Shown here: positions 1-64,000 of the stretch, piece by piece
Numbering within the stretch: the first letter of the stretch is position 1
Layout of the letters: the number at the start of each line of letters is the position of its first letter
Assembly (NCBI GenBank): GCA_016183775.1
Contig: JACPDY010000093.1
Coordinates: 62,001-126,000 of the forward strand
Reading direction: 5' to 3'
DNA length: 64,000 nt
Source: Bacteroidota bacterium
GTDB lineage: Bacteria; Bacteroidota; Bacteroidia; JABDFU01
The notes under the pieces: model-generated
The model's database searches: none
Seen by the model: only the letters and a program-made list of their open reading frames with translations
What the model was told of the DNA's origin: nothing
Translations under genes and position numbers: made by a program

Positions 1-894
1 GACTATGTTGTTATCCCAGCCATGTTCACTGATGTCAGTTATATTATCAAAAATATGCGTGAAATAAATGACGATATAGAATTTGTAATGGATCTCGACA
101 CCAATTATCACGAGCTGCCGGAGTACCATCCTGATTACAAAAAGTTAAAACCGGAATTGAAAGAAATGATAGTTCGCAATTTATCCCAGGTTGATATTCT
201 CTCTGCTCCCAACAATCAGATATTGAATTTTTATAATGACCTGGTGCAAAAGCATGAGGAGGAATTTCTATTATATTTTGAGCGCTTTCCTAATCTGTTA
301 TCCAACTTTACCTTTGAGGAAATTCCGCAGATCAACCGCAATACAACGGACAAAGTAAGAATTGGTATTATTCTCGATGCAAGCCAGGGAAACGATCTTA
401 AAACGATTGAAAAACCTATTATTTCCCTATTGGAGAAACACAAGCAGAGTATAGAGTTTGTACTATTCGGCTGGTCCCCAAAAATAGCTGAACAGTATAA
501 TGTTTTAAAGGAGCTTAGAATAACATACGAGAAACCAGTTCCATTCTATGATTATCATTTTAAACTAAACAGCTTGGCATTTGATATTGGACTACTTCCT
601 TTTGTAGATAACAGCTATAATACTTCAGGCAAATCGTTTAATCGGTTACTTGATTTTTCTGCCAATATGGTTCCGGTGGTCGCTCCCAATATGCTGCCCC
701 TGAATAAAATTATAAAGGACGGAGAAAATGGTTGTATAGCTTCTTCAGAAGAAGAATGGATAAAGAAAACCGATCAATTGATAACGAACATTCAACTACG
801 CAAGGACATTGGAAACAATGCCTTTAAAACAGTTTGGGAGAACTTCAGTTATACACCAAAAGCAATTGACCGGCTAAGGAATATATTTATATAA
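1..894 (+). CDS. Glycosyltransferase, GT4-like, 5' partial
   Basis: The reading frame is open at the left edge: seven codons precede the first ATG at 22 and continue a sensible protein, so the true start lies outside the window. The visible part has a short N-terminal Rossmann-like stretch with the segment VMDLDTNYHELPEYHP. This resembles the 'D(D/L)D..HeiP..nP' region of family-1 glycosyltransferases attached to large Bacteroidota saccharide proteins. The C-terminal half carries the nucleotide-sugar domain pattern: GIILDAS, FVLFGWSP, FDIGLLPFVDN, SGKSFNRLLDFSANMVPVVAP, DGENGC. It probably transfers a sugar in the cytoplasm during polysaccharide or glycoprotein synthesis; the substrate cannot be read. 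It likely belongs to the host flank rather than the mobile element. Confidence 0.75.
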   Translation, partial: DYVVIPAMFTDVSYIIKNMREINDDIEFVMDLDTNYHELPEYHPDYKKLKPELKEMIVRNLSQVDILSAPNNQILNFYNDLVQKHEEEFLLYFERFPNLLSNFTFEEIPQINRNTTDKVRIGIILDASQGNDLKTIEKPIISLLEKHKQSIEFVLFGWSPKIAEQYNVLKELRITYEKPVPFYDYHFKLNSLAFDIGLLPFVDNSYNTSGKSFNRLLDFSANMVPVVAPNMLPLNKIIKDGENGCIASSEEEWIKKTDQLITNIQLRKDIGNNAFKTVWENFSYTPKAIDRLRNIFI

Positions 895-1000
895 TTAGTG
901 GTGCAATTCATAATAAGAACCTGCATCTTTGGGTGTCAGATGACTTTAAACATCTTTTTCAACTAATTCTGCCAAATCCCTGATTGCTTTGTTTTTCAAA
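895..1000 (-). pseudogene. Decayed winged-helix C-terminus (AlbA/Fic-type)
   Basis: Read on the minus strand, this stretch gives GLKNKAIRDLAELVEKDV, then an in-frame stop, then SHLTPKDAGSYYELHH and a second stop. It aligns with the C-terminus of the neighbouring AlbA_2 protein (RDLSDLVEKQLL ... GAGAFYYL). That is the usual C-terminal winged helix of Schlafen/AlbA_2 and Fic-type regulators. No intact upstream part is visible; the preceding 60 bases hold only a short tandem duplication. I interpret it as the remnant of a second such gene. Confidence 0.4.
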
Positions 1001-1014
1001 CCTTGTCTTTATTG

Positions 1015-1054
1015 TGGCGGTATTATGGCGTTATTGGCGGTATTATGGCGTTAT
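1015..1054. repeat. 20-bp perfect tandem duplication
   Basis: TGGCGGTATTATGGCGTTAT occurs twice head to tail without mismatch (1015-1034 and 1035-1054). It lies in the gap between the glycosyltransferase and the AlbA_2 gene, just beyond the 3' end of the latter. Nothing else was recognised in this gap apart from the decayed winged-helix remnant. Confidence 0.85.
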
Positions 1055-1061
1055 TCAATCT

Positions 1062-2378
1062 TTAGACAAGATAATAGAAAGCTCCTGCTCCCTTTATTCC
1101 CGAACTTTTAAGGAGTTGTTTTTCTACTAAATCGGATAAATCTCTTGATGCTGTTCTTTCAGTAGTTTCATTTAAAGTCTGATATTCTTTGTTAGTTATC
1201 CGTCCTTTCTTCTTCACAAAAAGCACCGCTTTCAATTGCCGGTCATTAAGTCCAAGTTTAATTAATTGATCTTGGTTCAAATTGTCTTTGAAAAGAGTGA
1301 CTAAAAAACCTCCATCTCTCTCAGTCATTTCGGGTTCGGGTAATTCTGCGGCTTTACAGGTGTCTATAATTTTTATAGTTCCACGTCCCCATGCATCAAT
1401 TAAGCCACCTTTAAAGCATACTTCAGCAATTATCGGATTTCGGGGGATAGAGGAATGTGTTTTCTTTAAAGATGCGAGTGTTAACCCATCGGGCAAAGAG
1501 CCTTCGTTCCAAATATTTATTTTATCGCTATACACACGTATTTGTATTGGTGCTCCCATATAATTACGATGCACCAAAGCATTCAAAAGCATTTCACGAA
1601 TAGCAGGGACAGGATATTCTCCCTTCTCAATACGATACATTCCTTCAAACTCAATTGACCTGGTCAAAAACTTATGGTTTAGCTGGTTTAATACAGCTGG
1701 CAATAACGAATTTATATTGCCTTCTTCTGTTTCCTGAAATTTCAAATCAACATTATCATCCCCGAAGCGACCAATTTTTACGAACGTGTTAGGATAAAAC
1801 TTTCCCGGATCCTTCCCGAACAAAATTATTGCAGCTCGTTTCAATTGTCCGTTTTTAGAAAGGCGTAATTTTTCCAATAATTCTTCCGTAGAAAGTCCAT
1901 CATGTTCCGGCAAGCGACCAGATTTTACAGCAGCACCCAGGTATAATTTGATACTGCTCTCGTCAATATCACTTAAGGTTGCATCTGGTTCTATGATATC
2001 ATCCCAGGTCTTTCCTGATTTTTTAAGAAGAAAATCATTGAGTGCTGCTCCAGTTAGTTCCTGCTTGGTGCTTCCACTTCGATAATAATATCTGCCTCTT
2101 AACGAAATAGGAACTGAATACGGATGAGTGATAATTTCGATAAAGTATTTCTGCTTTTCTTCGTGCAGGTTTATATCAACTATTATACCCATTAAGTTTC
2201 TTATTTTGTTGGGTATTTCATCCATTAGGTATTTGTAATCATCAAGCCCAACAATCTTTCCGTCATTATCTTTACCAAGGTATATAACGCCCCCCTGAGC
2301 ATTAGCAAAACCGCAAACCCATTTCAGGTAATCATCGTGCCAACTTTGTTTATATTCTATATTTTGTTGTTCGGGCAT
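1062..2378 (-). CDS. Schlafen AlbA_2 domain / HATPase_c_4 regulator-like protein
   Basis: The 438-residue product has the classic order of this family. An N-terminal Schlafen AlbA_2 domain spans about residues 5-115 (IEYKQSW, FANAQGGVIYLG, YYRSGSTKQEL). A GHKL-like ATP-binding module spans about 245-365 (AIREMLLNALVHRNY, NEGSLPDGLT, GRGTIKIIDTC). A C-terminal winged helix spans about 375-438 (RTASRDLSDLVEKQLL). Family members are called putative transcriptional regulators or RecG-like helicases; a role in defence or mobile-element control has been suggested for some. It is divergent to the virus-like block and precedes its control region. A -7 box lies 29-36 bp upstream of its start. Confidence 0.8.
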   Translation of the reverse strand: MPEQQNIEYKQSWHDDYLKWVCGFANAQGGVIYLGKDNDGKIVGLDDYKYLMDEIPNKIRNLMGIIVDINLHEEKQKYFIEIITHPYSVPISLRGRYYYRSGSTKQELTGAALNDFLLKKSGKTWDDIIEPDATLSDIDESSIKLYLGAAVKSGRLPEHDGLSTEELLEKLRLSKNGQLKRAAIILFGKDPGKFYPNTFVKIGRFGDDNVDLKFQETEEGNINSLLPAVLNQLNHKFLTRSIEFEGMYRIEKGEYPVPAIREMLLNALVHRNYMGAPIQIRVYSDKINIWNEGSLPDGLTLASLKKTHSSIPRNPIIAEVCFKGGLIDAWGRGTIKIIDTCKAAELPEPEMTERDGGFLVTLFKDNLNQDQLIKLGLNDRQLKAVLFVKKKGRITNKEYQTLNETTERTASRDLSDLVEKQLLKSSGIKGAGAFYYLV

Positions 2379-2406
2379 TTTTATTTTTCTTGCATTTTTG
2401 CAGGGG

Positions 2407-2414
2407 CAAATTTA
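2407..2414 (-). promoter_or_regulatory. Bacteroidota -7 box for the AlbA_2 gene
   Basis: On the minus strand the sequence is TAAATTTG, a match to the TAnnTTTG -7 element of Bacteroidota sigma factor. It sits 29 bp upstream of the ATG at 2378. No clear TTG -33 element was seen. Confidence 0.45.
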
Positions 2415-2467
2415 ATAAATAAATAGGGCTGTATTTGAAATCCTACTTGTTTAATAGATAATTAAGT

Positions 2468-2533
2468 GTGAAAAACAATTATATTCCATGAAAAACACTT
2501 ATAAAAAGACGTTACTCGTGAAAATCACCTATA
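2468..2533. repeat. Three 16-bp iteron-like direct repeats
   Basis: GTGAAAAACAATTATA (2468), ATGAAAAACACTTATA (2488) and GTGAAAATCACCTATA (2518) are imperfect copies, same orientation, 20 and 30 bp apart. The spacing is near whole helical turns. They lie in the AT-rich divergent region between the AlbA_2 gene and the virus-like operon. They could be initiator- or repressor-binding iterons. Confidence 0.5.
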
Positions 2534-2639
2534 AATTTCTCTATACTAAAATTAAAAACGTCCATACTAAAAGTTGTAGCATTTTCCAATAACCCTCATT
2601 TTCAAAAAACCTTCCAAATCATTGATAATAATGAATTTG

Positions 2640-2686
2640 ACAAAACTCCCCTTTAAGAGTTTTGCCAAAGTTGTAGTACACTACAA
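2640..2686. promoter_or_regulatory. Two inverted repeats, operator candidates
   Basis: ACAAAACTC...GAGTTTTG encloses a CTTTAAGAG core similar to the downstream array. Right after it, TTGTAGT-AC-ACTACAA (2671-2686) forms a 7+7 bp inverted repeat with a 2-bp centre. No T-run follows, so these look like protein-binding sites rather than terminators. Confidence 0.4.
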
Positions 2687-2740
2687 TTCCCAACCCACAA
2701 TTCCCTTCACATAAAAAATACTTTTATCCATTCAAAAGCC

Positions 2741-3168
2741 CTTAAGACCTTCGTACAAATCTCTTGAAGACAAAAATACACAGGCCGTAAAGAGAAAAAT
2801 TGGAGGGCCTTATAAGAGCCGCAGACAAAAGCCCTATAAGAGTTGCGTAGAAAGTCTTTAAAGAGATTTCTTCCAAGCCCCTTAAGAGCCGGGAACACAA
2901 GTCTTAAGGAGAAAAATACAAATTCCCTTAAGGCTTGCAGACAAAAGCCCTATAAGAGCTGCGTAGAAAGTCTTTAAAGAGATTTCTTCCAAGCCTCTTA
3001 AGAGCCGGGAACAAAAGTCTTAAGGAGAAAAATACAAAGTCCCTTAAGGCCCGCAGACAAAAGTCCTATAAGAGCTGAGTAGCAAGTCCTTTAAAGAGGA
3101 TTCCTTTCAGCCCCTAAGAACCTTCAACGACATTGATCTATAAGAGCTGTAAACAACAGCCCTTAAGG
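2741..3168. repeat. Array of about 19 near-palindromic 8-mers every ~23 bp
   Basis: Cores of the form CTTATAAG, CCTATAAG, CTTTAAAG, CCTTAAG(G) or TCTTAAG recur at about 2741, 2763, 2786, 2809, 2833, 2856, 2880, 2902, 2926, 2949, 2972, 2996, 3018, 3042, 3065, 3089, 3113, 3138 and 3161. Steps are 22-25 bp, close to two helical turns. Five steps make a 116-bp tandem unit, clear between 2821, 2937 and 3053. The array ends 38 bp before the first gene of the virus-like operon. No ORF in it looks real. It is best read as a phased protein-binding array: replication origin, partition site or operator. Confidence 0.8.
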
Positions 3169-3205
3169 AATTTTTTTACGATCACTAAAAGCATTTGTCA
3201 ACAGG

Positions 3206-6200
3206 ATGAGCAAAAAAAATCAGGAAACCTCCGGTGTGCCTCAAAAGGCATCCACTCGTAAATGGGCGGATGAAGTTATTGCCATTGCGGAAAATCCCGG
3301 ACAAGGTGGATTGGAGATTCGCTTTAATGCCGAACCGTCCCCACAACTTCAACCCAAGCTAAGGGTACATGGATTTCGACACAGCAGGACAATGACGATG
3401 TGGTATGGAGATAAATCAACCGAGGCAAAAGAATTTGCCGAACAGGTGAAGATCACTCTGCCCACATCACCGGATGGGCCTGACCTTTTCCTTTCCCCTT
3501 CTTTCAATGCGGTTAAAACCAACATCGAGAAAAAGGAGTTCAGCTTTATTCTCATTACCCTGAAAGATGGAAATCTAAAAAACTTCATTGTTTTTGAGCC
3601 GTCCAAACCGAGAGCAGAAGTGATCGCTATGAACTTCGCCAAGCAGGAGTTCGGAGATCAGTTTCTTGCTCTCGCTGCCAAACCAAAAACACACATTCGG
3701 GAAGCACGAATGCTTTTCGATGAAGGAAAGATCATTGGAGCAAATGAGTTTGTTCCAAGGCAAAAAACAATTCATCCCGAAAGTAAAACGCCAAGAGAAA
3801 GCCCAACACAGACCGACAAAATTCCGGTGAGAGAAATCTCCCTCACAACGAAAGAAAGTAATTCACAACCGCTTTACAAAGAAGGAAAGAAGTACAGCGC
3901 ATGGAGTGGAGCCGATCTGTTCGTGAAGGGATTAATTGGAAAATTCTCTGATGTGTATTATAAAGTTATTTGGCAGAATGGTGAAACTATCGAAGGATCT
4001 GTTGATTTGGAACCGGTGGATTTTTACCAGGGCAAAGAAGAAATTTTATCCAGCCACATTAAAAATTATTTCCAAAATCTTTCAAAAATACAACCGAGCG
4101 TATTGTATTCAAAGAAAGCGATTGAAAAGGCTGCAAGGATTTTAAAAGGGTACGAATTGCAACACGTTCCGCTATATGTTCAACCACTGGCGAAGAAACA
4201 ACCTGAAAAGTTTGATGCGTTTGCGGTACTTAAACAATTCCATGACTGGCTGAAAAAGGATGGTAAGGGATATGAAAAGGTTGAACACGCTACCAAAGAA
4301 GATTTTGATGCATGGCTTGAAGAAGTTAAGCCGGACATGAGTGGAGAAGATCCCGAACGAGTTTGGAACCATCATTTAGCGATGGTAAAAGCCGCAAATA
4401 AACTCCACAATAAAATACATGGAGTTCCTAAGATGCAGCCCTATTCTTCCATATACAACAAGCTATTGAAGATCATCCCCAACCTAATAGAACATTTAAA
4501 GCAAGGAAAGCAAAGTGGTAAATCAGTTGTGGATCCTTCCGGTGGACGAATGGATTTGAATTATGATTTCTTAGGCAAAGACAAAAACGGTAACTATCTC
4601 ATTGCGCTTGCTCACAACTTCGTGCAAAACGGAGATGTAATGGCTGATCCTGATATGCAGATCAGGATTATTCCTGACATGGAAGCTGCCGAAGCGCTCA
4701 CCTTTCAACAAAGTTATGGAGATGTTTACCAAGAAGTGTACAGTGAAAAAGACGGTAAGCAGCTGGTCAATCTAAAACTGAAAAAGGATTTAAACTCCTT
4801 CCTGAATCAATGGCTTACCAACATCATTAACCAGGGACATAAGATTGATTTGTCGAAAGCGGAAAGCGATGAAGAAGAACAGCAAGAGCCACAATCACAA
4901 ACTGCTTTAACCACAGAGTTCAATTTCAGAGCAACAGGCGCAACCGGGGACATTGTTTTCAATCCCTACATCATGGCCAAGTACATTATGAAAACTGATA
5001 AGGCCATACTGTACCATCAATGGGTTGGGCGCTTTGGTGCAGAATCACTAAAGGGCAGAGCATTCAGTAAAGATGAACGGCAATATCTCCGGGAACTTTT
5101 TACTGTGAATGTGCTTAACAATGAAAACAATGAGCGCCATTACAAAGAGATTTACGATCAGACGGAAGAAAAAGAATACGAAGACAAGCCCAATGCTGAA
5201 TATACAAATGAAGTGGAAGAAAAAATTGAACGTGAGCGTAACGGCTGGATTCATACCCGGTCAGAAAAAGTAAGAGCAAAAGAAAAGTTCAAAACACTTG
5301 GAATAACACAACCATTTTCAGCCAAAGAAGCATTTAAAAAAAATGTTCCGGTCATAGACCTTGTTCAGCGCTTTGATGAAGTATCGCAGGAACTCCAGGA
5401 AAAGTACGAGAAACCAATTACCAAAGAGATCCGTGAGATCAACTCAGAGCTGAATAAACTTAAAGCCAGTAAATCCAAAGAATCGGGAAAGAAAAAGAAG
5501 GAACTGAAGGACAAGCTAACCGGGCTGGAGAACAAACTTAAATGGGGAGAATATTTAATCTCAGAGGAGTACACCACCTTCCAGGATGAACTCTTTGATG
5601 AAGTCGTAGCATTTGCAAAAAGCCTGGGATTTGACATGGAGAGCGAACCCACCAGCTACAATGTAACCTACCTCGATAAGGACGGAGAAGTAATTGACAC
5701 CACCGAAATTGATGAGAACAGCGAGGAACTGGCAAGAAGCCTGTACAAAGAGTTTGGGCATGATCCAAAGCAGCTGGATAAGATAGACATTGAACAGCTT
5801 TTGTCCGATATGCCTGACATTAATTCTTTCAGGGATAGTGTTATGGAAGGTTTGCTGGATAACCGGATGATGGAAAATTATTTTAAGGAGCCGGTAAAAA
5901 AAATGGCAGAGGAATTTACCCGTGAGTATTTCAAGGACAAAGACACAAGCATATCTGATACTTCAAGCCAACAGCAGGATGAACCCACCGATGAAGGATA
6001 TGACGGTACAATCCAATTCAACCCGGTTGTGATGGCCAGGTTAATGTATGACGACTTGTATTTGCTGTATATGTTCAATGGAAAATTTCAGCAAGAACTA
6101 TTGCAGGGCAACGAGTTTTCGCAGGAAGAAATGGATACAATCCGGGTGCTTTACACTTCCAATATCCTTGAAGACACTATCAACGAACAGAAGTACAAAG

Positions 6201-8872
6201 AACTTTTTGGGAAGACCACAAAGAAGCAGTACAAAGTCATTCCGCACAGCAGGTATTCATCCATTTATCTTGACATCGTTCGTGAATTGCTTGGTAAAAA
6301 AGCTAATACTTTAAAATCAAACGCAGTTACTACACTTGCTGGCTCACGCAATGAAGCAAAAAGGAATGAACAGTTTGCATTAGCGGATTCCATTCAGAAG
6401 CAAGCAAATGTTCACAACAAAGAGTTGCAACAATCCATCAACGAGGGAAAAATTCCAGCTGAACTAATCAAAGAAGCAAACAAGGAAATCACCTTACGGC
6501 CAATGGGTGTGAAAAATGAGAAGCCTGTTCTATCCAAGCCACAACCCGCTAAGATAACCTCAGAGGTAAAAGGCGGAATAAAAGATATTGTAAACAAGGA
6601 AACACTCATTGCAAACATTATGATTCCTAAAGGTGTCCGGGAACCATTCATTTCAAAGAACATTACGCAAAGGAATTTTAACTCCGATAAGTTCAAAGAC
6701 CTTGAAAAGTTTACTGACGATACTTTATCCAAAGCCACTCCACAACAGTTGTATGAACTCATGCAACTCACGCATCCTTCGGATCATTCCATTGATGTTT
6801 CAAGAGGCACATTGCTGGAAGTATTTGAACAGCGAGGTGAAGAACTTTTTAAAGAATTGGGGTTGCCCACCGATAAAAACTATCCCTATGTAAACGTTTA
6901 CACAGGCTATAAAAGCGTTGATGCACTCTATGAGGTATTGGGGAACAATGAAGACGACTGGTGGGCAGCAGCGGAAAATTACAGGGCTATTGGTGATCCC
7001 CAAAAAGCTATTGAAATTATTGATAAGGAAATGGGCAAGCTGAAAGAAGAAAGTAAAAAAATGCTCAATGATAAAACCGGAAAAGTAAAAGGGAAAAACA
7101 AAACCATCGCTAATAACCTGGATTGGGAAATGAAACAATACAAGCAAGGCAAAGATGTGATATTGAATTTTCTTAATAACAAGAAAGCTGTCCTGAGTGA
7201 AGCACCCAACAAAGGTTTGATCGCTTCATTGGAAACAGCCTACTGGACGAAAGAAGATGAAGAAGACGAAAGCTATCCTGATAAAGTTATTATTGATGGT
7301 ACAGCTTTTCATGCTTCCACTTTGCAGGAACGTTTACTGGAAGAAATAAAAAAATTGCCTTTAGAAAGGCAAGTCGAAATTGCTGACCAGGTAGCTAAAG
7401 AATTTAATACGGTTGCGCTGAATGATTATACCACCGACAACGGCTCTACGATTCGGGACGGTGGATTGAATTTGAAAATGCAGGTTATACAGGAGTATTT
7501 TTTTGATCTCTTTAAAGAAGGCTACACTCGCAAACTGCTACCAACAAAAACACTCCTTGGTTTTTTAGTGGATATCCTCATTGACAAGCAGGAAACCTTA
7601 GTGGACAAACCTGTATCAACAAAGTCCAAGAAAAATAAAGATGCTTCACAAAGTGATCCACTCACAAACGATAGCGGAGTTTATATTGAAGAAACAGCCG
7701 GAAAAAATCTTGAACAGATTGAAATACCCTTTCCAAAAGATGTAAAATTCAGAGCCTCCATTGAAATTGCAAAGACAAGTACCGGAGAGTATAAGTTTGG
7801 AATTAGTGCAGCAAAACTCTTTGGAGATGCTCAGGGAATAAGCTGGGCAGCAAGTATTGACGGACAAAGCTATTCTACAAGGAAGGAAGCCTTTACTCAT
7901 GCCTTCAAATTTATTTATCTGCGGATAGAACTATTGATAGCAACACAGGATAGCATACTCAATAACGAGGAGCAAAAGAAAAAACAACTGGAGAAATCAT
8001 TGAAAGTGCTTAAAGCATTTGGAGAGGAACAGGGAATTGAAATGTCAGAGAACTGGAAATTTATTGAGAAAAAAAAGAAGTCAGCAGCTTCCAGGGAAGA
8101 AAGTACAAAACCTAAAAAACTCTCCCAGTTGGAACTCAACCAGTCCATTGAAGAATACATTGATGAAAAGGATAAGAAAAAAAGTGCTTACAGCGCAATG
8201 GATAAAATTCATATCAGCCAATATACCGGTTCCGGTGGACTGATAAAGCAAGGCGCAAGCGGAAAGGGAATACTCTACGAATACTATACCCCGGACTTAG
8301 TGATTGAAAGAATGTGGGCGCTGGCCTATGATTTTGGATTCAGCACAGGCAGGGTATTAGAACCATCCGTAGGCACAGGACATTTTTTAAAGTATGCACC
8401 AAAGGATGCAGTGATCTATGGATTTGAAACAAACCATTATTCAGCCCGCATCGCACAAATACTTTACCCCAATGCACAAATATTTGAACTGCCATTTGAA
8501 ACCACTTTCTTTTCGGGAAATGTTCACCTGAAGGACGATTTCAATAAAGATCACCCCTTTGACCTGGTGATCGGTAATCCACCCTACGGAGAGTTTTCGG
8601 GTAAGTATGCCGGCATGGGCGAAAAGAAATGGACCGGTGCAACGGAGTACGATCAATACTTTCTCACACGGGGTTTAGACTTGTTAAAACCGGGAGGACT
8701 ATTGGTATTCATTATTCCAAGTAATTTTTTTACCAACGATTCCAAGTACGACAAGCTCAAAGAAAAAATAGTAGCCAAAGCAGATTTACTCGATGCGTAC
8801 CGGCTTCCCGGAAGAACCTTCGATACAACTGACATAGGCACAGACATAGTAGTTTTTAAAAAGAAAATATAA
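3206..8872 (+). CDS. 1888-residue protein with C-terminal N6-adenine DNA methylase
   Basis: The last ~210 residues are an N6-adenine methyltransferase: the SAM-binding segment is LEPSVGTGHF (G1723-T-G) and the catalytic motif is NPPY (1791-1794). Residues about 455-560 (LIALAHNFVQNGDV, MADPDMQIRIIPD, and the following region) resemble the DUF6908 type found on Bacteroidota plasmids and phages. A module near residues 572-640 is repeated near 932-1000 (FNP..MA..., then a YKE box), an internal duplication. Lys/Glu-rich helical segments fill the middle. Giant methylase/helicase pairs of this kind occur on phages and plasmids, where some protect incoming DNA (DarB-like); that role is inferred here. 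ATG at 3206 follows the 23-bp array. The stop is immediately followed by the next gene. Confidence 0.7.
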   Translation: MSKKNQETSGVPQKASTRKWADEVIAIAENPGQGGLEIRFNAEPSPQLQPKLRVHGFRHSRTMTMWYGDKSTEAKEFAEQVKITLPTSPDGPDLFLSPSFNAVKTNIEKKEFSFILITLKDGNLKNFIVFEPSKPRAEVIAMNFAKQEFGDQFLALAAKPKTHIREARMLFDEGKIIGANEFVPRQKTIHPESKTPRESPTQTDKIPVREISLTTKESNSQPLYKEGKKYSAWSGADLFVKGLIGKFSDVYYKVIWQNGETIEGSVDLEPVDFYQGKEEILSSHIKNYFQNLSKIQPSVLYSKKAIEKAARILKGYELQHVPLYVQPLAKKQPEKFDAFAVLKQFHDWLKKDGKGYEKVEHATKEDFDAWLEEVKPDMSGEDPERVWNHHLAMVKAANKLHNKIHGVPKMQPYSSIYNKLLKIIPNLIEHLKQGKQSGKSVVDPSGGRMDLNYDFLGKDKNGNYLIALAHNFVQNGDVMADPDMQIRIIPDMEAAEALTFQQSYGDVYQEVYSEKDGKQLVNLKLKKDLNSFLNQWLTNIINQGHKIDLSKAESDEEEQQEPQSQTALTTEFNFRATGATGDIVFNPYIMAKYIMKTDKAILYHQWVGRFGAESLKGRAFSKDERQYLRELFTVNVLNNENNERHYKEIYDQTEEKEYEDKPNAEYTNEVEEKIERERNGWIHTRSEKVRAKEKFKTLGITQPFSAKEAFKKNVPVIDLVQRFDEVSQELQEKYEKPITKEIREINSELNKLKASKSKESGKKKKELKDKLTGLENKLKWGEYLISEEYTTFQDELFDEVVAFAKSLGFDMESEPTSYNVTYLDKDGEVIDTTEIDENSEELARSLYKEFGHDPKQLDKIDIEQLLSDMPDINSFRDSVMEGLLDNRMMENYFKEPVKKMAEEFTREYFKDKDTSISDTSSQQQDEPTDEGYDGTIQFNPVVMARLMYDDLYLLYMFNGKFQQELLQGNEFSQEEMDTIRVLYTSNILEDTINEQKYKELFGKTTKKQYKVIPHSRYSSIYLDIVRELLGKKANTLKSNAVTTLAGSRNEAKRNEQFALADSIQKQANVHNKELQQSINEGKIPAELIKEANKEITLRPMGVKNEKPVLSKPQPAKITSEVKGGIKDIVNKETLIANIMIPKGVREPFISKNITQRNFNSDKFKDLEKFTDDTLSKATPQQLYELMQLTHPSDHSIDVSRGTLLEVFEQRGEELFKELGLPTDKNYPYVNVYTGYKSVDALYEVLGNNEDDWWAAAENYRAIGDPQKAIEIIDKEMGKLKEESKKMLNDKTGKVKGKNKTIANNLDWEMKQYKQGKDVILNFLNNKKAVLSEAPNKGLIASLETAYWTKEDEEDESYPDKVIIDGTAFHASTLQERLLEEIKKLPLERQVEIADQVAKEFNTVALNDYTTDNGSTIRDGGLNLKMQVIQEYFFDLFKEGYTRKLLPTKTLLGFLVDILIDKQETLVDKPVSTKSKKNKDASQSDPLTNDSGVYIEETAGKNLEQIEIPFPKDVKFRASIEIAKTSTGEYKFGISAAKLFGDAQGISWAASIDGQSYSTRKEAFTHAFKFIYLRIELLIATQDSILNNEEQKKKQLEKSLKVLKAFGEEQGIEMSENWKFIEKKKKSAASREESTKPKKLSQLELNQSIEEYIDEKDKKKSAYSAMDKIHISQYTGSGGLIKQGASGKGILYEYYTPDLVIERMWALAYDFGFSTGRVLEPSVGTGHFLKYAPKDAVIYGFETNHYSARIAQILYPNAQIFELPFETTFFSGNVHLKDDFNKDHPFDLVIGNPPYGEFSGKYAGMGEKKWTGATEYDQYFLTRGLDLLKPGGLLVFIIPSNFFTNDSKYDKLKEKIVAKADLLDAYRLPGRTFDTTDIGTDIVVFKKKI

Positions 8873-9202
8873 ATGATTGCAGCAACGCAAAGAAATATGA
8901 TATCAAAATACCTAATGGGAAGCGGGATACTTTACAATAAAAACAAAACCGATTACAACGAATTAAACTTACAACAAATGGCAAGAAACAGTGAACGAAT
9001 TGAAGAAGTACGCAAACTCATCAACGTAGAACTTGGTGAATGCAATCATGTTCTATGGCCGAAGGTGTGCGAAATGCGAGGCACAACAGAAGGCCAAAGA
9101 AGATTGGAAGATATGATTATCCGCTTGTGCGCTGAAGAAGGTATGGGCATTGGCCCAGCCATCGCTCAAACAGAACAGGAATTGGGACATGAGATTCTTT
9201 AA
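8873..9202 (+). CDS. Hypothetical protein between methylase and helicase
   Basis: A 109-residue protein whose ATG directly follows the methylase stop and which ends two bases before the helicase gene, so it is probably co-transcribed and translationally coupled. It contains a mostly helical sequence with Cys residues (ECNHVLWPKVCEMRG). No family was recognised. Its position in a tight three-gene set suggests it works with the methylase/helicase pair. Confidence 0.65.
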   Translation: MIAATQRNMISKYLMGSGILYNKNKTDYNELNLQQMARNSERIEEVRKLINVELGECNHVLWPKVCEMRGTTEGQRRLEDMIIRLCAEEGMGIGPAIAQTEQELGHEIL

Positions 9203-9204
9203 GG

Positions 9205-12060
9205 ATGGCACAAGGGTATAAGATGTTTCGCTCGATAATCAGGGACATTAACCAACGAAAAAAATCACGACAAATGGAAGCAGTAACAACAAATAAAACG
9301 GAAACGCTTGACAAATTTGCCAACTTTCTTTTAGAGCATGAAACCATTGACGGTTACATGAATGACGGACAAGTCAAAGAGCAGTTCGGGCGATTGGGAA
9401 AAAAGGCATTACAGAGTCTTGCCATTTACCTTGGATTAAAAGAGTATGATATAAACTTTAATAAGTCCGGTGATGCAGGAAGCGGTGATCTTCGGTTGAT
9501 GGGAATGTTTACGCCCGACAAAGGAATATATATTTCTCTAAGCAGGGACGGAATAAATAACGTATTGTATCGCTCCATTAAAAACATGAAGGACTTTACA
9601 GGAGGCAGCAATCATTATTTCCATGAAGATGATTTTCTTTTTCCTGCCAATATCAAATCCTACGTTGATAATTTGTTGAAGCTCGACAAAAGCAATGGAG
9701 AAGAAGAAAACCTTGTGGATAGAAACACAAAGTCCATTGACCTGTTAAAAGGAGATGAATGGTTTAAACAACATCCTGATAAAATACTTGGAGAACAATA
9801 TCAAACAACAGACCGTTTTGGAAAAGCTGTAACCAAGGTCAGAGGAACAATTGATAACATCAAACAGGGAATAAATGTTTCGCCTGTCAATCTTCAGGTG
9901 GAAGATTCACCTGCACTCGAAACAGACATCAAAGAGCCTTTAGAGCAGCTATTATCCGACAAGGTAAAGAGTGATAACCTGGACAAGGTAATTCACCTGA
10001 CCAAGAAAGATCATGCAGATAAGGCACTAAGAAAAATATCAGGTGAGGAAGAAAAAGAAGGCGACTGCGGGACTGAAACTTTTTGCTTCGATGATATTAT
10101 GAAGCAATACAACAAAGGAATCAGCGATGAAGAAATAAAAGCCTGGCTTTGGTACAAACGAAAAAACAATGGATTCAATGATGAGAAAGTTATTCTGAAT
10201 ACAAATAACGGCTGGTCAAAATACATTATTCCACTTGCTGAAACCGCCAAATACCTTGACAAATGGCTGAAAGAAGGAGTGCTGTGTTATTATGACGGAG
10301 GCTATATGCCAAGTGTATTGTACTATGCAGAAAATATTTATACCAGGCAGTCCATGTTACTGCGTGAGAAAGATGCAATTATTAAAAATTACGGCAAGGA
10401 TCAATACGAAAGACAATGGAAAGGATTGGAGCAAATCAAGCCACGCAAATTAACACTTGCTGATCCGGTAGTACAAAACCGCCTGTTCATTAAACCGGAT
10501 TCATCCTTTGCAAAAGAAATTAAGATCAGCCGGCTTGTTGATGGAACCTCATTTAAAGTTTATGAAAAAGAGTTTCTGAAATATGTGGAAGGAGAAACAT
10601 CACTTGTAGAAGCATTCAAGACATGGCTTCGTGCGCTTGCTAAAAATGAATTTAAAAAGTCGAACGATTGGGACATTATTACTTTTTACCTCGAAGGAAG
10701 AAACCCCGGCAGGCACTACGACAAAGAAGAAAAATTGCGTTTAAAACAAAATGCAAAAATGGAAGGCGATACTTTTTTTGTCCGCTTTCTTGCTGAAGCG
10801 ATTATGCGTGATGACCAGCTGCGGATTGAACAAGCCTGGAACAGTAGTTACAATGGTTATGTGGAGATCAACTATTTCAAAGTCCCGGTTGCTTTCACCT
10901 GCTCCAGTACATTTAAGAATAAACCCTTATTCATCCGCAATGCACAGCGGGAAGGAATTGGCTTTATCAGTGTGCATGGTTCCGGCTGTATTGCTTATGA
11001 TGTTGGATTGGGTAAAACCATGACCGCCATACTTGCGCTTGCACAAGCGTTAGAAAGCGGGCAATGCAAACGTCCTTTCATCATTGTTCCCAATCAGACT
11101 TATAAAAACTGGCTTACTGAAATCCGGGGTATGGTGGACAAAGGAAAAGTATTGCTTACCGGACTTTTGCCACAGTACCAGGTGAATGATCTGTACAACT
11201 TAGGATCGGAATACATAGATCAGCTGAAGAATGAAAAAGGTGAGATCGAGAAAGTACCTGAATACAGTATTTCCGTATTGACTTACGAAGGATTTAATCG
11301 TTTGGGCTTTAATGATAAAACATGGAAAAGCATTGGTACTGAACTGTACGAGATACTCAACCAGGGAACTGAACAAAAGCGTGAACAGGAACAGCTCTTT
11401 GAAAAGATTGATGAAATGATGGGCAGGGGAATCAAAGGTGGCATGGTGAACATAGAAGACCTTGGTTTCGATTATATGGTGGTAGATGAAGCCCATGCCA
11501 TGAAGAAATCTTTTACGCAAGTGAAAGGTGAGATCGAGGGAGATGATGCAGAAAGAGGAAAATCAAAATATCAGATTAAGTCCGGTTCGCCTTCCGGTAC
11601 AGCGTTGAGAGGCTTTATGATTAGCCAGTACATTTTGCGGACAAACAAAATGAGAAATGTTATGCTGCTTACCGCTACTCCATTCACCAACAGTCCGCTT
11701 GAAATTTATTCGATCCTGGCGCTGATCGGATATCAGCAATTGGATAAATCCGGTATTAAGAACATCAAGCAGTTTTTTGATTTGTTTATCAAAACAAGCA
11801 TGGAGCTTGTTATTAATGCCAAACTCAAACCACAGCGAAAAGAAATTGTGTTGGGCTTTAACAATTTAATTGCGCTTCAGTCCCTCATCTTTAAGTTCAT
11901 TACATACAAGACTGGTGAAGATGCAAACATCCAGCGCCCAAATAAAATTGTATTGCCAATGGTAAGCATGAAAGTTGGAGGTAAGATCATATCCCTGCCA
12001 CCGGAAGAACAGGTCAGTACCAGTCTTCCCATGACACAAACTCAAAAAGAGTTTATGTAG
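9205..12060 (+). CDS. SNF2/DEAH-type helicase, N-terminal part, ends at in-frame amber
   Basis: Residues 1-560 are a non-motor region. The helicase core starts with DVGLGKT (599-605, Walker A). It continues with VDEAH (DEAH 761-764) and LLTATPFTNSPLEIYS (motif III). The frame stops at TAG 12058-12060, between motifs III and IV, yet continues open in the same frame for 516 more codons carrying the second RecA domain. The whole protein would be about 1468 residues. It is likely a double-stranded DNA translocase acting with the upstream adenine methylase. Either the gene is broken here, the amber is read through, or the base is a sequencing error. ATG 9205 is two bases after the upstream stop. 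Confidence 0.75.
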   Translation: MAQGYKMFRSIIRDINQRKKSRQMEAVTTNKTETLDKFANFLLEHETIDGYMNDGQVKEQFGRLGKKALQSLAIYLGLKEYDINFNKSGDAGSGDLRLMGMFTPDKGIYISLSRDGINNVLYRSIKNMKDFTGGSNHYFHEDDFLFPANIKSYVDNLLKLDKSNGEEENLVDRNTKSIDLLKGDEWFKQHPDKILGEQYQTTDRFGKAVTKVRGTIDNIKQGINVSPVNLQVEDSPALETDIKEPLEQLLSDKVKSDNLDKVIHLTKKDHADKALRKISGEEEKEGDCGTETFCFDDIMKQYNKGISDEEIKAWLWYKRKNNGFNDEKVILNTNNGWSKYIIPLAETAKYLDKWLKEGVLCYYDGGYMPSVLYYAENIYTRQSMLLREKDAIIKNYGKDQYERQWKGLEQIKPRKLTLADPVVQNRLFIKPDSSFAKEIKISRLVDGTSFKVYEKEFLKYVEGETSLVEAFKTWLRALAKNEFKKSNDWDIITFYLEGRNPGRHYDKEEKLRLKQNAKMEGDTFFVRFLAEAIMRDDQLRIEQAWNSSYNGYVEINYFKVPVAFTCSSTFKNKPLFIRNAQREGIGFISVHGSGCIAYDVGLGKTMTAILALAQALESGQCKRPFIIVPNQTYKNWLTEIRGMVDKGKVLLTGLLPQYQVNDLYNLGSEYIDQLKNEKGEIEKVPEYSISVLTYEGFNRLGFNDKTWKSIGTELYEILNQGTEQKREQEQLFEKIDEMMGRGIKGGMVNIEDLGFDYMVVDEAHAMKKSFTQVKGEIEGDDAERGKSKYQIKSGSPSGTALRGFMISQYILRTNKMRNVMLLTATPFTNSPLEIYSILALIGYQQLDKSGIKNIKQFFDLFIKTSMELVINAKLKPQRKEIVLGFNNLIALQSLIFKFITYKTGEDANIQRPNKIVLPMVSMKVGGKIISLPPEEQVSTSLPMTQTQKEFM
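12058..12060 (+). other. In-frame TAG separating the two helicase halves
   Basis: KEFM-TAG-DIESYVTG: a single amber with coding sequence of the same family on both sides in the same frame, no frameshift. A CAG (Gln) to TAG change would explain it by one substitution. Elsewhere in this operon block TAG ends genes at 14574, 31147 and 32343; the first two are backed by another stop at once. Confidence 0.85.
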
Positions 12061-13611
12061 GACATAGAATCCTATGTTACCGGAAATACCAGCCTGACCA
12101 ACTTTTGTGTGAACCCTCACGGTTACGAGGACGGTGAAGAAGGTGAAGAAGGTTTTGCAGAGAACCTGGATGAGAAAAATTTATCCGATGATGAAGCGGA
12201 AGGAACACGCATACTTCGTGCAATGTCCTTTGCACGTCAGCTCGCATTAAGCCCTTACCTGTATGCCTGTAATCCCGAAAAGCGGCCAACCTACGAGCAG
12301 TATGTTGAAACATCACCCAAGTTGAAATACGTGATGGATTGCATTAAATCCGTTAAGCAATACCATGAAGAACGTGACGAACCGGTTTCAGGGCAGGTTA
12401 TTTATATGAATGCAGGCGTACATTATTTCCCGCTGCTAAAAGATTACCTGGTACATAAGGTTGGATATAAAGAAAGCGAAGTTGGAATCATCAAAGGCGG
12501 TATCAGTGTTTCCAAAAAAGAAGGAATCAAAGAACGCTTCCTTGCAGGTGATGTTAAAATCATCATTGGCAGCGATACCATCAAAGAAGGTATCAATTTA
12601 CAGGAGCGTTCTACGGTGCTTTATAATTGCTGGCTAAATTTTAATCCCACCGATCAAAAACAGTTAGAGGGTAGAATTTTCAGGTTCGGAAACATCTACG
12701 CCAACGTGCGTATTGTTGATCCGCTGATGGAAGACAGCATAGATATATTCATGTTTCAAAAGCTGGAAGAAAAAACAAGCCGGATCAATGAGATTTGGTT
12801 CAGGTCAGGAAAAACCAATGCACTTAGCCTTGAAGAATTTAATCCGGGTGAATTGAAAATGGGATTGGTAACGGATCCTCATGCGCTGGCCGGGTTAATG
12901 ATGATGGAAGAAAAGGAAAGATTGCAGGACGAATTAAACGGCCTTAGAAATCAAAAGGAAGTGCTTAAAACACTTGACGAGCAAAGAGCCATTTATAATA
13001 CCAATTTCCCGCACGTTAAGAAAACAGCTGATAAGTATAGCCCTTCCAAAGAAGCAGGAAAAGCACGTACAATTGAAACCTTATTTAAAATTTACAGGGA
13101 TTACCTGGAAGATGAAAATTCAGGATCCTCTTATTTGGATGAGAACACTTTTGATAAAGTGAGAAAAGCGTATGCTGCGGTACAGAGGGGTATTGAACAA
13201 GTGCTGCAACCAAGAGGGCTGGACATCAATTTCAAACTGGAATCGGTAACGAAAAATCTTGACAAGGAAATTGATGTGAAGCAAAAATACATGGATGAAA
13301 CCACAGGAGATAAGGGTATCAATGCCAAGGCAGAAGAAATTATTGCAGACCGTGTTAAAAAGGGCTACAAACCCAAAACAGTTGCGGAGCGTGTGAAAGA
13401 ATTTGCAAGCCTGAATCCAAAGCTGTTAAGCGAACGCATGGTGTACGACGGATCTGATGCAGCCAAAGCAAAACAAGCAGAACAGAAAAAGAAAGGCCAG
13501 GCGCTTGAAGGAACAGCCGACAGGCTCACCAAGATCATTGAATTACGTGAATCATTCAAACGCATGAAAAACCGGTTGGAAAAAGTAAGGGAATTAAGAA
13601 ACGCAGCATAA
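12061..13611 (+). CDS. SNF2/DEAH-type helicase, C-terminal part
   Basis: This is the same-frame continuation of the helicase after the amber codon. It carries the second RecA-like domain: GSDTIKEGINLQ (motif V region) and QLEGRIFRFGN (motif VI, QxxGRxxR), followed by a long basic helical C-terminus. A GTG at 12109 could start a separate polypeptide, but no ribosome site was recognised and a C-terminal half alone would lack the Walker A and DEAH motifs. A functional enzyme therefore needs readthrough, assembly of the two halves, or is absent. The product ends in ...NAA, 10 bp before the next gene. Confidence 0.7.
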   Translation, partial: DIESYVTGNTSLTNFCVNPHGYEDGEEGEEGFAENLDEKNLSDDEAEGTRILRAMSFARQLALSPYLYACNPEKRPTYEQYVETSPKLKYVMDCIKSVKQYHEERDEPVSGQVIYMNAGVHYFPLLKDYLVHKVGYKESEVGIIKGGISVSKKEGIKERFLAGDVKIIIGSDTIKEGINLQERSTVLYNCWLNFNPTDQKQLEGRIFRFGNIYANVRIVDPLMEDSIDIFMFQKLEEKTSRINEIWFRSGKTNALSLEEFNPGELKMGLVTDPHALAGLMMMEEKERLQDELNGLRNQKEVLKTLDEQRAIYNTNFPHVKKTADKYSPSKEAGKARTIETLFKIYRDYLEDENSGSSYLDENTFDKVRKAYAAVQRGIEQVLQPRGLDINFKLESVTKNLDKEIDVKQKYMDETTGDKGINAKAEEIIADRVKKGYKPKTVAERVKEFASLNPKLLSERMVYDGSDAAKAKQAEQKKKGQALEGTADRLTKIIELRESFKRMKNRLEKVRELRNAA

Positions 13612-13621
13612 AAAAAACAAT

Positions 13622-13945
13622 ATGAAAACCACAAACATTGACAGCTTTATAAATCTTCTTACTGAAGCTAAAGCGAAAGGATGCACGAAAGTAAAATTGC
13701 AGCTCTATGATAATTGGGAAGACATTGTAAAGGAGCAAAAGAACCCTACGCAAAAGCCGGAGGAATACCAGGTGGATGTTAGGTTTTACAATACCGTAGA
13801 ATTTGAAACAGAGATAAAGAACATGGAGGCTACCGAGAAAATTATTACCAAGGTCGAAGGCGATACATTCATTATTCGTGTTTCACTTTCAGATCGGGAC
13901 AGCTTGCTGAAGAACCTGGGTATCGAAGAATTTTATAATCACTAA
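13622..13945 (+). CDS. Hypothetical protein, 107 aa
   Basis: Small acidic protein 10 bp after the helicase, same strand. It looks like a compact alpha/beta domain (VKLQLYDNWEDIV, YQVDVRFYNTVEFETE, TFIIRVSLSDRDSL). No family recognised. The ATG at 13622 is preceded by an A-rich leader, as usual in this phylum. Confidence 0.6.
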   Translation: MKTTNIDSFINLLTEAKAKGCTKVKLQLYDNWEDIVKEQKNPTQKPEEYQVDVRFYNTVEFETEIKNMEATEKIITKVEGDTFIIRVSLSDRDSLLKNLGIEEFYNH

Positions 13946-13959
13946 CAAAAATAAAACAC

Positions 13960-14574
13960 ATGGCTACCTTAAAAAATAACCCATACGACCTTTTGGATAA
14001 GGAGAAAATTTCCAAGAAACTTTTAAGCGAAAAAGTTTTAAAAGGACTTTCAATTTTTGATGAAACCCTTACAGATGTGGAAGAATATCCCAACGATAAA
14101 AAACTAAAAAAGGAGGCAGAGGAAATCGGAAAGGAAATAGTTGAAATGGTGAAGGAGGATATTGCCCGGATCAAAGAGGAAACGCAGGAAGAAATAGAAG
14201 ATACTGCACAAAAGGAAACCAAAAAAATTCATTCCAAAAAGGTGATGGAGAAAGCGGAAAAGGTTTTGGGTGATTTGGATATATGCCGTAAAAAAATCAG
14301 GGAAGACCGTCAGCAGAAAATAGAAAGTGGCGAGATCAAAGCGCCAAAGAAAAAAACGCTGGTCGGAAAGCTGCGCCAGGAATTAATAAAAACAGCAACG
14401 CTTATTCCTAAAAATCTCAAAGACGATAGCGATGTTATCCAGCGTACACAAAAGGCTGTGCTTAATTTCCTGAATGAATTAAAAGCTATATGGGGTTTGA
14501 ATAAAATAAAGCCCATTCAGGACGAATTAAAAGAAAAATTCAAGAAGCTGGAAGAACAAGCTGTGCATGAATAG
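13960..14574 (+). CDS. Hypothetical coiled-coil protein, 204 aa
   Basis: Highly charged Lys/Glu-rich protein without membrane segments, with long predicted helices from about residue 45 to 130 (EEIGKEIVEMVKEDIARI) and again at the C-terminus. No family recognised. It ends with TAG TAG TGA, three stops in a row, followed by a membrane protein gene. Part of the early/middle operon. Confidence 0.6.
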   Translation: MATLKNNPYDLLDKEKISKKLLSEKVLKGLSIFDETLTDVEEYPNDKKLKKEAEEIGKEIVEMVKEDIARIKEETQEEIEDTAQKETKKIHSKKVMEKAEKVLGDLDICRKKIREDRQQKIESGEIKAPKKKTLVGKLRQELIKTATLIPKNLKDDSDVIQRTQKAVLNFLNELKAIWGLNKIKPIQDELKEKFKKLEEQAVHE

Positions 14575-14597
14575 TAGTGACAATAAAAGGAAGCGCC

Positions 14598-14831
14598 ATG
14601 AACAAAAATACCATTATCATAACCACAGTCGGATTAGTAATAGGAACTGCTGAAGCATTGCTCTATTATAATCTTGGAAAAAGTGCAGGAGGAAAATTCG
14701 CATACAAAATGCCTCCGACCAGCGAGTTCTTTAAAACCGTTGGCGTAGTGTTAGTCACTTCCATACTAACTGCGGGAATTTCAGGATTCATCGAATCACG
14801 CTTTAATGACGAAGAAAAACAAACAGCATAA
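14598..14831 (+). CDS. Small membrane protein, two helices
   Basis: The 77-residue protein has hydrophobic helices at about 5-24 (TIIITTVGLVIGTAEALLYY) and 46-65 (FKTVGVVLVTSILTAGISG). I chose ATG 14598 because AGGAAG lies just upstream; an upstream GTG at 14577 would add seven residues. No family recognised. It is the first of many small membrane proteins in the element. Confidence 0.6.
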   Translation: MNKNTIIITTVGLVIGTAEALLYYNLGKSAGGKFAYKMPPTSEFFKTVGVVLVTSILTAGISGFIESRFNDEEKQTA

Positions 14832-14849
14832 ACCTATAAAATCTATAAC

Positions 14850-15404
14850 ATGAAAAAATTTCCGCACCAAGAGTTCATCACTGACAATTATGATGTTATT
14901 AAATCTTTTCCCCCATCCGATTTGCTTCAAAAGCGCATTTTAGGATTTGACGAGTTGGAAGAAGATTGGAAACATACAACCGGGGAGGATGAACAAGAGC
15001 TTTTGAGTAAGCTCGAAAGTCTTTCCCATGAGTTAATGGAAGACTTGGAAGAACAGTACGAAGATCATTTGGAGAACAATGACCAGGAGGAAGAAGAACA
15101 ACCGGAAATAGCAGCCGAACCCATACAGGAGGAACCTACTCCTCAACCGGAGCCAGAAATTCAAGAACCGGAACCTGAAATTCAGGAGGACAAGTCTGAA
15201 CCCGAATCTGAGGCTCCTGAACCCACCGATGAAGAAATACTGGCAGGGCTGTTTGCAGAAAACAAACACCTTGTATTGCTCTCAGAATTGAAGGAAAAGG
15301 GCTTTAAAGCCGGTTTAGACAGCAAAAGGTTGTTAGTTGGTAAGTTCTGTCTGCACAGAGGGAAATATGATACTTGTTATAAAATAGTTATTAACCAGGA
15401 TTAA
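14850..15404 (+). CDS. Acidic Pro/Glu-linker protein, 184 aa
   Basis: An N-terminal helical part (residues 1-75) is joined to a small C-terminal domain (about 130-184, GFKAGLDSKRLLVGKFCLHR) by a long Pro/Glu linker with repeated EPEIQ units. No known domain was recognised. The last gene before an AT-rich promoter-like gap. Confidence 0.55.
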   Translation: MKKFPHQEFITDNYDVIKSFPPSDLLQKRILGFDELEEDWKHTTGEDEQELLSKLESLSHELMEDLEEQYEDHLENNDQEEEEQPEIAAEPIQEEPTPQPEPEIQEPEPEIQEDKSEPESEAPEPTDEEILAGLFAENKHLVLLSELKEKGFKAGLDSKRLLVGKFCLHRGKYDTCYKIVINQD

Positions 15405-15419
15405 AAAGGGGACTGTTTT

Positions 15420-15433
15420 TTTACATTTGTAAA
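15420..15433 (+). promoter_or_regulatory. -7 box overlapped by a TTTACA/TGTAAA operator
   Basis: TACATTTG (15422-15429) matches the TAnnTTTG -7 element and is embedded in the inverted repeat TTTACA-TT-TGTAAA. This suggests a repressible promoter for the gene at 15512. The following 80 bases are extremely AT-rich with CTATATAAG and CTTATAAG words similar to the 2.7-3.2 kb array. Confidence 0.45.
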
Positions 15434-15511
15434 TTATACTATATAAGTTAAATTATATAATATAATTATAAAAATGAACGCAATAAATGCCTATAAATAC
15501 TTATAAGAAAC

Positions 15512-15970
15512 GTGAACCAAACAGCAACCGCAAACAATTACAATCAACTGCAAGACAGTATTGATAAGGTCATTGGAAAAATTGGCCTTCGCAGAACCAA
15601 ATATCTATTAGACAGCTTTATTGATAATACCACTGTCACGCAAGGCGAGCGTGAAAAGATCAAAATGGTAACTCAATACCTGGTCAGCCTGACGGCAAAA
15701 GTATTTGAGTTAAAAGAGGAGCTGTTCTTCGTCAGTACTGTCCGTGAATACCGGGATGCAAGAATGTGTTGCTTTCACCTGTTACGAAAATACACGGAGG
15801 ACACTTACCCTAAAATCGGTTTGAACTTTAATTGTAGCTCACGGATTGTCATGTATGGCTGTTTCGCTGTGGAAGATCGTTTAGCCATGCCCAAAGGCAA
15901 TGCAAAATTTGTAGGCAACTATACCCTGCTTGAATCAAGGTTGATAGACTTTATTGGAAAAATTAATTAA
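15512..15970 (+). CDS. DnaA domain IV-like DNA-binding protein
   Basis: In this 152-residue protein, residues about 79-124 (YRDARMCCFHLLRKYTEDTY, PKIGLNFN, VMYGCFAVEDRL) follow the pattern of DnaA domain IV: 'AR..amyL.R..T..slp.IG..F....s.V.ha...ie..l'. There is no AAA+ domain, so it cannot be a full initiator. A stand-alone domain IV could act as an origin-binding or regulatory protein. The start is a GTG behind an AT-rich leader with its own promoter. It heads the gene group that includes the packaging-type ATPase. The similarity is judged by eye only. Confidence 0.5.
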   Translation: MNQTATANNYNQLQDSIDKVIGKIGLRRTKYLLDSFIDNTTVTQGEREKIKMVTQYLVSLTAKVFELKEELFFVSTVREYRDARMCCFHLLRKYTEDTYPKIGLNFNCSSRIVMYGCFAVEDRLAMPKGNAKFVGNYTLLESRLIDFIGKIN

Positions 15971-15977
15971 TCCCATC

Positions 15978-16853
15978 ATGGAAGATACAAAGGAACTTAT
16001 TGAAACTGTTTTAAAGAAGGATCCGCAGGACATTGCGTTTGAACCAATACCGGAAGAAAATGATAGCCCATTGGCGCAACCGGTGGTTAAAAAAACTCAT
16101 ACATCGGAAGATGTAGGTGATTCCAAGAAGGAAGGAAAGGACAGCGCAAACATAGGCGAAAATAAAGAGGAACCAAAAGTTAAGCCTAAAGAAAAGCCAA
16201 CAGATGCACCCGAACAGGAAATTGATGCCGAGCCAACCGAGGAAACAAAGAAAGATGGTGAATCCGGTAAGGAAGAAGAAGGCTTTGCTATCCCATTAGA
16301 ACACGCTGGCCTGATGGCAGACAGCATCATCGGTACAATTAATAATACCGTACTGGAAGTGGGTGGCGGTTACTTCGTAACAATCCGTAAGCATAAGGAC
16401 TTCTATGACTTTGAAGAAGTAATCCAGGTCATAGATGAGCAGAACGTTAAGAATGTTAAACGGATGAAGCTGGATGAAGAAGACAAAGCCTTACTTCGCC
16501 CACTACTTATTCACATACTTAGAAAAAAAGCTGCGGCACTCAGTCCTGAAAAGCAACTGCTAATGGTTGCACTATCCATCATTATCAAAAAAGCAAAAGT
16601 TGTTATGGAAATCCGTGCAGAAAATGAAATGCTTGTTGATCGCATTCGTGATATTATCAGGAAAGAAGTAAGAGCCTTCAAGGAGGAACAGGAGGAAGAA
16701 GAAGAAAATGAACAAGAGGAAACCGCCTCTGAAACCAAAGCAGAAAAAGACAAAGGAGAAGTAGCTGAAGTAATTTACGAGGAAACAATACAAAACCCAA
16801 AAGCAACCAACCGTACCGGAGTGCCTGATTCTGCATTGGAGACGTTTGAATAA
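15978..16853 (+). CDS. Hypothetical protein with charged flanks, ~291 aa
   Basis: It has a disordered charged N-terminus to about residue 95, rich in Glu, Lys and Pro. A compact central domain follows at about 98-235 (AIPLEHAGLMADSIIGTINN, LRPLLIHILRKKAAAL). The C-terminal tail is again Glu-rich. No membrane segment. The layout resembles scaffold or internal structural proteins, but no family was recognised. ATG 15978, seven bases after the upstream stop, is preferred over an upstream TTG at 15954. It directly precedes the ATPase. Confidence 0.55.
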   Translation: MEDTKELIETVLKKDPQDIAFEPIPEENDSPLAQPVVKKTHTSEDVGDSKKEGKDSANIGENKEEPKVKPKEKPTDAPEQEIDAEPTEETKKDGESGKEEEGFAIPLEHAGLMADSIIGTINNTVLEVGGGYFVTIRKHKDFYDFEEVIQVIDEQNVKNVKRMKLDEEDKALLRPLLIHILRKKAAALSPEKQLLMVALSIIIKKAKVVMEIRAENEMLVDRIRDIIRKEVRAFKEEQEEEEENEQEETASETKAEKDKGEVAEVIYEETIQNPKATNRTGVPDSALETFE

Positions 16854-16871
16854 TTATTGACCTGAAAATGA

Positions 16872-17789
16872 ATGTCTGCAATCGTAGAAAAACCAAAACT
16901 CTTTCAGGGAATAGTCCTCGTTAATAAGCAGGACGAGCGACAACCAATGTTAATGTTGGTTTGTGGCGAAACAGGTGTTGGTAAAACATTCCGAAACATT
17001 TTAGAAATTGAAAACTACTTGCGGGATCATCCTGGAGTATATAGAAAGGGACGTAAGGTTTTAATCTTCGATGTGAACGATGATGATTACGAATGCTACA
17101 CTACTGTCAGTCCCGATTTTATACGTGATTTAAGGAGTATTCGCGCCCGCAGAATACGTCCGCTTACCAAGTATGGTGAAACCATGTCCATTGAAGAAAA
17201 AAGGGATATGGTTGAACGCATGGTAAAGCAGTTCACAGACGGTCTGCTGGTATTGGAAGACTTGGACAAATACATGACAGGAGCCAAGGGCCAAACTATT
17301 GTAGGACTTCTTACCACAAACCGGCATCATGGTTTGGATATTATGATCTCCCATCAATCCATTGCTAAAATTACCACTACTGAATTTCAGAACTGTACTT
17401 GGTTACGCCTGCATAAACAAGTGGATGATGTAACCCGGTATCGTAACCGGATCCCCAATTATTTCCTGGTCCGTATTGCAACGATCATAGTCGAGGAACA
17501 ATATCTCATTGGAAACATCCGCTTTTTCGTTTATGTGAATATGAGAAAATTAAAGGTGCGGGGATGTAGCGTACCGGCCTTTATCCGAGCATGTAAAAAA
17601 TATCTCGATACAGAGGAAAACGGAATGATAAGACGAATGATGATGGAGCGAGATTTTTATAGCAAGCTAATTTATAAAAACCGGAATGAAGTAGTTGTTA
17701 AACTGATTGCTGAATTACTCCGCTACCACGAAGTGAATTTTCAAAGTCCTATTGCAACTGAAAAAATTGCTGAAGCAAAAGCAGCATAA
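16872..17789 (+). CDS. P-loop ATPase, FtsK/HerA/A32-like packaging type
   Basis: Walker A is GETGVGKT (32-39) and Walker B is LLVLED (125-130). The downstream signature TTNRHHGLDIMISHQS ends in the sensor Gln near 162. The 'RHh.....i.Q' pattern after Walker B is typical of genome-packaging ATPases of tailless double-jelly-roll viruses (A32/PRD1 P9 type) and of FtsK/HerA relatives including Zot. At 305 residues it fits these families, and it has no transmembrane helix, which argues against Zot. It is proposed to drive DNA into preformed particles. It is followed eight bases later by another small gene. Confidence 0.65.
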   Translation: MSAIVEKPKLFQGIVLVNKQDERQPMLMLVCGETGVGKTFRNILEIENYLRDHPGVYRKGRKVLIFDVNDDDYECYTTVSPDFIRDLRSIRARRIRPLTKYGETMSIEEKRDMVERMVKQFTDGLLVLEDLDKYMTGAKGQTIVGLLTTNRHHGLDIMISHQSIAKITTTEFQNCTWLRLHKQVDDVTRYRNRIPNYFLVRIATIIVEEQYLIGNIRFFVYVNMRKLKVRGCSVPAFIRACKKYLDTEENGMIRRMMMERDFYSKLIYKNRNEVVVKLIAELLRYHEVNFQSPIATEKIAEAKAA

Positions 17790-17796
17790 GTAACCT

Positions 17797-18165
17797 ATGT
17801 ATATACCAGCCAGTATCAACGAACTTTTAGAGGAACGAATTAAATTTTGTGAAACTGTATTAAGCAGGCAAGCTGAAATACCCGATTGCAGAAACAAAAA
17901 AAATATGATTGATGAGTTTGATTCTGAATTGAAAAACTTTAAGGAAATAAAAAGACTATCAGATGCAATTCCCCTATGCACAGATTATTCAGAGGAATAT
18001 AAAACCCGCAATCGTTTTTTCAAGTCAGCTTCCAAAATGATTTATAAAATGATTAACCATTGCAGGCAGCAAATGGAGGGGGTAAGCGATTTACTCACCA
18101 TTCATCAAACACTTGATTTAATTGAGGGCTTGGAGAAAATCAATCTGCAAGTAAGTGATGTGTGA
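17797..18165 (+). CDS. Hypothetical helical protein, 122 aa
   Basis: All-helical protein with Cys residues (KFCETVL, PDCRNKK, NHCRQQM) immediately downstream of the packaging-type ATPase and last gene of this plus-strand block. No family recognised and no membrane segment. The next genes lie on the other strand. Confidence 0.55.
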   Translation: MYIPASINELLEERIKFCETVLSRQAEIPDCRNKKNMIDEFDSELKNFKEIKRLSDAIPLCTDYSEEYKTRNRFFKSASKMIYKMINHCRQQMEGVSDLLTIHQTLDLIEGLEKINLQVSDV

Positions 18166-18215
18166 AGCCTCTGTTGAAACAAGAAGGCAAAGGGTTACTT
18201 CACCAGCTGATGCAA

Positions 18216-19040
18216 TTAGAATGCGTTAGCAGGAGTATTCTTCTTTATTGTTATTTGCCTGTGTACACCATCCCAAAGGTCAATGCGTTTTTGCAGAGCC
18301 TCTATGGTAGCCCGCTCTGCTTCATTCCAAAATTGTTCGTCTGAACCGCAAAGGTTTGATATCATTTGTAATGCAAGATGACTATGATGATCTCCGTCAA
18401 CCTCAATGTGCCTTTCAAGATAATATTTGAAAATTGAAATGCTGTCGGGAAAGTTTTTATGTATATCATTTACTATTGAAAGAAACATTCCGGGAATTAG
18501 GTCTTCTCGCCCAAAAGTGAAAATGGCTGATTGCAAATAATCCTTATTACTTACAATAATTTTGAAGGTAAAGTCAACAAAGTCACGAGCCTCTTTAGGT
18601 GTATTGGAAGATGTGAATGCTGTATTAAAGTCCCCGGTTTTTTTTAATTCTGCTATAAACTTTTTTATTTGGGAAGTGTCCGCCCCACATTGGTGCATAG
18701 CATCCAGGTATAATTCAAAATGGCTCTTTCTATTGCCGAAGCTGTCAAGATCAGATTCTTCGCCAACAACTATTTCATTAATAAGATGTCTTGTGTCTGC
18801 CGTACCTTTTGGAAACCAGGGAACCGAAGTGCAGGTCAGATTATTTTGCAGGGCTTTTAATAAAGACATGAAGTCCCAAACTGCAAAAACATGATATTGC
18901 ATAAAAACTTTAAGATCGTCTATATCATGGATTGCTGAATAAACTTTATGATTAATAATTTGTTGCCTCAAAGGTTCAATAGTTCTTTTAATTTTCTCTA
19001 TATGTTCGTTCATATTGTTGGCTGTCCTTTTTACAATCAT
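18216..19040 (-). CDS. DUF3050 family protein
   Basis: The 274-residue protein matches the DUF3050 pattern: HKVYSAIHDIDDLKVFMQYH, VFAVWDFMSLLKALQN, VPWFPKG, INEIVVGEESDLD, and ERHIEVDGDHH. DUF3050 proteins are all-helical and related to haem-oxygenase-like folds, with conserved His/Glu residues that could bind a metal. Their function is unsettled. An alternative ATG nine codons inside (19013) gives a more typical N-terminus (MNEHIEKI). It is in a cargo island inside the virus-like block, transcribed against it. Confidence 0.75.
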   Translation of the reverse strand: MIVKRTANNMNEHIEKIKRTIEPLRQQIINHKVYSAIHDIDDLKVFMQYHVFAVWDFMSLLKALQNNLTCTSVPWFPKGTADTRHLINEIVVGEESDLDSFGNRKSHFELYLDAMHQCGADTSQIKKFIAELKKTGDFNTAFTSSNTPKEARDFVDFTFKIIVSNKDYLQSAIFTFGREDLIPGMFLSIVNDIHKNFPDSISIFKYYLERHIEVDGDHHSHLALQMISNLCGSDEQFWNEAERATIEALQKRIDLWDGVHRQITIKKNTPANAF

Positions 19041-19048
19041 TGTTAATC

Positions 19049-19486
19049 TTATTTCTTTGGATTAGTTGTTATTCCCAAAGCCTTATTAAATAATCCCTTT
19101 CCAAAATCGTCATTCACTTTACTAATGTTTTTAAATTTATAATTCATTAAATCTTCTGAAATACCAATAGGAACTAATATTTCTTTTTGTTCTTCCGGTG
19201 AAAAGCCATCAGACTTTCCATTCTCAAATATTATCGAAGCTCCTTCTCCGCCTCCCTTTCCTCGGTTATATACCTCATAGCATACTCCCTTAGTGTCTTT
19301 AGGATTGAATAGACATTCCATTTTCAGTTTTACAATTGTACCTACTAACATGGGGATTATTTGAAATAATTTACCTAATTGAATGCCAAAAGTAGAGTTT
19401 TTTTTAAGGAATACTGACTCAATAAGAGCAATTTTCTTTATGAGGTTGGCATCAGTTTTGAGAATTTTACCCTTGTAAGGAGCCAA
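19049..19486 (-). CDS. Hypothetical protein, 145 aa
   Basis: The frame lies just upstream of the DUF3050 gene on the same strand. The only plausible starts are TTG (19486) or a more upstream CTG, so the start is uncertain. It has a hydrophobic stretch (FQIIPMLVGTIVKL) and a Gly-rich loop (RGKGGGEGAS). No family recognised. It likely shares a transcript with DUF3050. Confidence 0.45.
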   Translation of the reverse strand: MAPYKGKILKTDANLIKKIALIESVFLKKNSTFGIQLGKLFQIIPMLVGTIVKLKMECLFNPKDTKGVCYEVYNRGKGGGEGASIIFENGKSDGFSPEEQKEILVPIGISEDLMNYKFKNISKVNDDFGKGLFNKALGITTNPKK

Positions 19487-19543
19487 TTTATTAGAGTTCA
19501 GGCTTTAAACAGGTAATATGTGAATAAAATCAAAAAGAGATTA

Positions 19544-19551
19544 TAACTTTG
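19544..19551 (+). promoter_or_regulatory. -7 box for the AAA ATPase gene
   Basis: TAACTTTG matches TAnnTTTG and lies 40 bp upstream of the ATG at 19592. This gives the defence-like ATPase its own promoter, separate from the virus-like operon. No clear -33 TTG was seen. Confidence 0.5.
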
Positions 19552-19591
19552 CCTATTCGATTACGTATATTTACCCCATAAGTTGATAAGA

Positions 19592-20623
19592 ATGTCCCAG
19601 TTTGATCTCATAAAAGATATTGCAAAATTTGGTCTGGAAAATGACAAGGAGAGGCTATTGGAGGTACTTAATGAATTAATTGAATATTCAAAAAAGACAA
19701 AAAAATTAAATTTTGCTCTACAACTACAATCAATTCTCAAAGAGGCTATTCGCACTCAGCAAACCAGTGGATTAACCAAGGTGGGATCTCCTCAACATTT
19801 TATGAGGGAAGAAGACAGAGAAATAGGTGAGTTTATTCTTGAAAAAGTTACTTCCGATTACCGTTTTGAAAATTTGGTCTGCTCCGATGAAGTGGAAGAA
19901 ACTTTAAAACTTTTTATTAAAGAGTATAAATCTGCGGATCTATTAAGACAATACGATTTACCTGTATCAAATAAAGTTTTGTTTCATGGCCCTTCCGGTT
20001 GTGGTAAAACTCTTGCTTCTTATGTTCTTGCAGGAGAGTTGAGTAAAATGATGATCGTAATTAATCTCGGAGCTATTGTTTCTTCTAAACTTGGTGAAAC
20101 AAGTAAAAACTTAGCAAAGATTTTCAGACGAGCTTCTGCGGAAGGATGTATCATTTTTATAGACGAATTTGATACGCTTGGAAAAGTAAGAGATTATAGC
20201 CAGGATCATGGTGAAATGAAAAGAGTTGTAAATACGATTTTACAGCTGTTTGATTATTTACCACAGGATAGCATGGTGATAGCTGCGACTAATCATGCAG
20301 AAATGATTGATAATGCTTTGCTCAGAAGGTTTGATCTTAAGGTTCATTTAGATTTACCCGACAATAAACATATTCAGGAACTCATAAATAAAACGTTAAA
20401 ATCCGATTTGTTTGAATTTGATAAACCTAAAGCACTTCCTCAAATAATCAAATCGTGTAAGGGACTTTCCTATTATTCAATTCAAAAAACACTTGTGACT
20501 ACAATCAAAAGGAGCATTTTTGAAATGGATAAAACAACCATTGGCGTAAAAGCCAAGATTAATACTACTCTGTGGTTGCAACTTCTTAAAAAAGAAATTC
20601 AGGACGACTCTTTAAGTAAATAA
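19592..20623 (+). CDS. AAA+ ATPase, IetA-like
   Basis: The 343-residue protein has an N-terminal helical part (1-75) and one AAA+ domain. Walker A is GPSGCGKT (133-140) and Walker B is IIFIDEFD (D191, E192). A sensor-1 region (VIAATNH) and a sensor/arginine stretch (ALLRRFDLKVHL) follow. AAA ATPases paired with a subtilisin-like protease form IetAS, known from Agrobacterium plasmid incompatibility and reported as an antiphage system. Here the protease is on the opposite strand, with only five bases between the gene ends. ATG 19592 is preferred to the in-frame TTG at 19583. Confidence 0.75.
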   Translation: MSQFDLIKDIAKFGLENDKERLLEVLNELIEYSKKTKKLNFALQLQSILKEAIRTQQTSGLTKVGSPQHFMREEDREIGEFILEKVTSDYRFENLVCSDEVEETLKLFIKEYKSADLLRQYDLPVSNKVLFHGPSGCGKTLASYVLAGELSKMMIVINLGAIVSSKLGETSKNLAKIFRRASAEGCIIFIDEFDTLGKVRDYSQDHGEMKRVVNTILQLFDYLPQDSMVIAATNHAEMIDNALLRRFDLKVHLDLPDNKHIQELINKTLKSDLFEFDKPKALPQIIKSCKGLSYYSIQKTLVTTIKRSIFEMDKTTIGVKAKINTTLWLQLLKKEIQDDSLSK

Positions 20624-20628
20624 GCTGG

Positions 20629-23055
20629 CTATTCTCCTATCTCAACATCAATATCAGGTTCAATAATGCCGATCACTTCTATTGTGTTAATGGCTGAAAG
20701 TTCATTGTAAAGACGGTTAGTATTCGTTTTCTCGTGAGGCAACTCTGTAAATGTTAATGCAAGTGAAAACTCATGTGAGTTTTTTGCAAGAATATCCGCA
20801 ACGGCATTATCAATCTCATCCTTATTGGTGCAGCGTATAGCAATACTTATTTCATTGCTGACATTACCTATATCTTCAGGCTGTAAATTATAATCAATCT
20901 TCTGAACATTACTCAGAAGTCTGTTTTCAATTCCAAAAAAGTCTTCAGACCATCGTATAGCTGTCTTGATTTGATATTCCTTTCCATCCTTCATAGCCAT
21001 ACCGGGAATATCCGGTTTAAAAACTCCAAAGCTGATATGCAATGGGCAATAAGAAAGATGATTGTCCTTTACAGGAAGAAATTTGTAACATAAAGTTGCC
21101 GTTACATTCAACTTATGATTGGTTTTATGTTTTGTTGGATTCAGGTATTCAGGTAGTTTGATCTTAATGAGTTTAAATTCCTCTACTGTAATAGTGTCTT
21201 CTATCACAAACGTAATGCTGTTTTCATTTGAAAACAGAACACTTTCACGATTTGGAGTGCCATTACCAATAAGTTTTTTCAACAATCCTTTTTCAGTAAA
21301 ATCAGGTGGGTTATTCCCACAAACAGAATCAGAGGCATTAATTAATAAGGCTTTTACAGTTTGTACTTTTAATTTTGGATATGCCGTTAAAATTTCCGCA
21401 GCGAGTGATGATACCAATGGGGTAGAAAAACTACTTCCGGCATTCCTTGTATAAAACTCTCCGGCATTAACTGAAAATACTTCCATACCAGCATTTTCAT
21501 CCAACAAGTCCCCTCCGGCAAAAACCATATCCGGCTTAACAAGATTTTTGTTTTTCTGATTTCTTGAAAAATTGGTTCCGTTAATTTGCTGGTTATAATC
21601 AAAATGAAATTTCCTTGCATAAGAAGCAGGATAAATCTTTGCGGGAGTTATTCCTGATGTATCTTCTTGTGTAAAATTTTCTGCTAATGCGCCAACAGTA
21701 ATATTATTAAGTGATTCAGAAGGAGTGCAAATATTCGTTGTTTCACACCTGTGGAAAGGACTGTCTGTATCAAGGCAATAGAAATAATTTGGGTAAGTAT
21801 GTGAATTGTGTGCATTCTCATAAAGCTCTTTCACTCTGTCATAATCAATATTACCGCTTGAAATAAAAATTAGCAGATCATTCCTGTAACTCAACAGGTC
21901 AAGCAAATAAGCGTAGTTTGAAAATGCAGAATTATATCTTTTTGGTGAATGATTTACAGAGAGATTAAACAAACGAACTCCCTTGCTATATGCGGCTTCA
22001 ATAGTGCCGATAAGATCATTATGACTAAAATTTCCTTCGGAATCTGTTAATACTTTAATAGGTACAATAAATGCCTTGCCCTGGTATTTCTCCTTTACTT
22101 CAGTAAAATATTCCACTCCAAGCGCTACCAATCCTGCCACCATTGTTCCATGCCCATGACTATCCCAATTTGCTGCGGTTCCTGTTAAGTCATAACTAAA
22201 ACCAGCCATAACACCTTTTAGTGGATCAATGTTTTGAACTCCTGTATCAATGATCCCAACGAAAGGTGCATTTTTATTTGGAGTAATTTCAATTCCAAAA
22301 CTTCGTATCACAGTTCCTAATCTGCCTGGTCGAACTTTACCAGCTCTCGTGCTTTGAACTGACTGTACGATATCAAAGTTGTCAGTTATTAAATCTATCT
22401 GTTCTTTTTGCAACTCATAAATTTCAAAAGCATTTCCATCTTTTTGATATGAAAATTTTAATTTATTTTCTTCTAAGTAAGCGTTTAATGCTTTAAATAT
22501 TTTATCTGTTTTCAGGCTGTACGGAGGAATAAGGTTGAACGAGGAAATCCGTTCATCATAAGCATTGATTATTTTACGTGAGTTGATAAACTCAAAATGA
22601 GAAATTAATACTATAAGATTATATTCTTGTCCTTGAAAAGGCTGGTCATCCGAACTATTATAATATAATTCCAAATGCTTTTGAAAAACTTTAAATAACT
22701 CCTCGTTGTCAATTGCAAATAATACAGTTTTATTGAAATCAAAAAAGGATAATACTTGCAATCCATATTTTTTAATAAACTCCTTTTGTAAGCTGTGATT
22801 GAAAACCTTAAAAAAATGTATTCTAACCTGGTCAATATGCTCCGATACAGCAATAGTCCTCTTGTTATGCCTATTTCTTTTTTCAATATTGAAAATTCTA
22901 CTATCCTCTTTTAATTTGTCCTTCTGAGGCGTGTAATTTTTTTCTTCTTCTTCCTCTGGTGGCTTTGTTTCAAAGCCACGATTCTTTTTAAACTTCTCAG
23001 AAGATGTTGCCTGATTTTTTAAAAACAGATGAGGTAATTTTTTGTTTTCCGGCAT
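20629..23055 (-). CDS. Subtilisin-like serine protease (S8), IetS-like
   Basis: The 808-residue protease has the S8 triad: Asp270 in GIIDTGV, His302 in HGHGTMVAG, and Ser542 in GSSFSTP. A long N-terminal region (1-250) is charged and lacks a signal peptide, so the enzyme is probably cytoplasmic. The C-terminal ~230 residues form a beta-rich region. This size and order resemble the protease partner of the IetAS pair. A -7 box lies 29 bp upstream. The convergent orientation to the ATPase is unusual and leaves no room for a terminator between them. Confidence 0.8.
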   Translation of the reverse strand: MPENKKLPHLFLKNQATSSEKFKKNRGFETKPPEEEEEKNYTPQKDKLKEDSRIFNIEKRNRHNKRTIAVSEHIDQVRIHFFKVFNHSLQKEFIKKYGLQVLSFFDFNKTVLFAIDNEELFKVFQKHLELYYNSSDDQPFQGQEYNLIVLISHFEFINSRKIINAYDERISSFNLIPPYSLKTDKIFKALNAYLEENKLKFSYQKDGNAFEIYELQKEQIDLITDNFDIVQSVQSTRAGKVRPGRLGTVIRSFGIEITPNKNAPFVGIIDTGVQNIDPLKGVMAGFSYDLTGTAANWDSHGHGTMVAGLVALGVEYFTEVKEKYQGKAFIVPIKVLTDSEGNFSHNDLIGTIEAAYSKGVRLFNLSVNHSPKRYNSAFSNYAYLLDLLSYRNDLLIFISSGNIDYDRVKELYENAHNSHTYPNYFYCLDTDSPFHRCETTNICTPSESLNNITVGALAENFTQEDTSGITPAKIYPASYARKFHFDYNQQINGTNFSRNQKNKNLVKPDMVFAGGDLLDENAGMEVFSVNAGEFYTRNAGSSFSTPLVSSLAAEILTAYPKLKVQTVKALLINASDSVCGNNPPDFTEKGLLKKLIGNGTPNRESVLFSNENSITFVIEDTITVEEFKLIKIKLPEYLNPTKHKTNHKLNVTATLCYKFLPVKDNHLSYCPLHISFGVFKPDIPGMAMKDGKEYQIKTAIRWSEDFFGIENRLLSNVQKIDYNLQPEDIGNVSNEISIAIRCTNKDEIDNAVADILAKNSHEFSLALTFTELPHEKTNTNRLYNELSAINTIEVIGIIEPDIDVEIGE

Positions 23056-23083
23056 TATAAATTGATTAAGGTAATTCCTTTGG

Positions 23084-23091
23084 CAAAAATA
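23084..23091 (-). promoter_or_regulatory. -7 box for the subtilase gene
   Basis: On the minus strand TATTTTTG matches TAnnTTTG, about 29 bp upstream of the ATG at 23055. The rest of the 250-base gap to 23309 holds no recognised gene; it must contain the promoter of the late operon, but no clear -7 box was found for it. Confidence 0.4.
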
Positions 23092-23308
23092 GGCGTTTTT
23101 TTATTTAAAAACTTGTAGTCTTTTTCATTACTCCATCCCTTTGTTTTCACCTGTCCCGCTATTGTCCACCCTGTAATTCGTAGTCCACAGCATTTCCGCT
23201 CCTATAATCCATCATGCATTACGCTGAATTTTGACCTCGCAAGGTTTAAATACCAATTCACGCAAAAGCAATCGATTAAAATCAAAAAACCATTAAAAAA
23301 TAATTCAC

Positions 23309-23494
23309 ATGGAAAACACAGCATTATCCAAGGTATCAAACACCAACTGGAAAGAAATCGGAATCACAGCAGGAATTGTCCTTGTAGTTGGCTTTGTTGC
23401 CACACTTGGAGCTATCTACGCCTCAAAAGGTATAGATAAAGTACTTGCTAAAAAGGCTTCTTCAAAGGAGAGTGATTCTACAAAGAAGGCTTAA
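23309..23494 (+). CDS. Small single-helix membrane protein, 61 aa
   Basis: It has an N-terminal polar segment, one strong helix at about 17-39 (EIGITAGIVLVVGFVATLGA) and a basic C-terminus (KKASSKESDSTKKA). This layout resembles small phage membrane or coat proteins. First gene of the late operon, directly before the main structural candidate. Confidence 0.65.
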   Translation: MENTALSKVSNTNWKEIGITAGIVLVVGFVATLGAIYASKGIDKVLAKKASSKESDSTKKA

Positions 23495-23565
23495 GTGTAC
23501 ATAGGGCCTTGCAACGATCACAACGAAAACAAAAATCAATTATTAACAACTAACAACAAAAAGCC

Positions 23566-24438
23566 ATGAATAAATATAACGAAGAAATTCGCAGGTATGA
23601 AAAAGAGGCCGAAGACAAGTACGATGATTTTGATGACGACAATTATGATGACGATAATTTCGACACCGGACTTGAAGGCCAGGATTCGTATGATGAAGAT
23701 TCATACGAAGAAGTAGAATACATCGGAGAAGACAGCTACGATGATGATTCATACGACAGCTATGAGCAGGCTTCCATCGGAAAAATCAATCCGAATGACA
23801 GAACTCTTACCATTTCCATCACTAATACCAGCGGAGCAGATGCGGAAGCAATCGTATTCGGTGGTAACGAAGGCGCAGCCCAACCAGCAGGCGTACTTGT
23901 CGTGGTTCAGGAAAGCTCACACAACGAGGTAAGAGAAGAAAGCAAAGCCAATCCGTTCAAGATCCAAGGTATGAAAATGTCTGTGTCTGATCCGTTGCAG
24001 TTTGATAGCGTATGGAAAATCCTACGTAAATCAGCAGCCGGTTCCTTCAACTCGCATCCATACCAACCTCGTAACGCAACATCGCCTCAAAATACTAACC
24101 CTAATTTGATTGACGATAGCGCATTTGAGATGGATGTTACCGGACAGGACAGCATCCGCTTCTTCCAAAAAGCAGGTGTAAAAACCACGCTGACCTTCAC
24201 CATCAAAGCTCGTGTTGATATGGGTAATGTATTGTCGGGACAAAACGTTGCGGAAATTTCCACAGCACCACGCCCAACAGGTTTACCTCAAATCGACTTG
24301 GCTAAACAAGCCCCAAAACCAGTGTTCGGTGTGAAACCAAGAATGAAAAAAATGGTTCGCAAAATCGTTCGCAGGCCAATAGGCGGTGGAAAACAAAGAC
24401 CAGGTGGACCAAAAAGGCTGTTAAGAAAACGCAGATAA
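23566..24438 (+). CDS. Candidate major structural (capsid-like) protein
   Basis: The 290-residue protein has three parts. Residues 1-66 form a very acidic Tyr/Asp segment. Residues 70-225 form a beta-rich domain (TLTISITNTSGADAEAIVFG, NPFKIQGMKMSVSD, TTLTFTIKARVDM). The tail is strongly basic (MKKMVRKIVRRPIGGG) and suited to nucleic acid contact. The central domain is homologous by eye to both ends of the propeller protein at 28445. A strong terminator follows at once, as expected for an abundant product. It is the best candidate for a major capsid or coat protein of the element, possibly a jelly roll; this is inference. Confidence 0.5.
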   Translation: MNKYNEEIRRYEKEAEDKYDDFDDDNYDDDNFDTGLEGQDSYDEDSYEEVEYIGEDSYDDDSYDSYEQASIGKINPNDRTLTISITNTSGADAEAIVFGGNEGAAQPAGVLVVVQESSHNEVREESKANPFKIQGMKMSVSDPLQFDSVWKILRKSAAGSFNSHPYQPRNATSPQNTNPNLIDDSAFEMDVTGQDSIRFFQKAGVKTTLTFTIKARVDMGNVLSGQNVAEISTAPRPTGLPQIDLAKQAPKPVFGVKPRMKKMVRKIVRRPIGGGKQRPGGPKRLLRKRR

Positions 24439-24465
24439 GCTGTATTCAGCTAAGGGTTAAACAGA

Positions 24466-24507
24466 AAAAGCCAAAGCGGGAAACCCTCTCAGCTTTGGCT
24501 TTTTTCA
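24466..24507 (+). terminator. Strong Rho-independent terminator
   Basis: AAAAAGCCAAAGC, a 13-base loop region, then GCTTTGGCTTTTTTC: a near-perfect GC-containing stem ending in a T6 run, 27 bp after the capsid-like gene. It probably lets a short transcript of the two genes 23309-24438 be made in excess, with partial readthrough into the rest of the operon. Confidence 0.85.
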
Positions 24508-24545
24508 CAAAAAGTAAAAACCACAAACCCATTAATTAAAAAACC

Positions 24546-25073
24546 ATGTGCAAAGGAAAAGCGCAAAACAGGATAGACTACATCGTATTGCAAAAGCCGT
24601 TTGATGCAGCCAAGATTGTTGAGAAATATGGATATGAAGCTCCAAAAAAAGTTGAGGACTTGGTTAAATCCGTTAAGCTCCTTGTGAAGAAAAAAGGAGA
24701 ACCGGTTATCAAAGAGTTGATCAGCATACACCCGGAGAAAAAACTCATACTGGAAGTATCAGGACATAAAAGCGATGAGAGTAACTATTGCGGTTGCCAT
24801 AGCTCTTATTCGGGAGAAACAAAAGACCTGCTCGACAAACTTTCAGAGTTATCGGTTGACGATCTGACCAAGCTCTATGACGATACGAAGATGCAATCCA
24901 AAGATAACCCGGAGGACAAAACCATGATGGCCCAGGTAGAAACCATTTGGGATGAACTGAAACGCAGAAAAAAGCAAACACAAAAAATTGAAGGCAAACA
25001 GGAAAACAGTGTTTGGCTGAAAATATCTATTGGAGTTATTGCGGGAATAATCATTGGAAAATCTCTTAGCTAA
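24546..25073 (+). CDS. C-terminally anchored protein, 175 aa
   Basis: It has a soluble helical domain with Cys residues (YCGCHSS), a charged helix, and one C-terminal membrane helix at about 156-172 (WLKISIGVIAGIIIGKSL). No family recognised. The stop overlaps the ATG of the next gene (TAATG), indicating coupled translation. Confidence 0.65.
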   Translation: MCKGKAQNRIDYIVLQKPFDAAKIVEKYGYEAPKKVEDLVKSVKLLVKKKGEPVIKELISIHPEKKLILEVSGHKSDESNYCGCHSSYSGETKDLLDKLSELSVDDLTKLYDDTKMQSKDNPEDKTMMAQVETIWDELKRRKKQTQKIEGKQENSVWLKISIGVIAGIIIGKSLS

Positions 25074-25693
25074 TGGTAAGGATCACAGGCAGGGACAAAC
25101 CAAAGGAGCAGGAAGTAAAACTTACCGAGAAATCTAAAGCCATGCTTCAGATCATCGGGATCCTTATTGCTGATAAACCTAAAGCTGTTCGTGAGCTTTT
25201 GGAAAATTACAGCATTGAGCTGACGGAAAAACCTGATGACAAGGAACTGACTGAAAAACTATTATCCGCAGTTGGTGAATGCAACAAAGAGTTTAACAAT
25301 GAGCTGGGAAGTATTATCCTGGACTGCACACTTGAAAGTGAATATGACAGCTTTGATTTTAAATCTCTTTTCAATAAGGGAGGCGATGCAGAAGCAGAAG
25401 AAGGTAGAGGATCTTCCGGTGGTGGTGGAATATTGGGAGGAATTACCAATGCGATTGGCGGGATTGCCGGATCAATCGGTGCAGGGAAAAGAGCAAGAGA
25501 AGAAGCTACCTCAAAAACACTTCAGGGAATATATGCTTACAAGGCACAACTGGCAGCAAACGAACAAAGCAAAGGCAAAAACAAAATGTATATGCTCATC
25601 GCTCTTTTTGTTTTGCTTGGATTAGCACTCGCAGCAATGGCCTTTTACGCAAAGAAACAATCGGAAGAACAACCATTACCATTAAAAGTCTAA
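25073..25693 (+). CDS. C-terminally anchored protein with Gly-rich hinge, 206 aa
   Basis: It has an N-terminal helical domain (1-100) and a Gly-rich amphipathic stretch at about 115-140 (GGGGILGGITNAIGGIAGSI) that resembles membrane-active peptides. One membrane helix lies at about 172-192 (MYMLIALFVLLGLALAAMAF). No family recognised. It could be a membrane-puncturing or internal-membrane virion protein. Confidence 0.6.
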   Translation: MVRITGRDKPKEQEVKLTEKSKAMLQIIGILIADKPKAVRELLENYSIELTEKPDDKELTEKLLSAVGECNKEFNNELGSIILDCTLESEYDSFDFKSLFNKGGDAEAEEGRGSSGGGGILGGITNAIGGIAGSIGAGKRAREEATSKTLQGIYAYKAQLAANEQSKGKNKMYMLIALFVLLGLALAAMAFYAKKQSEEQPLPLKV

Positions 25694-25697
25694 AACC

Positions 25698-26147
25698 ATG
25701 ATACTACAAAAAAACAATTTCGGTCTTACTGGTCTTTCAAATTACGCAGGCTATGATGATGATTACGATAATCTATTTGCCAGGTTAAAAGAAAGGAGAG
25801 CCGAAAAAAAAGAAGCAAGGCAGGAAAAAAAAGCCGATAGGAAACAGCGCAAAGATGAAAGAAAAAGTGAAAGGCAGGAAAAGCGTGAACTCAACAGCGA
25901 AAAGAAAAGGCTGAAAAACGAACTGAAGCAAACACAAATTGATGAAAAGAAATCTCAACTCTCCATGCTCAATCAGGCAGGCGCAGCACCCTCACCGGGA
26001 TTACCTCCTCCAGCCGGAGGAGATAACTCCATGATGATGGTTGCAGCGGTTGTGGGAGTAATATTCATTGCAGGCATCGGCTGGGTAATGATGAAAAAGA
26101 AACCATCTCCGGCAGCTGCTCCGGTTGTATATGCAAAAGCAGCTTAA
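25698..26147 (+). CDS. Basic-helix membrane protein sharing an N-terminal motif
   Basis: The N-terminus has an acidic patch and then YDNLFARLKERRAEKK. A very long Arg/Lys/Glu helix follows to about residue 95, then a Pro/Gly hinge. One membrane helix (about 110-132) and a short tail ending in KAA complete it. The YD-LF--LK--R--KK motif recurs in the proteins at 26174 and 27088. No family recognised. Confidence 0.6.
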   Translation: MILQKNNFGLTGLSNYAGYDDDYDNLFARLKERRAEKKEARQEKKADRKQRKDERKSERQEKRELNSEKKRLKNELKQTQIDEKKSQLSMLNQAGAAPSPGLPPPAGGDNSMMMVAAVVGVIFIAGIGWVMMKKKPSPAAAPVVYAKAA

Positions 26148-26173
26148 TCACTAACAATTAAAAATAAAAAACC

Positions 26174-26812
26174 ATGATTATCGGAGAAACAATCAACAGC
26201 GGATACGATGGATACGAAGAAGAAAATTACGACTATCTGTTCAAACGCAAAAGCAAAGAGGAACGCCAGCAAAAGAAAACGGTGCGACAAGAAAAACGTG
26301 CCGAAAAAAAACAAGTCAAACAGGTAAAACGCCAGGAAAAAAAGGCGACCAAAGCAGCTACACCAAAAAAGCATCCCATTCTTGGAAACTTCGGATTGTT
26401 CAATAAGAACAAGAAAAAGGAAGCGGCAGCAGCAAAAACTGCGGGTTCATCCGGTGCGTCAGGTTCTTCCGGGAAGAATGAAGCGGACAGCGATTCCGGT
26501 TCTACATCAGGTGGTGAGGGAAATCAATCAGGAAGTGGATTAACAGCTTTAGCAGCCGGAGCAGCTGGCTTACTGGATAAATCCAAAGGAGGCAATGATC
26601 CCGCAAGTGAATCAGCAGGAGAAGGAAACGAAGGAGCAAAATCGGAAAGCAAAGAACTTGATGCAAATGGTAATCCTAAAAAGCAAGCAGGTATGGGAGC
26701 TATGTTCGGTTTTGTTTGCCTGGGTGTTGTTATCCTGGTTGTAGGAGTGGCGATCTACAAAGCGGACAAGAAACCTATTTCAGAACTACAACCACTAAGA
26801 GCCGCAGCATAA
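26174..26812 (+). CDS. Basic-helix membrane protein sharing an N-terminal motif
   Basis: It has an acidic start (GYDGYEEENYDYLFKRKSKE) and a Lys/Arg-rich helix (25-65). A long Ser/Gly/Glu-rich disordered middle is followed by one membrane helix at about 173-195 (FGFVCLGVVILVVGVAIY) and a tail ending in AAA. The architecture matches its neighbours at 25698 and 27088. Unknown family. Confidence 0.6.
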   Translation: MIIGETINSGYDGYEEENYDYLFKRKSKEERQQKKTVRQEKRAEKKQVKQVKRQEKKATKAATPKKHPILGNFGLFNKNKKKEAAAAKTAGSSGASGSSGKNEADSDSGSTSGGEGNQSGSGLTALAAGAAGLLDKSKGGNDPASESAGEGNEGAKSESKELDANGNPKKQAGMGAMFGFVCLGVVILVVGVAIYKADKKPISELQPLRAAA

Positions 26813-26848
26813 GTTAAACTCCGTCTTTGACGGTAAAAAATAATTGAC

Positions 26849-27076
26849 ATGGACATATTAGCAGATCCGCATGAACAGGAAGTAACGATTGATGGAGCAA
26901 CCCCGCAGGGAGCATTGTTTGTTTCTGTGAAAAACACAGGAGCCAACATCGCAACTTTTAATGGAGTATCGCTACCTCCGGGAGAAGCAAAGAGCTACTC
27001 CTTTGTTGGAAAGGGCTATAAGGCATTGCCTTATGTTGTCAATGGTTCAACGCTCAAAATACTTTACATCCTATAA
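26849..27076 (+). CDS. Small beta-rich protein, 75 aa
   Basis: It is a compact all-beta sequence without a membrane helix (LFVSVKNTGANIATFNGVSL, GYKALPYVVNGSTLKILYI). It could be a minor capsid, spike-base or decoration protein, given its place among structural-type genes. No family recognised. Confidence 0.55.
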   Translation: MDILADPHEQEVTIDGATPQGALFVSVKNTGANIATFNGVSLPPGEAKSYSFVGKGYKALPYVVNGSTLKILYIL

Positions 27077-27087
27077 AACTTAAAGCA

Positions 27088-27642
27088 ATGATTAGAGCCG
27101 AAAAAGCAAATCGCATCATGCAGCTTTATGAAAGTGATTACGACAACTTTCTTGATAAGCTAAAGGCGAAACGCAAAGCAAAAAAAGAAGCGGCAGCGAA
27201 AACAAAAGTTGAAGCAGACACCGCTGATAAAACAGTAAACGAAGCCGAGGCACATAAAAAAGTGCATCTCGGACAAAAGGCAAAAAACCTATTGGACAAG
27301 GTCGGAGGTTTTGAAGGCGCTTCAGGTACTATTCAGAACGTGATGAAATACTTTAAGAGTAGCGAGCCTTCCGACTATGAAATGAGCATGGGTGGAGAAA
27401 GTGAAGATCCCAAAGGTGAAAAAAAGATTATGGGGCTTCCACCGATAGCAGTTTATGTGGGCGGTGCTGTACTTGCGCTGGCTGTATTATACGGCTTATC
27501 CCGGATGATGAAAAAAAGTAAAGATATACCGGCACAAGTGAAAGCACCGGTACAAGCACCTGCACCTGTTCCAGTTCCTTCACCAGTGGTAGAAGTTCCA
27601 ATAGCAGCACCAGTAGAAGAAGTTTTAAAAGCAGCAGCGTAA
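27088..27642 (+). CDS. Basic-helix membrane protein sharing an N-terminal motif
   Basis: The N-terminus holds ESDYDNFLDKLKAKRKAKKE, the third copy of the acidic/YD...LK.+R..KK motif. A helical segment, one membrane helix at about 114-136 (PIAVYVGGAVLALAVLYGL), a Pro/Ala/Val tail and a terminal KAAA follow. Unknown family; probably a virion-membrane or assembly protein. Confidence 0.6.
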   Translation: MIRAEKANRIMQLYESDYDNFLDKLKAKRKAKKEAAAKTKVEADTADKTVNEAEAHKKVHLGQKAKNLLDKVGGFEGASGTIQNVMKYFKSSEPSDYEMSMGGESEDPKGEKKIMGLPPIAVYVGGAVLALAVLYGLSRMMKKSKDIPAQVKAPVQAPAPVPVPSPVVEVPIAAPVEEVLKAAA

Positions 27643-27647
27643 ACAAC

Positions 27648-28445
27648 ATGGTTATTCCTATTCCATCACAACAGCAACAGTTTAAAGTCAAGGTAGGCGT
27701 TCGTGCCTATGAGCCTTGTGCTTTGGGCGTGAAATGCTATGATGCAACGAAGCCCAATACGGATTATATCCGCAGGCGTGTTCCCTTTACCCAGGAATTA
27801 TTCAAAGGGAGGAATCCGGGGTATAAAGAATTTACACTTCCTTTTCCACTTTCACCGGATCAGCTCATGGTGGAGATGTATGATAAAGCGTATGGTGACG
27901 ATCAGAATTTTCGCATTGAAAAATTTGAATTGGAAAAGATTTTACCGAGAAGTGTTTGGGCAGAACCGGAGGTACATCGTTTTATAGGTTTCGCACAGGA
28001 TTTTGCTACAAAAGCAGGTTACCTGCCTACCGGAGTATATGACAGCAAAGACGGTGATTTTTTGATTCAATACCTGCCGGTAATTGCAGACGAAGAAGGA
28101 AATCCATTAGTAACACCTGCACGGACCAACCGCAAATCAGGAAGGATACAAGTAGCGCAATCAGCTTTTGCAAAATTCACCATCCCGGTAAGGATGGTGG
28201 TCTTGTTCCATGAACGCTACCATTATCAGATACCAACACGTTTGGAAAAACCTGCCGACCTACACGGTTTACGCTTATACCTGGACTTGGGATTTCCAAG
28301 AACAGAAGCGGTTTACGCTACCACTAAAATATTCAATTCCCATCCCGAATCAGTCGGACAAGGACATAGAAACAGGGTGAAAGACATTGTGAATTTCATT
28401 GATAATTATTCAGGGAGAGAAAATTTAAAAATGAACAGAGCTTAA
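27648..28445 (+). CDS. Protein with HExxH motif, zincin-like candidate
   Basis: The 265-residue soluble protein carries FHERYH (H188-E-R-Y-H192), the zinc-binding pattern of metallopeptidases, followed by helical sequence with Asp/Glu/His that could give a third ligand. The N-terminal half is beta-rich. No specific family was recognised. Within a structural operon it could be a maturation protease for capsid or membrane proteins, or a structural protein with a chance motif. Its stop overlaps the next start (TAATG). Confidence 0.55.
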   Translation: MVIPIPSQQQQFKVKVGVRAYEPCALGVKCYDATKPNTDYIRRRVPFTQELFKGRNPGYKEFTLPFPLSPDQLMVEMYDKAYGDDQNFRIEKFELEKILPRSVWAEPEVHRFIGFAQDFATKAGYLPTGVYDSKDGDFLIQYLPVIADEEGNPLVTPARTNRKSGRIQVAQSAFAKFTIPVRMVVLFHERYHYQIPTRLEKPADLHGLRLYLDLGFPRTEAVYATTKIFNSHPESVGQGHRNRVKDIVNFIDNYSGRENLKMNRA

Positions 28446-30358
28446 TGAAACGTACTGGCAACATAGGTATTAACGGATTGGCGCAAAGCCTCAAAAAGAT
28501 TTTTGCTGAAAAGAAAAAATCTAAGGAGGACAACTTTGTTGAAAAAACCTATGAGGGAACTGACGATAATTTTTTTGAAGCAACCAATACAAATCTTCGT
28601 AAAGCACTTAATCTGGATAAGAAAAGTGAGAGCTATGAAAAGGATTTAAAAAGGTTTGGTACACGCATTAAATTAATTGATGTTGCGGATGATGCTATTC
28701 CAAACAGAAGAAATAAAGAAATTCTGCCTCTTAGAAAACCCTCTAAGGCTAAATGTTTTAAAGAGAAGTATAAAAAAGATGTAGAACGTTTCGGTACACG
28801 CCAGGGAATTATCAATGTGTCGAACGATGAATATGTAAAGAAGAAAAAGCCAGTTCCTTTTCCTACTGATTTCAGTAAGGCCGTTTACAAATCCATGATG
28901 AGCAAATGGAAAAAACGTGAGGTAACTCCCTTTTCTGTTAATCCCTATTCAGATATATTCCGTGAATTTCCTAAAGCACAGATTACCATTCAAAACAAAT
29001 CCACAGAGGAAAAAGAAGTTGTATTGTGGGGAGGAAATCAAAATATCAGTACAAGCCCGCCTGCTCCCGGTGATGTTCAGGATCATACAGTAATTGCTCA
29101 AATCAGTATTCCTTCAGGAGTACATCCGCAAGGCATTGTAGTTAATCCTGCAAACCAGCTTGTTTATATTGCAAATCAACTAAGCGGTACTATCACGGTA
29201 TTGGATTCCAACAACCAGGTAGTAAAAGTTATTCAGCTTGAACCAACTTTTCCCGGTTTCACATCACCGGTTGCATTGACTGTTAATACAAAAAGTACAA
29301 GCGCAAAATACGGTTTTGTGTACGTGGTTTGTTCAGTTGCAAATACACTTGCAGTTATTGATTTATCCTTGAATGTAGTCGCAACCATCCCTGTGGGTTC
29401 ACGCCCGATAGCCATTGCTTTTAATCCGGTAAACACTAAAGTCTATGTAGCCAACCTTGTGAGCGATAACATGAGTGTCATTGATGCGGATGCATTAACA
29501 GAAATTGCAGGCTCTCCATTGCCAACCGGCCAGGATCCTATTGGAGTTGGAATTAATCCTGTAACAGGAGATATCTATACTGCTAATTCACTTGGTAACA
29601 GCATTACTGTTTATGACAGCAACAATATACTTGTAACGACTATTCCGGCAGTTGGTCTATATCCCGTTTCCATTACCTACAATCCGGCTAACAACAGTAT
29701 GTATGCGGTTGCTACCAATAACAATTTTGTTTATCAGATTGAAACGCTTACCCATACCATCGTTGGAATAATTGAAGCAGGAAGTAAGCCATATAACAGC
29801 TTCTTTGATTCTTACAATGGATACCTATATGTTCAGAACCGCCAAGACAATACGTTTACTATTATCCGTCCGGACAACAGTAAAATTGACGGATTAAGTT
29901 TCGGTGAACAAAACATCGGTGGAGCATTCAACAGCTTTAACAATTCAATATACGTTTCCGATACCAGCAATAACACGATCAATGTTATTGGCTATTTACA
30001 GGTAAGCAGCACAATTTCCATTAACTCCGATTACCCGGAAATGCGAGAGGATTTTCAAAGCAATCCTGCTGTGATACAACACGCAAAATTTGTTGTAACA
30101 GGGCTGGAACGCTTAAACAGTTTTCGCATCAACAAGTTTACGCCAACAGGCACAGTCAAAAGCAAACCACTCTCATTTGAATTATATGCAAGTCCTCAAA
30201 GCGCATTGAATGTTGCTGAAGTAACAGAACTGGCCGGAACTGTCATAGATGGAAAAATGAACTGGAGGTTTAAGCTACCGGGACTACATACAGTGAGTGT
30301 CCTGGTATGGTATCGGCAATTTGAGGTCAGAGATCTTTTACAAAATAATTACAAATAA
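28445..30358 (+). CDS. Capsid-like domain with inserted 7-bladed YVTN propeller
   Basis: The 637-residue protein has a basic N-terminus (1-170), including a twice-repeated box (RFGTRIKLIDVADD and RFGTRQGIINVSND). A beta-domain begins near 177 (AQITIQNKSTEEKEVVLWGG). A seven-bladed YVTN-type propeller spans about 220-515 (for example NPANQLVYIANQ, NPVNTKVYVANL, NPVTGDIYTANS). The domain is completed at 516-637. The flanking halves match the protein at 23566 (ITNTS...VFGGN; REESKANPFKIQ versus REDFQSNPAVIQ). I infer a vertex or spike protein in which the propeller displays a binding surface. Confidence 0.6.
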   Translation: MKRTGNIGINGLAQSLKKIFAEKKKSKEDNFVEKTYEGTDDNFFEATNTNLRKALNLDKKSESYEKDLKRFGTRIKLIDVADDAIPNRRNKEILPLRKPSKAKCFKEKYKKDVERFGTRQGIINVSNDEYVKKKKPVPFPTDFSKAVYKSMMSKWKKREVTPFSVNPYSDIFREFPKAQITIQNKSTEEKEVVLWGGNQNISTSPPAPGDVQDHTVIAQISIPSGVHPQGIVVNPANQLVYIANQLSGTITVLDSNNQVVKVIQLEPTFPGFTSPVALTVNTKSTSAKYGFVYVVCSVANTLAVIDLSLNVVATIPVGSRPIAIAFNPVNTKVYVANLVSDNMSVIDADALTEIAGSPLPTGQDPIGVGINPVTGDIYTANSLGNSITVYDSNNILVTTIPAVGLYPVSITYNPANNSMYAVATNNNFVYQIETLTHTIVGIIEAGSKPYNSFFDSYNGYLYVQNRQDNTFTIIRPDNSKIDGLSFGEQNIGGAFNSFNNSIYVSDTSNNTINVIGYLQVSSTISINSDYPEMREDFQSNPAVIQHAKFVVTGLERLNSFRINKFTPTGTVKSKPLSFELYASPQSALNVAEVTELAGTVIDGKMNWRFKLPGLHTVSVLVWYRQFEVRDLLQNNYK

Positions 30359-30383
30359 CAATTAACCAATAAAATCAATAGCC

Positions 30384-30950
30384 ATGAACAACAAATTAAA
30401 TTACTTAGTGCTTCATTGCACAGCAACGCCTGAAGGCAGACCAGTTAGCAAAGACGATATTATTCGCTGGCATACAAACCCTGTTCAGCTTGGCGGACGT
30501 GGCTGGAACCGTCCCGGCTATTCTGACATTGTAGAACTGGATGGAGATTTAGTAAGCATCATCCCTTTCAATACAGACGACTTTGTAGATCAGTGGGAAA
30601 TCAGCAATGGTGTTGTAGGACTGAACGGAAACGCCCGTCATATCGTGTACGCTGGTGGCATTGACAAAGAGAACAAATCACCTAAAGACACTCGCACCAA
30701 AGAACAGTTGGCAACTCTTGAAGTGTATGTAAAATACACCATTAAGCGCCATCCTAAAATTTTGGTATTGGGACATAACGAAGCTCCCAACGCACATGGT
30801 AAAGCCTGCCCAAGTTTTAACGTGGGGGAATGGTTACGCTCCATTGGAGTTTTGGAGGCGAACATTTACCACAAACCGGTAGAAGAAGAAAGGAAAGAAG
30901 TGGTAGCATCCGCAGCGGTAGAAACAAACTCTACTGAAGCGGAAGCATGA
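30384..30950 (+). CDS. N-acetylmuramoyl-L-alanine amidase (Amidase_2/PGRP type)
   Basis: The 188-residue enzyme shows the family core: VLHCTATPEG (zinc ligand H11), GWNRPGYSDIVELDGDL, RHIVYAGG, LGHNEAPNAHGKACPSF (ligands near H131 and C142). It cleaves the amide bond between muramic acid and the stem peptide. It has no signal peptide, as in phage endolysins that rely on a holin. The C-terminal tail is Glu/Ala-rich. It overlaps the next gene by ATGA. Confidence 0.85.
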   Translation: MNNKLNYLVLHCTATPEGRPVSKDDIIRWHTNPVQLGGRGWNRPGYSDIVELDGDLVSIIPFNTDDFVDQWEISNGVVGLNGNARHIVYAGGIDKENKSPKDTRTKEQLATLEVYVKYTIKRHPKILVLGHNEAPNAHGKACPSFNVGEWLRSIGVLEANIYHKPVEEERKEVVASAAVETNSTEAEA

Positions 30951-31147
30951 GGACAGTACTCATTCTCGCAGCGGGAGTTTGGATGGGCAGGGAAATCTAC
31001 ATGACACTTGCCAAAAATCAGGCAAGGCAGCGTGAAGTGAATATCCGAAAGCAACTGGAAAGATTCATAAAAGAAAAACTACCCAACCTTCAAGCTGAAG
31101 AAATGAAGAAAGAAGTGGAAGATATTTTAGGTAAAAAATTCTCATAG
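30947..31147 (+). CDS. Small protein, 66 aa, weak N-terminal hydrophobic segment
   Basis: It starts in an ATGA overlap with the amidase stop. A short hydrophobic N-terminus (MRTVLILAAGVWMG) is followed by a charged helix (RQREVNIRKQLERFIKEKL). Ends TAG TAA. No family recognised; possibly a lysis accessory or virion membrane peptide. Confidence 0.55.
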   Translation: MRTVLILAAGVWMGREIYMTLAKNQARQREVNIRKQLERFIKEKLPNLQAEEMKKEVEDILGKKFS

Positions 31148-31156
31148 TAAAAGCAG

Positions 31157-31591
31157 ATGGCAACTATTATACAAGACATAATCGTACCGGAAAAAAGCTC
31201 CGAATGCTCGGAGTGGATCAGCTATTTCAAGAAGCTGGAGGGAAAGTTTGGTGCTGAAAATGCCAAAACAATTTGGTTGAAGACTTGGCAGGTGAACGGT
31301 TCAACTGCTTCCTGTACTTCACGCCCTGATTTTAATGCTTTTTTCAAAAAACACGACATAGATGTTACCAACCTGGCTACGGCAGCCGTTGCATCGGCTG
31401 CTGACCTGGGAGGAAGTATCATGGGCCTTGGCAAAGGCATTACCAAAGTGCTGACCTACGGAGTTCCCATTGTAATTACTGTGGGGCTTGCAGCCGTCCT
31501 ATATGCCATTGTAAAAGTTGCACAGAACACGTCTGCATCTGATGTTGCAGCATTAACCCCACAAGGGAGGGTGGCAGGATTACTAAGATGA
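31157..31591 (+). CDS. C-terminally anchored protein, 144 aa
   Basis: It has an N-terminal soluble domain (FGAENAKTIWLKTWQVNGS, FNAFFKKHDIDV) and a membrane helix at about 98-120 (YGVPIVITVGLAAVLYAIVK). No family recognised. The stop overlaps the following start (ATGA). Confidence 0.6.
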   Translation: MATIIQDIIVPEKSSECSEWISYFKKLEGKFGAENAKTIWLKTWQVNGSTASCTSRPDFNAFFKKHDIDVTNLATAAVASAADLGGSIMGLGKGITKVLTYGVPIVITVGLAAVLYAIVKVAQNTSASDVAALTPQGRVAGLLR

Positions 31592-32127
31592 AAGCCGCAG
31601 CTATAAAACTCGCACAGAACAATACAAAAGTCCTTCTGACAGTAGGCATTGTATCTATTGCCGGAGTGTGGATTGGGGTTGCTGTATTCAACAGTAAGAG
31701 AAAAAAGCGTGACCAGTTGGCCATTGCATTTTTCAGCGAACTGCAAAGGGATATTGCTCCTGATTCTGTGGGCCTTGTTGAAAGCAATGCTTTTGACATA
31801 CACTATTGGGAAGAAATCGGAAAAAAGGTAAAGAAGCCAATGTATATGCTTACGGTGGCCAGTGCAAAAGCATACGCAAAAGACATACGTGATTCATGGG
31901 GTGTGTTTGATGATGATGAAGCTAAAATCAATAGTGTATTCCGTGCATTGAAAGACCAGGTACAGGTGTCGCAAATTGCTTTTCAATATTATCAGGCATC
32001 CACCGAAAAGATAAACCTGATTGATGATCTCAAAAGCCGGTTAAGTAAAGAAGAAGTCGGAGAAATATTAGAGATCGTGAAAAAACTTAAACAATACCGA
32101 TTGGCCGAACCACCAAAAAAGAAATAA
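31588..32127 (+). CDS. N-terminally anchored protein with annexin-like repeat, 179 aa
   Basis: A membrane helix lies at about 14-32 (TKVLLTVGIVSIAGVWIGV). Further on, AKDIRDSWGVFDDDEAKINS and the following ...VFRALKDQVQVSQIA...LIDDLKSRLS are reminiscent of one annexin-like helical repeat. Similar segments occur in other Bacteroidota phage proteins. Function unknown; likely membrane-associated. Confidence 0.55.
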   Translation: MKAAAIKLAQNNTKVLLTVGIVSIAGVWIGVAVFNSKRKKRDQLAIAFFSELQRDIAPDSVGLVESNAFDIHYWEEIGKKVKKPMYMLTVASAKAYAKDIRDSWGVFDDDEAKINSVFRALKDQVQVSQIAFQYYQASTEKINLIDDLKSRLSKEEVGEILEIVKKLKQYRLAEPPKKK

Positions 32128-32130
32128 GCA

Positions 32131-32343
32131 ATGGCAGATACAACACAGGATAAGGAACAAAAAAAAGGACTGTTAAAAAAGTACCTCGATAATACTTTCG
32201 GAGATGAAGGTTTACGAACGGATGTGAAGATTACGCTCACCAATGATACCATTTTCAAGTTCGTTGCTGCCGTGGTGGGAGCCACAACATTAAGCACAGT
32301 CGCTTACTATATGATTAAATCAATGTTCACCAGTAAATCATAG
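32131..32343 (+). CDS. Small C-terminally anchored protein, 70 aa
   Basis: It has a charged N-terminal half and one helix at about 45-63 (FKFVAAVVGATTLSTVAYYM). It ends at a TAG only four bases before the next ATG; this amber is not backed by a second stop. No family recognised. Confidence 0.55.
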   Translation: MADTTQDKEQKKGLLKKYLDNTFGDEGLRTDVKITLTNDTIFKFVAAVVGATTLSTVAYYMIKSMFTSKS

Positions 32344-32347
32344 TACA

Positions 32348-32695
32348 ATGAAGAAAGCATTGATAGCAGTTTTTTCAATTTCTCTTACAGCCGGAACGCT
32401 CTACCTGACGTACTCGCAGTTCAAAGACTATTTGATTAAAAAGTTGGTGAAGTCATGGGTAGAGGCAGCAGAAAAACAAAAAAAGGAATTAATCGAAGAT
32501 CAGATAAAAAAACTCAAAGAAGAACTGGACAAGCTCTACTTGTGGGAAGTAAAACTGCTTGCAAATTATTCAGAGAAGGCAATCGAACGTGTAAGCGAAA
32601 AGGAGCTTGCACCTATGATCACCAAGCTCAAAGAAAAAAAGATACTGGAGAGAGCCGATTTAAAACCAGTAGATGTAATTCTTTTCGGCACTTAA
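32348..32695 (+). CDS. N-terminally anchored coiled-coil protein, 115 aa
   Basis: A hydrophobic segment at about 4-22 (ALIAVFSISLTAGTLYLTY) is followed by a long Lys/Glu helix. No family recognised. Orientation and context suggest a virion-membrane or lysis-related protein. Confidence 0.55.
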   Translation: MKKALIAVFSISLTAGTLYLTYSQFKDYLIKKLVKSWVEAAEKQKKELIEDQIKKLKEELDKLYLWEVKLLANYSEKAIERVSEKELAPMITKLKEKKILERADLKPVDVILFGT

Positions 32696-32713
32696 TTATT
32701 AATCAAAATATCT

Positions 32714-33109
32714 ATGGAAACATTAACAGACATTATCGCACAAATCAAAAATTACATGACTGCACTTGACTGGCAGTACATTATCACGTTCATCATTATC
32801 TGTTATGGCATCAACCACTACAAGGTAAAAGAAGGTTTACAGAAGGCAACCGGAACACAAACCCGGACACGTTACCGAGTTATCATTATCGGGATCATTT
32901 ATGGAACCGGATTGTATTTCTTGCGAGGGTACAAATTGCAGCAAATCGAAAACCTTTTTCAGTCATTCATTTTTGCTTTGGTCTTTCACAAGTTCATTGT
33001 AGAAGCACTCTTGTATTGGCTGGCTAAACACGCATTACCGGAATCTATTTCAAAACATTTATTGGACGAAGAACAAATTAAAAAGCTGAACGGTAATGAA
33101 GGGAAATAA
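32714..33109 (+). CDS. Holin-like three-helix membrane protein
   Basis: The 131-residue protein has three hydrophobic helices at about 19-37 (DWQYIITFIIICYGINHY), 54-72 (YRVIIIGIIYGTGLYFL) and 84-107 (NLFQSFIFALVFHKFIVEAL). It lies in a group with a signal-less amidase and a spanin-like pair. A holin role fits but is not shown by sequence identity. Confidence 0.5.
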   Translation: METLTDIIAQIKNYMTALDWQYIITFIIICYGINHYKVKEGLQKATGTQTRTRYRVIIIGIIYGTGLYFLRGYKLQQIENLFQSFIFALVFHKFIVEALLYWLAKHALPESISKHLLDEEQIKKLNGNEGK

Positions 33110-33452
33110 CATCATAATCTCAATTCTTTTATTCATTTGCTTTGGGCTGTATGTAGCATTAGAGTTGAAAGTCCCTTGCAAGGACGGAGAGAAAGAATGC
33201 GGAGAAAACACAAAACGACTGGAAGCGAAAAATGATTCATTCCATAAAAAGAACCTGGTACTGGATGAAAAATATAACGCACTCCAATTGAAAACAGATA
33301 GCCTTCAGGAAAAACTTTCCAGTACCCAAAAAACCATAGTTCAATTAAAAAACAAACAACATGAAAAAGTTAATGCCATTGATGCTCTCACTAATGATGA
33401 GCTTTTCGGTTTCTTCTCAAAGTTTAACACCGAAAGTAGTAGTCCAAAATAA
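33096..33452 (+). CDS. N-anchored coiled-coil protein, i-spanin-like candidate
   Basis: The 118-residue protein has an N-terminal membrane anchor (IIISILLFICFGLYVALE), a Cys pair, then a coiled coil (ENTKRLEAKNDSFHKKNL, YNALQLKTDSLQEKL). This is the Rz-like layout: inner-membrane anchor with a periplasmic coiled coil. It overlaps the upstream holin-like gene by 14 bp and the downstream gene by 92 bp in another frame, as embedded spanin pairs do. Confidence 0.5.
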   Translation: MKGNNIIISILLFICFGLYVALELKVPCKDGEKECGENTKRLEAKNDSFHKKNLVLDEKYNALQLKTDSLQEKLSSTQKTIVQLKNKQHEKVNAIDALTNDELFGFFSKFNTESSSPK

Positions 33453-33780
33453 GGATACGCTTTTCTGTTTTACGATACCGCAGAGCAAAGTCATAGCAAA
33501 AAATTTGGAAGGCAATCGGTATTGCGATTCAGTTTTAACGCAAACTGAAAATGAAGTCGAATTATTAAATCAGTTGCAGGCCGTCAATGATAGTTCAATA
33601 CTGATACTTAAAATGAAAACGGAAAACCAGCAAAGTATTATCATCAATCAGGATGCAGTTATCGGAAATCTTGATAACGATTTGAAACAATCCGAAAAAA
33701 AAATTCGCAGGGAACGATGGCAGAAAAGATTATTTGCTGCCGGCACATTCATATTCGCAGTATTAACCATTATAAAATAA
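33361..33780 (+). CDS. Exported coiled-coil protein overlapping the i-spanin candidate
   Basis: The 139-residue protein has a signal peptide (MPLMLSLMMSFSVSSQS), a periplasmic coiled coil (VELLNQLQAVNDSSILI) and a C-terminal membrane helix (about 122-138, LFAAGTFIFAVLTII). It begins inside the previous gene in a different frame. A lipobox Cys is absent, so it is not a classical o-spanin; a unimolecular or two-component spanin variant is possible. Confidence 0.5.
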   Translation: MKKLMPLMLSLMMSFSVSSQSLTPKVVVQNKDTLFCFTIPQSKVIAKNLEGNRYCDSVLTQTENEVELLNQLQAVNDSSILILKMKTENQQSIIINQDAVIGNLDNDLKQSEKKIRRERWQKRLFAAGTFIFAVLTIIK

Positions 33781-33786
33781 AACACT

Positions 33787-34086
33787 ATGCCATTAGTAAT
33801 AGAACCAATAGACGAAGGTGGTGAAGGGGGAGGAATAACTCCACAACCACCCACGCTGGAAGAAATAATGAACCAGTCCGGCCAGTTAACTAACCCGAAT
33901 TTACCCGGAATTAACCATATAAAGCGAACTAACATCAGCAATTATGTAGCAGGAATTATCCAAGCCCAAAGCCTCAATGCTTCCAAGGTACAAATGCTGA
34001 TGAAAGATATTGGAACAGACATATCGGTTACGATTTATAATGACGGAGCAATTCATTCACAGATTAATTATTCACAAATACCCTAA
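33787..34086 (+). CDS. Hypothetical protein, 99 aa
   Basis: It is a short soluble protein with a Gly/Pro-rich N-terminus and a beta-rich C-terminus (DISVTIYNDGAIHSQINYSQ). It lies five bases before the fibre gene and may be a fibre-attachment or chaperone protein. No family recognised. Confidence 0.5.
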   Translation: MPLVIEPIDEGGEGGGITPQPPTLEEIMNQSGQLTNPNLPGINHIKRTNISNYVAGIIQAQSLNASKVQMLMKDIGTDISVTIYNDGAIHSQINYSQIP

Positions 34087-34091
34087 TTACC

Positions 34092-36257
34092 ATGAGCTTT
34101 ATCGGAGGATACCAAAGTGATGTAAATCTCAACGACATAAATTTTGTCGGAGATTTTCCTATTGACCATTCCATAGGAGGCTTCGGTATAACTACCGGAG
34201 TTGATGATTACCTGCTTGTTTTAACACCTGCCATTTTACAATACCGTCAGGGCTTACCATTGGAGGTAAGATTTTCTCAACCGAACACCGGAGCAGTAAC
34301 AATCAATGTTAATGGAAGGGGTATAATTGCAATTAAGAAAATTGTTGCTGGAGTATTGGTTAACCTGGAAGCGGGAGATCTGACTAACGACAAAGTTTAT
34401 ATTTTAATTTATGACGGAACTGTCTTTCAGATTGCCAATAGCAGTCATTTATTGTTGGATGCAACAGAGACACGCATGGGCATTTCACAAATAGCCACTT
34501 CTCAAGAAGTAGTTGACGGTGTGGATAATAGTAAAATCGTTACCCCTGCTAAATTGGCTTCTTATATTGCAGATAAAGTAACAGGGCTTTGGGAAGACCA
34601 AGGTCTTATTGATTGCTCAACTAATCCACTTTATCCGGCTGGTCAAACAGGAAATGCTTACACAGTAAGTACAGCAGGAAAAATTGGCGGACTATTTGGA
34701 CCAAATGTAGGGGTAAGAGATATTATTTATTGTAACATAGATAATGAAGGTGGAGACGATGAAAATGTTGGACACAATTGGACGATTATTCAAGCAAATT
34801 TAGAGCAAGCCTCCGAAGTAATTGCAGGATTTGCTAAAATCGCAACGCAAGCAGAGATTACTTCTGGAATTAATGATACCAAATTCATCACTCCATTAAA
34901 ACTAATTACATGGTTTGCTTCGCAACTGGCAACCGAGCTTCAGCCGGGAATTTCAGAAAGAGCTACACAGGCAGAAGTAAATGCAGAACTTGACGATCAA
35001 AGACACATTACTCCTCTTAAACTTATTAACTGGTTTATAACAAAAACCGCAACGGAAGCAATAGCTGGTATCGCTGAAATTGCAACGCAAGCAGAAGTTA
35101 CTGCTGGAGTTGATGATACCAGGTTCGTCACTCCACAAAAGCTGGCAGCGTATGTAGCAGGTAAGATAACTGGCTTATGGGAAGATAAAGGAACAATTAA
35201 TTGCGCTGGAAATCCAAATTATCCTGCCGGGCTAAAAGGAGATGCTTATACAGTCAATGTTGCCGGTAAAATTGGTGGGCCAGCAGGAATAAATGTAGAA
35301 GTAAAAGACGTTATCTACTGTAATAATGATAATCCGGGTGGAACACAATTAGCGGTTGGAGCAAACTGGACTATTATTCAAGCTAACCTTGAACAGGCTA
35401 CTGAATTGTTAGCTGGCTACTCTGAATTAGCTACGGTAGCTGAAGTAAATACAGGTATTGATGACCAACGTATAATTACCCCTTTTAAATTAAGGGTTTT
35501 GTTAGATAACCGTCTTGCAACGGAAATTTTATCAGGCTTGATCGAACTTGCAACTCAGGCAGAAGTAAATGCTGGTTTAGATGATATCCGGGCAGTAACC
35601 TCCCTGAAGCTGATGACACTCCTCAATGCACTTTTAAAATATCAGGCAGGCGCAGGTGTAAATTCCATTATACCAAAATTAGGAGTGAACAATACTGCTC
35701 CTGGCTCTCATGCTGCTGTATTAAATGGAAACAATAACCGAGCTAATAGCACCTTTAGTGTAGCTATTGGAAGTTATGCAGATGCGTGGCAGTTCAATGA
35801 ATATAGCAAAGCTCCGGGAGCTTTTTTTGCTACCCAGGGAAGTGTTCAACATAGTGTTTTAACTATTTGGAACATTGTGCCGTCTGGTGGAGGAATATAC
35901 CCAATCAACTTGGATGGCGGTGGAGCAAGTGCTTCTAACCGTTGGAGGATTCCCAATAATTCAATCATACAGTTTATGTTGCAGTTTAGCATTGTGCAAA
36001 ATTCCGGTTCAGCGGGAACAATTGGTGATACCTGGACAGCCATTTATGAAGGCGTGGCAAAAAATGTGGGCAATGTTATTTCATGGGTAGGTGGAGCGCC
36101 TACTGCAAGAGAAATTCGTCAGGATGCAGGTCTTTCTCCCTCAGTTTCTTTCGGGACTTCAGGAAACGAACTTATTCCTATTGTAATTGCTATTGCTAAC
36201 AAGAATCTTCATGTAAACATTACAGGATATATCACGCAAACCAAATTTAGTCTTTGA
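34092..36257 (+). CDS. Fibre / receptor-binding protein with repeated modules
   Basis: The 721-residue protein has many copies of the phage tail-fibre repeat 'ATQAEV.aGvDD.r.vTP.KL'. It has two copies of an ~80-residue module, near 166-245 and 361-440, each starting LWED.G.I.C and ending WTIIQANLEQA. The C-terminal domain (about 575-721) has YADAWQF, GSVQHSVLTIWNI and RIPNNSIIQFML. It resembles C-terminal domains of marine phage fibres that bind hosts. It is the likely adsorption protein of the particle. The presence of fibre repeats does not require a tail. Confidence 0.75.
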   Translation: MSFIGGYQSDVNLNDINFVGDFPIDHSIGGFGITTGVDDYLLVLTPAILQYRQGLPLEVRFSQPNTGAVTINVNGRGIIAIKKIVAGVLVNLEAGDLTNDKVYILIYDGTVFQIANSSHLLLDATETRMGISQIATSQEVVDGVDNSKIVTPAKLASYIADKVTGLWEDQGLIDCSTNPLYPAGQTGNAYTVSTAGKIGGLFGPNVGVRDIIYCNIDNEGGDDENVGHNWTIIQANLEQASEVIAGFAKIATQAEITSGINDTKFITPLKLITWFASQLATELQPGISERATQAEVNAELDDQRHITPLKLINWFITKTATEAIAGIAEIATQAEVTAGVDDTRFVTPQKLAAYVAGKITGLWEDKGTINCAGNPNYPAGLKGDAYTVNVAGKIGGPAGINVEVKDVIYCNNDNPGGTQLAVGANWTIIQANLEQATELLAGYSELATVAEVNTGIDDQRIITPFKLRVLLDNRLATEILSGLIELATQAEVNAGLDDIRAVTSLKLMTLLNALLKYQAGAGVNSIIPKLGVNNTAPGSHAAVLNGNNNRANSTFSVAIGSYADAWQFNEYSKAPGAFFATQGSVQHSVLTIWNIVPSGGGIYPINLDGGGASASNRWRIPNNSIIQFMLQFSIVQNSGSAGTIGDTWTAIYEGVAKNVGNVISWVGGAPTAREIRQDAGLSPSVSFGTSGNELIPIVIAIANKNLHVNITGYITQTKFSL

Positions 36258-36309
36258 AGGGTGATCCCGGTGGAACCGGTGATTGAAATTCCCTAACAAA
36301 TAATTTACT

Positions 36310-36666
36310 ATGGATTATTTAAAACTGATAGCCGTATTATTTAGCGCAACCGGCTTTTGGAAACTGGTGGAGCTGGTGATCCGTTTCCGGTCTGATAATC
36401 GGAAACAGGCTGCCGAAATCAGGAATCTGAACGCACAGGCTGAAAAGCTGACCTCCGAAAACTGGATTGAGTGGTCAAAAACCCTCGAAAAAAGGGTAAA
36501 GGAACTGGAAGCCGTAGCAGAGGAAAACAAAGAACTCAAAAGACAAATCGAGAGCCAGCGTAACCGGATCTGCGAACTGGAGAATAAAGTTGACAAAGTG
36601 GAAAAGGAAAACGAGCAGCTGCGGAACCAGCTTCAGGAAATTTCAAAAACGCACGAACATGAGTGA
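36310..36666 (+). CDS. N-anchored coiled-coil protein, 118 aa
   Basis: An N-terminal hydrophobic segment (LKLIAVLFSATGFWKLVEL) is followed by a long coiled coil rich in Glu, Lys and Arg to the C-terminus. Similar small anchored coiled-coil proteins occur next to lysis genes in Bacteroidota phages. The 50 bases upstream contain a short CCGGT/ACCGG inverted repeat without a T-run. It overlaps the next gene. Confidence 0.55.
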   Translation: MDYLKLIAVLFSATGFWKLVELVIRFRSDNRKQAAEIRNLNAQAEKLTSENWIEWSKTLEKRVKELEAVAEENKELKRQIESQRNRICELENKVDKVEKENEQLRNQLQEISKTHEHE

Positions 36667-36799
36667 GCAAAGCAAATTAATGAAAGCGCTATACACCGTA
36701 TTCCTCATTGCGGTTACTGTTCGCACTTGTGTTTCCCTGTACGACAGGTTTACAGAGGTCGAAAAAAAGGAATTTGATTGCAAAAACAAATTGAAGTAA
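36659..36799 (+). CDS. Small membrane protein, 46 aa
   Basis: I chose ATG 36659, which overlaps the previous stop, instead of an upstream frame start at 36590 that lies inside the neighbour. There is one helix at about 9-27 (KALYTVFLIAVTVRTCVSLY). Unknown function; likely part of the lysis group. Confidence 0.5.
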   Translation: MSEQSKLMKALYTVFLIAVTVRTCVSLYDRFTEVEKKEFDCKNKLK

Positions 36800-36800
36800 G

Positions 36801-37331
36801 ATGAAAATTACACGCAAGCAGGTATTTTGGGGACTTGGAATAACAGCCGGGTTAATTACCATTGGTGTATTGGTTCATAAGCACCGCAAGAAAATTAAGG
36901 AGATTGCGGAAGAAGCCGCAGAAAAAGCCCAAAGCTGGCTCCGTCCGGTGGTCGCTAAAATAACCAGCAAGTTCGGATATCGCACAGATCCCAAAACCGG
37001 AAAGCAAAATGCCTTTCATAACGGTATTGATTTAGCTGTTCCCGTTGGAACACCGATTAAAAGCCCTATGCCGGGCATTGTGGATGCTCTTACTTCGGGA
37101 GGGGATGGAGGCAGCCAGGTTATCATTAAACACGATAACGGCTATAAAACCGGATATGCTCATTTATCCAAGCAGCTGGTGAAGAAAGGCGATAAGATAA
37201 AGCAGGGTGATGTTATTGCACTCTCTGGGAACACGGGAAAAAGCACTGGCCCACATTTGCACTTAACATTAACGGATCCCTCCGGCGCTAAGGTTGATCC
37301 GCAAAAAATGCTTTATTCTGGTGTAGTGTAA
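36801..37331 (+). CDS. Membrane-anchored M23 metallopeptidase
   Basis: The 176-residue protein has an N-terminal anchor helix (about 8-26) and an M23/LytM domain: SKFGYRTDP, FHNGIDLA (H73, D77), YAHLSKQL, SGNTGKSTGPHLHLTL (H152, H154). It hydrolyses peptide cross-links in peptidoglycan. The combination of anchor and active site suggests cell-wall opening at entry or exit by a particle or at lysis. It is the last gene of the late operon. Confidence 0.8.
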   Translation: MKITRKQVFWGLGITAGLITIGVLVHKHRKKIKEIAEEAAEKAQSWLRPVVAKITSKFGYRTDPKTGKQNAFHNGIDLAVPVGTPIKSPMPGIVDALTSGGDGGSQVIIKHDNGYKTGYAHLSKQLVKKGDKIKQGDVIALSGNTGKSTGPHLHLTLTDPSGAKVDPQKMLYSGVV

Positions 37332-37369
37332 GGGAGGTATTGCTTAATTTTTTTTCATTTAATTACAAA

Positions 37370-37552
37370 TTATTTTTTCTCATTCGCACTGTCTTGCAGC
37401 TCTTTTTGTTTCTCCCGTAAATATTTAAGAATGGTTCTTAAACTTTCAATTCCATTCCCGTTCCTTCCATCTTTCATAGTGTTCTGCAATTTCCCTTCGG
37501 TTTCCTTTATCAACGCAGTAAGGGCTTCTAAATATGATGTTGTATCAGGCAT
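37370..37552 (-). CDS. Small hypothetical protein, 60 aa
   Basis: Soluble helical protein (LTALIKETEGKLQNTMKDGR). It faces the end of the late operon; no terminator stem was recognised in the 38-base gap. It is first of three small minus-strand genes. Unknown family. Confidence 0.45.
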   Translation of the reverse strand: MPDTTSYLEALTALIKETEGKLQNTMKDGRNGNGIESLRTILKYLREKQKELQDSANEKK

Positions 37553-37561
37553 TACATCTTC

Positions 37562-37774
37562 TCATTTAGGGATATTTTCTCCAGTAAATAGTTTAAAATA
37601 ATTTTCCCAATCGTGAAATTCTTCATTCACGTTTGGCTTGGCAAGCAGCTTGTAGTAATAATAATCCCTGCGTTTTTTAAAACTACGTATTCGATTCAGG
37701 CAAACTAAGTAGATAATAAGCCCGCCACTAATAAGCCCTGAAATAAACATACAAATATCCTCTATCATTGGCAT
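37562..37774 (-). CDS. Small membrane protein, 70 aa
   Basis: An N-terminal helix (DICMFISGLISGGLIIYLVC) is followed by a basic Tyr-rich stretch (SFKKRRDYYYYKLLAKP). No family recognised. It is grouped with the two neighbouring small genes. Confidence 0.45.
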   Translation of the reverse strand: MPMIEDICMFISGLISGGLIIYLVCLNRIRSFKKRRDYYYYKLLAKPNVNEEFHDWENYFKLFTGENIPK

Positions 37775-37787
37775 AAAATTTATCTAT

Positions 37788-38030
37788 TTATATCAAAGTT
37801 TTTAGTATCTCCATTGCTCTCTTTACATTATTCCATTCCTTTTCGTTGACCTTGCTTTTTTCAATACGAGTTAATGCAAGCTCTAATTTTTCGATAAACC
37901 TCTTGATGATATGGCTGTTTATCCCGTTCTCAATCATTTTATCTCTCGCAGCCCGGATAATGTACTCAACAGAATAAACATCAGCTGATTGAATTATCCT
38001 TTTCATCGTTCTGTCCCTGAACTCTTTCAT
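37788..38030 (-). CDS. Small hypothetical helical protein, 80 aa
   Basis: Charged, helical and soluble (DRTMKRIIQSADVYSVEYII, KRFIEKLELALTRIEKS). No family recognised. It lies 40 bp downstream of the PorP/SprF gene on the same strand and might be read from that operon. Confidence 0.45.
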   Translation of the reverse strand: MKEFRDRTMKRIIQSADVYSVEYIIRAARDKMIENGINSHIIKRFIEKLELALTRIEKSKVNEKEWNNVKRAMEILKTLI

Positions 38031-38069
38031 TTTCTCTCTATTTTTTCATAAACCTGGATTTAATCATTG

Positions 38070-39065
38070 CTAAAATTTCGGGCAAGGCAATAACATCTTA
38101 AATTTTGTTTTTCTCTTTTTACAGATTTTGTAGTAACAGGTAATTTCATGCGCTCCCCCGCTGGCCATTGTCAAACGTGATAATGTAATATCATAGCTGT
38201 ACCCAAAATGAAATTTGGGAGTTTCAACTGCTACAAGAACTGCAATACCATCATTGCTTGAATATCCCTTTTGCGAGTAATTGGTAAAAGGAATACCCCT
38301 GTACCACAGCCCGAAATTCAACGGACTTTTTATGTAGTACAGTCCCCAGCTGACCTGGCTGAATTTATTTTGATTTTGATAATTTATGGCAGGGACAATA
38401 TATTCGGTCTCATTCTTTTTCTCAGGACTATTTACCTTTATCTTTATACCTCCATGAACAGATGTCTTAATAGGCAAATTAGAATTACCATAGCCAAGAA
38501 GAGACTGGTTGGGACGGTTCAGATGGCTTGTAGAAACTCCGAGCCAGTATTTTTCACTGTATAAAAGTGTACCTGCTCCCAAATCCAAAAATGTACAGTT
38601 AATGGCCGGATCTTCTATCGTGCTGACGTTCCCTCCCCGTACCACTTGGTCTCCAAACAGAAGGTTACCATAGCCAAGACTTATCTGCTGCCCTCCAGCC
38701 TGTGCGCCAAAGCGGATCGCTACTTTTCTTGTAAGCAGTGCACTGTAAGAATAGTTTAAGTTGAAAATCGTTGTCTTAAGCCCTCCGCTCCCTGCAACAT
38801 CGGTAGCGAACATTATACCAAGTCCGCTATTGTATTTTGGAATAGGGCCATCGTATGAAACAAGGTAGGTGCTATATCCTTTGTGAATACCCGTCCACTG
38901 ATTCCTGGCCGTCAAGCTGAATTTGGAACATCTGTCCGCACCGGCAAAAGCAGGATTTAGATACATGGAAGTAGAATAAAATTGAGTGAAATGAATATCC
39001 TGAGCCTTCGCAGCACTCACTGCAAATAATAGAATAGTTAATATGAAGCCTCTGCATTTCAACAT
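38070..39065 (-). CDS. PorP/SprF family outer-membrane protein
   Basis: The 331-residue protein has a signal peptide (ILTILLFAVSAAKA) and the family hallmark QDIHFTQFYSTSMYLNPAFA, followed by a beta-barrel-like sequence. PorP/SprF proteins help export and surface attachment of large gliding-type adhesins by the type IX secretion system. It is the last gene of an operon whose first gene is a giant SprB-repeat protein, matching the sprB-sprF pairing seen in flavobacteria. Confidence 0.85.
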   Translation of the reverse strand: MLKCRGFILTILLFAVSAAKAQDIHFTQFYSTSMYLNPAFAGADRCSKFSLTARNQWTGIHKGYSTYLVSYDGPIPKYNSGLGIMFATDVAGSGGLKTTIFNLNYSYSALLTRKVAIRFGAQAGGQQISLGYGNLLFGDQVVRGGNVSTIEDPAINCTFLDLGAGTLLYSEKYWLGVSTSHLNRPNQSLLGYGNSNLPIKTSVHGGIKIKVNSPEKKNETEYIVPAINYQNQNKFSQVSWGLYYIKSPLNFGLWYRGIPFTNYSQKGYSSNDGIAVLVAVETPKFHFGYSYDITLSRLTMASGGAHEITCYYKICKKRKTKFKMLLPCPKF

Positions 39066-39067
39066 GG

Positions 39068-40627
39068 CTATTTTTTCAGGATAAATTTTTTATTCAATGT
39101 TTCATCAACTTTGTAAGTGTAATTTTCCTGCACCGCTATATAATCTGCCGCATAGATGGATATTTTATATTGCTTATCAGGCTTTACAATTAATATGAAC
39201 TTTCCGGTATGCGGATTAGAGGTATATGTGCTGATTATTTTATCAGCATCTTCAGACAATGTTATTTTCCCTCCCGAAATAGCATTTCCATTTTCATCGG
39301 TCAGCTGACAAGATATAACTGTATATTTATTTTGCAAGTCAAGGAAATCAATTTTATAAATGTCTGATAAGCCGAAACCATCCTTTCTTTCAGAAGAAAA
39401 ATAACCTGTCGTTCCATTTGTATTCAGTACAAAGAAAATATCATCGTTGGAGGTATTGATTGGATATCCGATGTTTTCCGGCTTGGCAAAGCTGGCTGAA
39501 TCCCTGTTGAAGCTGCATTTAAATACATCGTACCCTCCCATATTGTTTGATTGCCCTTGTGAACTGAAAAACAATACATTTTCTATTGGATGGACAAAAG
39601 GCGCATCTTCATCATAAGGTGTATTTACATTCGCTCCGAGATTATAAGGTTTGCCCCATGCTCCGTTTGGAAGTTTTTTTATCATGTATAAATCTTTGCC
39701 TCCATAACCTCCCGGCATATCACTGGAAAAGAAAACCGTCTCCCCATCAGGGGCATAGCAAGCGCTTGTTTCTATATAATCTTTTGAGTTGATTTCTGAT
39801 TCCAATAGTTGAGGAACCGTCCAGTCAGTTCCATTGTGAACTGAAGTATAAAAATTTCCCGTTAGCAACGTATCATTGGAATTATAAATAATTATTTTTT
39901 GTCCGTCAGCAGAAAGCCCCGTACAGGCATTGTTTCCGGGGGTATTAATGTTTGGGCTTATGCCGGAAGCATTTGTCCAATAATTATTCTTTCTCTTTGA
40001 AATTAAAATATCCTCGTAATATTCCCCGAACACATCCTTCTTTCCTGACCGTTTGGAAGTGAAAACCAGCACACTTTCATCGGCAGGAATAAGCGGGGCA
40101 TATTCATCAAAAGGTGTATTAATGGAATCACCTAAATTTTCAATAACAATATCTGATAAAGGATGCGTTTCTGCATACTTCGCATACAGGCATTTTGCAA
40201 TCTGGTCGTTTATTTCCCTGAAAGAATGCTCTTTCTCATAGTTCGCTTTCTGATACGACTGAAAATATTCAAGGGCCTTATTGTAATCGCCTCTCATCTG
40301 ATAATTGGCCGCAAGGTAATACTTCAATTCATCGTTATCATATCCCTTTGCCTGCTCAAAATACCTTAATGATTTGCTTTTATACCTCTTGATATGAAAA
40401 TAGCAAACACCCATTCTATAATTGATTTCTTTATCTATGGTATCGAGATCATACAAAACCTTATACAGCTCCAAAGCGTTCAGGTAATCGCCTTTGTCGC
40501 TTTTTTCGTTGGCCAATTGATATACTTTTAGCTTGTTCACTTTCTTGGATTGTCCGATCACCGGTGCAATTCCCAAAAGCAAATACATCAACAGAACAAA
40601 AAATATTTTAGCGTATGAGTGTAACAT
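39068..40627 (-). CDS. TPR/PD40 protein (PorE/SprE-like, no OmpA domain)
   Basis: The 519-residue protein has a signal peptide (FVLLMYLLLGIAPVIGQS) and TPR-like helices to about 160. PD40/WD40-like propeller repeats follow (VFTSKRSGKKDVFGE, TVFFSSDMPGGYGGKDLYMI, LFFSSQGQSNNMGGYDVFK). A C-terminal carboxypeptidase-regulatory-like beta domain ends at KKFILKK. PorE-type proteins normally add a C-terminal OmpA domain that binds peptidoglycan; here it is missing. It overlaps the adhesin gene by 20 bp and the PorP/SprF gene follows after two bases. Confidence 0.8.
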   Translation of the reverse strand: MLHSYAKIFFVLLMYLLLGIAPVIGQSKKVNKLKVYQLANEKSDKGDYLNALELYKVLYDLDTIDKEINYRMGVCYFHIKRYKSKSLRYFEQAKGYDNDELKYYLAANYQMRGDYNKALEYFQSYQKANYEKEHSFREINDQIAKCLYAKYAETHPLSDIVIENLGDSINTPFDEYAPLIPADESVLVFTSKRSGKKDVFGEYYEDILISKRKNNYWTNASGISPNINTPGNNACTGLSADGQKIIIYNSNDTLLTGNFYTSVHNGTDWTVPQLLESEINSKDYIETSACYAPDGETVFFSSDMPGGYGGKDLYMIKKLPNGAWGKPYNLGANVNTPYDEDAPFVHPIENVLFFSSQGQSNNMGGYDVFKCSFNRDSASFAKPENIGYPINTSNDDIFFVLNTNGTTGYFSSERKDGFGLSDIYKIDFLDLQNKYTVISCQLTDENGNAISGGKITLSEDADKIISTYTSNPHTGKFILIVKPDKQYKISIYAADYIAVQENYTYKVDETLNKKFILKK

Positions 40628-43600
40628 CTCCTGTTTTTCTATAAACTTTTCCGTTAATAAATTTCACATAGCCTTTATAAACATATACATCCTGCTGGCA
40701 GATTTTTTCCTTAAAGTACCCGTTCCAGCCTTGCTTAATATCGTGTGTTTCAAAAATTAATTCACCCCATCGGTCAAAAATCAGCAGCTCGAATTCGACA
40801 ACATCTGCCGTGTAAGGGAAGAAAATATTGTTATCCAAACTGTTTGGATCATAATAGCCGTTTGAATTGCTATTGGGATCAGGAGTAAAGGCCGATGGAA
40901 AAGTGATAGTAGGCGTTACGGTAACATCCAGGTACATCGTATCTGCACAACCGAAAGCACTGGTAGCAATTAACTGGATAACATAATTGCCTGAAGTGTT
41001 ATACTTATGTTCAGGATCGGTTTGGTTGGAAGTAGCACCATCTCCAAAACTCCAATAATAAATGGTTGCTCCGGTAGATTGATTGTTACACTTTAACAGA
41101 TCCACCGGTATAAGTAAATTGGTTGAGTTAACAGAGAACAAAGCATTAGGAATCGGGTGTGCTATAATCAATACAGGATTTGCGGAATTGCTATTGGTAC
41201 ATCCCTGCAAAGTAGTAACCTGCAAAACGACACTGTATGTGCCTGCATTATTATAGGTGTGTGATGGATTTTGCAGAGTGGATGTAGAACCATCCCCAAA
41301 GCTCCAAAACCATGAGGTGATAGGATCGCTGTTGTTTCCCGTCAGAGATTGATCTGAAAAATAAATCGTAACTGGAGTACATCCCTCCAATGTGTCGGGT
41401 GAAAATAATACAGTGGGTGGCGGATTAAAATTCACCTTAATCGAATCTTTGATAACCGTACCGCAGGAATTAGTAATTGTTACTACGTAGGTCGTTGGCT
41501 GGCTCGGTGTAACCGTATAAGGCCCTGTACCATTACCAAGTCCGTTGTTCCAGGAATATGTTAAAGAGCCGGTATTGCCAGTAACCATAACAGATACCTG
41601 CGAGCTTTGTCCCGGACAAATAGGCGTAGTAGCAGACATGGTAATACTTCCCGGAGTTAAACTAAAAACATTTATGGCGATTGTATCGCTCTGATAAAAA
41701 CAATTATTCTGGTCATAGGCTGTTACTGTATAAGTTGTAGATACAGTAGGTGAAACAGTCTGTGTGCTGCCATTACCTGTTATTGAAGGACTCCAGGAAT
41801 AGGTATAATTTCCTGTTCCACCCGATGTGCTTGCGCTGATGGTTGCCGATTGTCCCAAACAAATGGTATCGCCCATCCCTGCCGTAGTGATAACCGGTGT
41901 AGGTTGTGTTATAGTGATCTGTAAAGAATCCTTGCAATTATTCGTATCGGTTACATATGCCGTATAACTGCCCTGCGAAAGATTAGTGGCCGTTATACCC
42001 GTCTGAACGGGAACAGTTGACCATGCGTACTGATAAGGAGTAGTTCCCCCGCTTACAGAAATGCTTGCAGAGCCATTGTTGCCGGCATAACAAGTAGGCG
42101 GAGAAATGGAAATGGTTGTAGTAACCAATGCAGCAGGTTGTGTGATATTGAAAGACAGGGAATCTTTACAGCCGTTTTGATCGAGCACAAGCACCTGGTA
42201 ATTTCCAATGGCCAGGTTACTTACGCTGGAGGAACTGCCCACATTGGGAGACCAGGAATACGTATATGCAGGAGTACCACCATTTCCTGTAACCGCTATC
42301 AAGCCGTCCCCAGCACCGAAACAGCTTATGTCTTTTTTGTTGTTTGTGATGATAGAAACCGGATTGGGTTCGATAATAATTACGCTGGCTGAATTTGTAC
42401 ATCCGTTATTGTCGGTTACTGTAACCGAGTAGCTGCCCGCTGTCAGATTACTGATGGCAGAAGTTGTAGCACCTGTATTCCAGCTATATGAATAGGGGCT
42501 TACACCTCCATTTACAGCAGCAATAGCGCTGCCATTATTGTTTCCAAAACAGGATATATGAGTAGGAGTGATCGTTGCACTGAGCAGAGCCGGTTGGGTG
42601 ATGTAAAAAGCGGTTGAAGAAATACATCCGGTGCTATCTGTTACAGTTACCGTGTAAGTCCCTGCACACAGGTTATTTATCGAAGTTGTAGTTGCACCGT
42701 TCACCCAAAGGTAAGTATAGGGCGGAACACCGCCTGTTCCTCCAACCGTTGCAGAACCGTTGCAGCTTCCATTACAGGTAACACTCGCAGAAGTAACAGG
42801 AATGGCGGTTACCCCCGGATTGTTATATACCTGAACACTTCCCGTTTGGGTACAGCCGTTGGCATCGGTTACCGTTACAAAATAATTAGCTGATGGTATA
42901 TTGCTGGCTGTTGCAGTGGTTTGTCCGTTGCTCCATAAATAAGAATAAGCACCTGTGCCTCCCGATGCTGTTACCGTAGCGGAACCATCGCTCTGGTTAC
43001 AGGTCGAAGGAGCAAAAGAGAAAGAAAGCGCTATTGCAATAGGTTCATTTACAGTTACGCTTCCTGTGACCGCACAGGAATTTGAATCGCTTATGGTAAC
43101 TGTATAAGTACCTACTGTTAAATTGCTGGCTGTTGCACCGGTTGCTCCCGTATTCCACAAATAAGTATAAGGAGATGTGCCACCGCTGACCGCAGCAGTA
43201 GCGGATCCATTCGTACCTCCATTACAGCTTACCGATACGGGAACAGTATTCACCGCCAATACGCTTGGCTGAGTGATTGTGAAAGAGCTGCTGGCCGTAC
43301 AACCGTTATTATCCGTTACGGTAACAGAATAGCTGCCCGGAGCAAGACCTGTCAGCGATGAAGCTATTTGTCCGGTATTCCACAGATAGTTATAACCAGG
43401 TGTACCGCCTGAAGCCGAGACCGAGGCAGAGCCATTACCAGCTCCAAAACAAGAAACATTATTGTACAAAACAGTGGCAGTAAGCGCAGCAGCAGGCTGG
43501 ATAATGGTAAGAGAAGCCACTGAGGTACATCCATTGGCATCGGTAGTGGTTACTGAATACGTACCCGCCTGCAAACCGCTGGCAGTTGAAGTAGTTTGTC

Positions 43601-46600
43601 CATTGCTCCACAAATACGTATATCCGGGCGTACCACCTGATGCGGAAACAGAAGCCGTACCATTGCTGCCACCAAAACAGGAAACATTCCCCTGTGAAGT
43701 CCCCGAAGCTAAAGCAGTAGAAGGTTGTGTGATGGTAACGGAAGATATTGCCGTACACCCGTTAGCATCGGTAATTGTAACAGAATAATTTCCGGCAGAG
43801 AAACCGCTTGCAGTGGAAGTTGTTTGTCCACTGCTCCATAGGTAAGAGAAAGGACTGGTTCCTCCTGATGGAATTACGGTTGCCGAACCATTGTTTCCTC
43901 CAAGGCAGGACACATTCGTTTGCGTGGCAGAAGAAGATATGGAAGGGAACAATGAGATGATTACGGTGGCCAGTGTTGTACACCCTTTGTCATCAGTGGT
44001 GGTAACCGAATAACTGCCTGCTGATAATCCGCTAACAGAGGAAGTTGTTTGTCCGTTGCTCCACAGATACGTATAGGGAGACGTTCCGCCCGAAGCGGTA
44101 ACCGCTGCTGTACCATTGCTTGCGCCACTGCATACATTCGTTTGCATGGCAGCAGAAGAAAGAACAGAGGGCTGAGTAATGGTAACCGTTACGGTTGCTA
44201 TACAACCATTGACATCGGTAACGGTTACGGAATAATTACCGGCAGACAGTCCGCTTGCAGAAGTAGTAGTTTGTCCGCTGTTCCATAAGTAAGCATATCC
44301 AGGAGTACCACCCGAAGCAGTGACAAAAGCAGAACCATTAGTTCCTCCAAAGCAGGAAACATTATTTTGTGATGTGGTAGAAACAAGCGCAGTTAAAGGT
44401 TGTCCAATGGTAGTTGATGAAGTGGCCGCACAGCCATTGGTATCTGTTACTGTTACAGAATAATTACCGGCTGTAAGTCCATTCGCAGAGGAGGCTGTTT
44501 GTCCGCTGCTCCACAGGTAGGTATAACCAGGCGTACCTCCTGAAGCGGAAACCGAAGCCGTACCATTACTTCCGCCAAAACAGGAAACGTTACTATTTGA
44601 GGCGGTAGCTGTAAGTGCAGAAGGTTGAGTGATGGAAACAGATGAAGTTGCCGTACAGCCATTGGCATCGGTGGTAGTTACGGAATAATTGCTCGCTGCA
44701 AGATTTGTTATTGAAGTAGTTGTTTGTCCATTGTTCCACTGATACGAAAAAGGAGTTGTTCCGCCCGATGGAATAACGGTTGCAGATCCGTTGCTTCCTC
44801 CAAAGCAGGAAACGTTTGTTTGCGAAGCGGAAGAAGATATAGAGGGAAATAACGAAATAGTAACTGTTGATGTTGATGTACAACCATTGAAATCAGTGGT
44901 TGTAACAGAATAACTTCCCGCTGAAAGACCGGTTGCAGAGGAGGTGGTTTGCCCATTGCTCCAAAGGTAAGTATAGGGCGATGTGCCACCTGAAATAGAA
45001 ACAGCTGCTAAACCATTGCTCGCTCCACTGCATACATTCGTTTGCATTGCAGTAGAGGAAAGAACTGTTGGTTGCGTAACAGGGGCCGTTGCAACTGCTG
45101 TACAACCCTTCGTATCGGTAGTGGTTACAGTATAGGTTCCTGCTGATAGTCCGCTAATGGATGAAGTGGTTTGTCCACCGTTCCACAAATAAGTATAAGG
45201 CGAAGTGCCGCCTGAAGCCGATACGGAAGCTGTACCGTTACTACCTCCGAAACAGGAAACATTTGTTTGCGAAGTAGTGGATGTAAGGGCAGCCGATGGC
45301 TGTGTGATGGTGAAGGATGAAGTTGCAGTACAATTCTTCGTATCTGTAATGGTTACTGAATAATTCCCTACCAATAATCCGCTGACTGAAGAAGTGGTTT
45401 GTCCACCGCTCCACAAATAAGTATAAGGCGATGTACCGCCTGAAGCCGAGACCGAAGCCATACCATTGCTGCCTCCAAAGCAGGAAACATTGCTTTGTGA
45501 AGCGGTGGATGTAAGTGCAGCAGCTGGTTCAGTAATGGAAAAAGATGCTGTTGTTGTACAACCTTTTGTATCGGTGACGGTAACAGAATAACTTCCTGTC
45601 TGTAAATTGTTGGCAGTGGAAGCAGTTTGGCCGTCACTCCATAAGTATATATAAGCCGGTGTGCCGCCTGTAGGAGAAACAGTTGCCGAACCATTGCTTC
45701 CTCCGAAACAGGAAACATTGTTTTGTGTACCGCTTGCAGTGGGTGTGGGATTTACCGTTACAGAAGTTGTTCCGGATGGCCCCGGACATCCCCCCACTGT
45801 TGCAATGACCGAATAGGTTGCGGTATTGGCAGTGGTCGCATTAATAATAACGGGATTCTGTAAAGAAGAAGAAAAACCATTAGGGCCTGACCAGGAATAA
45901 GTGGCTCCTGCGATGGTATCTGCAAAAAGGTTTATAGTGCTTCCTGTACAAACAGAATTATTGCTGCTTGCTATGGGTGCAGCGGGTAAAGGATTAACTG
46001 TTATAGTCACAGTCCCGGCTCCCCTGCAACCCCCATTGTCTGCAATTATAACATAGGTAGTGGTTACCGTTGGTGTGGCAACGGGGTTCTGGCAGGTGAT
46101 GCAGGATAGTCCTGTTGAAGGGGACCAGTTATAGGTGGTTCCAGCGGGTCCGCTTGCGCTTAATGTTGTTTGCTGTCCCTGGCAGATAGTGGTGCTTGGT
46201 CCCATTGTAAGTGCAAAAGCCGTTGGCCTTGCAGCAGGTATCAAAGTAGCATTCAGATATAGCCTGGCAGCATTGATGTCCAGCAGGGCTGTATAGGGAG
46301 CATAATCATGTCCTCCGAGATAAAACACATTGCCTCCGGCTGTGTCAAGCGGAAGCGTTAATTTTGCACCGGAAAACACGATGGTATCTTTCGCATTTGC
46401 AGTGCTGACAGCATGATAAAACCCGCTTTTCCAGGACGAGCCTGCTTTTAATCTCCAGTTTTTTCCTGAACCACCTTCATTGTGCTGCATCAATCCATGA
46501 AATTGCATTACCGCTAAATCAACATTGTAATAAGTATTACCAGTGGTATTTATGCCAATCTCATCAAGCCCGGTAGTGGTCTGAAAGAAGTGATTGTTTT

Positions 46601-47357
46601 CGTATCCATGAGGATTATTCGTATGAACTGCATGACACTGCGCTAAAAAATTTCCTCCGCTGAATACAAAATCTCTTACCTTGCCAGTGATAGCTGTATC
46701 CGCAATTGTTGCCTGCCAGTGCGCTTCGGAACAAAAAGTATAACACTCTGCCAGCCCGGTGAAGACACCGGCATTAATTATATTATAGTTTGTAACGCCT
46801 CCGCCAGTAAGTATTGCAACGTGGATTGCCTGATTACCCCCATTGTTAAATACCGCAATTTTCGGACGGAAATCTAAATCGTAGCGCACATCCACCGTTA
46901 CATTTTGTGAGAGCCGGAATACGGCAACATTATTTCCGTAGGAAGTAATCACCTGCGTTGCTGTTTGTCCAGTGAAAGGTGAAGGTTTATTTATCCAAAC
47001 ACTGTCAATGATGAAGGCACTGGCAATGAAATTAATGTTTGCAGAAGCAACAAATGAAGGGTAGAGTCGTTCGGCAGTTGCGGAGAAGTCAATGCCATCT
47101 TTTACTTTACCGGATTTTATTACCCACTTCACAGGAATATCATTCAGCAAAAGCGAGTGAACCAATCCGTATGCTTTTAAATTAAATGGCGAACCGATGT
47201 TCTGGTTATTATTGTCCATTGGAATCACCAGTGAACCTTGCGGGATATTCTGTAAGTCTATGGGAGGGTTAGGTAAATCTTTATACTGTGCAAATGCTTT
47301 CACAGCGACCAAACACATGAACGATATAAATAACAGTATTTTGTAGATTTTTATCAT
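40608..47357 (-). CDS. Giant SprB-repeat adhesin with gliding-motility C-terminal domain
   Basis: The 2249-residue secreted protein has a signal peptide and a unique N-terminal domain to about residue 400. Ig-like/PKD-type domains follow, then about 17 SprB repeats of ~75 residues (NVSCFGGSNG..., SGGTSPYTYLWS..., AGNYSVTVTD..GC). Two PKD domains (WSFGDG) precede the gliding-motility-associated C-terminal domain (FPSAFTPDPNSNSNGYY, LLIFDRWGELIFET), a type B sorting signal of type IX secretion. It is probably a cell-surface adhesin moved or displayed with the help of the downstream PorP/SprF protein. Repeats 3-6 and 7-10 form a higher-order duplication. A C9 tract on the coding strand lies about 100 bp upstream. 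Confidence 0.9.
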   Translation of the reverse strand: MIKIYKILLFISFMCLVAVKAFAQYKDLPNPPIDLQNIPQGSLVIPMDNNNQNIGSPFNLKAYGLVHSLLLNDIPVKWVIKSGKVKDGIDFSATAERLYPSFVASANINFIASAFIIDSVWINKPSPFTGQTATQVITSYGNNVAVFRLSQNVTVDVRYDLDFRPKIAVFNNGGNQAIHVAILTGGGVTNYNIINAGVFTGLAECYTFCSEAHWQATIADTAITGKVRDFVFSGGNFLAQCHAVHTNNPHGYENNHFFQTTTGLDEIGINTTGNTYYNVDLAVMQFHGLMQHNEGGSGKNWRLKAGSSWKSGFYHAVSTANAKDTIVFSGAKLTLPLDTAGGNVFYLGGHDYAPYTALLDINAARLYLNATLIPAARPTAFALTMGPSTTICQGQQTTLSASGPAGTTYNWSPSTGLSCITCQNPVATPTVTTTYVIIADNGGCRGAGTVTITVNPLPAAPIASSNNSVCTGSTINLFADTIAGATYSWSGPNGFSSSLQNPVIINATTANTATYSVIATVGGCPGPSGTTSVTVNPTPTASGTQNNVSCFGGSNGSATVSPTGGTPAYIYLWSDGQTASTANNLQTGSYSVTVTDTKGCTTTASFSITEPAAALTSTASQSNVSCFGGSNGMASVSASGGTSPYTYLWSGGQTTSSVSGLLVGNYSVTITDTKNCTATSSFTITQPSAALTSTTSQTNVSCFGGSNGTASVSASGGTSPYTYLWNGGQTTSSISGLSAGTYTVTTTDTKGCTAVATAPVTQPTVLSSTAMQTNVCSGASNGLAAVSISGGTSPYTYLWSNGQTTSSATGLSAGSYSVTTTDFNGCTSTSTVTISLFPSISSSASQTNVSCFGGSNGSATVIPSGGTTPFSYQWNNGQTTTSITNLAASNYSVTTTDANGCTATSSVSITQPSALTATASNSNVSCFGGSNGTASVSASGGTPGYTYLWSSGQTASSANGLTAGNYSVTVTDTNGCAATSSTTIGQPLTALVSTTSQNNVSCFGGTNGSAFVTASGGTPGYAYLWNSGQTTTSASGLSAGNYSVTVTDVNGCIATVTVTITQPSVLSSAAMQTNVCSGASNGTAAVTASGGTSPYTYLWSNGQTTSSVSGLSAGSYSVTTTDDKGCTTLATVIISLFPSISSSATQTNVSCLGGNNGSATVIPSGGTSPFSYLWSSGQTTSTASGFSAGNYSVTITDANGCTAISSVTITQPSTALASGTSQGNVSCFGGSNGTASVSASGGTPGYTYLWSNGQTTSTASGLQAGTYSVTTTDANGCTSVASLTIIQPAAALTATVLYNNVSCFGAGNGSASVSASGGTPGYNYLWNTGQIASSLTGLAPGSYSVTVTDNNGCTASSSFTITQPSVLAVNTVPVSVSCNGGTNGSATAAVSGGTSPYTYLWNTGATGATASNLTVGTYTVTISDSNSCAVTGSVTVNEPIAIALSFSFAPSTCNQSDGSATVTASGGTGAYSYLWSNGQTTATASNIPSANYFVTVTDANGCTQTGSVQVYNNPGVTAIPVTSASVTCNGSCNGSATVGGTGGVPPYTYLWVNGATTTSINNLCAGTYTVTVTDSTGCISSTAFYITQPALLSATITPTHISCFGNNNGSAIAAVNGGVSPYSYSWNTGATTSAISNLTAGSYSVTVTDNNGCTNSASVIIIEPNPVSIITNNKKDISCFGAGDGLIAVTGNGGTPAYTYSWSPNVGSSSSVSNLAIGNYQVLVLDQNGCKDSLSFNITQPAALVTTTISISPPTCYAGNNGSASISVSGGTTPYQYAWSTVPVQTGITATNLSQGSYTAYVTDTNNCKDSLQITITQPTPVITTAGMGDTICLGQSATISASTSGGTGNYTYSWSPSITGNGSTQTVSPTVSTTYTVTAYDQNNCFYQSDTIAINVFSLTPGSITMSATTPICPGQSSQVSVMVTGNTGSLTYSWNNGLGNGTGPYTVTPSQPTTYVVTITNSCGTVIKDSIKVNFNPPPTVLFSPDTLEGCTPVTIYFSDQSLTGNNSDPITSWFWSFGDGSTSTLQNPSHTYNNAGTYSVVLQVTTLQGCTNSNSANPVLIIAHPIPNALFSVNSTNLLIPVDLLKCNNQSTGATIYYWSFGDGATSNQTDPEHKYNTSGNYVIQLIATSAFGCADTMYLDVTVTPTITFPSAFTPDPNSNSNGYYDPNSLDNNIFFPYTADVVEFELLIFDRWGELIFETHDIKQGWNGYFKEKICQQDVYVYKGYVKFINGKVYRKTGDVTLIR

Positions 47358-47446
47358 TCATTGATTTAGTTTATTTATATAATTTATACGAATAGTTGGC
47401 CCTAAAGTTTGGTAAAGTTTTGCACATTTTTCCGTTTAATTTCGAG

Positions 47447-47464
47447 TTTTTTTTTGGGGGGGGG
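47447..47464. repeat. T9G9 homopolymer tract upstream of the SprB-repeat adhesin
   Basis: Nine T followed by nine G on the plus strand, about 90-107 bp upstream of the adhesin ATG (C9A9 in the direction of transcription). Such tracts change length by slippage and, in promoters or leaders, switch surface genes on and off. The rest of the 200-base gap shows no gene. Confidence 0.85.
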
Positions 47465-47556
47465 CGGAAAAAGGTTTTTAACAGGCTATTTTACGCCGTC
47501 GGCCTTATAAGTACTTCAGAATTTGCGAATGTGGAGTTTGCTTTGAAAGGAATCGC

Positions 47557-47802
47557 TTAAAATATTTTTTCCCAATCGTGAAATCCTTCATTGGGACAAC
47601 CGAATTTTGTGGGAATATCGTTGGAATGAATAAGGGTTAAACAACCTTTGCAATAAAACCCTTTTTCTCCTTCGTGACCCAGATCACGCCAGGAATGAAA
47701 ATTACCCCCTTTTAAGCAGCCGAAATTGTTGGGAGTGGATTTTGACTTAACCAATGTCCCACATTTACTGCATAAAAAATTTTTAACCGGCATGGTCTTC
47801 AT
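47557..47802 (-). CDS. Tandem zinc-ribbon-like protein, 81 aa
   Basis: Two ~38-residue repeats each show CxxC, then FGC..., then HxW: CSKCGTLVKSKSTPNNFGC and CKGCLTLIHSNDIPTKFGC, followed by FHSW and FHDW. Cys and His are well placed for two zinc sites. No family name recognised. Start ATG at 47802 or at the fourth codon. Confidence 0.55.
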   Translation of the reverse strand: MKTMPVKNFLCSKCGTLVKSKSTPNNFGCLKGGNFHSWRDLGHEGEKGFYCKGCLTLIHSNDIPTKFGCPNEGFHDWEKIF

Positions 47803-47806
47803 TTTC

Positions 47807-48049
47807 TTATTTGTAAAACTCTATCATTTTTAAATATTGGTTTCCGGTGCAGGTGTAAATAGTATGACGCAGATCGCGATGTTCGGAAATAAATTTTTGA
47901 ATTTGCTTTTGCAGTGTATCTACTGCAAAAATTTCCTCGCCCTTTTTTGGAGATATCAGCAGTTTATAAAACATACTGCCATTAATTTCAAAAAAATCAA
48001 TGTTCATCGCTATCATTCCCATTTTTTTTAAAGATTTGCGAATACGCAT
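47807..48049 (-). CDS. Hypothetical protein, ~81 aa
   Basis: I start at MRIRKSLKKMGM; the longer frame to 48160 would add a hydrophobic, low-quality N-terminus. It is a small alpha/beta protein (DFFEINGSMFYKLLISPKKG, DTLQKQIQKFISEHRD). It lies four bases downstream of... no other gene on its 5' side and five bases before the zinc-ribbon gene, so they may be co-transcribed. Unknown family. Confidence 0.45.
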   Translation of the reverse strand: MRIRKSLKKMGMIAMNIDFFEINGSMFYKLLISPKKGEEIFAVDTLQKQIQKFISEHRDLRHTIYTCTGNQYLKMIEFYK

Positions 48050-48182
48050 AAGGACATCTATGAAACGATACGATGGAATGCAGGGTTGCGTGAAAAATGA
48101 ATTAAAGTGTAAGTAAATAAGAACAAATGAGAAACAAAAATCATACAACTTACGTATCACTGCTTATAAATCCCGCCCGCCT

Positions 48183-48476
48183 ATGTCAGACAGTTACTCC
48201 AGGATAACAATTATTGACAAGGACAAAATTGGAGAGCTGCGCTTTCCAAACACAGAGGTTATTTTATCAAGAGAAGGAATTGCCCAGCGAAATTCGGATA
48301 TGAACAGGGCCATGCTGCTTGGCAATAATTACAAAGGAAAAGTAAAGATCATTTTTGAAGATGATGAAAATGTTAAGCAGGTTGAAACGACTGTTTGGAG
48401 TTATACCGATAAACGCATCATTCTGAAAAAAGGACTTGTAATTCCGATACATCGTATCCATGAAATAAAAGTTTGA
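48183..48476 (+). CDS. Hypothetical beta-rich protein, 97 aa
   Basis: A small protein with alternating strands (RITIIDKDKIGELRF, KVKIIFEDDENVKQVETTVW, IILKKGLVIPIHRIHEIKV). No signal or membrane segment. It is the only plus-strand gene in this stretch. The sequence after it (48484-48516) has an imperfect TTTGAT/ATCAAA hairpin. Unknown family. Confidence 0.5.
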   Translation: MSDSYSRITIIDKDKIGELRFPNTEVILSREGIAQRNSDMNRAMLLGNNYKGKVKIIFEDDENVKQVETTVWSYTDKRIILKKGLVIPIHRIHEIKV

Positions 48477-48526
48477 GCCTGTCTTATTTGATGATGTTAT
48501 AACAAATCAAAAAAGCCAACGAAGAC

Positions 48527-48769
48527 TTATAAGGAAGGAGGATTTTTACGGTTCCTTGTTTCAGGATTAAAAATACGATTATGATTTTCAACTATCAATG
48601 GGTGATTAAAAAGTGCTCTCCAGCCGTTACAGGTTTTATCATTGCAATCACAGGGAAGTACCACAAAATGTTTATCGAAATATTCCCGGTCGGGACAATT
48701 AGGCTTGTTTGACATATCCTGAAGCCAATTTGTTATAAATTCTTCTTTGGTCATTTCCAGCAGGTGCAA
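48527..48769 (-). CDS. Small hypothetical protein with CxCxxxxC, 80 aa
   Basis: A soluble protein carrying LPCDCNDKTCNGWRAL, a Cys cluster that may bind zinc. No family recognised. Four bases downstream of a tiny membrane-peptide gene on the same strand. Confidence 0.45.
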   Translation of the reverse strand: MHLLEMTKEEFITNWLQDMSNKPNCPDREYFDKHFVVLPCDCNDKTCNGWRALFNHPLIVENHNRIFNPETRNRKNPPSL

Positions 48770-48772
48770 AAA

Positions 48773-48892
48773 TTAATCAATAAGAATTAATATTCCCATC
48801 AATACAGTAAGAACAAATGCAATAATCATTAGGATAAATCCCAAACTACGAAATTCCGACTTTTCCTCCGGTTTATTTTTTTCATCTTCCAT
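48773..48892 (-). CDS. 39-residue single-helix membrane peptide
   Basis: It reads MEDEKNKPEEKSEFRSLG, then a hydrophobic helix (FILMIIAFVLTVLMGILI), then LID and stop. Charged N-terminus and a C-terminal anchor. Its position between two small minus-strand genes supports it as real, but no family is known. Confidence 0.45.
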   Translation of the reverse strand: MEDEKNKPEEKSEFRSLGFILMIIAFVLTVLMGILILID

Positions 48893-48941
48893 TAATGCGG
48901 AATGGTTATAGCTGGCTTTTCCAAAATCAGATACGTGTTTT

Positions 48942-49526
48942 TTATAAATTACTTAAGCTAACAAAATTGTAATTAAATTCAAAGTCAAGGATTCTTTTCA
49001 TGTTTAATAATTCCTTTTCATTCGCAATATTGAAAAAAACATTTTTCTGAGTGGGTTTATCAATCTCAAATTTTTCAGGATTTTCCAATGATAATCCCTT
49101 CAATAAATCTTGTCTTGCTTCTGAAAACTGGTTCAAAAAAAAGTAACAATATGCCCTTAAATAATAGAAGTCCCATTGACGAGGAGATTGAAGAATAAGA
49201 AAACTAAAATCCTCTACTGCTTTTTCATATTCTCCTATTTTTCCGTACAATAATCCTCGGTAACAGACAAGAGGTAACTGATCGGGAGCTGCTCCAATTT
49301 TTTTGTTGGTTTTTTCAATTAACAGTTTAAATGTTTCCAAATCCAGGTTGTTTATTTTCATTCTTTCTCTTATTTCAACAAAGAGGGCATGGAATATCGG
49401 AAGCAATTCATTAATCGAATAACTTTCCAGTTGCTCTTTAGTATAAAGATCACTGTATTGAGAAATTTTTTCTATTAAATTTTCTCTATTATATTCTTCA
49501 CCATATTTGATTAAAGTCTTTTTCAT
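48942..49526 (-). CDS. TPR protein, 194 aa (paralogue family member 1)
   Basis: TPR helices lie near residues 82-150 (LVCYRGLLYGKIGEYEKAVE, FYYLRAYCYFFLNQFSEARQ). An N-terminal helical extension is particular to this copy. It shares the core 'RGiLy...YekA..DF......P....yYLRa.CYF..g.f..A..D.L.aL' with the genes at 61444 and 63271. TPRs bind proteins; the partner is unknown. It lies downstream of the structured RNA and a beta-helix-like gene on the same strand. Confidence 0.65.
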   Translation of the reverse strand: MKKTLIKYGEEYNRENLIEKISQYSDLYTKEQLESYSINELLPIFHALFVEIRERMKINNLDLETFKLLIEKTNKKIGAAPDQLPLVCYRGLLYGKIGEYEKAVEDFSFLILQSPRQWDFYYLRAYCYFFLNQFSEARQDLLKGLSLENPEKFEIDKPTQKNVFFNIANEKELLNMKRILDFEFNYNFVSLSNL

Positions 49527-49543
49527 AATTCAATAAGGGTTAA

Positions 49544-49789
49544 TTAATTCTCCTTATTGAAAATATGTACTTCACCACCATCATTTTTTACATCTCCATA
49601 TAATATACCATGAAGAAATACTACTGCACCTGTTTTTAAAATAAGTAACTCTTGAATATTACCGTATAGCCTTGCTATTACGTCTCTTTCTACAATGACA
49701 CTTTCAGCATCAATATTATTGAATTGAGTATTTTCTTTTACAATAACTCTTCCAGTGATCTTTTGGGTAACAGTTTTAAATTTATCCAT
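49544..49789 (-). CDS. Bactofilin-like small beta-helix protein, 81 aa
   Basis: The sequence repeats short beta turns with I/V-x-V-x and N/G corners (ITGRVIVKENTQFNNIDAES, VIARLYGNIQELLILKTGAV, LHGILYGDVKNDGGEVHIF), as in bactofilin-type or other polymer-forming beta-helix proteins. It is only about half the usual bactofilin length. It follows directly after the structured RNA candidate; a T5 run lies 9 to 13 bases before its ATG. Confidence 0.5.
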   Translation of the reverse strand: MDKFKTVTQKITGRVIVKENTQFNNIDAESVIVERDVIARLYGNIQELLILKTGAVVFLHGILYGDVKNDGGEVHIFNKEN

Positions 49790-49804
49790 TGTATATAAAA
49801 ATCA

Positions 49805-49932
49805 GGCGTGAGACTTATAGCTACTCAGTCTCAGGAACCACCAAGTCCCCACCTCCGAATAGCAAGCTCACGCCCTTTTCTGGACGCTTAACTTGCTTCA
49901 ACGGAGGTGTTCTAAATTGGTGGTTTTGAGAC
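49805..49932 (-). ncRNA. Structured RNA candidate A: long hairpin plus pseudoknot
   Basis: In minus-strand sense, a long hairpin pairs 49927-49932 with 49828-49833 (GTCTCA/TGAGAC), 49917-49923 with 49838-49844 (CCACCAA/TTGGTGG), 49902-49909 with 49850-49857 (CACCTCCG/CGGAGGTG) and 49892-49897 with 49861-49866 (AGCAAG/CTTGCT). The tip strand GGCGTGAG (49867-49874) can pair with CTCACGCC at 49805-49812, beyond the hairpin, giving a pseudoknot. A TGATTTTT run follows, then the ATG at 49789. The same topology with different sequence occurs at 62289-62434. It could be a cis-regulatory leader or a small RNA. Confidence 0.55.
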
Positions 49933-50099
49933 AACCGAATCAGCTAAACGTTATATTATGCGATATTTAATTAAGTTATTTTATGTCATTTCTATTTATT
50001 ATTTATAGGCAAATTTACTTCATTTTTTGGCGTATTAGGTAATGTATGTTGAAAAGTTTGTAGCAAGAGAAAATTTACACGGTTTATTGGATTCGCCAT

Positions 50100-50260
50100 C
50101 AACAATGATAACAATTGGTTTTCATCAAGTGTAGTCAATTTCCACGGAAGGAATTTGATGAACCTTAAATTCTATCAAAAGTTTTTAGAGGAGTTGAAGT
50201 GGCTGAAATCTTTTAATTATTTAATCTGCATTTTCATTGTATCACGAAAATTGATTTAAA
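50100..50260. pseudogene. Remnant of a STAS-like gene and a TPR gene end
   Basis: The stretch around 50160-50215 aligns base by base with 61370-61440 (GATGAACCTTAAATTCTATC versus GACGAACCATTAATTCCATC; then AAGTGG.TGAAATCTTTT in both). That is the 3' end of the STAS-like gene at 61054. The next bases match the end of the convergent TPR gene. Stops and indels break all frames. It marks an older duplication of the 61-62 kb cassette. Confidence 0.6.
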
Positions 50261-50339
50261 TCAAACGACCTAAAAAGTATTAAGTTGCATAAATTAGCAC
50301 ACAAAAAATGAATAAATGGATATTTTACGACAACTAAAT

Positions 50340-50690
50340 ATTTTATTTATCGTACAAGGATTCGGTATTCTCTGTTCTCAATCAAAAAGCTATCCTGACT
50401 AAGATCAACAAGGGTGCAATAGCTATTTTAACAGGTGTTTTATGCTGGACAGCATATATTCTTTTTCAGAAATCCGGCAATGATATTCACCCTGTAATTG
50501 AAAATCTAAGTCATCATTTGGGTGAAATTTTCGGGTATCTTATTTTTCCTGATGGAAGCCATTACCATTGTTGAACTTATTGATGCTCACGATGGATTTG
50601 AAGTGATAACAAAACGGATTCAGACAAGTAACAAGAAAATACTATATAGGTTTTATATCGTAATTTTTTGTATTATTGCGAATGTAAAAA
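50340..50690 (+). pseudogene. nhaD: NhaD-type Na+/H+ antiporter fragment
   Basis: One frame gives NKGAIAILTGVLCWTAYILF and LSHHLGEIFGYL; a +1 shift near 50540 continues FLMEAITIVELIDAHDGF and EVITKRIQTSNKKILY. These are hallmarks of the N-terminal part of NhaD antiporters. The rest of the ~430-residue protein is missing and frameshifts are present. The apparent upstream extension of the giant gene at 50822 is only this remnant. Confidence 0.75.
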
Positions 50691-50772
50691 GGCACACATA
50701 CAGCCATGAGAATACCCTTAAAGCACAATACAATGAGTTCTGTTGCAACATCTGCAACAAAACCTCTGTTTA

Positions 50773-50784
50773 CCCCCCCCCCCC
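50773..50784 (+). repeat. C12 homopolymer upstream of the second giant surface protein
   Basis: Twelve consecutive C, 28 to 38 bp upstream of the start codons at 50813/50822. As with the C9 tract upstream of the SprB-repeat gene, it is a slippage-prone site in the leader or promoter of a secreted surface protein. Confidence 0.85.
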
Positions 50785-50821
50785 TACTGTCTATACCTAT
50801 TCTTTTAAAGGTATGCCAGCA

Positions 50822-53800
50822 ATGCCCCGAAAAAACTTTTATAGAAATTTTTTTAGCAGTGTTATAATCATTTCAGGATTTCTGATTATTCCTTTCTTTT
50901 CTTTCTCACAAGTTTCCACATTCACCAGCGTAGATGCAGGAGGCAATTGGGAAACTCCTGCTACTTGGACAGCCGTGGGTACTGATGTTGATGGCATACC
51001 CGATGCTGATGATATTGTGATTGTAACGGATAATGGTGGTGGCGGTCCTGCCGTTGTAACCATCAATTCTGCCGCTGCTTGCAGCGATCTGACTATAGGA
51101 AACTCTGGCAATGATGCAACTTTAACTATTGTCGGCACAAATTCTCTGGCAGTGGGAGACGACCTGGATTTTAATTCAGGTAACAATGGCGGAGTTTATA
51201 CTTTGAATGTAAACGGGGGTACGCTCACTGTTGCCGATCTTGTAACTAATAATTTAGGAACAGGAACGGGTGCTGGAACAAAAGATATCAATATCACTAC
51301 CGGATTAGCTTCTTTTACCAAAGCTGTAGGATGGACCTGGGCAAGGGATGTAGATGTAGATGTTACAGGCGTAGGAGGGCAGGTTACAGTTACAGCTCCC
51401 CTTACTATGAACACAGCGAACGCAACTAATTTTGATTTGCTGGCGAATGGAACTCTTACATTTAACGGATTAGTTACGCAAACCAATGGTAATATCACTA
51501 ATACCGGAACAGCAGGCACCATAAATTTCAATGGGGGATATAGTTTAGACAATACTAATTCTGTTTTTACTACAATGGCCGGTACAACTGTTAATTTTGG
51601 TGGCTCATTTACTGTACTTGGAGGAGCTGAAATATTTAACGCCACGAGCACCGCAGTATTTTACTTAAACACGCCCTCTACTGTTACTCCAACCTCAGCC
51701 ATCACCTTCGGTCATTTCCAGATAAATTCAGGTATCAACGTTACCTTTGCAGCCGGCACCATTAATGTGGCAGGCAACTGGACTAACCTTGGCGGCACCT
51801 TCACCTCCGGAACAAATACTGTAACATTTAACGGAACAGGAATACAAACAATTACTAAAACCACCGGTGAAACCTTTTACAATCTCACATCCAATACAAC
51901 TGGTCCATTAACACTCGCATCCACCACAGATGTTACTGTAACGAATATTCTTACCATGACTGCGGGAAATTATAACCTCAATGGAAGAACCTTACAATTG
52001 GGTAATGCTGCCGCATCCACACTTACATACACAGCAGGTATCATGTACGGAGGCACTTTCAAACGCTGGTGGCCCATTGCCGCAATTAGTAGCACCGTAG
52101 CTCCTCGTTATGGATTATTCCCTATGGGAACTTCTGCCTCTTACCGACCCGTTGCAATTAATTTAACCGCTGGTGCTATTACTACGGGAGATTATGTTTC
52201 TGCTACCCATACAAGTGTACTATCGGTAACTGATGTAACTCCATTTGCTGACCCGGTAACTACCATTACAAGAAAACACGATGCCCAATTTGTATTATCC
52301 TCCGGTGCATTGGCGGGAGGGACTTACAGTATAGATGTTTCCATGACTAATTTAGGATCTACAGGTGCTTTAGGTGATATTCGCCTGGCGGTGTCTAACG
52401 GAGCAAGCACTGTGACCACTGTTGGAACCCATGCAGCAGCAACAGGAACTGTTCCCGCACCCACCGCAAAACGCACAGGGCTTAGTGCGGCTGATTTAAC
52501 AGGCGACTTCAGAATATCTACAACTAATCTGGTAGCTACCCCTTTAACTACAATGTATTATGGAAGAGATGCCGGTTCCGGCTTATGGAGTGATCCAACC
52601 GCATGGTCAACAAGCGCACCGAGTGGTGCATCCTGCGGATGCATACCCGGTGCGGGCGATAATGTGATCATAAATAGTGAAAATAATCCTATTACCATGA
52701 CGGTTGATGGCGCCTACTCCATTACAAATGTAACCATTGGCGATGGCAGCGGTACTGACTTAGACAATGCAATCCTTACAGTAAGCGGAACAAACTCACT
52801 TACAATTACCGGTACATTGCAATTGAATGTAGGAAATAAAGCTTTCAACTACACATTAGATGCTGCCACAGGAACCATATCTGTTGCAGGCGCTGTTACT
52901 ATGTCAACAGTAAACGCTTCTCAACAAAGTCTCAGAGTATCTACCGGAACGCTTACATTTTCCTTGCTTCTTAACTTGGCAAACGATGTGGATCAGGATA
53001 TCACTTTCACTGGAGCAGGTACCGTCAACTTTAATGGCGGACTTACAGATAATGGAGCAGGCGTTATCACTACCATAGCCGGTTGCACAGCAAACTTTGG
53101 CGGCTCTTATACAAATGTTACCACTGCCATGACATGGAATGCTACGAGCAATGCGGTGTTCACAGGAAGCGGAACCATCACTCCAACCGCAGCCATTACC
53201 TTTGGTCATGTTCAGATCAATTCAGGCATTACAGTTACTCAGGCAGGCAGTTTTGAAGTAGCAGGAAACTGGACAAACAATGGCGGAACATTGGCTCAAT
53301 CAGTAGCAGGCTGGACCGTTACTTTTACAGGTACAGCAACAACAATTGGAGGTACTGCCGGTACTGCTTTTCCAAATCTTAATATTGGAACCGCAGCTAT
53401 TGATGCTACGATTTCTTTAACGGGAGGATTTACGTATTCCTGCGTCAACTTAGCCCTTGATGATGGTGGAGGCGGGGGGGCTACTGTGGTTACACTTACT
53501 CATAGCGGCACAGAAGTTTTAAATGTAAGCGGCAATGTAAATCTGATTCAACCCGGAGCCGGTCAAACAAATGGCTGGTACATCAATGGAGGAACCGGTT
53601 CAGTTACAGGCACACTTACTTTTACAGGCACCAATAATACCGCTGCAAGAGTCCAAAGCATTGTTATTACCGGTGGCTCATTCTCTGTAACAGGTGCTGT
53701 AACCTGGATGGCAAATGGAGGCCCCGGTACAGCAATGCCGGTAGCCACGGAAGTTATTACTGTTTCAACCGGAACTGTAACTTTTGGCAGTTCCCTGTCA

Positions 53801-56800
53801 ATGCCGGATGGTTCAGGTACACTTAGCGTTACCGGAAGCGGAACCATTAATTTTAACGGAGTAGCGGCTCCCTCTTTTAACTTCTTTAACGGAGCGGCTA
53901 ATGCAAATGAAATTAATCCTGTGTTCACAACATCCTCCGGTAGCACCTTAAATTTTTTAACCGGTTTTACCAACAGTAACGCAGCCCTCGTTATTGCTGA
54001 TGGAAGTACTTCTGTTTTTACAGGCAGCGGAACCATTACTCCCAATGCGGCTATCACCTTTGGTAATTTAAAAATAAATGCAACACCCATAGTTACATTG
54101 GCGGTTGCAGGTATTTCTGTAACAAACGACTGGACTAATCTTGGCGGAACTTTTACTCCTTCCACTTTTGGCGTTACCTTTAATGGAACAGGCACACAAA
54201 CAATTACTAAAACAGGCGGAGAAACATTTTATAATCTCACCACCAATACAACCGGACCGCTTACGCTTGCTTCAAATGTTACGGTTACCAGTCTGCTCAC
54301 CATGACTGCGGGTAATTATAATCTGAGTACATACACACTCCAGTTGGGAAATGGGGCTGCATCAACACTTACGCGCACAGCTGGAATAATGTACAACGGT
54401 ACGGGCGGTAATTTCAAAAGATACTGGCCTGTAGGAGCTATAACAAGCGGCAGCGGGAGTTATTATGGATTATTTCCTATCGGATCTTCTACTCAATACC
54501 GCCCCATCACGATTAATTCTACCGTTAGTCCTACGGGTGCAGGATACCTGAGCGCATCGCATACGGATGCTAATACGGTAACTGATGTTTCTATTCCGGG
54601 CACTCCGGGCACAGTAACACGCATTACAGATCAACAGTCCATTATAACCAATTCGGCAATAACCGGAGGAACGTATGACCTTGATGTTGTGTTTTCCACT
54701 CTCTCCGCCACTGGCGCATATGCCGATATGAGATTGGTAGTTCCGGTAACGGGCGGAATCGGCACTCATGTAATTCCTACCGTAACCACGGTAGATAATC
54801 CAACGGGAGAACGAGATGCTCTTACCATTGCAGACCTTGCAAATACATGGGTATTAGGAACGATAAATACAACAACAACTCCATTGAGGCAATATTATTA
54901 TTCCAGAAAAAACGGTAATTGGAATGATGCTACTGTTGGCAATGGAACATGGTCTTATACAAGCGGTGGCGCAGGTCCCAGCTGTGATTGTGTACCTGTG
55001 AGCACTGGAAATGCAGTTATTAGTGTCGGTCAAACTGTTTCTGTAAATGTAGTAAGCACCATTGATTTTGTTGATATAAGCAATACAGCTACTCTGGATG
55101 GAACGGCTAATTTTACGGTGAATAAGGATCTTGCTACAGCTGGCAGCGGAAAATTCACCCCTACAGCCGGCAACTGGACGATTACCCGAAATCTTACTAC
55201 GGTGGGTACTGGTAGTTCAAGTTTATCAGGCGCTTCAACTGTTACAGGAATATTGAATATAGGTACGGGTACGATACTAACAATGAGCGGAGGGGTTGGT
55301 TTGACAGTTACAGGCAACTTGGTTGTTGATGGTACTTTAGCGCTTGGAACAAGCACCATGATATTAAACGGGATAAGCGGTACAACTATAAGCGGTTCAG
55401 CAGGTGCAGCAAGTATAACAGGCGCTGGCGCAACTGTTAGTGTTACCACTGCTAATAAAACAATTTCTACAGGAACTAATCTGACCATAGCTCCTGTGTT
55501 TGCAATCACAGGAGCTATTACTGTTACCAATAACGGCACGGTAACGTTAACTGGAGATATGACTGGATCCGTTGCTGGCTCCACCTGGACTAATGCTGCA
55601 AGTTCAACACTTAATATGGGAGGCACTACATCTGCTTTGCTTACGACCGGAACTCTTAATGCTTCTGCCAGCCCAAACACTGTAAATTATAGCGGCAGCG
55701 GAGCGCAAACCATTAAAACACCCGCATCTTCCTATTATAATCTTACTGCCTCCAATTCAGGAACAAAATCATTACTGTCACCGGGTCCGAGTATTGTTAC
55801 TGTAACCAATTTAGTTACCATTCAGGATGCAGCCATACTTGACGAAGCAGTTAATGGGAACAACCTGACAGGTGCCGGAGGTCTCACTATGACTGGCACT
55901 TCAGAACTTATAGTGCGGCATGATGCAGGGGCTACTTTTCCCATGTTAACAGGAGCATATACTTTATCTGCCGGAACTGTAACCGTTAACTACGGTACAG
56001 CAGGTACGGCAACCATAAGGGGGGTTACTTATTACAATCTTAGCCTGATAGGATCCAGAAATCATAACTGTTCAGCTGTTACTACCATCACTAATAATTT
56101 AACTGTATCCGGCACAGCAGATATTTCCCTCAATGGAATTCTTACCGTAGGCAATGCCATCAATTATTCCAGTACCGATGCGGATGGATGGATATTGACT
56201 AATAATGTTACTACCGGAAGTTTGACAATGTCCACAGGATTCACTGCTATTTCGGCATCAACATATAACATTACAATTAATGGCTCGGACTGGACAAATA
56301 GCAGCACAGATGCTATCGGTTTTGATGCCGGAACAGGAACAGTATTATTCACCGGCACTGCCGCGCAAACCATTTCAGGCGCAACATCTACAACATTTAA
56401 CAACTTAACAATTAACAACACGAGCGCTACCGGAGTTACTTTGAGCCAGCCGATAAGCGCTGCCGGAATTTTAACATTAACAGACGGCTATCTTTATACC
56501 GATGCCACCAATCTGATAACAATGAATGCTGGCTCATCTGTGAGTGGAGTATCTAATAGTAGCTTTGTATATGGTCCGATGGCAAAAGTGGGAAGCACCG
56601 ATTTTACTTTCCCTATTGGTAAAGATGTTCAATACCGCTCCATTTCTATTTCTTCACTTTCCGGTTCAGAAACTTTCACTGCAACCTATTTTCATTCTGA
56701 TCCCAACCTTGTACCCTACGATGTTACTTCAAAAGACGCTTCTTTGAATCATATCGGCAGATGTGAATACTGGACGTTAACCGAAGCAGGAACGCAAGAT

Positions 56801-57586
56801 GCCTGGGTTACATTAAGCTGGGATAGTTATAGTTGTGGCGTGGATGACATGGCCGCTATTTCGGTTGGAAGATGGGATGGATCTGTCTGGAAAGATCATG
56901 GAACTGGAACTACAACAGGCGCAGTATCTCCTGCAACAGGAACAGTCAGATCCAGCACGATAATTACTTCTACGTTTAGCGCTCCCGGAGCGTTTACTCT
57001 CGGTTCAAACAATACAAATAATCCTCTTCCCATAGAATTACTTTCATTCGAGGCTGTTCTGAATAATGCAGGAAAAGTAAATACAGCATGGGTTACCGCA
57101 ACTGAAACTAACAATGATTATTTTACTGTTGAAAAGTCTACTGACGGAATACATTTTGAATTTGTTGGAAAGGTTAATGGCGCTGGAAATAGCACGACAA
57201 TTCGTAATTATAGTTTAACAGACGATGATCCCTACACAGGTGTTTCGTATTACCGTTTAAAGCAAATCGATTATGACGGAAAATATTCCTTTTCAAATTT
57301 GGTTGCGGTAGAGAACGCAAAATCTATAAACTCTGTCATTATTTTTCCTAATCCTTCCAATGGCGTAATAAATGTTATTATAAATGGAGTTATAGGTAAT
57401 GAGGTTTTGTTAATTCTTTATGATGTTTTGGGCAATATGGCGTATTCAAAAACTGTAGTAAACACAAACAGCAACGATTATTTTTCTACAACTATTAATT
57501 CAGAAAATAACCTTGCGCCGGGAGTTTACTACGTTGTGGCGTACAGTAAAAATGTATTGTTCAGAAATAAAATCATAATAAAATAA
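50822..57586 (+). CDS. Giant secreted beta-repeat protein with T9SS type A sorting domain
   Basis: About 2255 residues from ATG 50822 (MPRKNFYRNF; ATG 50813 is an alternative). The signal peptide is VIIISGFLIIPFFSFSQ. The body is Gly/Thr/Asn-rich beta-helix-like repeats with recurring units (TFNGTGIQTITKT, ETFYNLTSNTTGPLTLAS, LTMTAGNYNLNGRTLQLGN). A long module present in the first part is repeated in the middle (FKRWWPIAAI/FKRYWPVGAI, then YGLFP.G). The end has a conserved region (LPIELLSFEA) and a type A sorting domain (IFPNPSNGVINVII ... NIIIK-like end). Likely an adhesin or surface-layer protein exported by type IX secretion. Sequence upstream in the same frame is an nhaD remnant. Confidence 0.85.
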   Translation: MPRKNFYRNFFSSVIIISGFLIIPFFSFSQVSTFTSVDAGGNWETPATWTAVGTDVDGIPDADDIVIVTDNGGGGPAVVTINSAAACSDLTIGNSGNDATLTIVGTNSLAVGDDLDFNSGNNGGVYTLNVNGGTLTVADLVTNNLGTGTGAGTKDINITTGLASFTKAVGWTWARDVDVDVTGVGGQVTVTAPLTMNTANATNFDLLANGTLTFNGLVTQTNGNITNTGTAGTINFNGGYSLDNTNSVFTTMAGTTVNFGGSFTVLGGAEIFNATSTAVFYLNTPSTVTPTSAITFGHFQINSGINVTFAAGTINVAGNWTNLGGTFTSGTNTVTFNGTGIQTITKTTGETFYNLTSNTTGPLTLASTTDVTVTNILTMTAGNYNLNGRTLQLGNAAASTLTYTAGIMYGGTFKRWWPIAAISSTVAPRYGLFPMGTSASYRPVAINLTAGAITTGDYVSATHTSVLSVTDVTPFADPVTTITRKHDAQFVLSSGALAGGTYSIDVSMTNLGSTGALGDIRLAVSNGASTVTTVGTHAAATGTVPAPTAKRTGLSAADLTGDFRISTTNLVATPLTTMYYGRDAGSGLWSDPTAWSTSAPSGASCGCIPGAGDNVIINSENNPITMTVDGAYSITNVTIGDGSGTDLDNAILTVSGTNSLTITGTLQLNVGNKAFNYTLDAATGTISVAGAVTMSTVNASQQSLRVSTGTLTFSLLLNLANDVDQDITFTGAGTVNFNGGLTDNGAGVITTIAGCTANFGGSYTNVTTAMTWNATSNAVFTGSGTITPTAAITFGHVQINSGITVTQAGSFEVAGNWTNNGGTLAQSVAGWTVTFTGTATTIGGTAGTAFPNLNIGTAAIDATISLTGGFTYSCVNLALDDGGGGGATVVTLTHSGTEVLNVSGNVNLIQPGAGQTNGWYINGGTGSVTGTLTFTGTNNTAARVQSIVITGGSFSVTGAVTWMANGGPGTAMPVATEVITVSTGTVTFGSSLSMPDGSGTLSVTGSGTINFNGVAAPSFNFFNGAANANEINPVFTTSSGSTLNFLTGFTNSNAALVIADGSTSVFTGSGTITPNAAITFGNLKINATPIVTLAVAGISVTNDWTNLGGTFTPSTFGVTFNGTGTQTITKTGGETFYNLTTNTTGPLTLASNVTVTSLLTMTAGNYNLSTYTLQLGNGAASTLTRTAGIMYNGTGGNFKRYWPVGAITSGSGSYYGLFPIGSSTQYRPITINSTVSPTGAGYLSASHTDANTVTDVSIPGTPGTVTRITDQQSIITNSAITGGTYDLDVVFSTLSATGAYADMRLVVPVTGGIGTHVIPTVTTVDNPTGERDALTIADLANTWVLGTINTTTTPLRQYYYSRKNGNWNDATVGNGTWSYTSGGAGPSCDCVPVSTGNAVISVGQTVSVNVVSTIDFVDISNTATLDGTANFTVNKDLATAGSGKFTPTAGNWTITRNLTTVGTGSSSLSGASTVTGILNIGTGTILTMSGGVGLTVTGNLVVDGTLALGTSTMILNGISGTTISGSAGAASITGAGATVSVTTANKTISTGTNLTIAPVFAITGAITVTNNGTVTLTGDMTGSVAGSTWTNAASSTLNMGGTTSALLTTGTLNASASPNTVNYSGSGAQTIKTPASSYYNLTASNSGTKSLLSPGPSIVTVTNLVTIQDAAILDEAVNGNNLTGAGGLTMTGTSELIVRHDAGATFPMLTGAYTLSAGTVTVNYGTAGTATIRGVTYYNLSLIGSRNHNCSAVTTITNNLTVSGTADISLNGILTVGNAINYSSTDADGWILTNNVTTGSLTMSTGFTAISASTYNITINGSDWTNSSTDAIGFDAGTGTVLFTGTAAQTISGATSTTFNNLTINNTSATGVTLSQPISAAGILTLTDGYLYTDATNLITMNAGSSVSGVSNSSFVYGPMAKVGSTDFTFPIGKDVQYRSISISSLSGSETFTATYFHSDPNLVPYDVTSKDASLNHIGRCEYWTLTEAGTQDAWVTLSWDSYSCGVDDMAAISVGRWDGSVWKDHGTGTTTGAVSPATGTVRSSTIITSTFSAPGAFTLGSNNTNNPLPIELLSFEAVLNNAGKVNTAWVTATETNNDYFTVEKSTDGIHFEFVGKVNGAGNSTTIRNYSLTDDDPYTGVSYYRLKQIDYDGKYSFSNLVAVENAKSINSVIIFPNPSNGVINVIINGVIGNEVLLILYDVLGNMAYSKTVVNTNSNDYFSTTINSENNLAPGVYYVVAYSKNVLFRNKIIIK

Positions 57587-57626
57587 ATCTGTACAAATTA
57601 TGAGACCTCCTGAAACCATTGCAGCC

Positions 57627-57660
<34 letters not shown>

Positions 57661-57740
57661 AAGGCTCCCTTATATACAATATTCTTGCACTATTTTTTTG
57701 CCATTAAGTACGGAATTATTAATCATTTTAAATAAAAAAC

Positions 57741-58367
57741 ATGATTAAAAATTCCTTAAAAAAATATTATTATTACTACCAAACAAAAGAAGAATACTAT
57801 GAGCGAAAGTTATTCCCTAAAGACATACAATATTTTAATGAGCTATCCGGGCAAAATAATAATCTTATACGCGCAAAAATAAAAATAGAATTTAGGAATG
57901 CCGCTTGGGGATGTAAGGATAGTGTTATCAAAAAAATATTGGGGAAGCCCAGATATATTTTAGAAAAAAGGCATGGAAATATTATTTATTCTGTTTTGTT
58001 TCACAAAGAAAAAATATCAAAATACAAGGTAAATATTCAGACCCATTTCATTGATAATGTGTTTTTTTATGCGTGCTGCACTTTTAGCCTCCTTACAAAA
58101 CAGGAGATTCACGATTTTAAAAATATCATCATCGAAAAATACATGGCAGCGAAACCAAAAAATGAAAACAGTGGAATTGACCGTCATGTTCTTACTGATT
58201 CCAATAACAATAAAATAATTATAAAAGATGATGTGTATTTCCGAATATGTTATCTGAGCGGGAATAAGGATTTATTGAGGATCATTCATAAAATAAACAA
58301 AGAAGAAACCGATAGTCATAATGAGCATGACAAAATAAAATACGATAAATTATACAATCAGTTATAA
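57741..58367 (+). CDS. Hypothetical protein, paralogue of the 58553 product
   Basis: The 208-residue soluble protein has a Tyr/Lys-rich N-terminus. Its centre (YSVLFHKEKISKYKVNIQTH, then FIDNVFFYACCTFSLL) recurs in the protein at 58553 with about the same spacing, as does a later 'N.kIiIk.DVYfR..YL.G' segment. No known family was recognised. It is AT-rich, like the whole 57.7-63.7 kb stretch, and follows the (AG)15 tract. Confidence 0.6.
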   Translation: MIKNSLKKYYYYYQTKEEYYERKLFPKDIQYFNELSGQNNNLIRAKIKIEFRNAAWGCKDSVIKKILGKPRYILEKRHGNIIYSVLFHKEKISKYKVNIQTHFIDNVFFYACCTFSLLTKQEIHDFKNIIIEKYMAAKPKNENSGIDRHVLTDSNNNKIIIKDDVYFRICYLSGNKDLLRIIHKINKEETDSHNEHDKIKYDKLYNQL

Positions 58368-58423
58368 ATTACAAATTTTTGAAGCACATTTTATTGAAAT
58401 TCGGAAAAAAAATAATTGTAAAA

Positions 58424-58552
58424 ATGAACAGAACAGACTATCCCAAAAAGACAAGACAATACTCGAAAGTTGCTTTATTAGCCCTGATAATATCAATTAT
58501 CAATTTAACAATGATTATTCTTTTGTATTTGCAATTTTCAAAAAAAATATAA
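58424..58552 (+). CDS. 42-residue single-helix membrane peptide
   Basis: It reads MNRTDYPKKTRQYSKV, then a hydrophobic helix (ALLALIISIINLTMIILLYL), then QFSKKI. It ends directly before the ATG of the next gene, so the two are probably coupled. Unknown family. Confidence 0.5.
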   Translation: MNRTDYPKKTRQYSKVALLALIISIINLTMIILLYLQFSKKI

Positions 58553-59134
58553 ATGAGCCTAAAAAAAACAATGTCATTTATCAGTAATTACTTCACTGGT
58601 TTTAACTATGAGAAGGACGACTATTATAGGGACAGGTTGTTACTGCCTGATGAGAACTTATCGAACCAGTTATTTGAACCGAATGTTAAAACAATCTCTA
58701 CCACTACGCAGATTGATTACGAAAAAAATATTTTTGGTTGTTCTGAATTTTCTCTGATTAAAAATCTTGGATCACCTGATTATATTCTCAATCTCGACAA
58801 TGAAAAATATAATTATTCTGTACTGTTTCACAAAGAGAAATTTGAGAAACACAGAATTTTACGACAAACACATTTTATTGATAATGTGTTTTTTTATGCT
58901 TGTGATACTTATCAGGCTTTAAGCAAGGAAGATGAACGGGTCATAATTTTCGGGATACTCCAAAAATATAGCTGCCTTAGTGATTATACTGAAAATAGTT
59001 TTATAACGCTATGCGATCTTGTCAATAACAAAATTGTCATTAGAAAGGATGTATATTTAAGAGTCCATTATTTAAAAGGATTGTTTTCATTTAAAAATAT
59101 ATCATCGGAATTGTTTTTTAAAACTGATAAGTGA
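58553..59134 (+). CDS. Hypothetical protein, paralogue of the 57741 product
   Basis: The 193-residue protein shares YSVLFHKEKFEKHRILRQTH, FIDNVFFYACDTYQAL and a C-terminal 'NKIVIRKDVYLRVHYLKG' segment with the gene at 57741. Conserved Cys and the HKEK...QTHFIDNVFFYAC block are the best markers of the family. Function unknown. Confidence 0.6.
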   Translation: MSLKKTMSFISNYFTGFNYEKDDYYRDRLLLPDENLSNQLFEPNVKTISTTTQIDYEKNIFGCSEFSLIKNLGSPDYILNLDNEKYNYSVLFHKEKFEKHRILRQTHFIDNVFFYACDTYQALSKEDERVIIFGILQKYSCLSDYTENSFITLCDLVNNKIVIRKDVYLRVHYLKGLFSFKNISSELFFKTDK

Positions 59135-59158
59135 TACTACAAAACCTAATTGAAAAAA

Positions 59159-60352
59159 ATGCCGAAGCATTATAAAGACAAGACCGTGTATGATGCTACC
59201 GTTGCAAGAATGAATTACATATATACTCATTTTAATAAGATATATGTATCATTCAGTGGCGGAAAGGATAGCGGAGTAATGCTGAACTTAGCCATTGAAG
59301 CGGCTAAACGGCACAATAAATTACCTGTTCATGTTTTAATAATTGATCTGGAAGCTCAGTATAAACATACGATTGATTATATGCTGCGTATGGCTTTACG
59401 TCCGGAAGTAAAAGTGTTTTGGGTTTGCCTGCCCCTGCACCTTCGCAATGCAGTGAGCCAATATCAGCCGCATTGGTTATGTTGGGATGAAAGTAAAAGA
59501 AAGGCTTGGGTAAGAGAGTACCCGGAATACCCATTCGTCATCAAAGACCCAAACTATTTTCCTTTTTTCAGAAAAGGAATGGAGTTTGAGGAGTTTGTGC
59601 CGCAGTTTGGTAAATGGTTTGGCGGTGGCGAAGATACGGCATGTATGGTGGGCATCAGATCAAATGAAAGTCTGAACCGTTTCAGAGCTATTACAAATAC
59701 GAAAAAAGGAACCTATAACGGAAAAGAATGGAGTACGAAAAAAGCAGATAACCTGTATAATTTCTATCCGATATATGATTGGCTCACATCGGATATATGG
59801 GTGGCAAACGGTAAATTTAAATTTGATTATAATAAGATATATGATCTTATGCGCTTGGCAGGCTTATCAATTCATCAAATGCGTTTATGCCAGCCTTATG
59901 GGGATGACCAGAAAAAAGGACTTTACCTGTTCAAAATACTGGAACCCGAAACATGGACTAAGGTAGTAGGGCGTGTTGAAGGAGCTAATTTTGGAAACAG
60001 ATACAGTGAGAACGACCGGCACGTTATGGGGAACTTTAAGGTGAATCTCCCGGATGGGCGTACTTATGAGAGTTACGCAAAATTTTTGTTGAATACCATG
60101 CCTCCCTATTTAAAAGCACATTATGAAAAGAAAATATCCACATTCATACGTTATTGGGAGAAGCATGGTTTTGCAATAATACCCGATAAATTTGATGTAA
60201 CTGTGGAAGCAAAACGGAAAGCTCCTTCGTGGAGAAGAATTTGCAAAGTATTACTAAAAAATGATTTTTGGTGTACAGGGCTTTCATTCGGTCAGACAAA
60301 AAGAGAAATGGAAAAACAATTAAATATGATCTCAAAATATATGCAGCCATGA
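59159..60352 (+). CDS. ibrA: IbrA-type PAPS reductase-like PP-loop protein (DUF3440)
   Basis: The 397-residue protein has the PP-loop SFSGGKDSGVMLNLAI near the N-terminus, then IDLEAQYKHTIDYM, HWLCWDE, MVGIRSNESLNRFRAI and a DUF3440-like C-terminal part. IbrA belongs to the phosphoadenosine-phosphosulfate reductase-like family and is found with IbrB on prophages and plasmids; its chemistry is unsettled. ATG 59159 is preferred over the in-frame TTG at 59150. The stop overlaps the ibrB start (ATGA). Confidence 0.8.
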   Translation: MPKHYKDKTVYDATVARMNYIYTHFNKIYVSFSGGKDSGVMLNLAIEAAKRHNKLPVHVLIIDLEAQYKHTIDYMLRMALRPEVKVFWVCLPLHLRNAVSQYQPHWLCWDESKRKAWVREYPEYPFVIKDPNYFPFFRKGMEFEEFVPQFGKWFGGGEDTACMVGIRSNESLNRFRAITNTKKGTYNGKEWSTKKADNLYNFYPIYDWLTSDIWVANGKFKFDYNKIYDLMRLAGLSIHQMRLCQPYGDDQKKGLYLFKILEPETWTKVVGRVEGANFGNRYSENDRHVMGNFKVNLPDGRTYESYAKFLLNTMPPYLKAHYEKKISTFIRYWEKHGFAIIPDKFDVTVEAKRKAPSWRRICKVLLKNDFWCTGLSFGQTKREMEKQLNMISKYMQP

Positions 60353-60954
60353 TAGAACAAATTTTAAAACAGGGCGCAAGCGCAAGCATGGAAGACAAGG
60401 TAAACATCTATAATCAGATAACCCAAGAGCTATATGAATTCCTGGGCTTAAATCATCCTGCGTTAAATGTTCAGCTTGTATCGGTTGATAAAGTAAAAGG
60501 TAATGACTACAATCCCAATAAAGTCGCCCCTCCTGAGATGAAATTGTTAAAGTTATCCATACAAAAAGATGGATTAACAATGCCGGTTGTGGTGGCTGAC
60601 GAAAAAGACAGCGATTATTGGGTAGTGGTAGATGGATTTCACAGGACGGCTATTTGCAGGCATACGGAGGATATAAAAGAAAGTCTGAAAGGATACCTGC
60701 CGGTTACGAAACTTAAAAAAAAGCTTGAAGACAGGGTTACATCAACCGTAAGACATAACATGGCACGGGGTACTCATCAGGTAGAGTTAACAGCTAAATT
60801 GGTAACGTTTCTTAAAAAAAGCAGTTGGACAAATGCCCGGATTGGTAAGGAATTAGGAATGGATCCTGATGAAGTATTGCGCTTAAAGCAGATTACAGGA
60901 TTAGCAGAAGCATTTGAAGATAAAGAATTCTCAAAATCCTGGGAGGCATCATAA
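60349..60954 (+). CDS. ibrB: IbrB-type ParB/sulfiredoxin-fold protein
   Basis: The start at 60349 gives MIEQILKQGASAS and a 4-base overlap with ibrA; the longer frame to 60268 runs inside ibrA. The ParB N-terminal-like domain has VDKVKGNDYNPNKVAPPEMK, LTMPVVVADEKDSDYWVVVD, GFHRTAICR, and the later box RHNMARGTHQVELTAKLVTF. A helix-turn-helix-like segment follows (NARIGKELGMDPDEVLRLKQ). It acts with IbrA, possibly as a DNA-binding or nucleotide-using partner. Confidence 0.8.
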   Translation: MIEQILKQGASASMEDKVNIYNQITQELYEFLGLNHPALNVQLVSVDKVKGNDYNPNKVAPPEMKLLKLSIQKDGLTMPVVVADEKDSDYWVVVDGFHRTAICRHTEDIKESLKGYLPVTKLKKKLEDRVTSTVRHNMARGTHQVELTAKLVTFLKKSSWTNARIGKELGMDPDEVLRLKQITGLAEAFEDKEFSKSWEAS

Positions 60955-61053
60955 GGATTTTCTATACTGTTTTATTTTACTCATCATAGTGTAATTCTTC
61001 CAATCTGATTCTTCAAGTGTTTAGTATAGTGTCAATTATTGTCTGCAAATTAT

Positions 61054-61443
61054 ATGAATGCGAATGTTAATTTTATATATGAGTTTTACCATTCTAAAAT
61101 GTGGTTAGAAAATGGTATTATGTGTGCTAAATATAAATCGGGTATTGTTATCGATTTGAAAATAGCAAAGGATATTGTAAATGATAGAAAAACTTTATCT
61201 GAAGGCATTACAAGGCCAATGTTTGTGGATATTACCGAGCTATTATATATTGATCCAACTGGAAGGAAATTTTTAGCAAGTCATGAAGCATGTGAATTAT
61301 TATGTGCAGGAGCTATTTTCACAAAAAACAAATTACTTGCTATTCTTGGTAATGCTTTTATTATGCTTGACGAACCATTAATTCCATCAAAGGTATTTAG
61401 CAATAGGGAGGAGGCATTAAAGTGGTTGAAATCTTTTCAGTAG
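61054..61443 (+). CDS. STAS/SpoIIAA-like protein (DUF7793 type)
   Basis: The ~129-residue protein has the C-terminal pattern of Bacteroidota STAS-like proteins (RPMFVDITELLYIDPTGRKF, LLAILGNAFIMLDEP, FSNREEALKWLKSF). ATG 61054 is chosen over TTG 61039. It is convergent with the TPR gene and abuts it. A decayed copy lies at 50100-50215. Its role is unknown; related domains appear in anti-sigma antagonists. Confidence 0.6.
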   Translation: MNANVNFIYEFYHSKMWLENGIMCAKYKSGIVIDLKIAKDIVNDRKTLSEGITRPMFVDITELLYIDPTGRKFLASHEACELLCAGAIFTKNKLLAILGNAFIMLDEPLIPSKVFSNREEALKWLKSFQ

Positions 61444-61869
61444 TTAACTGGCATTTTCAATTGCATCAGGAAATTGCTGAAGTATCGCTTTATTCTTTTC
61501 GTGTTCCAGCACTTCTTCAATCTCCTTTAACTCCTGGTCATTTAAAATTATAGCATTCTCAATGGCGGTTTCTGGAATATCAGGTTGAGAACCTAATTGA
61601 AGTGCCCGAAGAAAATCCTTTTTCGCTAAATCAAACTCTCCCATATTAAAGTGACAGTCACTTTTTAAAAAATATAAACTTGAATCTTTAGGCATAGTAA
61701 TTAGTAACTGTTTAAAATCAATCAAAGCTTTCTCATACTTTTCTGCCATGTTATACAATATTCCCCGTAAACGCAGAACACTTATGTTGTCAGTATCTCG
61801 CTTTAATTTTGCATTACACGAATCCAGCATCTCACAAATTAACTTATGCCTTAATACAAGTCTTTTCAT
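61444..61869 (-). CDS. TPR protein, 141 aa (paralogue family member 2)
   Basis: A helical TPR core (LRLRGILYNMAEKYEKALID, LYFLKSDCHFNMGEFDLAKK) is followed by a helical tail (ELKEIEEVLEHEKNKAILQQ). It shares the family pattern with 48942 and 63271. It is preceded on its strand by a three-helix membrane protein gene and structured RNA B, mirroring the order at 48.9-49.9 kb. Confidence 0.65.
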   Translation of the reverse strand: MKRLVLRHKLICEMLDSCNAKLKRDTDNISVLRLRGILYNMAEKYEKALIDFKQLLITMPKDSSLYFLKSDCHFNMGEFDLAKKDFLRALQLGSQPDIPETAIENAIILNDQELKEIEEVLEHEKNKAILQQFPDAIENAS

Positions 61870-61880
61870 AATTAATCTCT

Positions 61881-62210
61881 CTAAAATCCATTTATTAGGA
61901 TAATTAAAATCGCAATCGCAATTCCAGTTAGAAATACACCCATACTTACCCTAATTGCGCTCAAATGCACTGCCTTATAGTCTCTTTTTAAAAGTATTAT
62001 CCTAAAAAATATCAAGTTTAGGATAAAAGACGTAAGTAAAAAAAGGGATGCTAACTTAACCATTTTGCCGGTATTTATGGTCAAATATTCATAAAATGTT
62101 ACATGAGTAATAAAATCAGCCTTATCGAATAGCAAAATGTTAAAGGAAATTATAGCGCAGAAATTTACTAAAATGAATAGAAAAATCTCTTTAATTGATG
62201 GGATTATCAT
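61881..62210 (-). CDS. Three-helix membrane protein, 109 aa
   Basis: Hydrophobic helices lie at about 5-27 (SIKEIFLFILVNFCAIISFN), 50-72 (MVKLASLFLLTSFILNLIFF) and 85-107 (RVSMGVFLTGIAIAILIILI). No family recognised. It starts 24 bases downstream of the terminator that ends structured RNA B, so its expression may depend on readthrough. Confidence 0.55.
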   Translation of the reverse strand: MIIPSIKEIFLFILVNFCAIISFNILLFDKADFITHVTFYEYLTINTGKMVKLASLFLLTSFILNLIFFRIILLKRDYKAVHLSAIRVSMGVFLTGIAIAILIILINGF

Positions 62211-62233
62211 GGTTATGTGTTTAAATTGGTTTC

Positions 62234-62270
62234 ATAAAAAAAGGGTATGAACCCCATCAGGCACATACCC
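62234..62270 (-). terminator. Rho-independent terminator after structured RNA B
   Basis: On the minus strand GGGTATG, a 14-base loop, and CATACCC form a stem followed by TTTTTTTAT. It lies between the RNA candidate and the membrane protein gene at 62210, so it either ends a small RNA or acts as an attenuator. Confidence 0.75.
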
Positions 62271-62288
62271 TCCATGATAAAATATGGT

Positions 62289-62434
62289 GGGTGTGGTACC
62301 CTGACAACATTTACCGAGTAGAAGGCTCCGCTAAGAACCTACGCAAGAATAAATGAGCAAGGCCACACCCATATAGGTGTAGCTTGTCATTTATTGTTCT
62401 TGCGTAAAATTATTTAGCGGATTTTTCTACTCGG
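62289..62434 (-). ncRNA. Structured RNA candidate B: long hairpin plus pseudoknot
   Basis: The minus-strand RNA pairs 62425-62434 with 62314-62323 (CCGAGTAGAA/TTCTACTCGG), 62414-62421 with 62327-62334 (TCCGCTAA/TTAGCGGA), 62397-62405 with 62341-62349 (ACGCAAGAA/TTCTTGCGT), 62387-62393 with 62350-62356, and CAAG with CTTG at the tip. The tip strand at 62363-62370 can pair with 62289-62296 (GGGTGTGG/CCACACCC). The spacing and the tip motif CAAG...GGGyGTGrs...CTTG match RNA A although the stems differ in sequence. A terminator follows. Confidence 0.65.
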
Positions 62435-62544
62435 CAAAAAGACAATAAAAATTTTTATTTTATAAAGAACGTTACAATACAAAAATAACACTAAAAATGC
62501 AATTTGAGATTTATTTTATTAGAAATCATTTGAATCCCGCTTGT

Positions 62545-62850
62545 TTAAGGGGATATAGCTTCCAATAATTCATCATAAATTTCCTCAGCAAGTTCGTTCA
62601 ATTTTTCTTTGGATTCAGTGATATCAATTTCTTTAACTTTTTCTCCCATCGCAAGATATATTTTTTCATATACCATTTCACTCTGTTCACTTTCTTCAAA
62701 CCCCATCATTGAAAGAATTTTTTCTCCGAGATATAGATTATAATCATCTGCATTCAAGCCCAATGCGTTCAGCCCTGATACAAGTTTTGTATTAGTTAAA
62801 TCATCTTTTATCAGACTAAGAATAATTTTTTTTTCATTTAAGATTATCAT
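62545..62850 (-). CDS. Small acidic hypothetical protein, 101 aa
   Basis: It has an N-terminal Ile/Lys-rich segment, then acidic helices (LNALGLNADDYNLYLGEKIL, KLNELAEEIYDELLEAI). No family recognised. The ~110 bases to the divergent XRE gene hold the promoters for both. Confidence 0.5.
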   Translation of the reverse strand: MIILNEKKIILSLIKDDLTNTKLVSGLNALGLNADDYNLYLGEKILSMMGFEESEQSEMVYEKIYLAMGEKVKEIDITESKEKLNELAEEIYDELLEAISP

Positions 62851-63038
62851 GTTCTCTAAAATTTTATGAAAATATTTTTATCATGCAAATATAACATAAT
62901 ATGTTTTATAAGTAATATTTAATAATAGTTAAATATCATATTTTGTTACTTTGATGATTGGCAATGATAGGAGAAGGTCAAATGGATGTTTTACGTAAGC
63001 CGAAATTTGGATACTTTTACCCAGGATATTTTGATAAA

Positions 63039-63266
63039 ATGGCTAAAAAGAAAGAAAAAGGTATTGTAGAAATAAACAGGATACGGGTTGTTCTTGCGGA
63101 AAAGAATATTTCTCAGAAGGATCTTGCTGAAATGGTAAATAAAGCGCCAGGAACAATAACAAGAATATGCAGTAATAAAAATCAACCTACCTTAAAACTT
63201 CTAAGAGAAATTGCTCTTGCTTTAGACGTGAATATTAAGGAGCTACTTTATGACACAAAATTCTAA
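63039..63266 (+). CDS. XRE-family helix-turn-helix regulator
   Basis: The ~75-residue protein has an HTH (INRIRVVLAEKNISQKDLAE, APGTITRICSNKNQPTLKLL, LALDVNIKELLY), typical of short XRE regulators in this phylum. I start at ATG 63039; an upstream ATG at 62964 would add 25 residues of unusual sequence. A -7-like TTACTTTG lies at about 62945-62952. It probably controls neighbouring cassette or element genes. Confidence 0.7.
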   Translation: MAKKKEKGIVEINRIRVVLAEKNISQKDLAEMVNKAPGTITRICSNKNQPTLKLLREIALALDVNIKELLYDTKF

Positions 63267-63270
63267 TAAT

Positions 63271-63708
63271 CTATAAAATTGGTATATACTTGAGAAGTGC
63301 GGCAATTTTTTCATATTCAAGAATCTTTTGCATATTCTTTATTTCTTCCTCACCACCACTAATTGATGCTTGCAAAATAATTGCTTCTGAGTAACCTTCT
63401 ACAAATTCAGACTCTTCTTTTTTAAACTCTATTTTTAGCGCTCTTAAATAATCTTGTTTTGCAAGATCATACAGTCCCTTGCTGAAATAACAGTGACTTC
63501 TGAGATAATATATTGTTGCGTCATTTGGAAAATGATTAATAGTTCTGTTCAAATCTGAAATGGCTTCATCATAAAGTTGAACTATATTATTTAAAATACC
63601 TCTTATCCTTATCACTTGCATATTCTCCGGTTCTGACTTCAATTTTTTATTGCACGTTTTTAATAAACGGTGAAATGCTTCTATACTTTTTCTCTTGATT
63701 TCATACAT
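63271..63708 (-). CDS. TPR protein, 145 aa (paralogue family member 3)
   Basis: A TPR core (VIRIRGILNNIVQLYDEAIS, IYYLRSHCYFSKGLYDLAKQ) plus a helical tail (EEEIKNMQKILEYEKIAALL). Same family as 48942 and 61444. It lies between the XRE gene and the recombinase; no structured RNA copy precedes it here. Confidence 0.65.
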   Translation of the reverse strand: MYEIKRKSIEAFHRLLKTCNKKLKSEPENMQVIRIRGILNNIVQLYDEAISDLNRTINHFPNDATIYYLRSHCYFSKGLYDLAKQDYLRALKIEFKKEESEFVEGYSEAIILQASISGGEEEIKNMQKILEYEKIAALLKYIPIL

Positions 63709-63731
63709 AATGTTGAATTCTTACAATATTA

Positions 63732-63762
63732 TAAAAAAAGCCCTCTTTCGAGGACTTTTTTA
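63732..63762. terminator. Bidirectional Rho-independent terminator
   Basis: AAAAAAAGCCCTC-TTTC-GAGGACTTTTTT: stem of about 7 GC-rich pairs flanked by A and T runs, active for either strand. It directly follows the recombinase stop at 63764. Confidence 0.85.
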
Positions 63763-63763
63763 T

Positions 63764-64000
63764 TTAAGCTGGTTGCTTTTCTCCTTCGGCAGTAGCATTG
63801 ACAACCATTTCATTTACATCGTCCAAAACTTCATTTTCAAAATCATCTAAATATGATTGAGTGGTTGCTTCATCTTCATGGCCTAAACCTTCTTTAATAA
63901 CTGAGGTAGGAACATTGCTATACTTGGCTATTGTTGCCCAACTATGGCGTATAACATAAGAGGTGAAGGTGGATCCTCCAATTTTTTTGAGATATTTATT
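63764..64000 (-). CDS. Tyrosine recombinase (integrase), C-terminal part
   Basis: The frame continues past the right edge; 78 codons are visible. They contain FTSYVIRHSWATIAKYSN (RH of the active site), GLGHEDEATTQSYLD (H/W and the nucleophile Tyr context), then an acidic tail ending KQPA. This is a XerD/phage-integrase-type catalytic end. It may belong to the element that carries part of this window or to a second element beyond the edge. Confidence 0.85.
   Translation of the reverse strand, partial: NKYLKKIGGSTFTSYVIRHSWATIAKYSNVPTSVIKEGLGHEDEATTQSYLDDFENEVLDDVNEMVVNATAEGEKQPA

Follow-up and report, generated by a model that had tools for sequence, protein, structure and literature searches.

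The window analysed here, a stretch of 64,000 nucleotides, lies on a Bacteroidia contig of 127,634 bases and contains the greater part of an element of ~45 kb, whose genes extend from ~6 kb left of the window to position 37,331 and keep their order in other genomes. In sequence, the element encodes helix-turn-helix regulators, a possible replication protein, a glycosyltransferase, a large methylase, helicases and a DnaA-C-like protein, followed by a Zot-like ATPase and then a structural block with an amidase, a fibre and an M23 peptidase. To the left lie ordinary host genes (by reading), e.g. a phosphoglucomutase-like gene, and to the right host PorP and SprB-repeat genes. The features relevant to the present analysis are as follows:

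16872–17789, forward strand: Zot-like P-loop ATPase, a possible packaging ATPase (Pfam Zot, E 3e-4; phrog_2666), conserved in distant relatives
23566–24438, forward strand: p23566, 290 aa, with an acidic N-terminus, an eight-stranded core (residues ~76–222) and a basic C-terminus; probable major capsid protein
24546–27642, forward strand: five small proteins (24546, 25073, 25698, 26174 and 27088), probable virion membrane proteins, based on a hydrophobic C-terminal segment in the sequence and on synteny
27648–28445, forward strand: zincin-like protein with an HERxH motif invariant in an alignment of 8 homologues; possible maturation protease
28445–30358, forward strand: p28445, 637 aa, an N-terminal extension followed by a barrel split by a propeller
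28937–29080, forward strand: N-terminal piece of the split barrel (residues 165–212; strands 177–184 and 190–194), based on the profile match to p23566 and on strands
29084–29995, forward strand: inserted seven-bladed YVTN/YncE-type propeller (residues 214–517; VIA Z 35), without a match to p23566
29996–30334, forward strand: C-terminal piece of the split barrel (residues 518–630; strands 3 to 8), based on the profile match to p23566 and on strand agreement
30384–30950, forward strand: amidase, for lysis or entry (phrog_822, E 5e-40)
34092–36257, forward strand: tail-collar-type fibre of 721 residues with a variable C-terminus (phrog_910, E 1e-54)
36801–37331, forward strand: M23 peptidase (Pfam M23), the rightmost of the element's conserved genes

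Reading of the block revealed many single-pass membrane proteins. The zincin-like protein carries a conserved PADL segment downstream of its HERxH motif and returned no significant family or structure match; a role in virion maturation as a protease is possible.

Full-length relatives of p23566 were present in seven of 395 sampled Bacteroidia genomes (~2%), the window's own included. Two hits (L024 and L056) lay near the threshold and contained internal stops, and were treated as chance. Five queries with these genes yielded no relatives in IMG/VR, and neither did searches of phage records using the zincin-like protein and the ATPase, which denotes absence in these searches only. Within the element no integrase was found, and its ends showed no direct repeats or tRNA-derived att sites; the integrase encoded near the contig's right end (63764–65086 in window coordinates) is probably part of another element. 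Three genomes have a tRNA gene (Arg or Met) at the element's left end (L030, 11425–11499; L043, 10084–10158; L049, 9775–9849), but its sequence was not found repeated at the right. As integrase, att repeats and relatives in virus collections were not found, the term provirus derives from gene content, by which the element is apparently an undescribed Bacteroidota provirus and probably a tailless, membrane-containing one.

p23566 and p28445 are homologous over one beta domain. BLASTP of the pair alone returned two collinear matches, one on each side of the propeller (p23566 117–175 vs. p28445 528–585, E 0.001; p23566 83–102 vs. p28445 180–199, E 0.033), thereby recovering both of the separated places at which the initial annotation of this DNA had aligned the two products by eye. 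Profiles were then compared with hhalign, built on homologues from ten Bacteroidota contigs (80–93% identity) and three more distant genomes (~58–62%). With the propeller deleted, a comparison the same annotation had proposed as a check on the shared fold, p28445 matched p23566 significantly (probability 95.7%, E 9.3e-9). Each flank also matched by itself (C flank, E 3e-5; N flank, E 1.5e-4), whereas the propeller, serving as an internal control, did not (probability 0.2%, E 0.32). The real pair scored 59.2 compared to a maximum of 23.0 in 300 column shuffles and 13.9 for the reversed profile, and no other protein of the window came near this score. On single sequences, Smith–Waterman alignment gave the joined flanks of p28445 a score of 76 (maximum of 53 in 400 shuffles), while the 33 scored by the propeller equalled the shuffle mean. 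The shuffles, together with the propeller as internal control, rule out chance similarity. The similar beta-rich region reported after the second match was likewise borne out: the distance between a common 'SPQ' and the final strand's end is ~41 and ~39 residues in the two proteins, the whole domain is collinear, and predicted strands coincide at aligned positions in two separately built AlphaFold models (phi 0.54), agreement dropping to about zero or below once the alignment is slid by at least 5.

The insert in p28445 is a complete seven-bladed YVTN/YncE-type propeller lying between the two matches, as had been read from the sequence. AlphaFold placed it at residues 214–517 (pLDDT ~60–95), within a few residues of the earlier estimate of ~220–515, and Pfam returned Lactonase and YNCE for p28445. 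VIA aligned at least 280 residues with seven-bladed YncE and virginiamycin B lyase (Z ~35), and matches across propellers of this type, now including an archaeal surface-layer protein, covered at least 270 residues (Z 33–35). From these, the propeller of p28445 differs in being nested within another domain: according to the predicted strands, it is inserted between barrel strands 2 and 3. The barrel parts of the p28445 model are of low confidence, with block means of 30–69. All nine complete p28445-type sequences aligned (the window's and eight relatives) possess the propeller, so the insertion predates the divergence of these elements; a search of 395 genomes from the phylum detected no p28445 relative devoid of it. 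The literature searched yielded no description of a jelly-roll capsid protein with an inserted propeller, which is not proof of absence. The N-terminal extension of p28445 (window 28631–28828) contains a repeated unit, SYEKDLKRFGTRIKLIDVADD and KYKKDVERFGTRQGIINVSND, of which a distant relative in L025 has a single copy.

The viral jelly-roll is an eight-stranded barrel composed of two four-stranded sheets, BIDG and CHEF. The model of p23566 contains eight strands in order within residues 78–218, with a core pLDDT of mostly 40–74. Foldseek matches to this model were individually non-significant, yet the top of the list consisted mostly of virus coats. VIA-align aligned the full barrel with capsid neighbours that included the second barrel of PRD1 P3 (Z 6.0), STIV (5.3), cowpea chlorotic mottle virus (5.2) and brome mosaic virus (5.1), all with Z at or below 6, and values under 8 may reflect common arrangement only. 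We therefore grade the shared domain of p23566 and p28445 as a likely viral jelly-roll, its capsid-like nature being supported by the predicted fold, not proven. A sequence-profile search of solved structures gave no meaningful match.

Two-capsid-protein single jelly-roll viruses belong to the kingdom Helvetiavirae; they have membrane proteins and are characterised by a membrane beneath the shell. SH1, HHIV-2 and HCIV-1 (VP7 and VP4) as well as P23-77 (VP16 and VP17) encode a pair of single-barrel proteins that look homologous, the one plain, the other interrupted by an additional beta domain; the VP16/VP17-type insert, located in the DE loop, is a ~75-residue small barrel that forms a turret (PMC6441041). 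The packaging ATPase of two-capsid-protein single jelly-roll viruses is FtsK-like (PMC8812541). The VP16/VP17 and VP7/VP4 viruses are the closest precedent for the present element, which encodes two homologous single-barrel proteins in one genome, one of them with an inserted beta domain; their homology is demonstrated and their capsid roles are presumed. The element also has membrane proteins (by reading) and, as a possible counterpart of an FtsK-HerA-type packaging ATPase, the Zot-like P-loop ATPase at 16872. It differs in that a propeller of ~300 residues occupies the site between strands 2 and 3 in place of a DE-loop barrel (predicted strands compared with PMC6441041), and further in the lack of any sequence similarity found, in its Bacteroidota hosts, in its larger size and in the non-adjacent position of the two genes. 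Given the missing small DE-loop barrel and these other differences, we file it as a variant that may work like VP16/VP17, not as a member. Double jelly-roll viruses, for their part, typically have an ATPase of the FtsK-HerA type and a single jelly-roll minor protein (PMC5894146). This group (PRD1, PM2, FLiP and Bacteroidetes relatives) comes into view as p23566 has its top capsid neighbours in STIV and the second barrel of PRD1 P3; Pfam, PHROGs and sequence reading recognised no double-barrel candidate in the block.

The best explanation, to which we assign a probability of about 0.5 as a whole, is that the two proteins are capsid-type paralogues of an apparently undescribed, probably tailless and membrane-containing Bacteroidota provirus, with p23566 as the major capsid protein and p28445 as a minor or vertex protein that would dock into the same lattice via its barrel. 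p23566 suits the main shell protein, as it is the smallest form, its barrel is the most conserved, and reading of the structural block revealed no further obvious coat candidate. Across host families, identity amounted to 66–69% for p23566, compared to 37–46% for the barrel and 46–53% for the propeller of p28445; the lower conservation of p28445, together with the long extension at its N-terminus, is more in keeping with a minor or vertex protein than with a second major one, without being decisive. The propeller, in turn, would serve as a rigid platform, e.g. one holding the fibre at 34092 or a membrane protein, and not as a fast-evolving receptor binder, since in all pairs it is as conserved as the barrel or slightly more so. 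In its favour are the homology seen with the propeller removed, the identity of the propeller, the mostly viral structural neighbours, and the synteny of the block with its Zot-like ATPase, membrane proteins, amidase, fibre and M23 peptidase. Against this explanation count the low to moderate confidence of the barrel models, Z values that never exceed 6, the lack of known particles, the failure to find relatives in the virus collections searched and the failure to find an integrase or att repeats. Moreover, when strands are counted from B to I, the predicted insert falls into the CD loop and lies on the barrel side that bears the termini, which is not where one would expect a spike pointing outward; the propeller could thus be directed inward, or the orientation of the barrel could be reversed.

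Ligand binding is frequent among propellers, and spikes are commonly made by domain insertion into a coat protein, which lends some appeal to p28445 as a receptor-binding spike with an outward-facing propeller that attaches to the host surface. We consider this improbable, as a receptor-binding head would hardly be conserved as much as the barrel in all pairs, and as a separate protein, the fibre at 34092, has the varying C-terminus: most of its relatives match only to about residue 500 of 721, as expected of a receptor binder, which suggests the fibre as the variable candidate. A live alternative, more probable than the spike but less so than the best explanation, treats both proteins as major capsid proteins in mixed capsomers, as in P23-77 (VP16/VP17) and SH1 (VP7/VP4), the propeller replacing the small-barrel turret. 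The design is the same (PMC6441041), with one uninterrupted single barrel and one homologue into which a beta domain is inserted, and the block offers no other coat candidate; yet p28445 is far less conserved than p23566, has a long N-terminal extension and an insert between strands 2 and 3 instead of in the DE loop, and is separated from p23566 by six genes. Least probable to us is an element that is not a virus at all, the pair being part of a different assembly, secreted or at the surface, built with a similar beta domain. The weak structural Z values, the low model confidence, the missing integrase and the absence from the virus collections searched would fit such an assembly, but the structural neighbours are mostly virus coats, and the syntenic block also contains phage-type genes for an amidase, a fibre and an ATPase.

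The initial annotation had further proposed that a vertex or spike protein could evolve from a capsid protein in this way. Of this reasonable evolutionary story, the homologous beta domain with its inserted propeller, capsid-like by predicted fold, stands; the vertex or spike role and descent from p23566, as opposed to a common ancestor, are not established. With the propeller present in each of the nine aligned p28445 sequences, no propeller-less intermediate was seen; evolution of p28445 into a spike is accordingly kept as a hypothesis. Tentatively, and with somewhat less conviction than we hold the best explanation itself, the element may represent a new lineage of Bacteroidota single jelly-roll membrane viruses, apart from the known two-barrel viruses, in which a capsid gene was duplicated and one copy acquired a complete seven-bladed propeller, since retained as a permanent component of the shell. 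If so, a domain of 300 residues can nest in a capsid barrel and persist for a long time, in a design that we did not find described elsewhere; the two-barrel capsid design, invoked to account for how PRD1-like viruses arose, would possibly have an independent case; and Bacteroidota would harbor a virus group that the searched virus collections did not show.

Two other small Bacteroidota elements, L065 (G219:C81, ~5700–18600) and L067 (G359:C227, ~6000–14700), have the phrog_2666 type of ATPase in common with the present one and encode zincin-like proteins related to that at 27648 (BLASTP, 1e-6 and 3e-5). Each also encodes one coat-like beta protein; these match one another (hhalign 95%, E 1.8e-8) and gave no match to p23566 (probability 0.3%). 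Given the unmatched coat-like proteins, both elements were set aside; they may be another undescribed virus group. In L067 (9066–10441), a near-identical stretch, M(I/T)TPNLIYE(Q/H)SI..NTDP(I/V)YSNF, recurs in three proteins whose C-terminus has a membrane segment; it stands at the N-terminus or just past the zincin-like part and is possibly an assembly tag or protease site. Three of the small membrane proteins in the window (25698, 26174 and 27088; 25698–27642) possess an acidic N-terminal motif, YD(N/Y)(F/L)(L/F), that recalls this stretch.

Between the Zot-like ATPase and p23566, the anti-phage defence genes present vary among genomes (window 19583–23055; L025, 17242–18884; L026, 7017–9335; L029, 8497–11873): IetAS in the window, AbiE plus an LmuB-like gene in G378, and restriction-modification or MADS-like genes in G110.

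What the first reader, a model, noticed from the sequence alone, without database searches (positions are those of the whole stretch)
49805..62434. Two homologous pseudoknotted RNAs with compensatory differences
At 49805-49932 and 62289-62434, minus-strand RNAs share the same topology: a long interrupted hairpin, a tip with CAAG...GGGyGTGrs...CTTG, and a downstream strand complementary to the tip (GGCGTGAG/CTCACGCC versus GGGTGTGG/CCACACCC) 15-17 bases beyond the hairpin. The stems differ in sequence yet keep pairing, which is covariation. Each precedes a short gene and a TPR paralogue. I do not know a described RNA family with this form.
Basis: partly seen in the sequence, partly recalled or inferred. 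Interest (0 to 1): 0.8.

Follow-up and report, generated by a model that had tools for sequence, protein, structure and literature searches.

The report
Bacteroidota-wide two-fold attenuator leader RNA
The two hairpins belong to an apparently undescribed RNA family found across the Bacteroidota phylum, which sits in front of outer-membrane transporter and regulator genes and can fold in two mutually exclusive ways, one of which looks like a stop signal for RNA polymerase.

Summary
A covariance model of copy 2 alone finds copy 1; refined models find homologues in 109 of 395 genomes of the class and in other classes of the phylum. Nothing matches Rfam 15.

The tip/downstream helix is complete in 143 of 145 aligned rows (the other two truncated or misaligned), and its G·U and compensatory changes point to pairing in RNA. 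A Bacteroidota -7 box lies 24-80 nt upstream in 101/139 elements (3/135 in a control window). A U-tract ends 119/141. A same-strand gene follows 119/141, with no canonical promoter between in 118.

The pseudoknot is better read as a switch. The downstream strand re-pairs with the whole 3' side of the tip stem, so the 3' half alone folds as a ~19-bp terminator-like hairpin (139/140); the 5' half, competing for the same strand, is the natural antiterminator.

Downstream genes include SusC/RagA transporters, response regulators, ECF sigma factors and secreted proteins; small HTH genes often lie upstream. Leader peptides were tested and not supported.

Verdict: a new family of attenuator leaders. 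The sensed signal is unknown, and transcription and termination are inferred, not measured.

The parts
50010..50017 (-). copy 1: -7 promoter box TAAATTTG
   Evidence: position; enrichment of TAnnTTTG upstream of the family
49943..49951 (-). copy 1: small 5' motif ACGTTTAGC (P0 region; a GC-N4/5-GC mini-hairpin in 80 of 141 family members)
49882..49942 (-). copy 1: 5' half, proposed antiterminator strand (5' arms of H1-H4 and of tip helix P5)
49805..49875 (-). copy 1: 3' half; folds alone as a hairpin, -37.1 kcal/mol, proposed terminator stem-loop
49866..49875 (-). copy 1: strand B (GGGCGTGAGC), contested between tip-5' strand and A'
49805..49812 (-). copy 1: downstream strand A' (CTCACGCC)
49791..49802 (-). 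copy 1: U-tract region (ATTTTTATATAC)
49544..49789 (-). 81-aa ORF led by copy 1 (no Pfam match)
48942..49526 (-). TPR protein, 194 aa
62480..62487 (-). copy 2: -7 promoter box TATTTTTG
62376..62435 (-). copy 2: 5' half, proposed antiterminator strand
62289..62370 (-). copy 2: 3' half; folds alone as a hairpin, -34.0 kcal/mol
62361..62370 (-). copy 2: strand B (GGGTGTGGCC)
62289..62296 (-). copy 2: downstream strand A' (CCACACCC)
62236..62272 (-). copy 2: separate intrinsic-terminator hairpin (GGGTATG...CATACCC-T7); its 5' arm can also pair with A' (-11.0 kcal/mol)
   Evidence: same arrangement in L172
61881..62210 (-). 109-aa ORF led by copy 2; a similar protein follows the L172 element
61444..61869 (-). 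TPR protein, 141 aa

Best explanation
Each copy is the 5' leader RNA of the gene downstream of it and belongs to a new, Bacteroidota-wide family of transcription attenuators. A vegetative promoter (TAnnTTTG) starts the RNA tens of nucleotides before the hairpin. The central strand (B plus the adjoining stem strand) has two mutually exclusive partners. Pairing with the earlier-made 5' half gives a long rod that leaves the downstream strand and U-tract without a hairpin, so RNA polymerase reads through (antiterminator, ON). If the 5' half is kept from pairing, the central strand pairs with the later-made downstream strand, giving a hairpin of about 19 bp just before the U-tract, and transcription stops (OFF). 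Copy 2 and its closest relative L172 use a separate terminator a little further down, which the free downstream strand could block, so the logic would be the same. Shown by sequence analysis: the family, both foldings, promoter box, U-tract and leader position. Inferred: termination itself and the ON/OFF assignment. Unknown: what captures the 5' half. Because the 5' region has no conserved ORF, an RNA-binding protein or a ligand acting on the nascent 5' half seems more likely than a ribosome.
For: Family: R2 and R3 searches; GTDB pattern scan with R3 confirming 78 of 80 genome loci. Rod: 64 distinct rows, 87.8% of cells paired against 61.7% shuffled and 35-39% slid, 31 of 34 pairs with double changes. 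B:A' helix: 100% of cells paired, 0 of 500 shuffles reach it; changes are pair-preserving; distant-class members with different sequences such as GGACGC/GCGTCC still pair. Alternative hairpin: mean -25.2 kcal/mol against -21.5 with linkers swapped between elements and -18.0 with shuffled linkers; the 3' half alone closes with B:A' in 139/140 and has an inner hairpin in 138/140, mean z -4.2. Promoter boxes 101/139 against 3/135; T>=5 in 84% against 13% and 9%; U4+ starts 0-4 nt after A' in 121/140. Leader position: same-strand gene in 119/141, 58 with the start within 60 nt, one -7 box in between overall. Related elements precede related genes (copy 2 and L172; L173 and L174; L176 and L178). 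ATG-initiated leader ORFs are scarce.
Against: No transcript, 3' end or termination was measured. The rod (mean -51.6 kcal/mol) is far more stable than the 3' hairpin (mean -28.7), so OFF needs an active factor that has not been identified. The 5' half alone shows no structure (z +0.2), so there is no obvious aptamer. Downstream genes are functionally diverse. In the SusC group the gene starts about 190-400 nt after the U-tract, leaving room for other regulation. Loci found with the pattern were preselected for B and the tip-5' strand, so only A' varies independently there; A8 and A9 were aligned by the model.
Confidence: 0.68

Rival explanations
1. Stand-alone regulatory sRNA of about 200 nt that ends at the U-tract and acts in trans, and merely lies upstream of genes.
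For: Own promoter box and U-tract; several paralogues in one genome; copy 2 and L172 have a strong extra terminator; Bacteroides has multicopy sRNA families such as FopS (PMC11697453).
Against: Co-oriented gene in 119/141, often starting 20-60 nt away, with no canonical promoter between; related elements stay with related genes; the two-partner design is that of an attenuator. A terminated leader could also serve as an sRNA.
Confidence: 0.15
2. Ligand-binding riboswitch whose bound form is the rod plus the B:A' pseudoknot, with the conserved AAA and CC of the internal loops forming the binding site.
For: B:A' complete in 143 of 145 rows; B-to-A' spacing is tight at 50-66 nt; AAA and CC of the first internal loop are nearly invariant.
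Against: Few unpaired positions are strongly conserved; the 3' strands of the internal loops are explained by the inner hairpin of the alternative fold; the complementarity extends through the linker, which the full rod and the full downstream helix cannot both use; unrelated downstream genes do not point to one metabolite.
Confidence: 0.12
3. A DNA-level element: a folded single-strand recombination site of the attC type, or another mobile repeat.
For: Copy 2 lies near a tyrosine integrase and an apparent tRNA 3' end; some loci lie next to integrases or in conjugative-transposon-like settings; a phage carries a partial match.
Against: Strand-specific promoter box and U-tract at fixed positions, widespread G.U pairs, consistent orientation to the next gene. 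No attC model was run.
Confidence: 0.04
4. Chance inverted repeats.
For: None beyond the AT-rich setting.
Against: Fold z-scores, covariation and hundreds of model matches.
Confidence: 0.01

Closest known systems
Terminator/antiterminator attenuator leaders (transcriptional riboswitches, T-box and ribosomal-protein leaders)
   Same: 5' UTR position, mutually exclusive helices sharing one strand, GC-rich hairpin followed by a U-tract
   Different: No separate aptamer found (5' half unstructured alone), no leader peptide, not tied to one pathway, phylum-wide before unrelated genes; the sensor is unknown
FopS/GibS multicopy sRNAs of Bacteroides (PMC11697453)
   Same: Bacteroidota, several copies per genome, own vegetative promoter, connection to SusC genes
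   Different: FopS is described as a single-stranded 5' stretch plus one terminator hairpin acting in trans; here there is a long two-partner structure in front of the gene, and no Rfam match
Rfp18 and unnamed structured 5' regions of Flavobacterium psychrophilum (PMC9723704)
   Same: Structured RNAs in flavobacteria; that paper lists 64 structured 5' regions, many without Rfam hits
   Different: No sequences were compared here, so overlap with an unnamed entry of that list cannot be excluded

Membership tests
any Rfam 15 family | score at or above the curated threshold | tested here: not met
   (window and 25 homologous loci; only a tRNA found); at E<=10 gave only chance-level matches
transcription attenuator leader | alternative terminator hairpin plus U-tract competing with an antiterminator | tested here: met
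   (by sequence and folding only)
transcription attenuator leader | leader co-transcribed with the regulated gene | tested here: inconclusive
   same-strand gene 119/141 and no canonical promoter between in 118; no transcripts examined
transcription attenuator leader | measured, regulated premature termination | not testable with these tools
   needs RNA 3'-end mapping or in vitro transcription
riboswitch | conserved ligand-binding aptamer domain | tested here: inconclusive
   few conserved unpaired positions; 5' half unstructured alone; ligand binding not testable
leader-peptide attenuator | translated short ORF in the leader | tested here: not met
   ATG ORFs of 8 or more codons in 5 of 103; mean longest 1.3 codons against 4.7 shuffled (ATG starts only)
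integron attC | bottom-strand attC fold with R and L boxes at cassette boundaries | not tested
   no attC model available; judged unlikely from transcription signals
FopS/GibS sRNA | match to its Rfam model; seed plus single terminator hairpin | tested here: not met
   no Rfam match, assuming the deposited model is in release 15; structure differs from the description in PMC11697453

The most novel reading that the evidence does not exclude
A single global signal, such as a phylum-wide RNA-binding protein or a small alarmone, acts on the nascent 5' halves of all copies, making this one Bacteroidota-wide attenuation regulon that couples outer-membrane nutrient uptake, ECF sigma factors, response regulators and island genes.
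Probability: 0.3. Interest if true: 0.92.

Novelty: new variant of a known kind. Interest (0 to 1): 0.76.

Why it matters
Regulatory RNAs of the Bacteroidota are poorly known, and SusC-type transporters are central to their ecology. A leader RNA found in 109 of 395 sampled genomes of the class, often in several copies, before SusC, ECF-sigma and response-regulator genes, and absent from Rfam 15, would be a widespread unassigned cis-regulatory RNA. Its two folds predict opposite effects of simple mutations, and finding what captures the 5' half could reveal a shared signal.

Tried and rejected
The simple tip pattern CAAG..GGGYGTGR.CTTG in 100 relatives and in IMG/VR: apart from the two window copies, the five other genome hits lack the family architecture and the viral hits mostly lack a downstream complement, so I treat them as chance. 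An early hunch from memory of a common Bacteroidetes GGGCGTGACC repeat: a text search for that string found no paper, and the family does not need it. A DNA recombination site: judged unlikely from promoter and U-tract statistics, but no attC model was run. Leader peptide: not supported. MAFFT on the two copies alone misaligned the helices, so a one-sequence model was used to start. BLAST of the copies within the genus found nothing useful. Plasmid collection: no match. The library lacks most subscription papers, so an earlier description cannot be excluded.

Full report
Check of the observation. Both minus-strand structures exist as described. Stretches around them fold at -67.0 and -85.6 kcal/mol, z -6.2 and -9.5 against dinucleotide shuffles. 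A covariance model of copy 2 alone (R1) finds copy 1 in 24 kb at E=3.7e-4, ranked below only copy 2 and its reverse complement. In that structural alignment most pairs are kept and 14 differ on both sides. Rfam 15 has nothing in the window at gathering scores and only chance-level matches around the copies.

A family, not a pair. Model R2 (both copies) found homologues in five further genomes, then in nine besides the window's own, some with two or three copies. MAFFT alignment A7 of 15 elements shows the tip/downstream pairing intact in 15 of 15, with compensatory changes. Model R3 (15 elements) matches at E<=0.01 in 109 of 395 genomes of the class and 65 of 395 of the phylum, including other classes, down to E=3e-27, with a third copy in the window's own genome. 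Only seven candidates per genome were scored, so copy numbers are lower bounds. R3 confirmed 78 of the 80, not the Haemophilus one. Two viral contigs also match, and Bacteroides phage Versailles carries a weak partial match (72% identity, E=0.04). Twenty-five homologous loci show no Rfam match except a tRNA.

It behaves like RNA. In A8 (64 distinct rows) the rod helices have 87.8% of cells paired, against 61.7% shuffled and 35-39% slid. The helix between tip strand B and downstream strand A' has 100% paired, with double changes at four of six pairs. All variants of A' preserve pairing, many through G.U. Distant-class members use different sequences such as GGACGC/GCGTCC and still pair. A8 and A9 were fitted to the model, so their counts lean towards it; A7 was made by MAFFT without structure. 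The -7 box TAnnTTTG is concentrated 28-67 nt upstream, on the coding strand only; 101 of 139 elements have one 24-80 nt upstream, against 3 of 135 in a control window. A run of five or more T at the end is seen in 84%, against 13% and 9% in control windows, and a run of four or more starts 0-4 nt after A' in 121 of 140.

It is placed as a leader. The next ORF is on the same strand in 119 of 141. In 58 it starts within 60 nt, leaving little room for a promoter, and in all 119 only one -7 box lies between. ORFs were called by a simple script, so a few starts will be wrong. Related elements precede related genes: copy 2 and L172 (109-aa protein, TPR, DUF7793-like gene), L173 and L174 (CheY-like), L176 and L178 (coil peptide). 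Among 110 downstream proteins, 26 match the SusC/RagA model, 11 the response-regulator domain and 5 sigma-70 region 2. Of 66 upstream neighbours, picked from the loci where a small regulator was suspected, 37 match HTH_3 and 12 HTH_17, so these counts show what the neighbours are, not an unbiased rate. In Flavobacterium-type loci the HTH gene is divergent and starts about 115-150 nt upstream.

Two folds. Within the tip, B also pairs with the tip-5' strand (P5, mean -14.6 kcal/mol, against -17.1 for the B:A' duplex), so the two exclude each other. More importantly, B plus the adjoining stem strand is complementary to the whole linker plus A': mean -25.2 kcal/mol, against -21.5 if linkers are swapped between elements and -18.0 if shuffled. 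The 3' half alone folds into a hairpin closed by B:A' in 139 of 140, with about 19.5 bp in the outer stem, and an inner hairpin in 138 of 140; mean -28.7 kcal/mol, z -4.2. The inner part is more stable than shuffles (-5.4 against -2.6) and the 5' half alone has no structure (z +0.2). That is the anatomy of a terminator (3' half plus U-tract) and an antiterminator strand (5' half). Copy 2 and L172 lack the immediate U-tract but have a strong terminator-like hairpin 20-30 nt further on, whose 5' arm can pair with A' (-11.0 and -13.2 kcal/mol). There A' free would favour read-through and A' captured by B would favour termination: the same logic.

How it most likely works. Shown here: conserved folds, promoter box, U-tract, leader position. 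Inferred: rod means read-through, 3' hairpin means termination. The rod is more stable (mean -51.6 kcal/mol) and its strands are made first, so the default should be read-through, and something acting on the 5' half would switch the gene off. Leader translation is unlikely, since ATG-initiated ORFs are scarce. An RNA-binding protein or ligand acting during transcription is my best guess, with no evidence for a particular one.

Comparison with the known. It works like a terminator/antiterminator attenuator, but I could not place it in a described family. FopS/GibS (PMC11697453) and Rfp18 (PMC9723704) differ as described. The Weinberg 2010 list (PMC2864571), the premature-terminator survey (PMC2965389) and the B. 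thetaiotaomicron transcriptome map (PMC7366714) do not describe it in the passages searched. The library lacks most subscription papers, so an earlier description cannot be excluded.

Noticed in passing
L129:2765-4330 (contig C93 just right of the window): A 440-aa tyrosine integrase lies beside what looks like a tRNA 3' end, so copy 2 and the TPR genes may lie in a tRNA-inserted genomic island. L172 in another genome has a similar order: tRNA-like sequence, integrase, element, 109-aa gene, TPR, DUF7793-like gene. No tRNA search was run.
   Followed up: partly
window 50120-50240 and 61039-61443: What looks like the end of a DUF7793 gene lies near copy 1 and resembles the intact DUF7793 gene beside TPR2, which would fit an old duplication of the whole locus.
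   Followed up: no
window 59150-60954: A PAPS-reductase/DUF3440 gene followed by a ParB_N gene, resembling an IbrA/IbrB pair, lies between the two copies.
   Followed up: no
L213, L181, L235, L259: spacer between element and susC: Flavobacterium-type loci carry a second similar hairpin (GGNCCTCTRC...GCRGAGGACC) and other shared blocks before susC: perhaps a second leader element.
   Followed up: no
Flavobacterium-type loci such as L214, L221, L236: Two TAnnTTTG boxes 20 nt apart (about -52 and -32) recur between the element and the divergent HTH gene: tandem promoters or an operator.
   Followed up: partly
L396:2501-2626 (Bacteroides phage Versailles ON453897.1): A weak partial match to the family inside a Bacteroides phage, annotated there as a short hypothetical ORF.
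   Followed up: partly
G000 contig C37:48275-48435 (L376): A third copy in the window's own genome, 24 nt before a 475-aa (or longer) ORF.
   Followed up: partly
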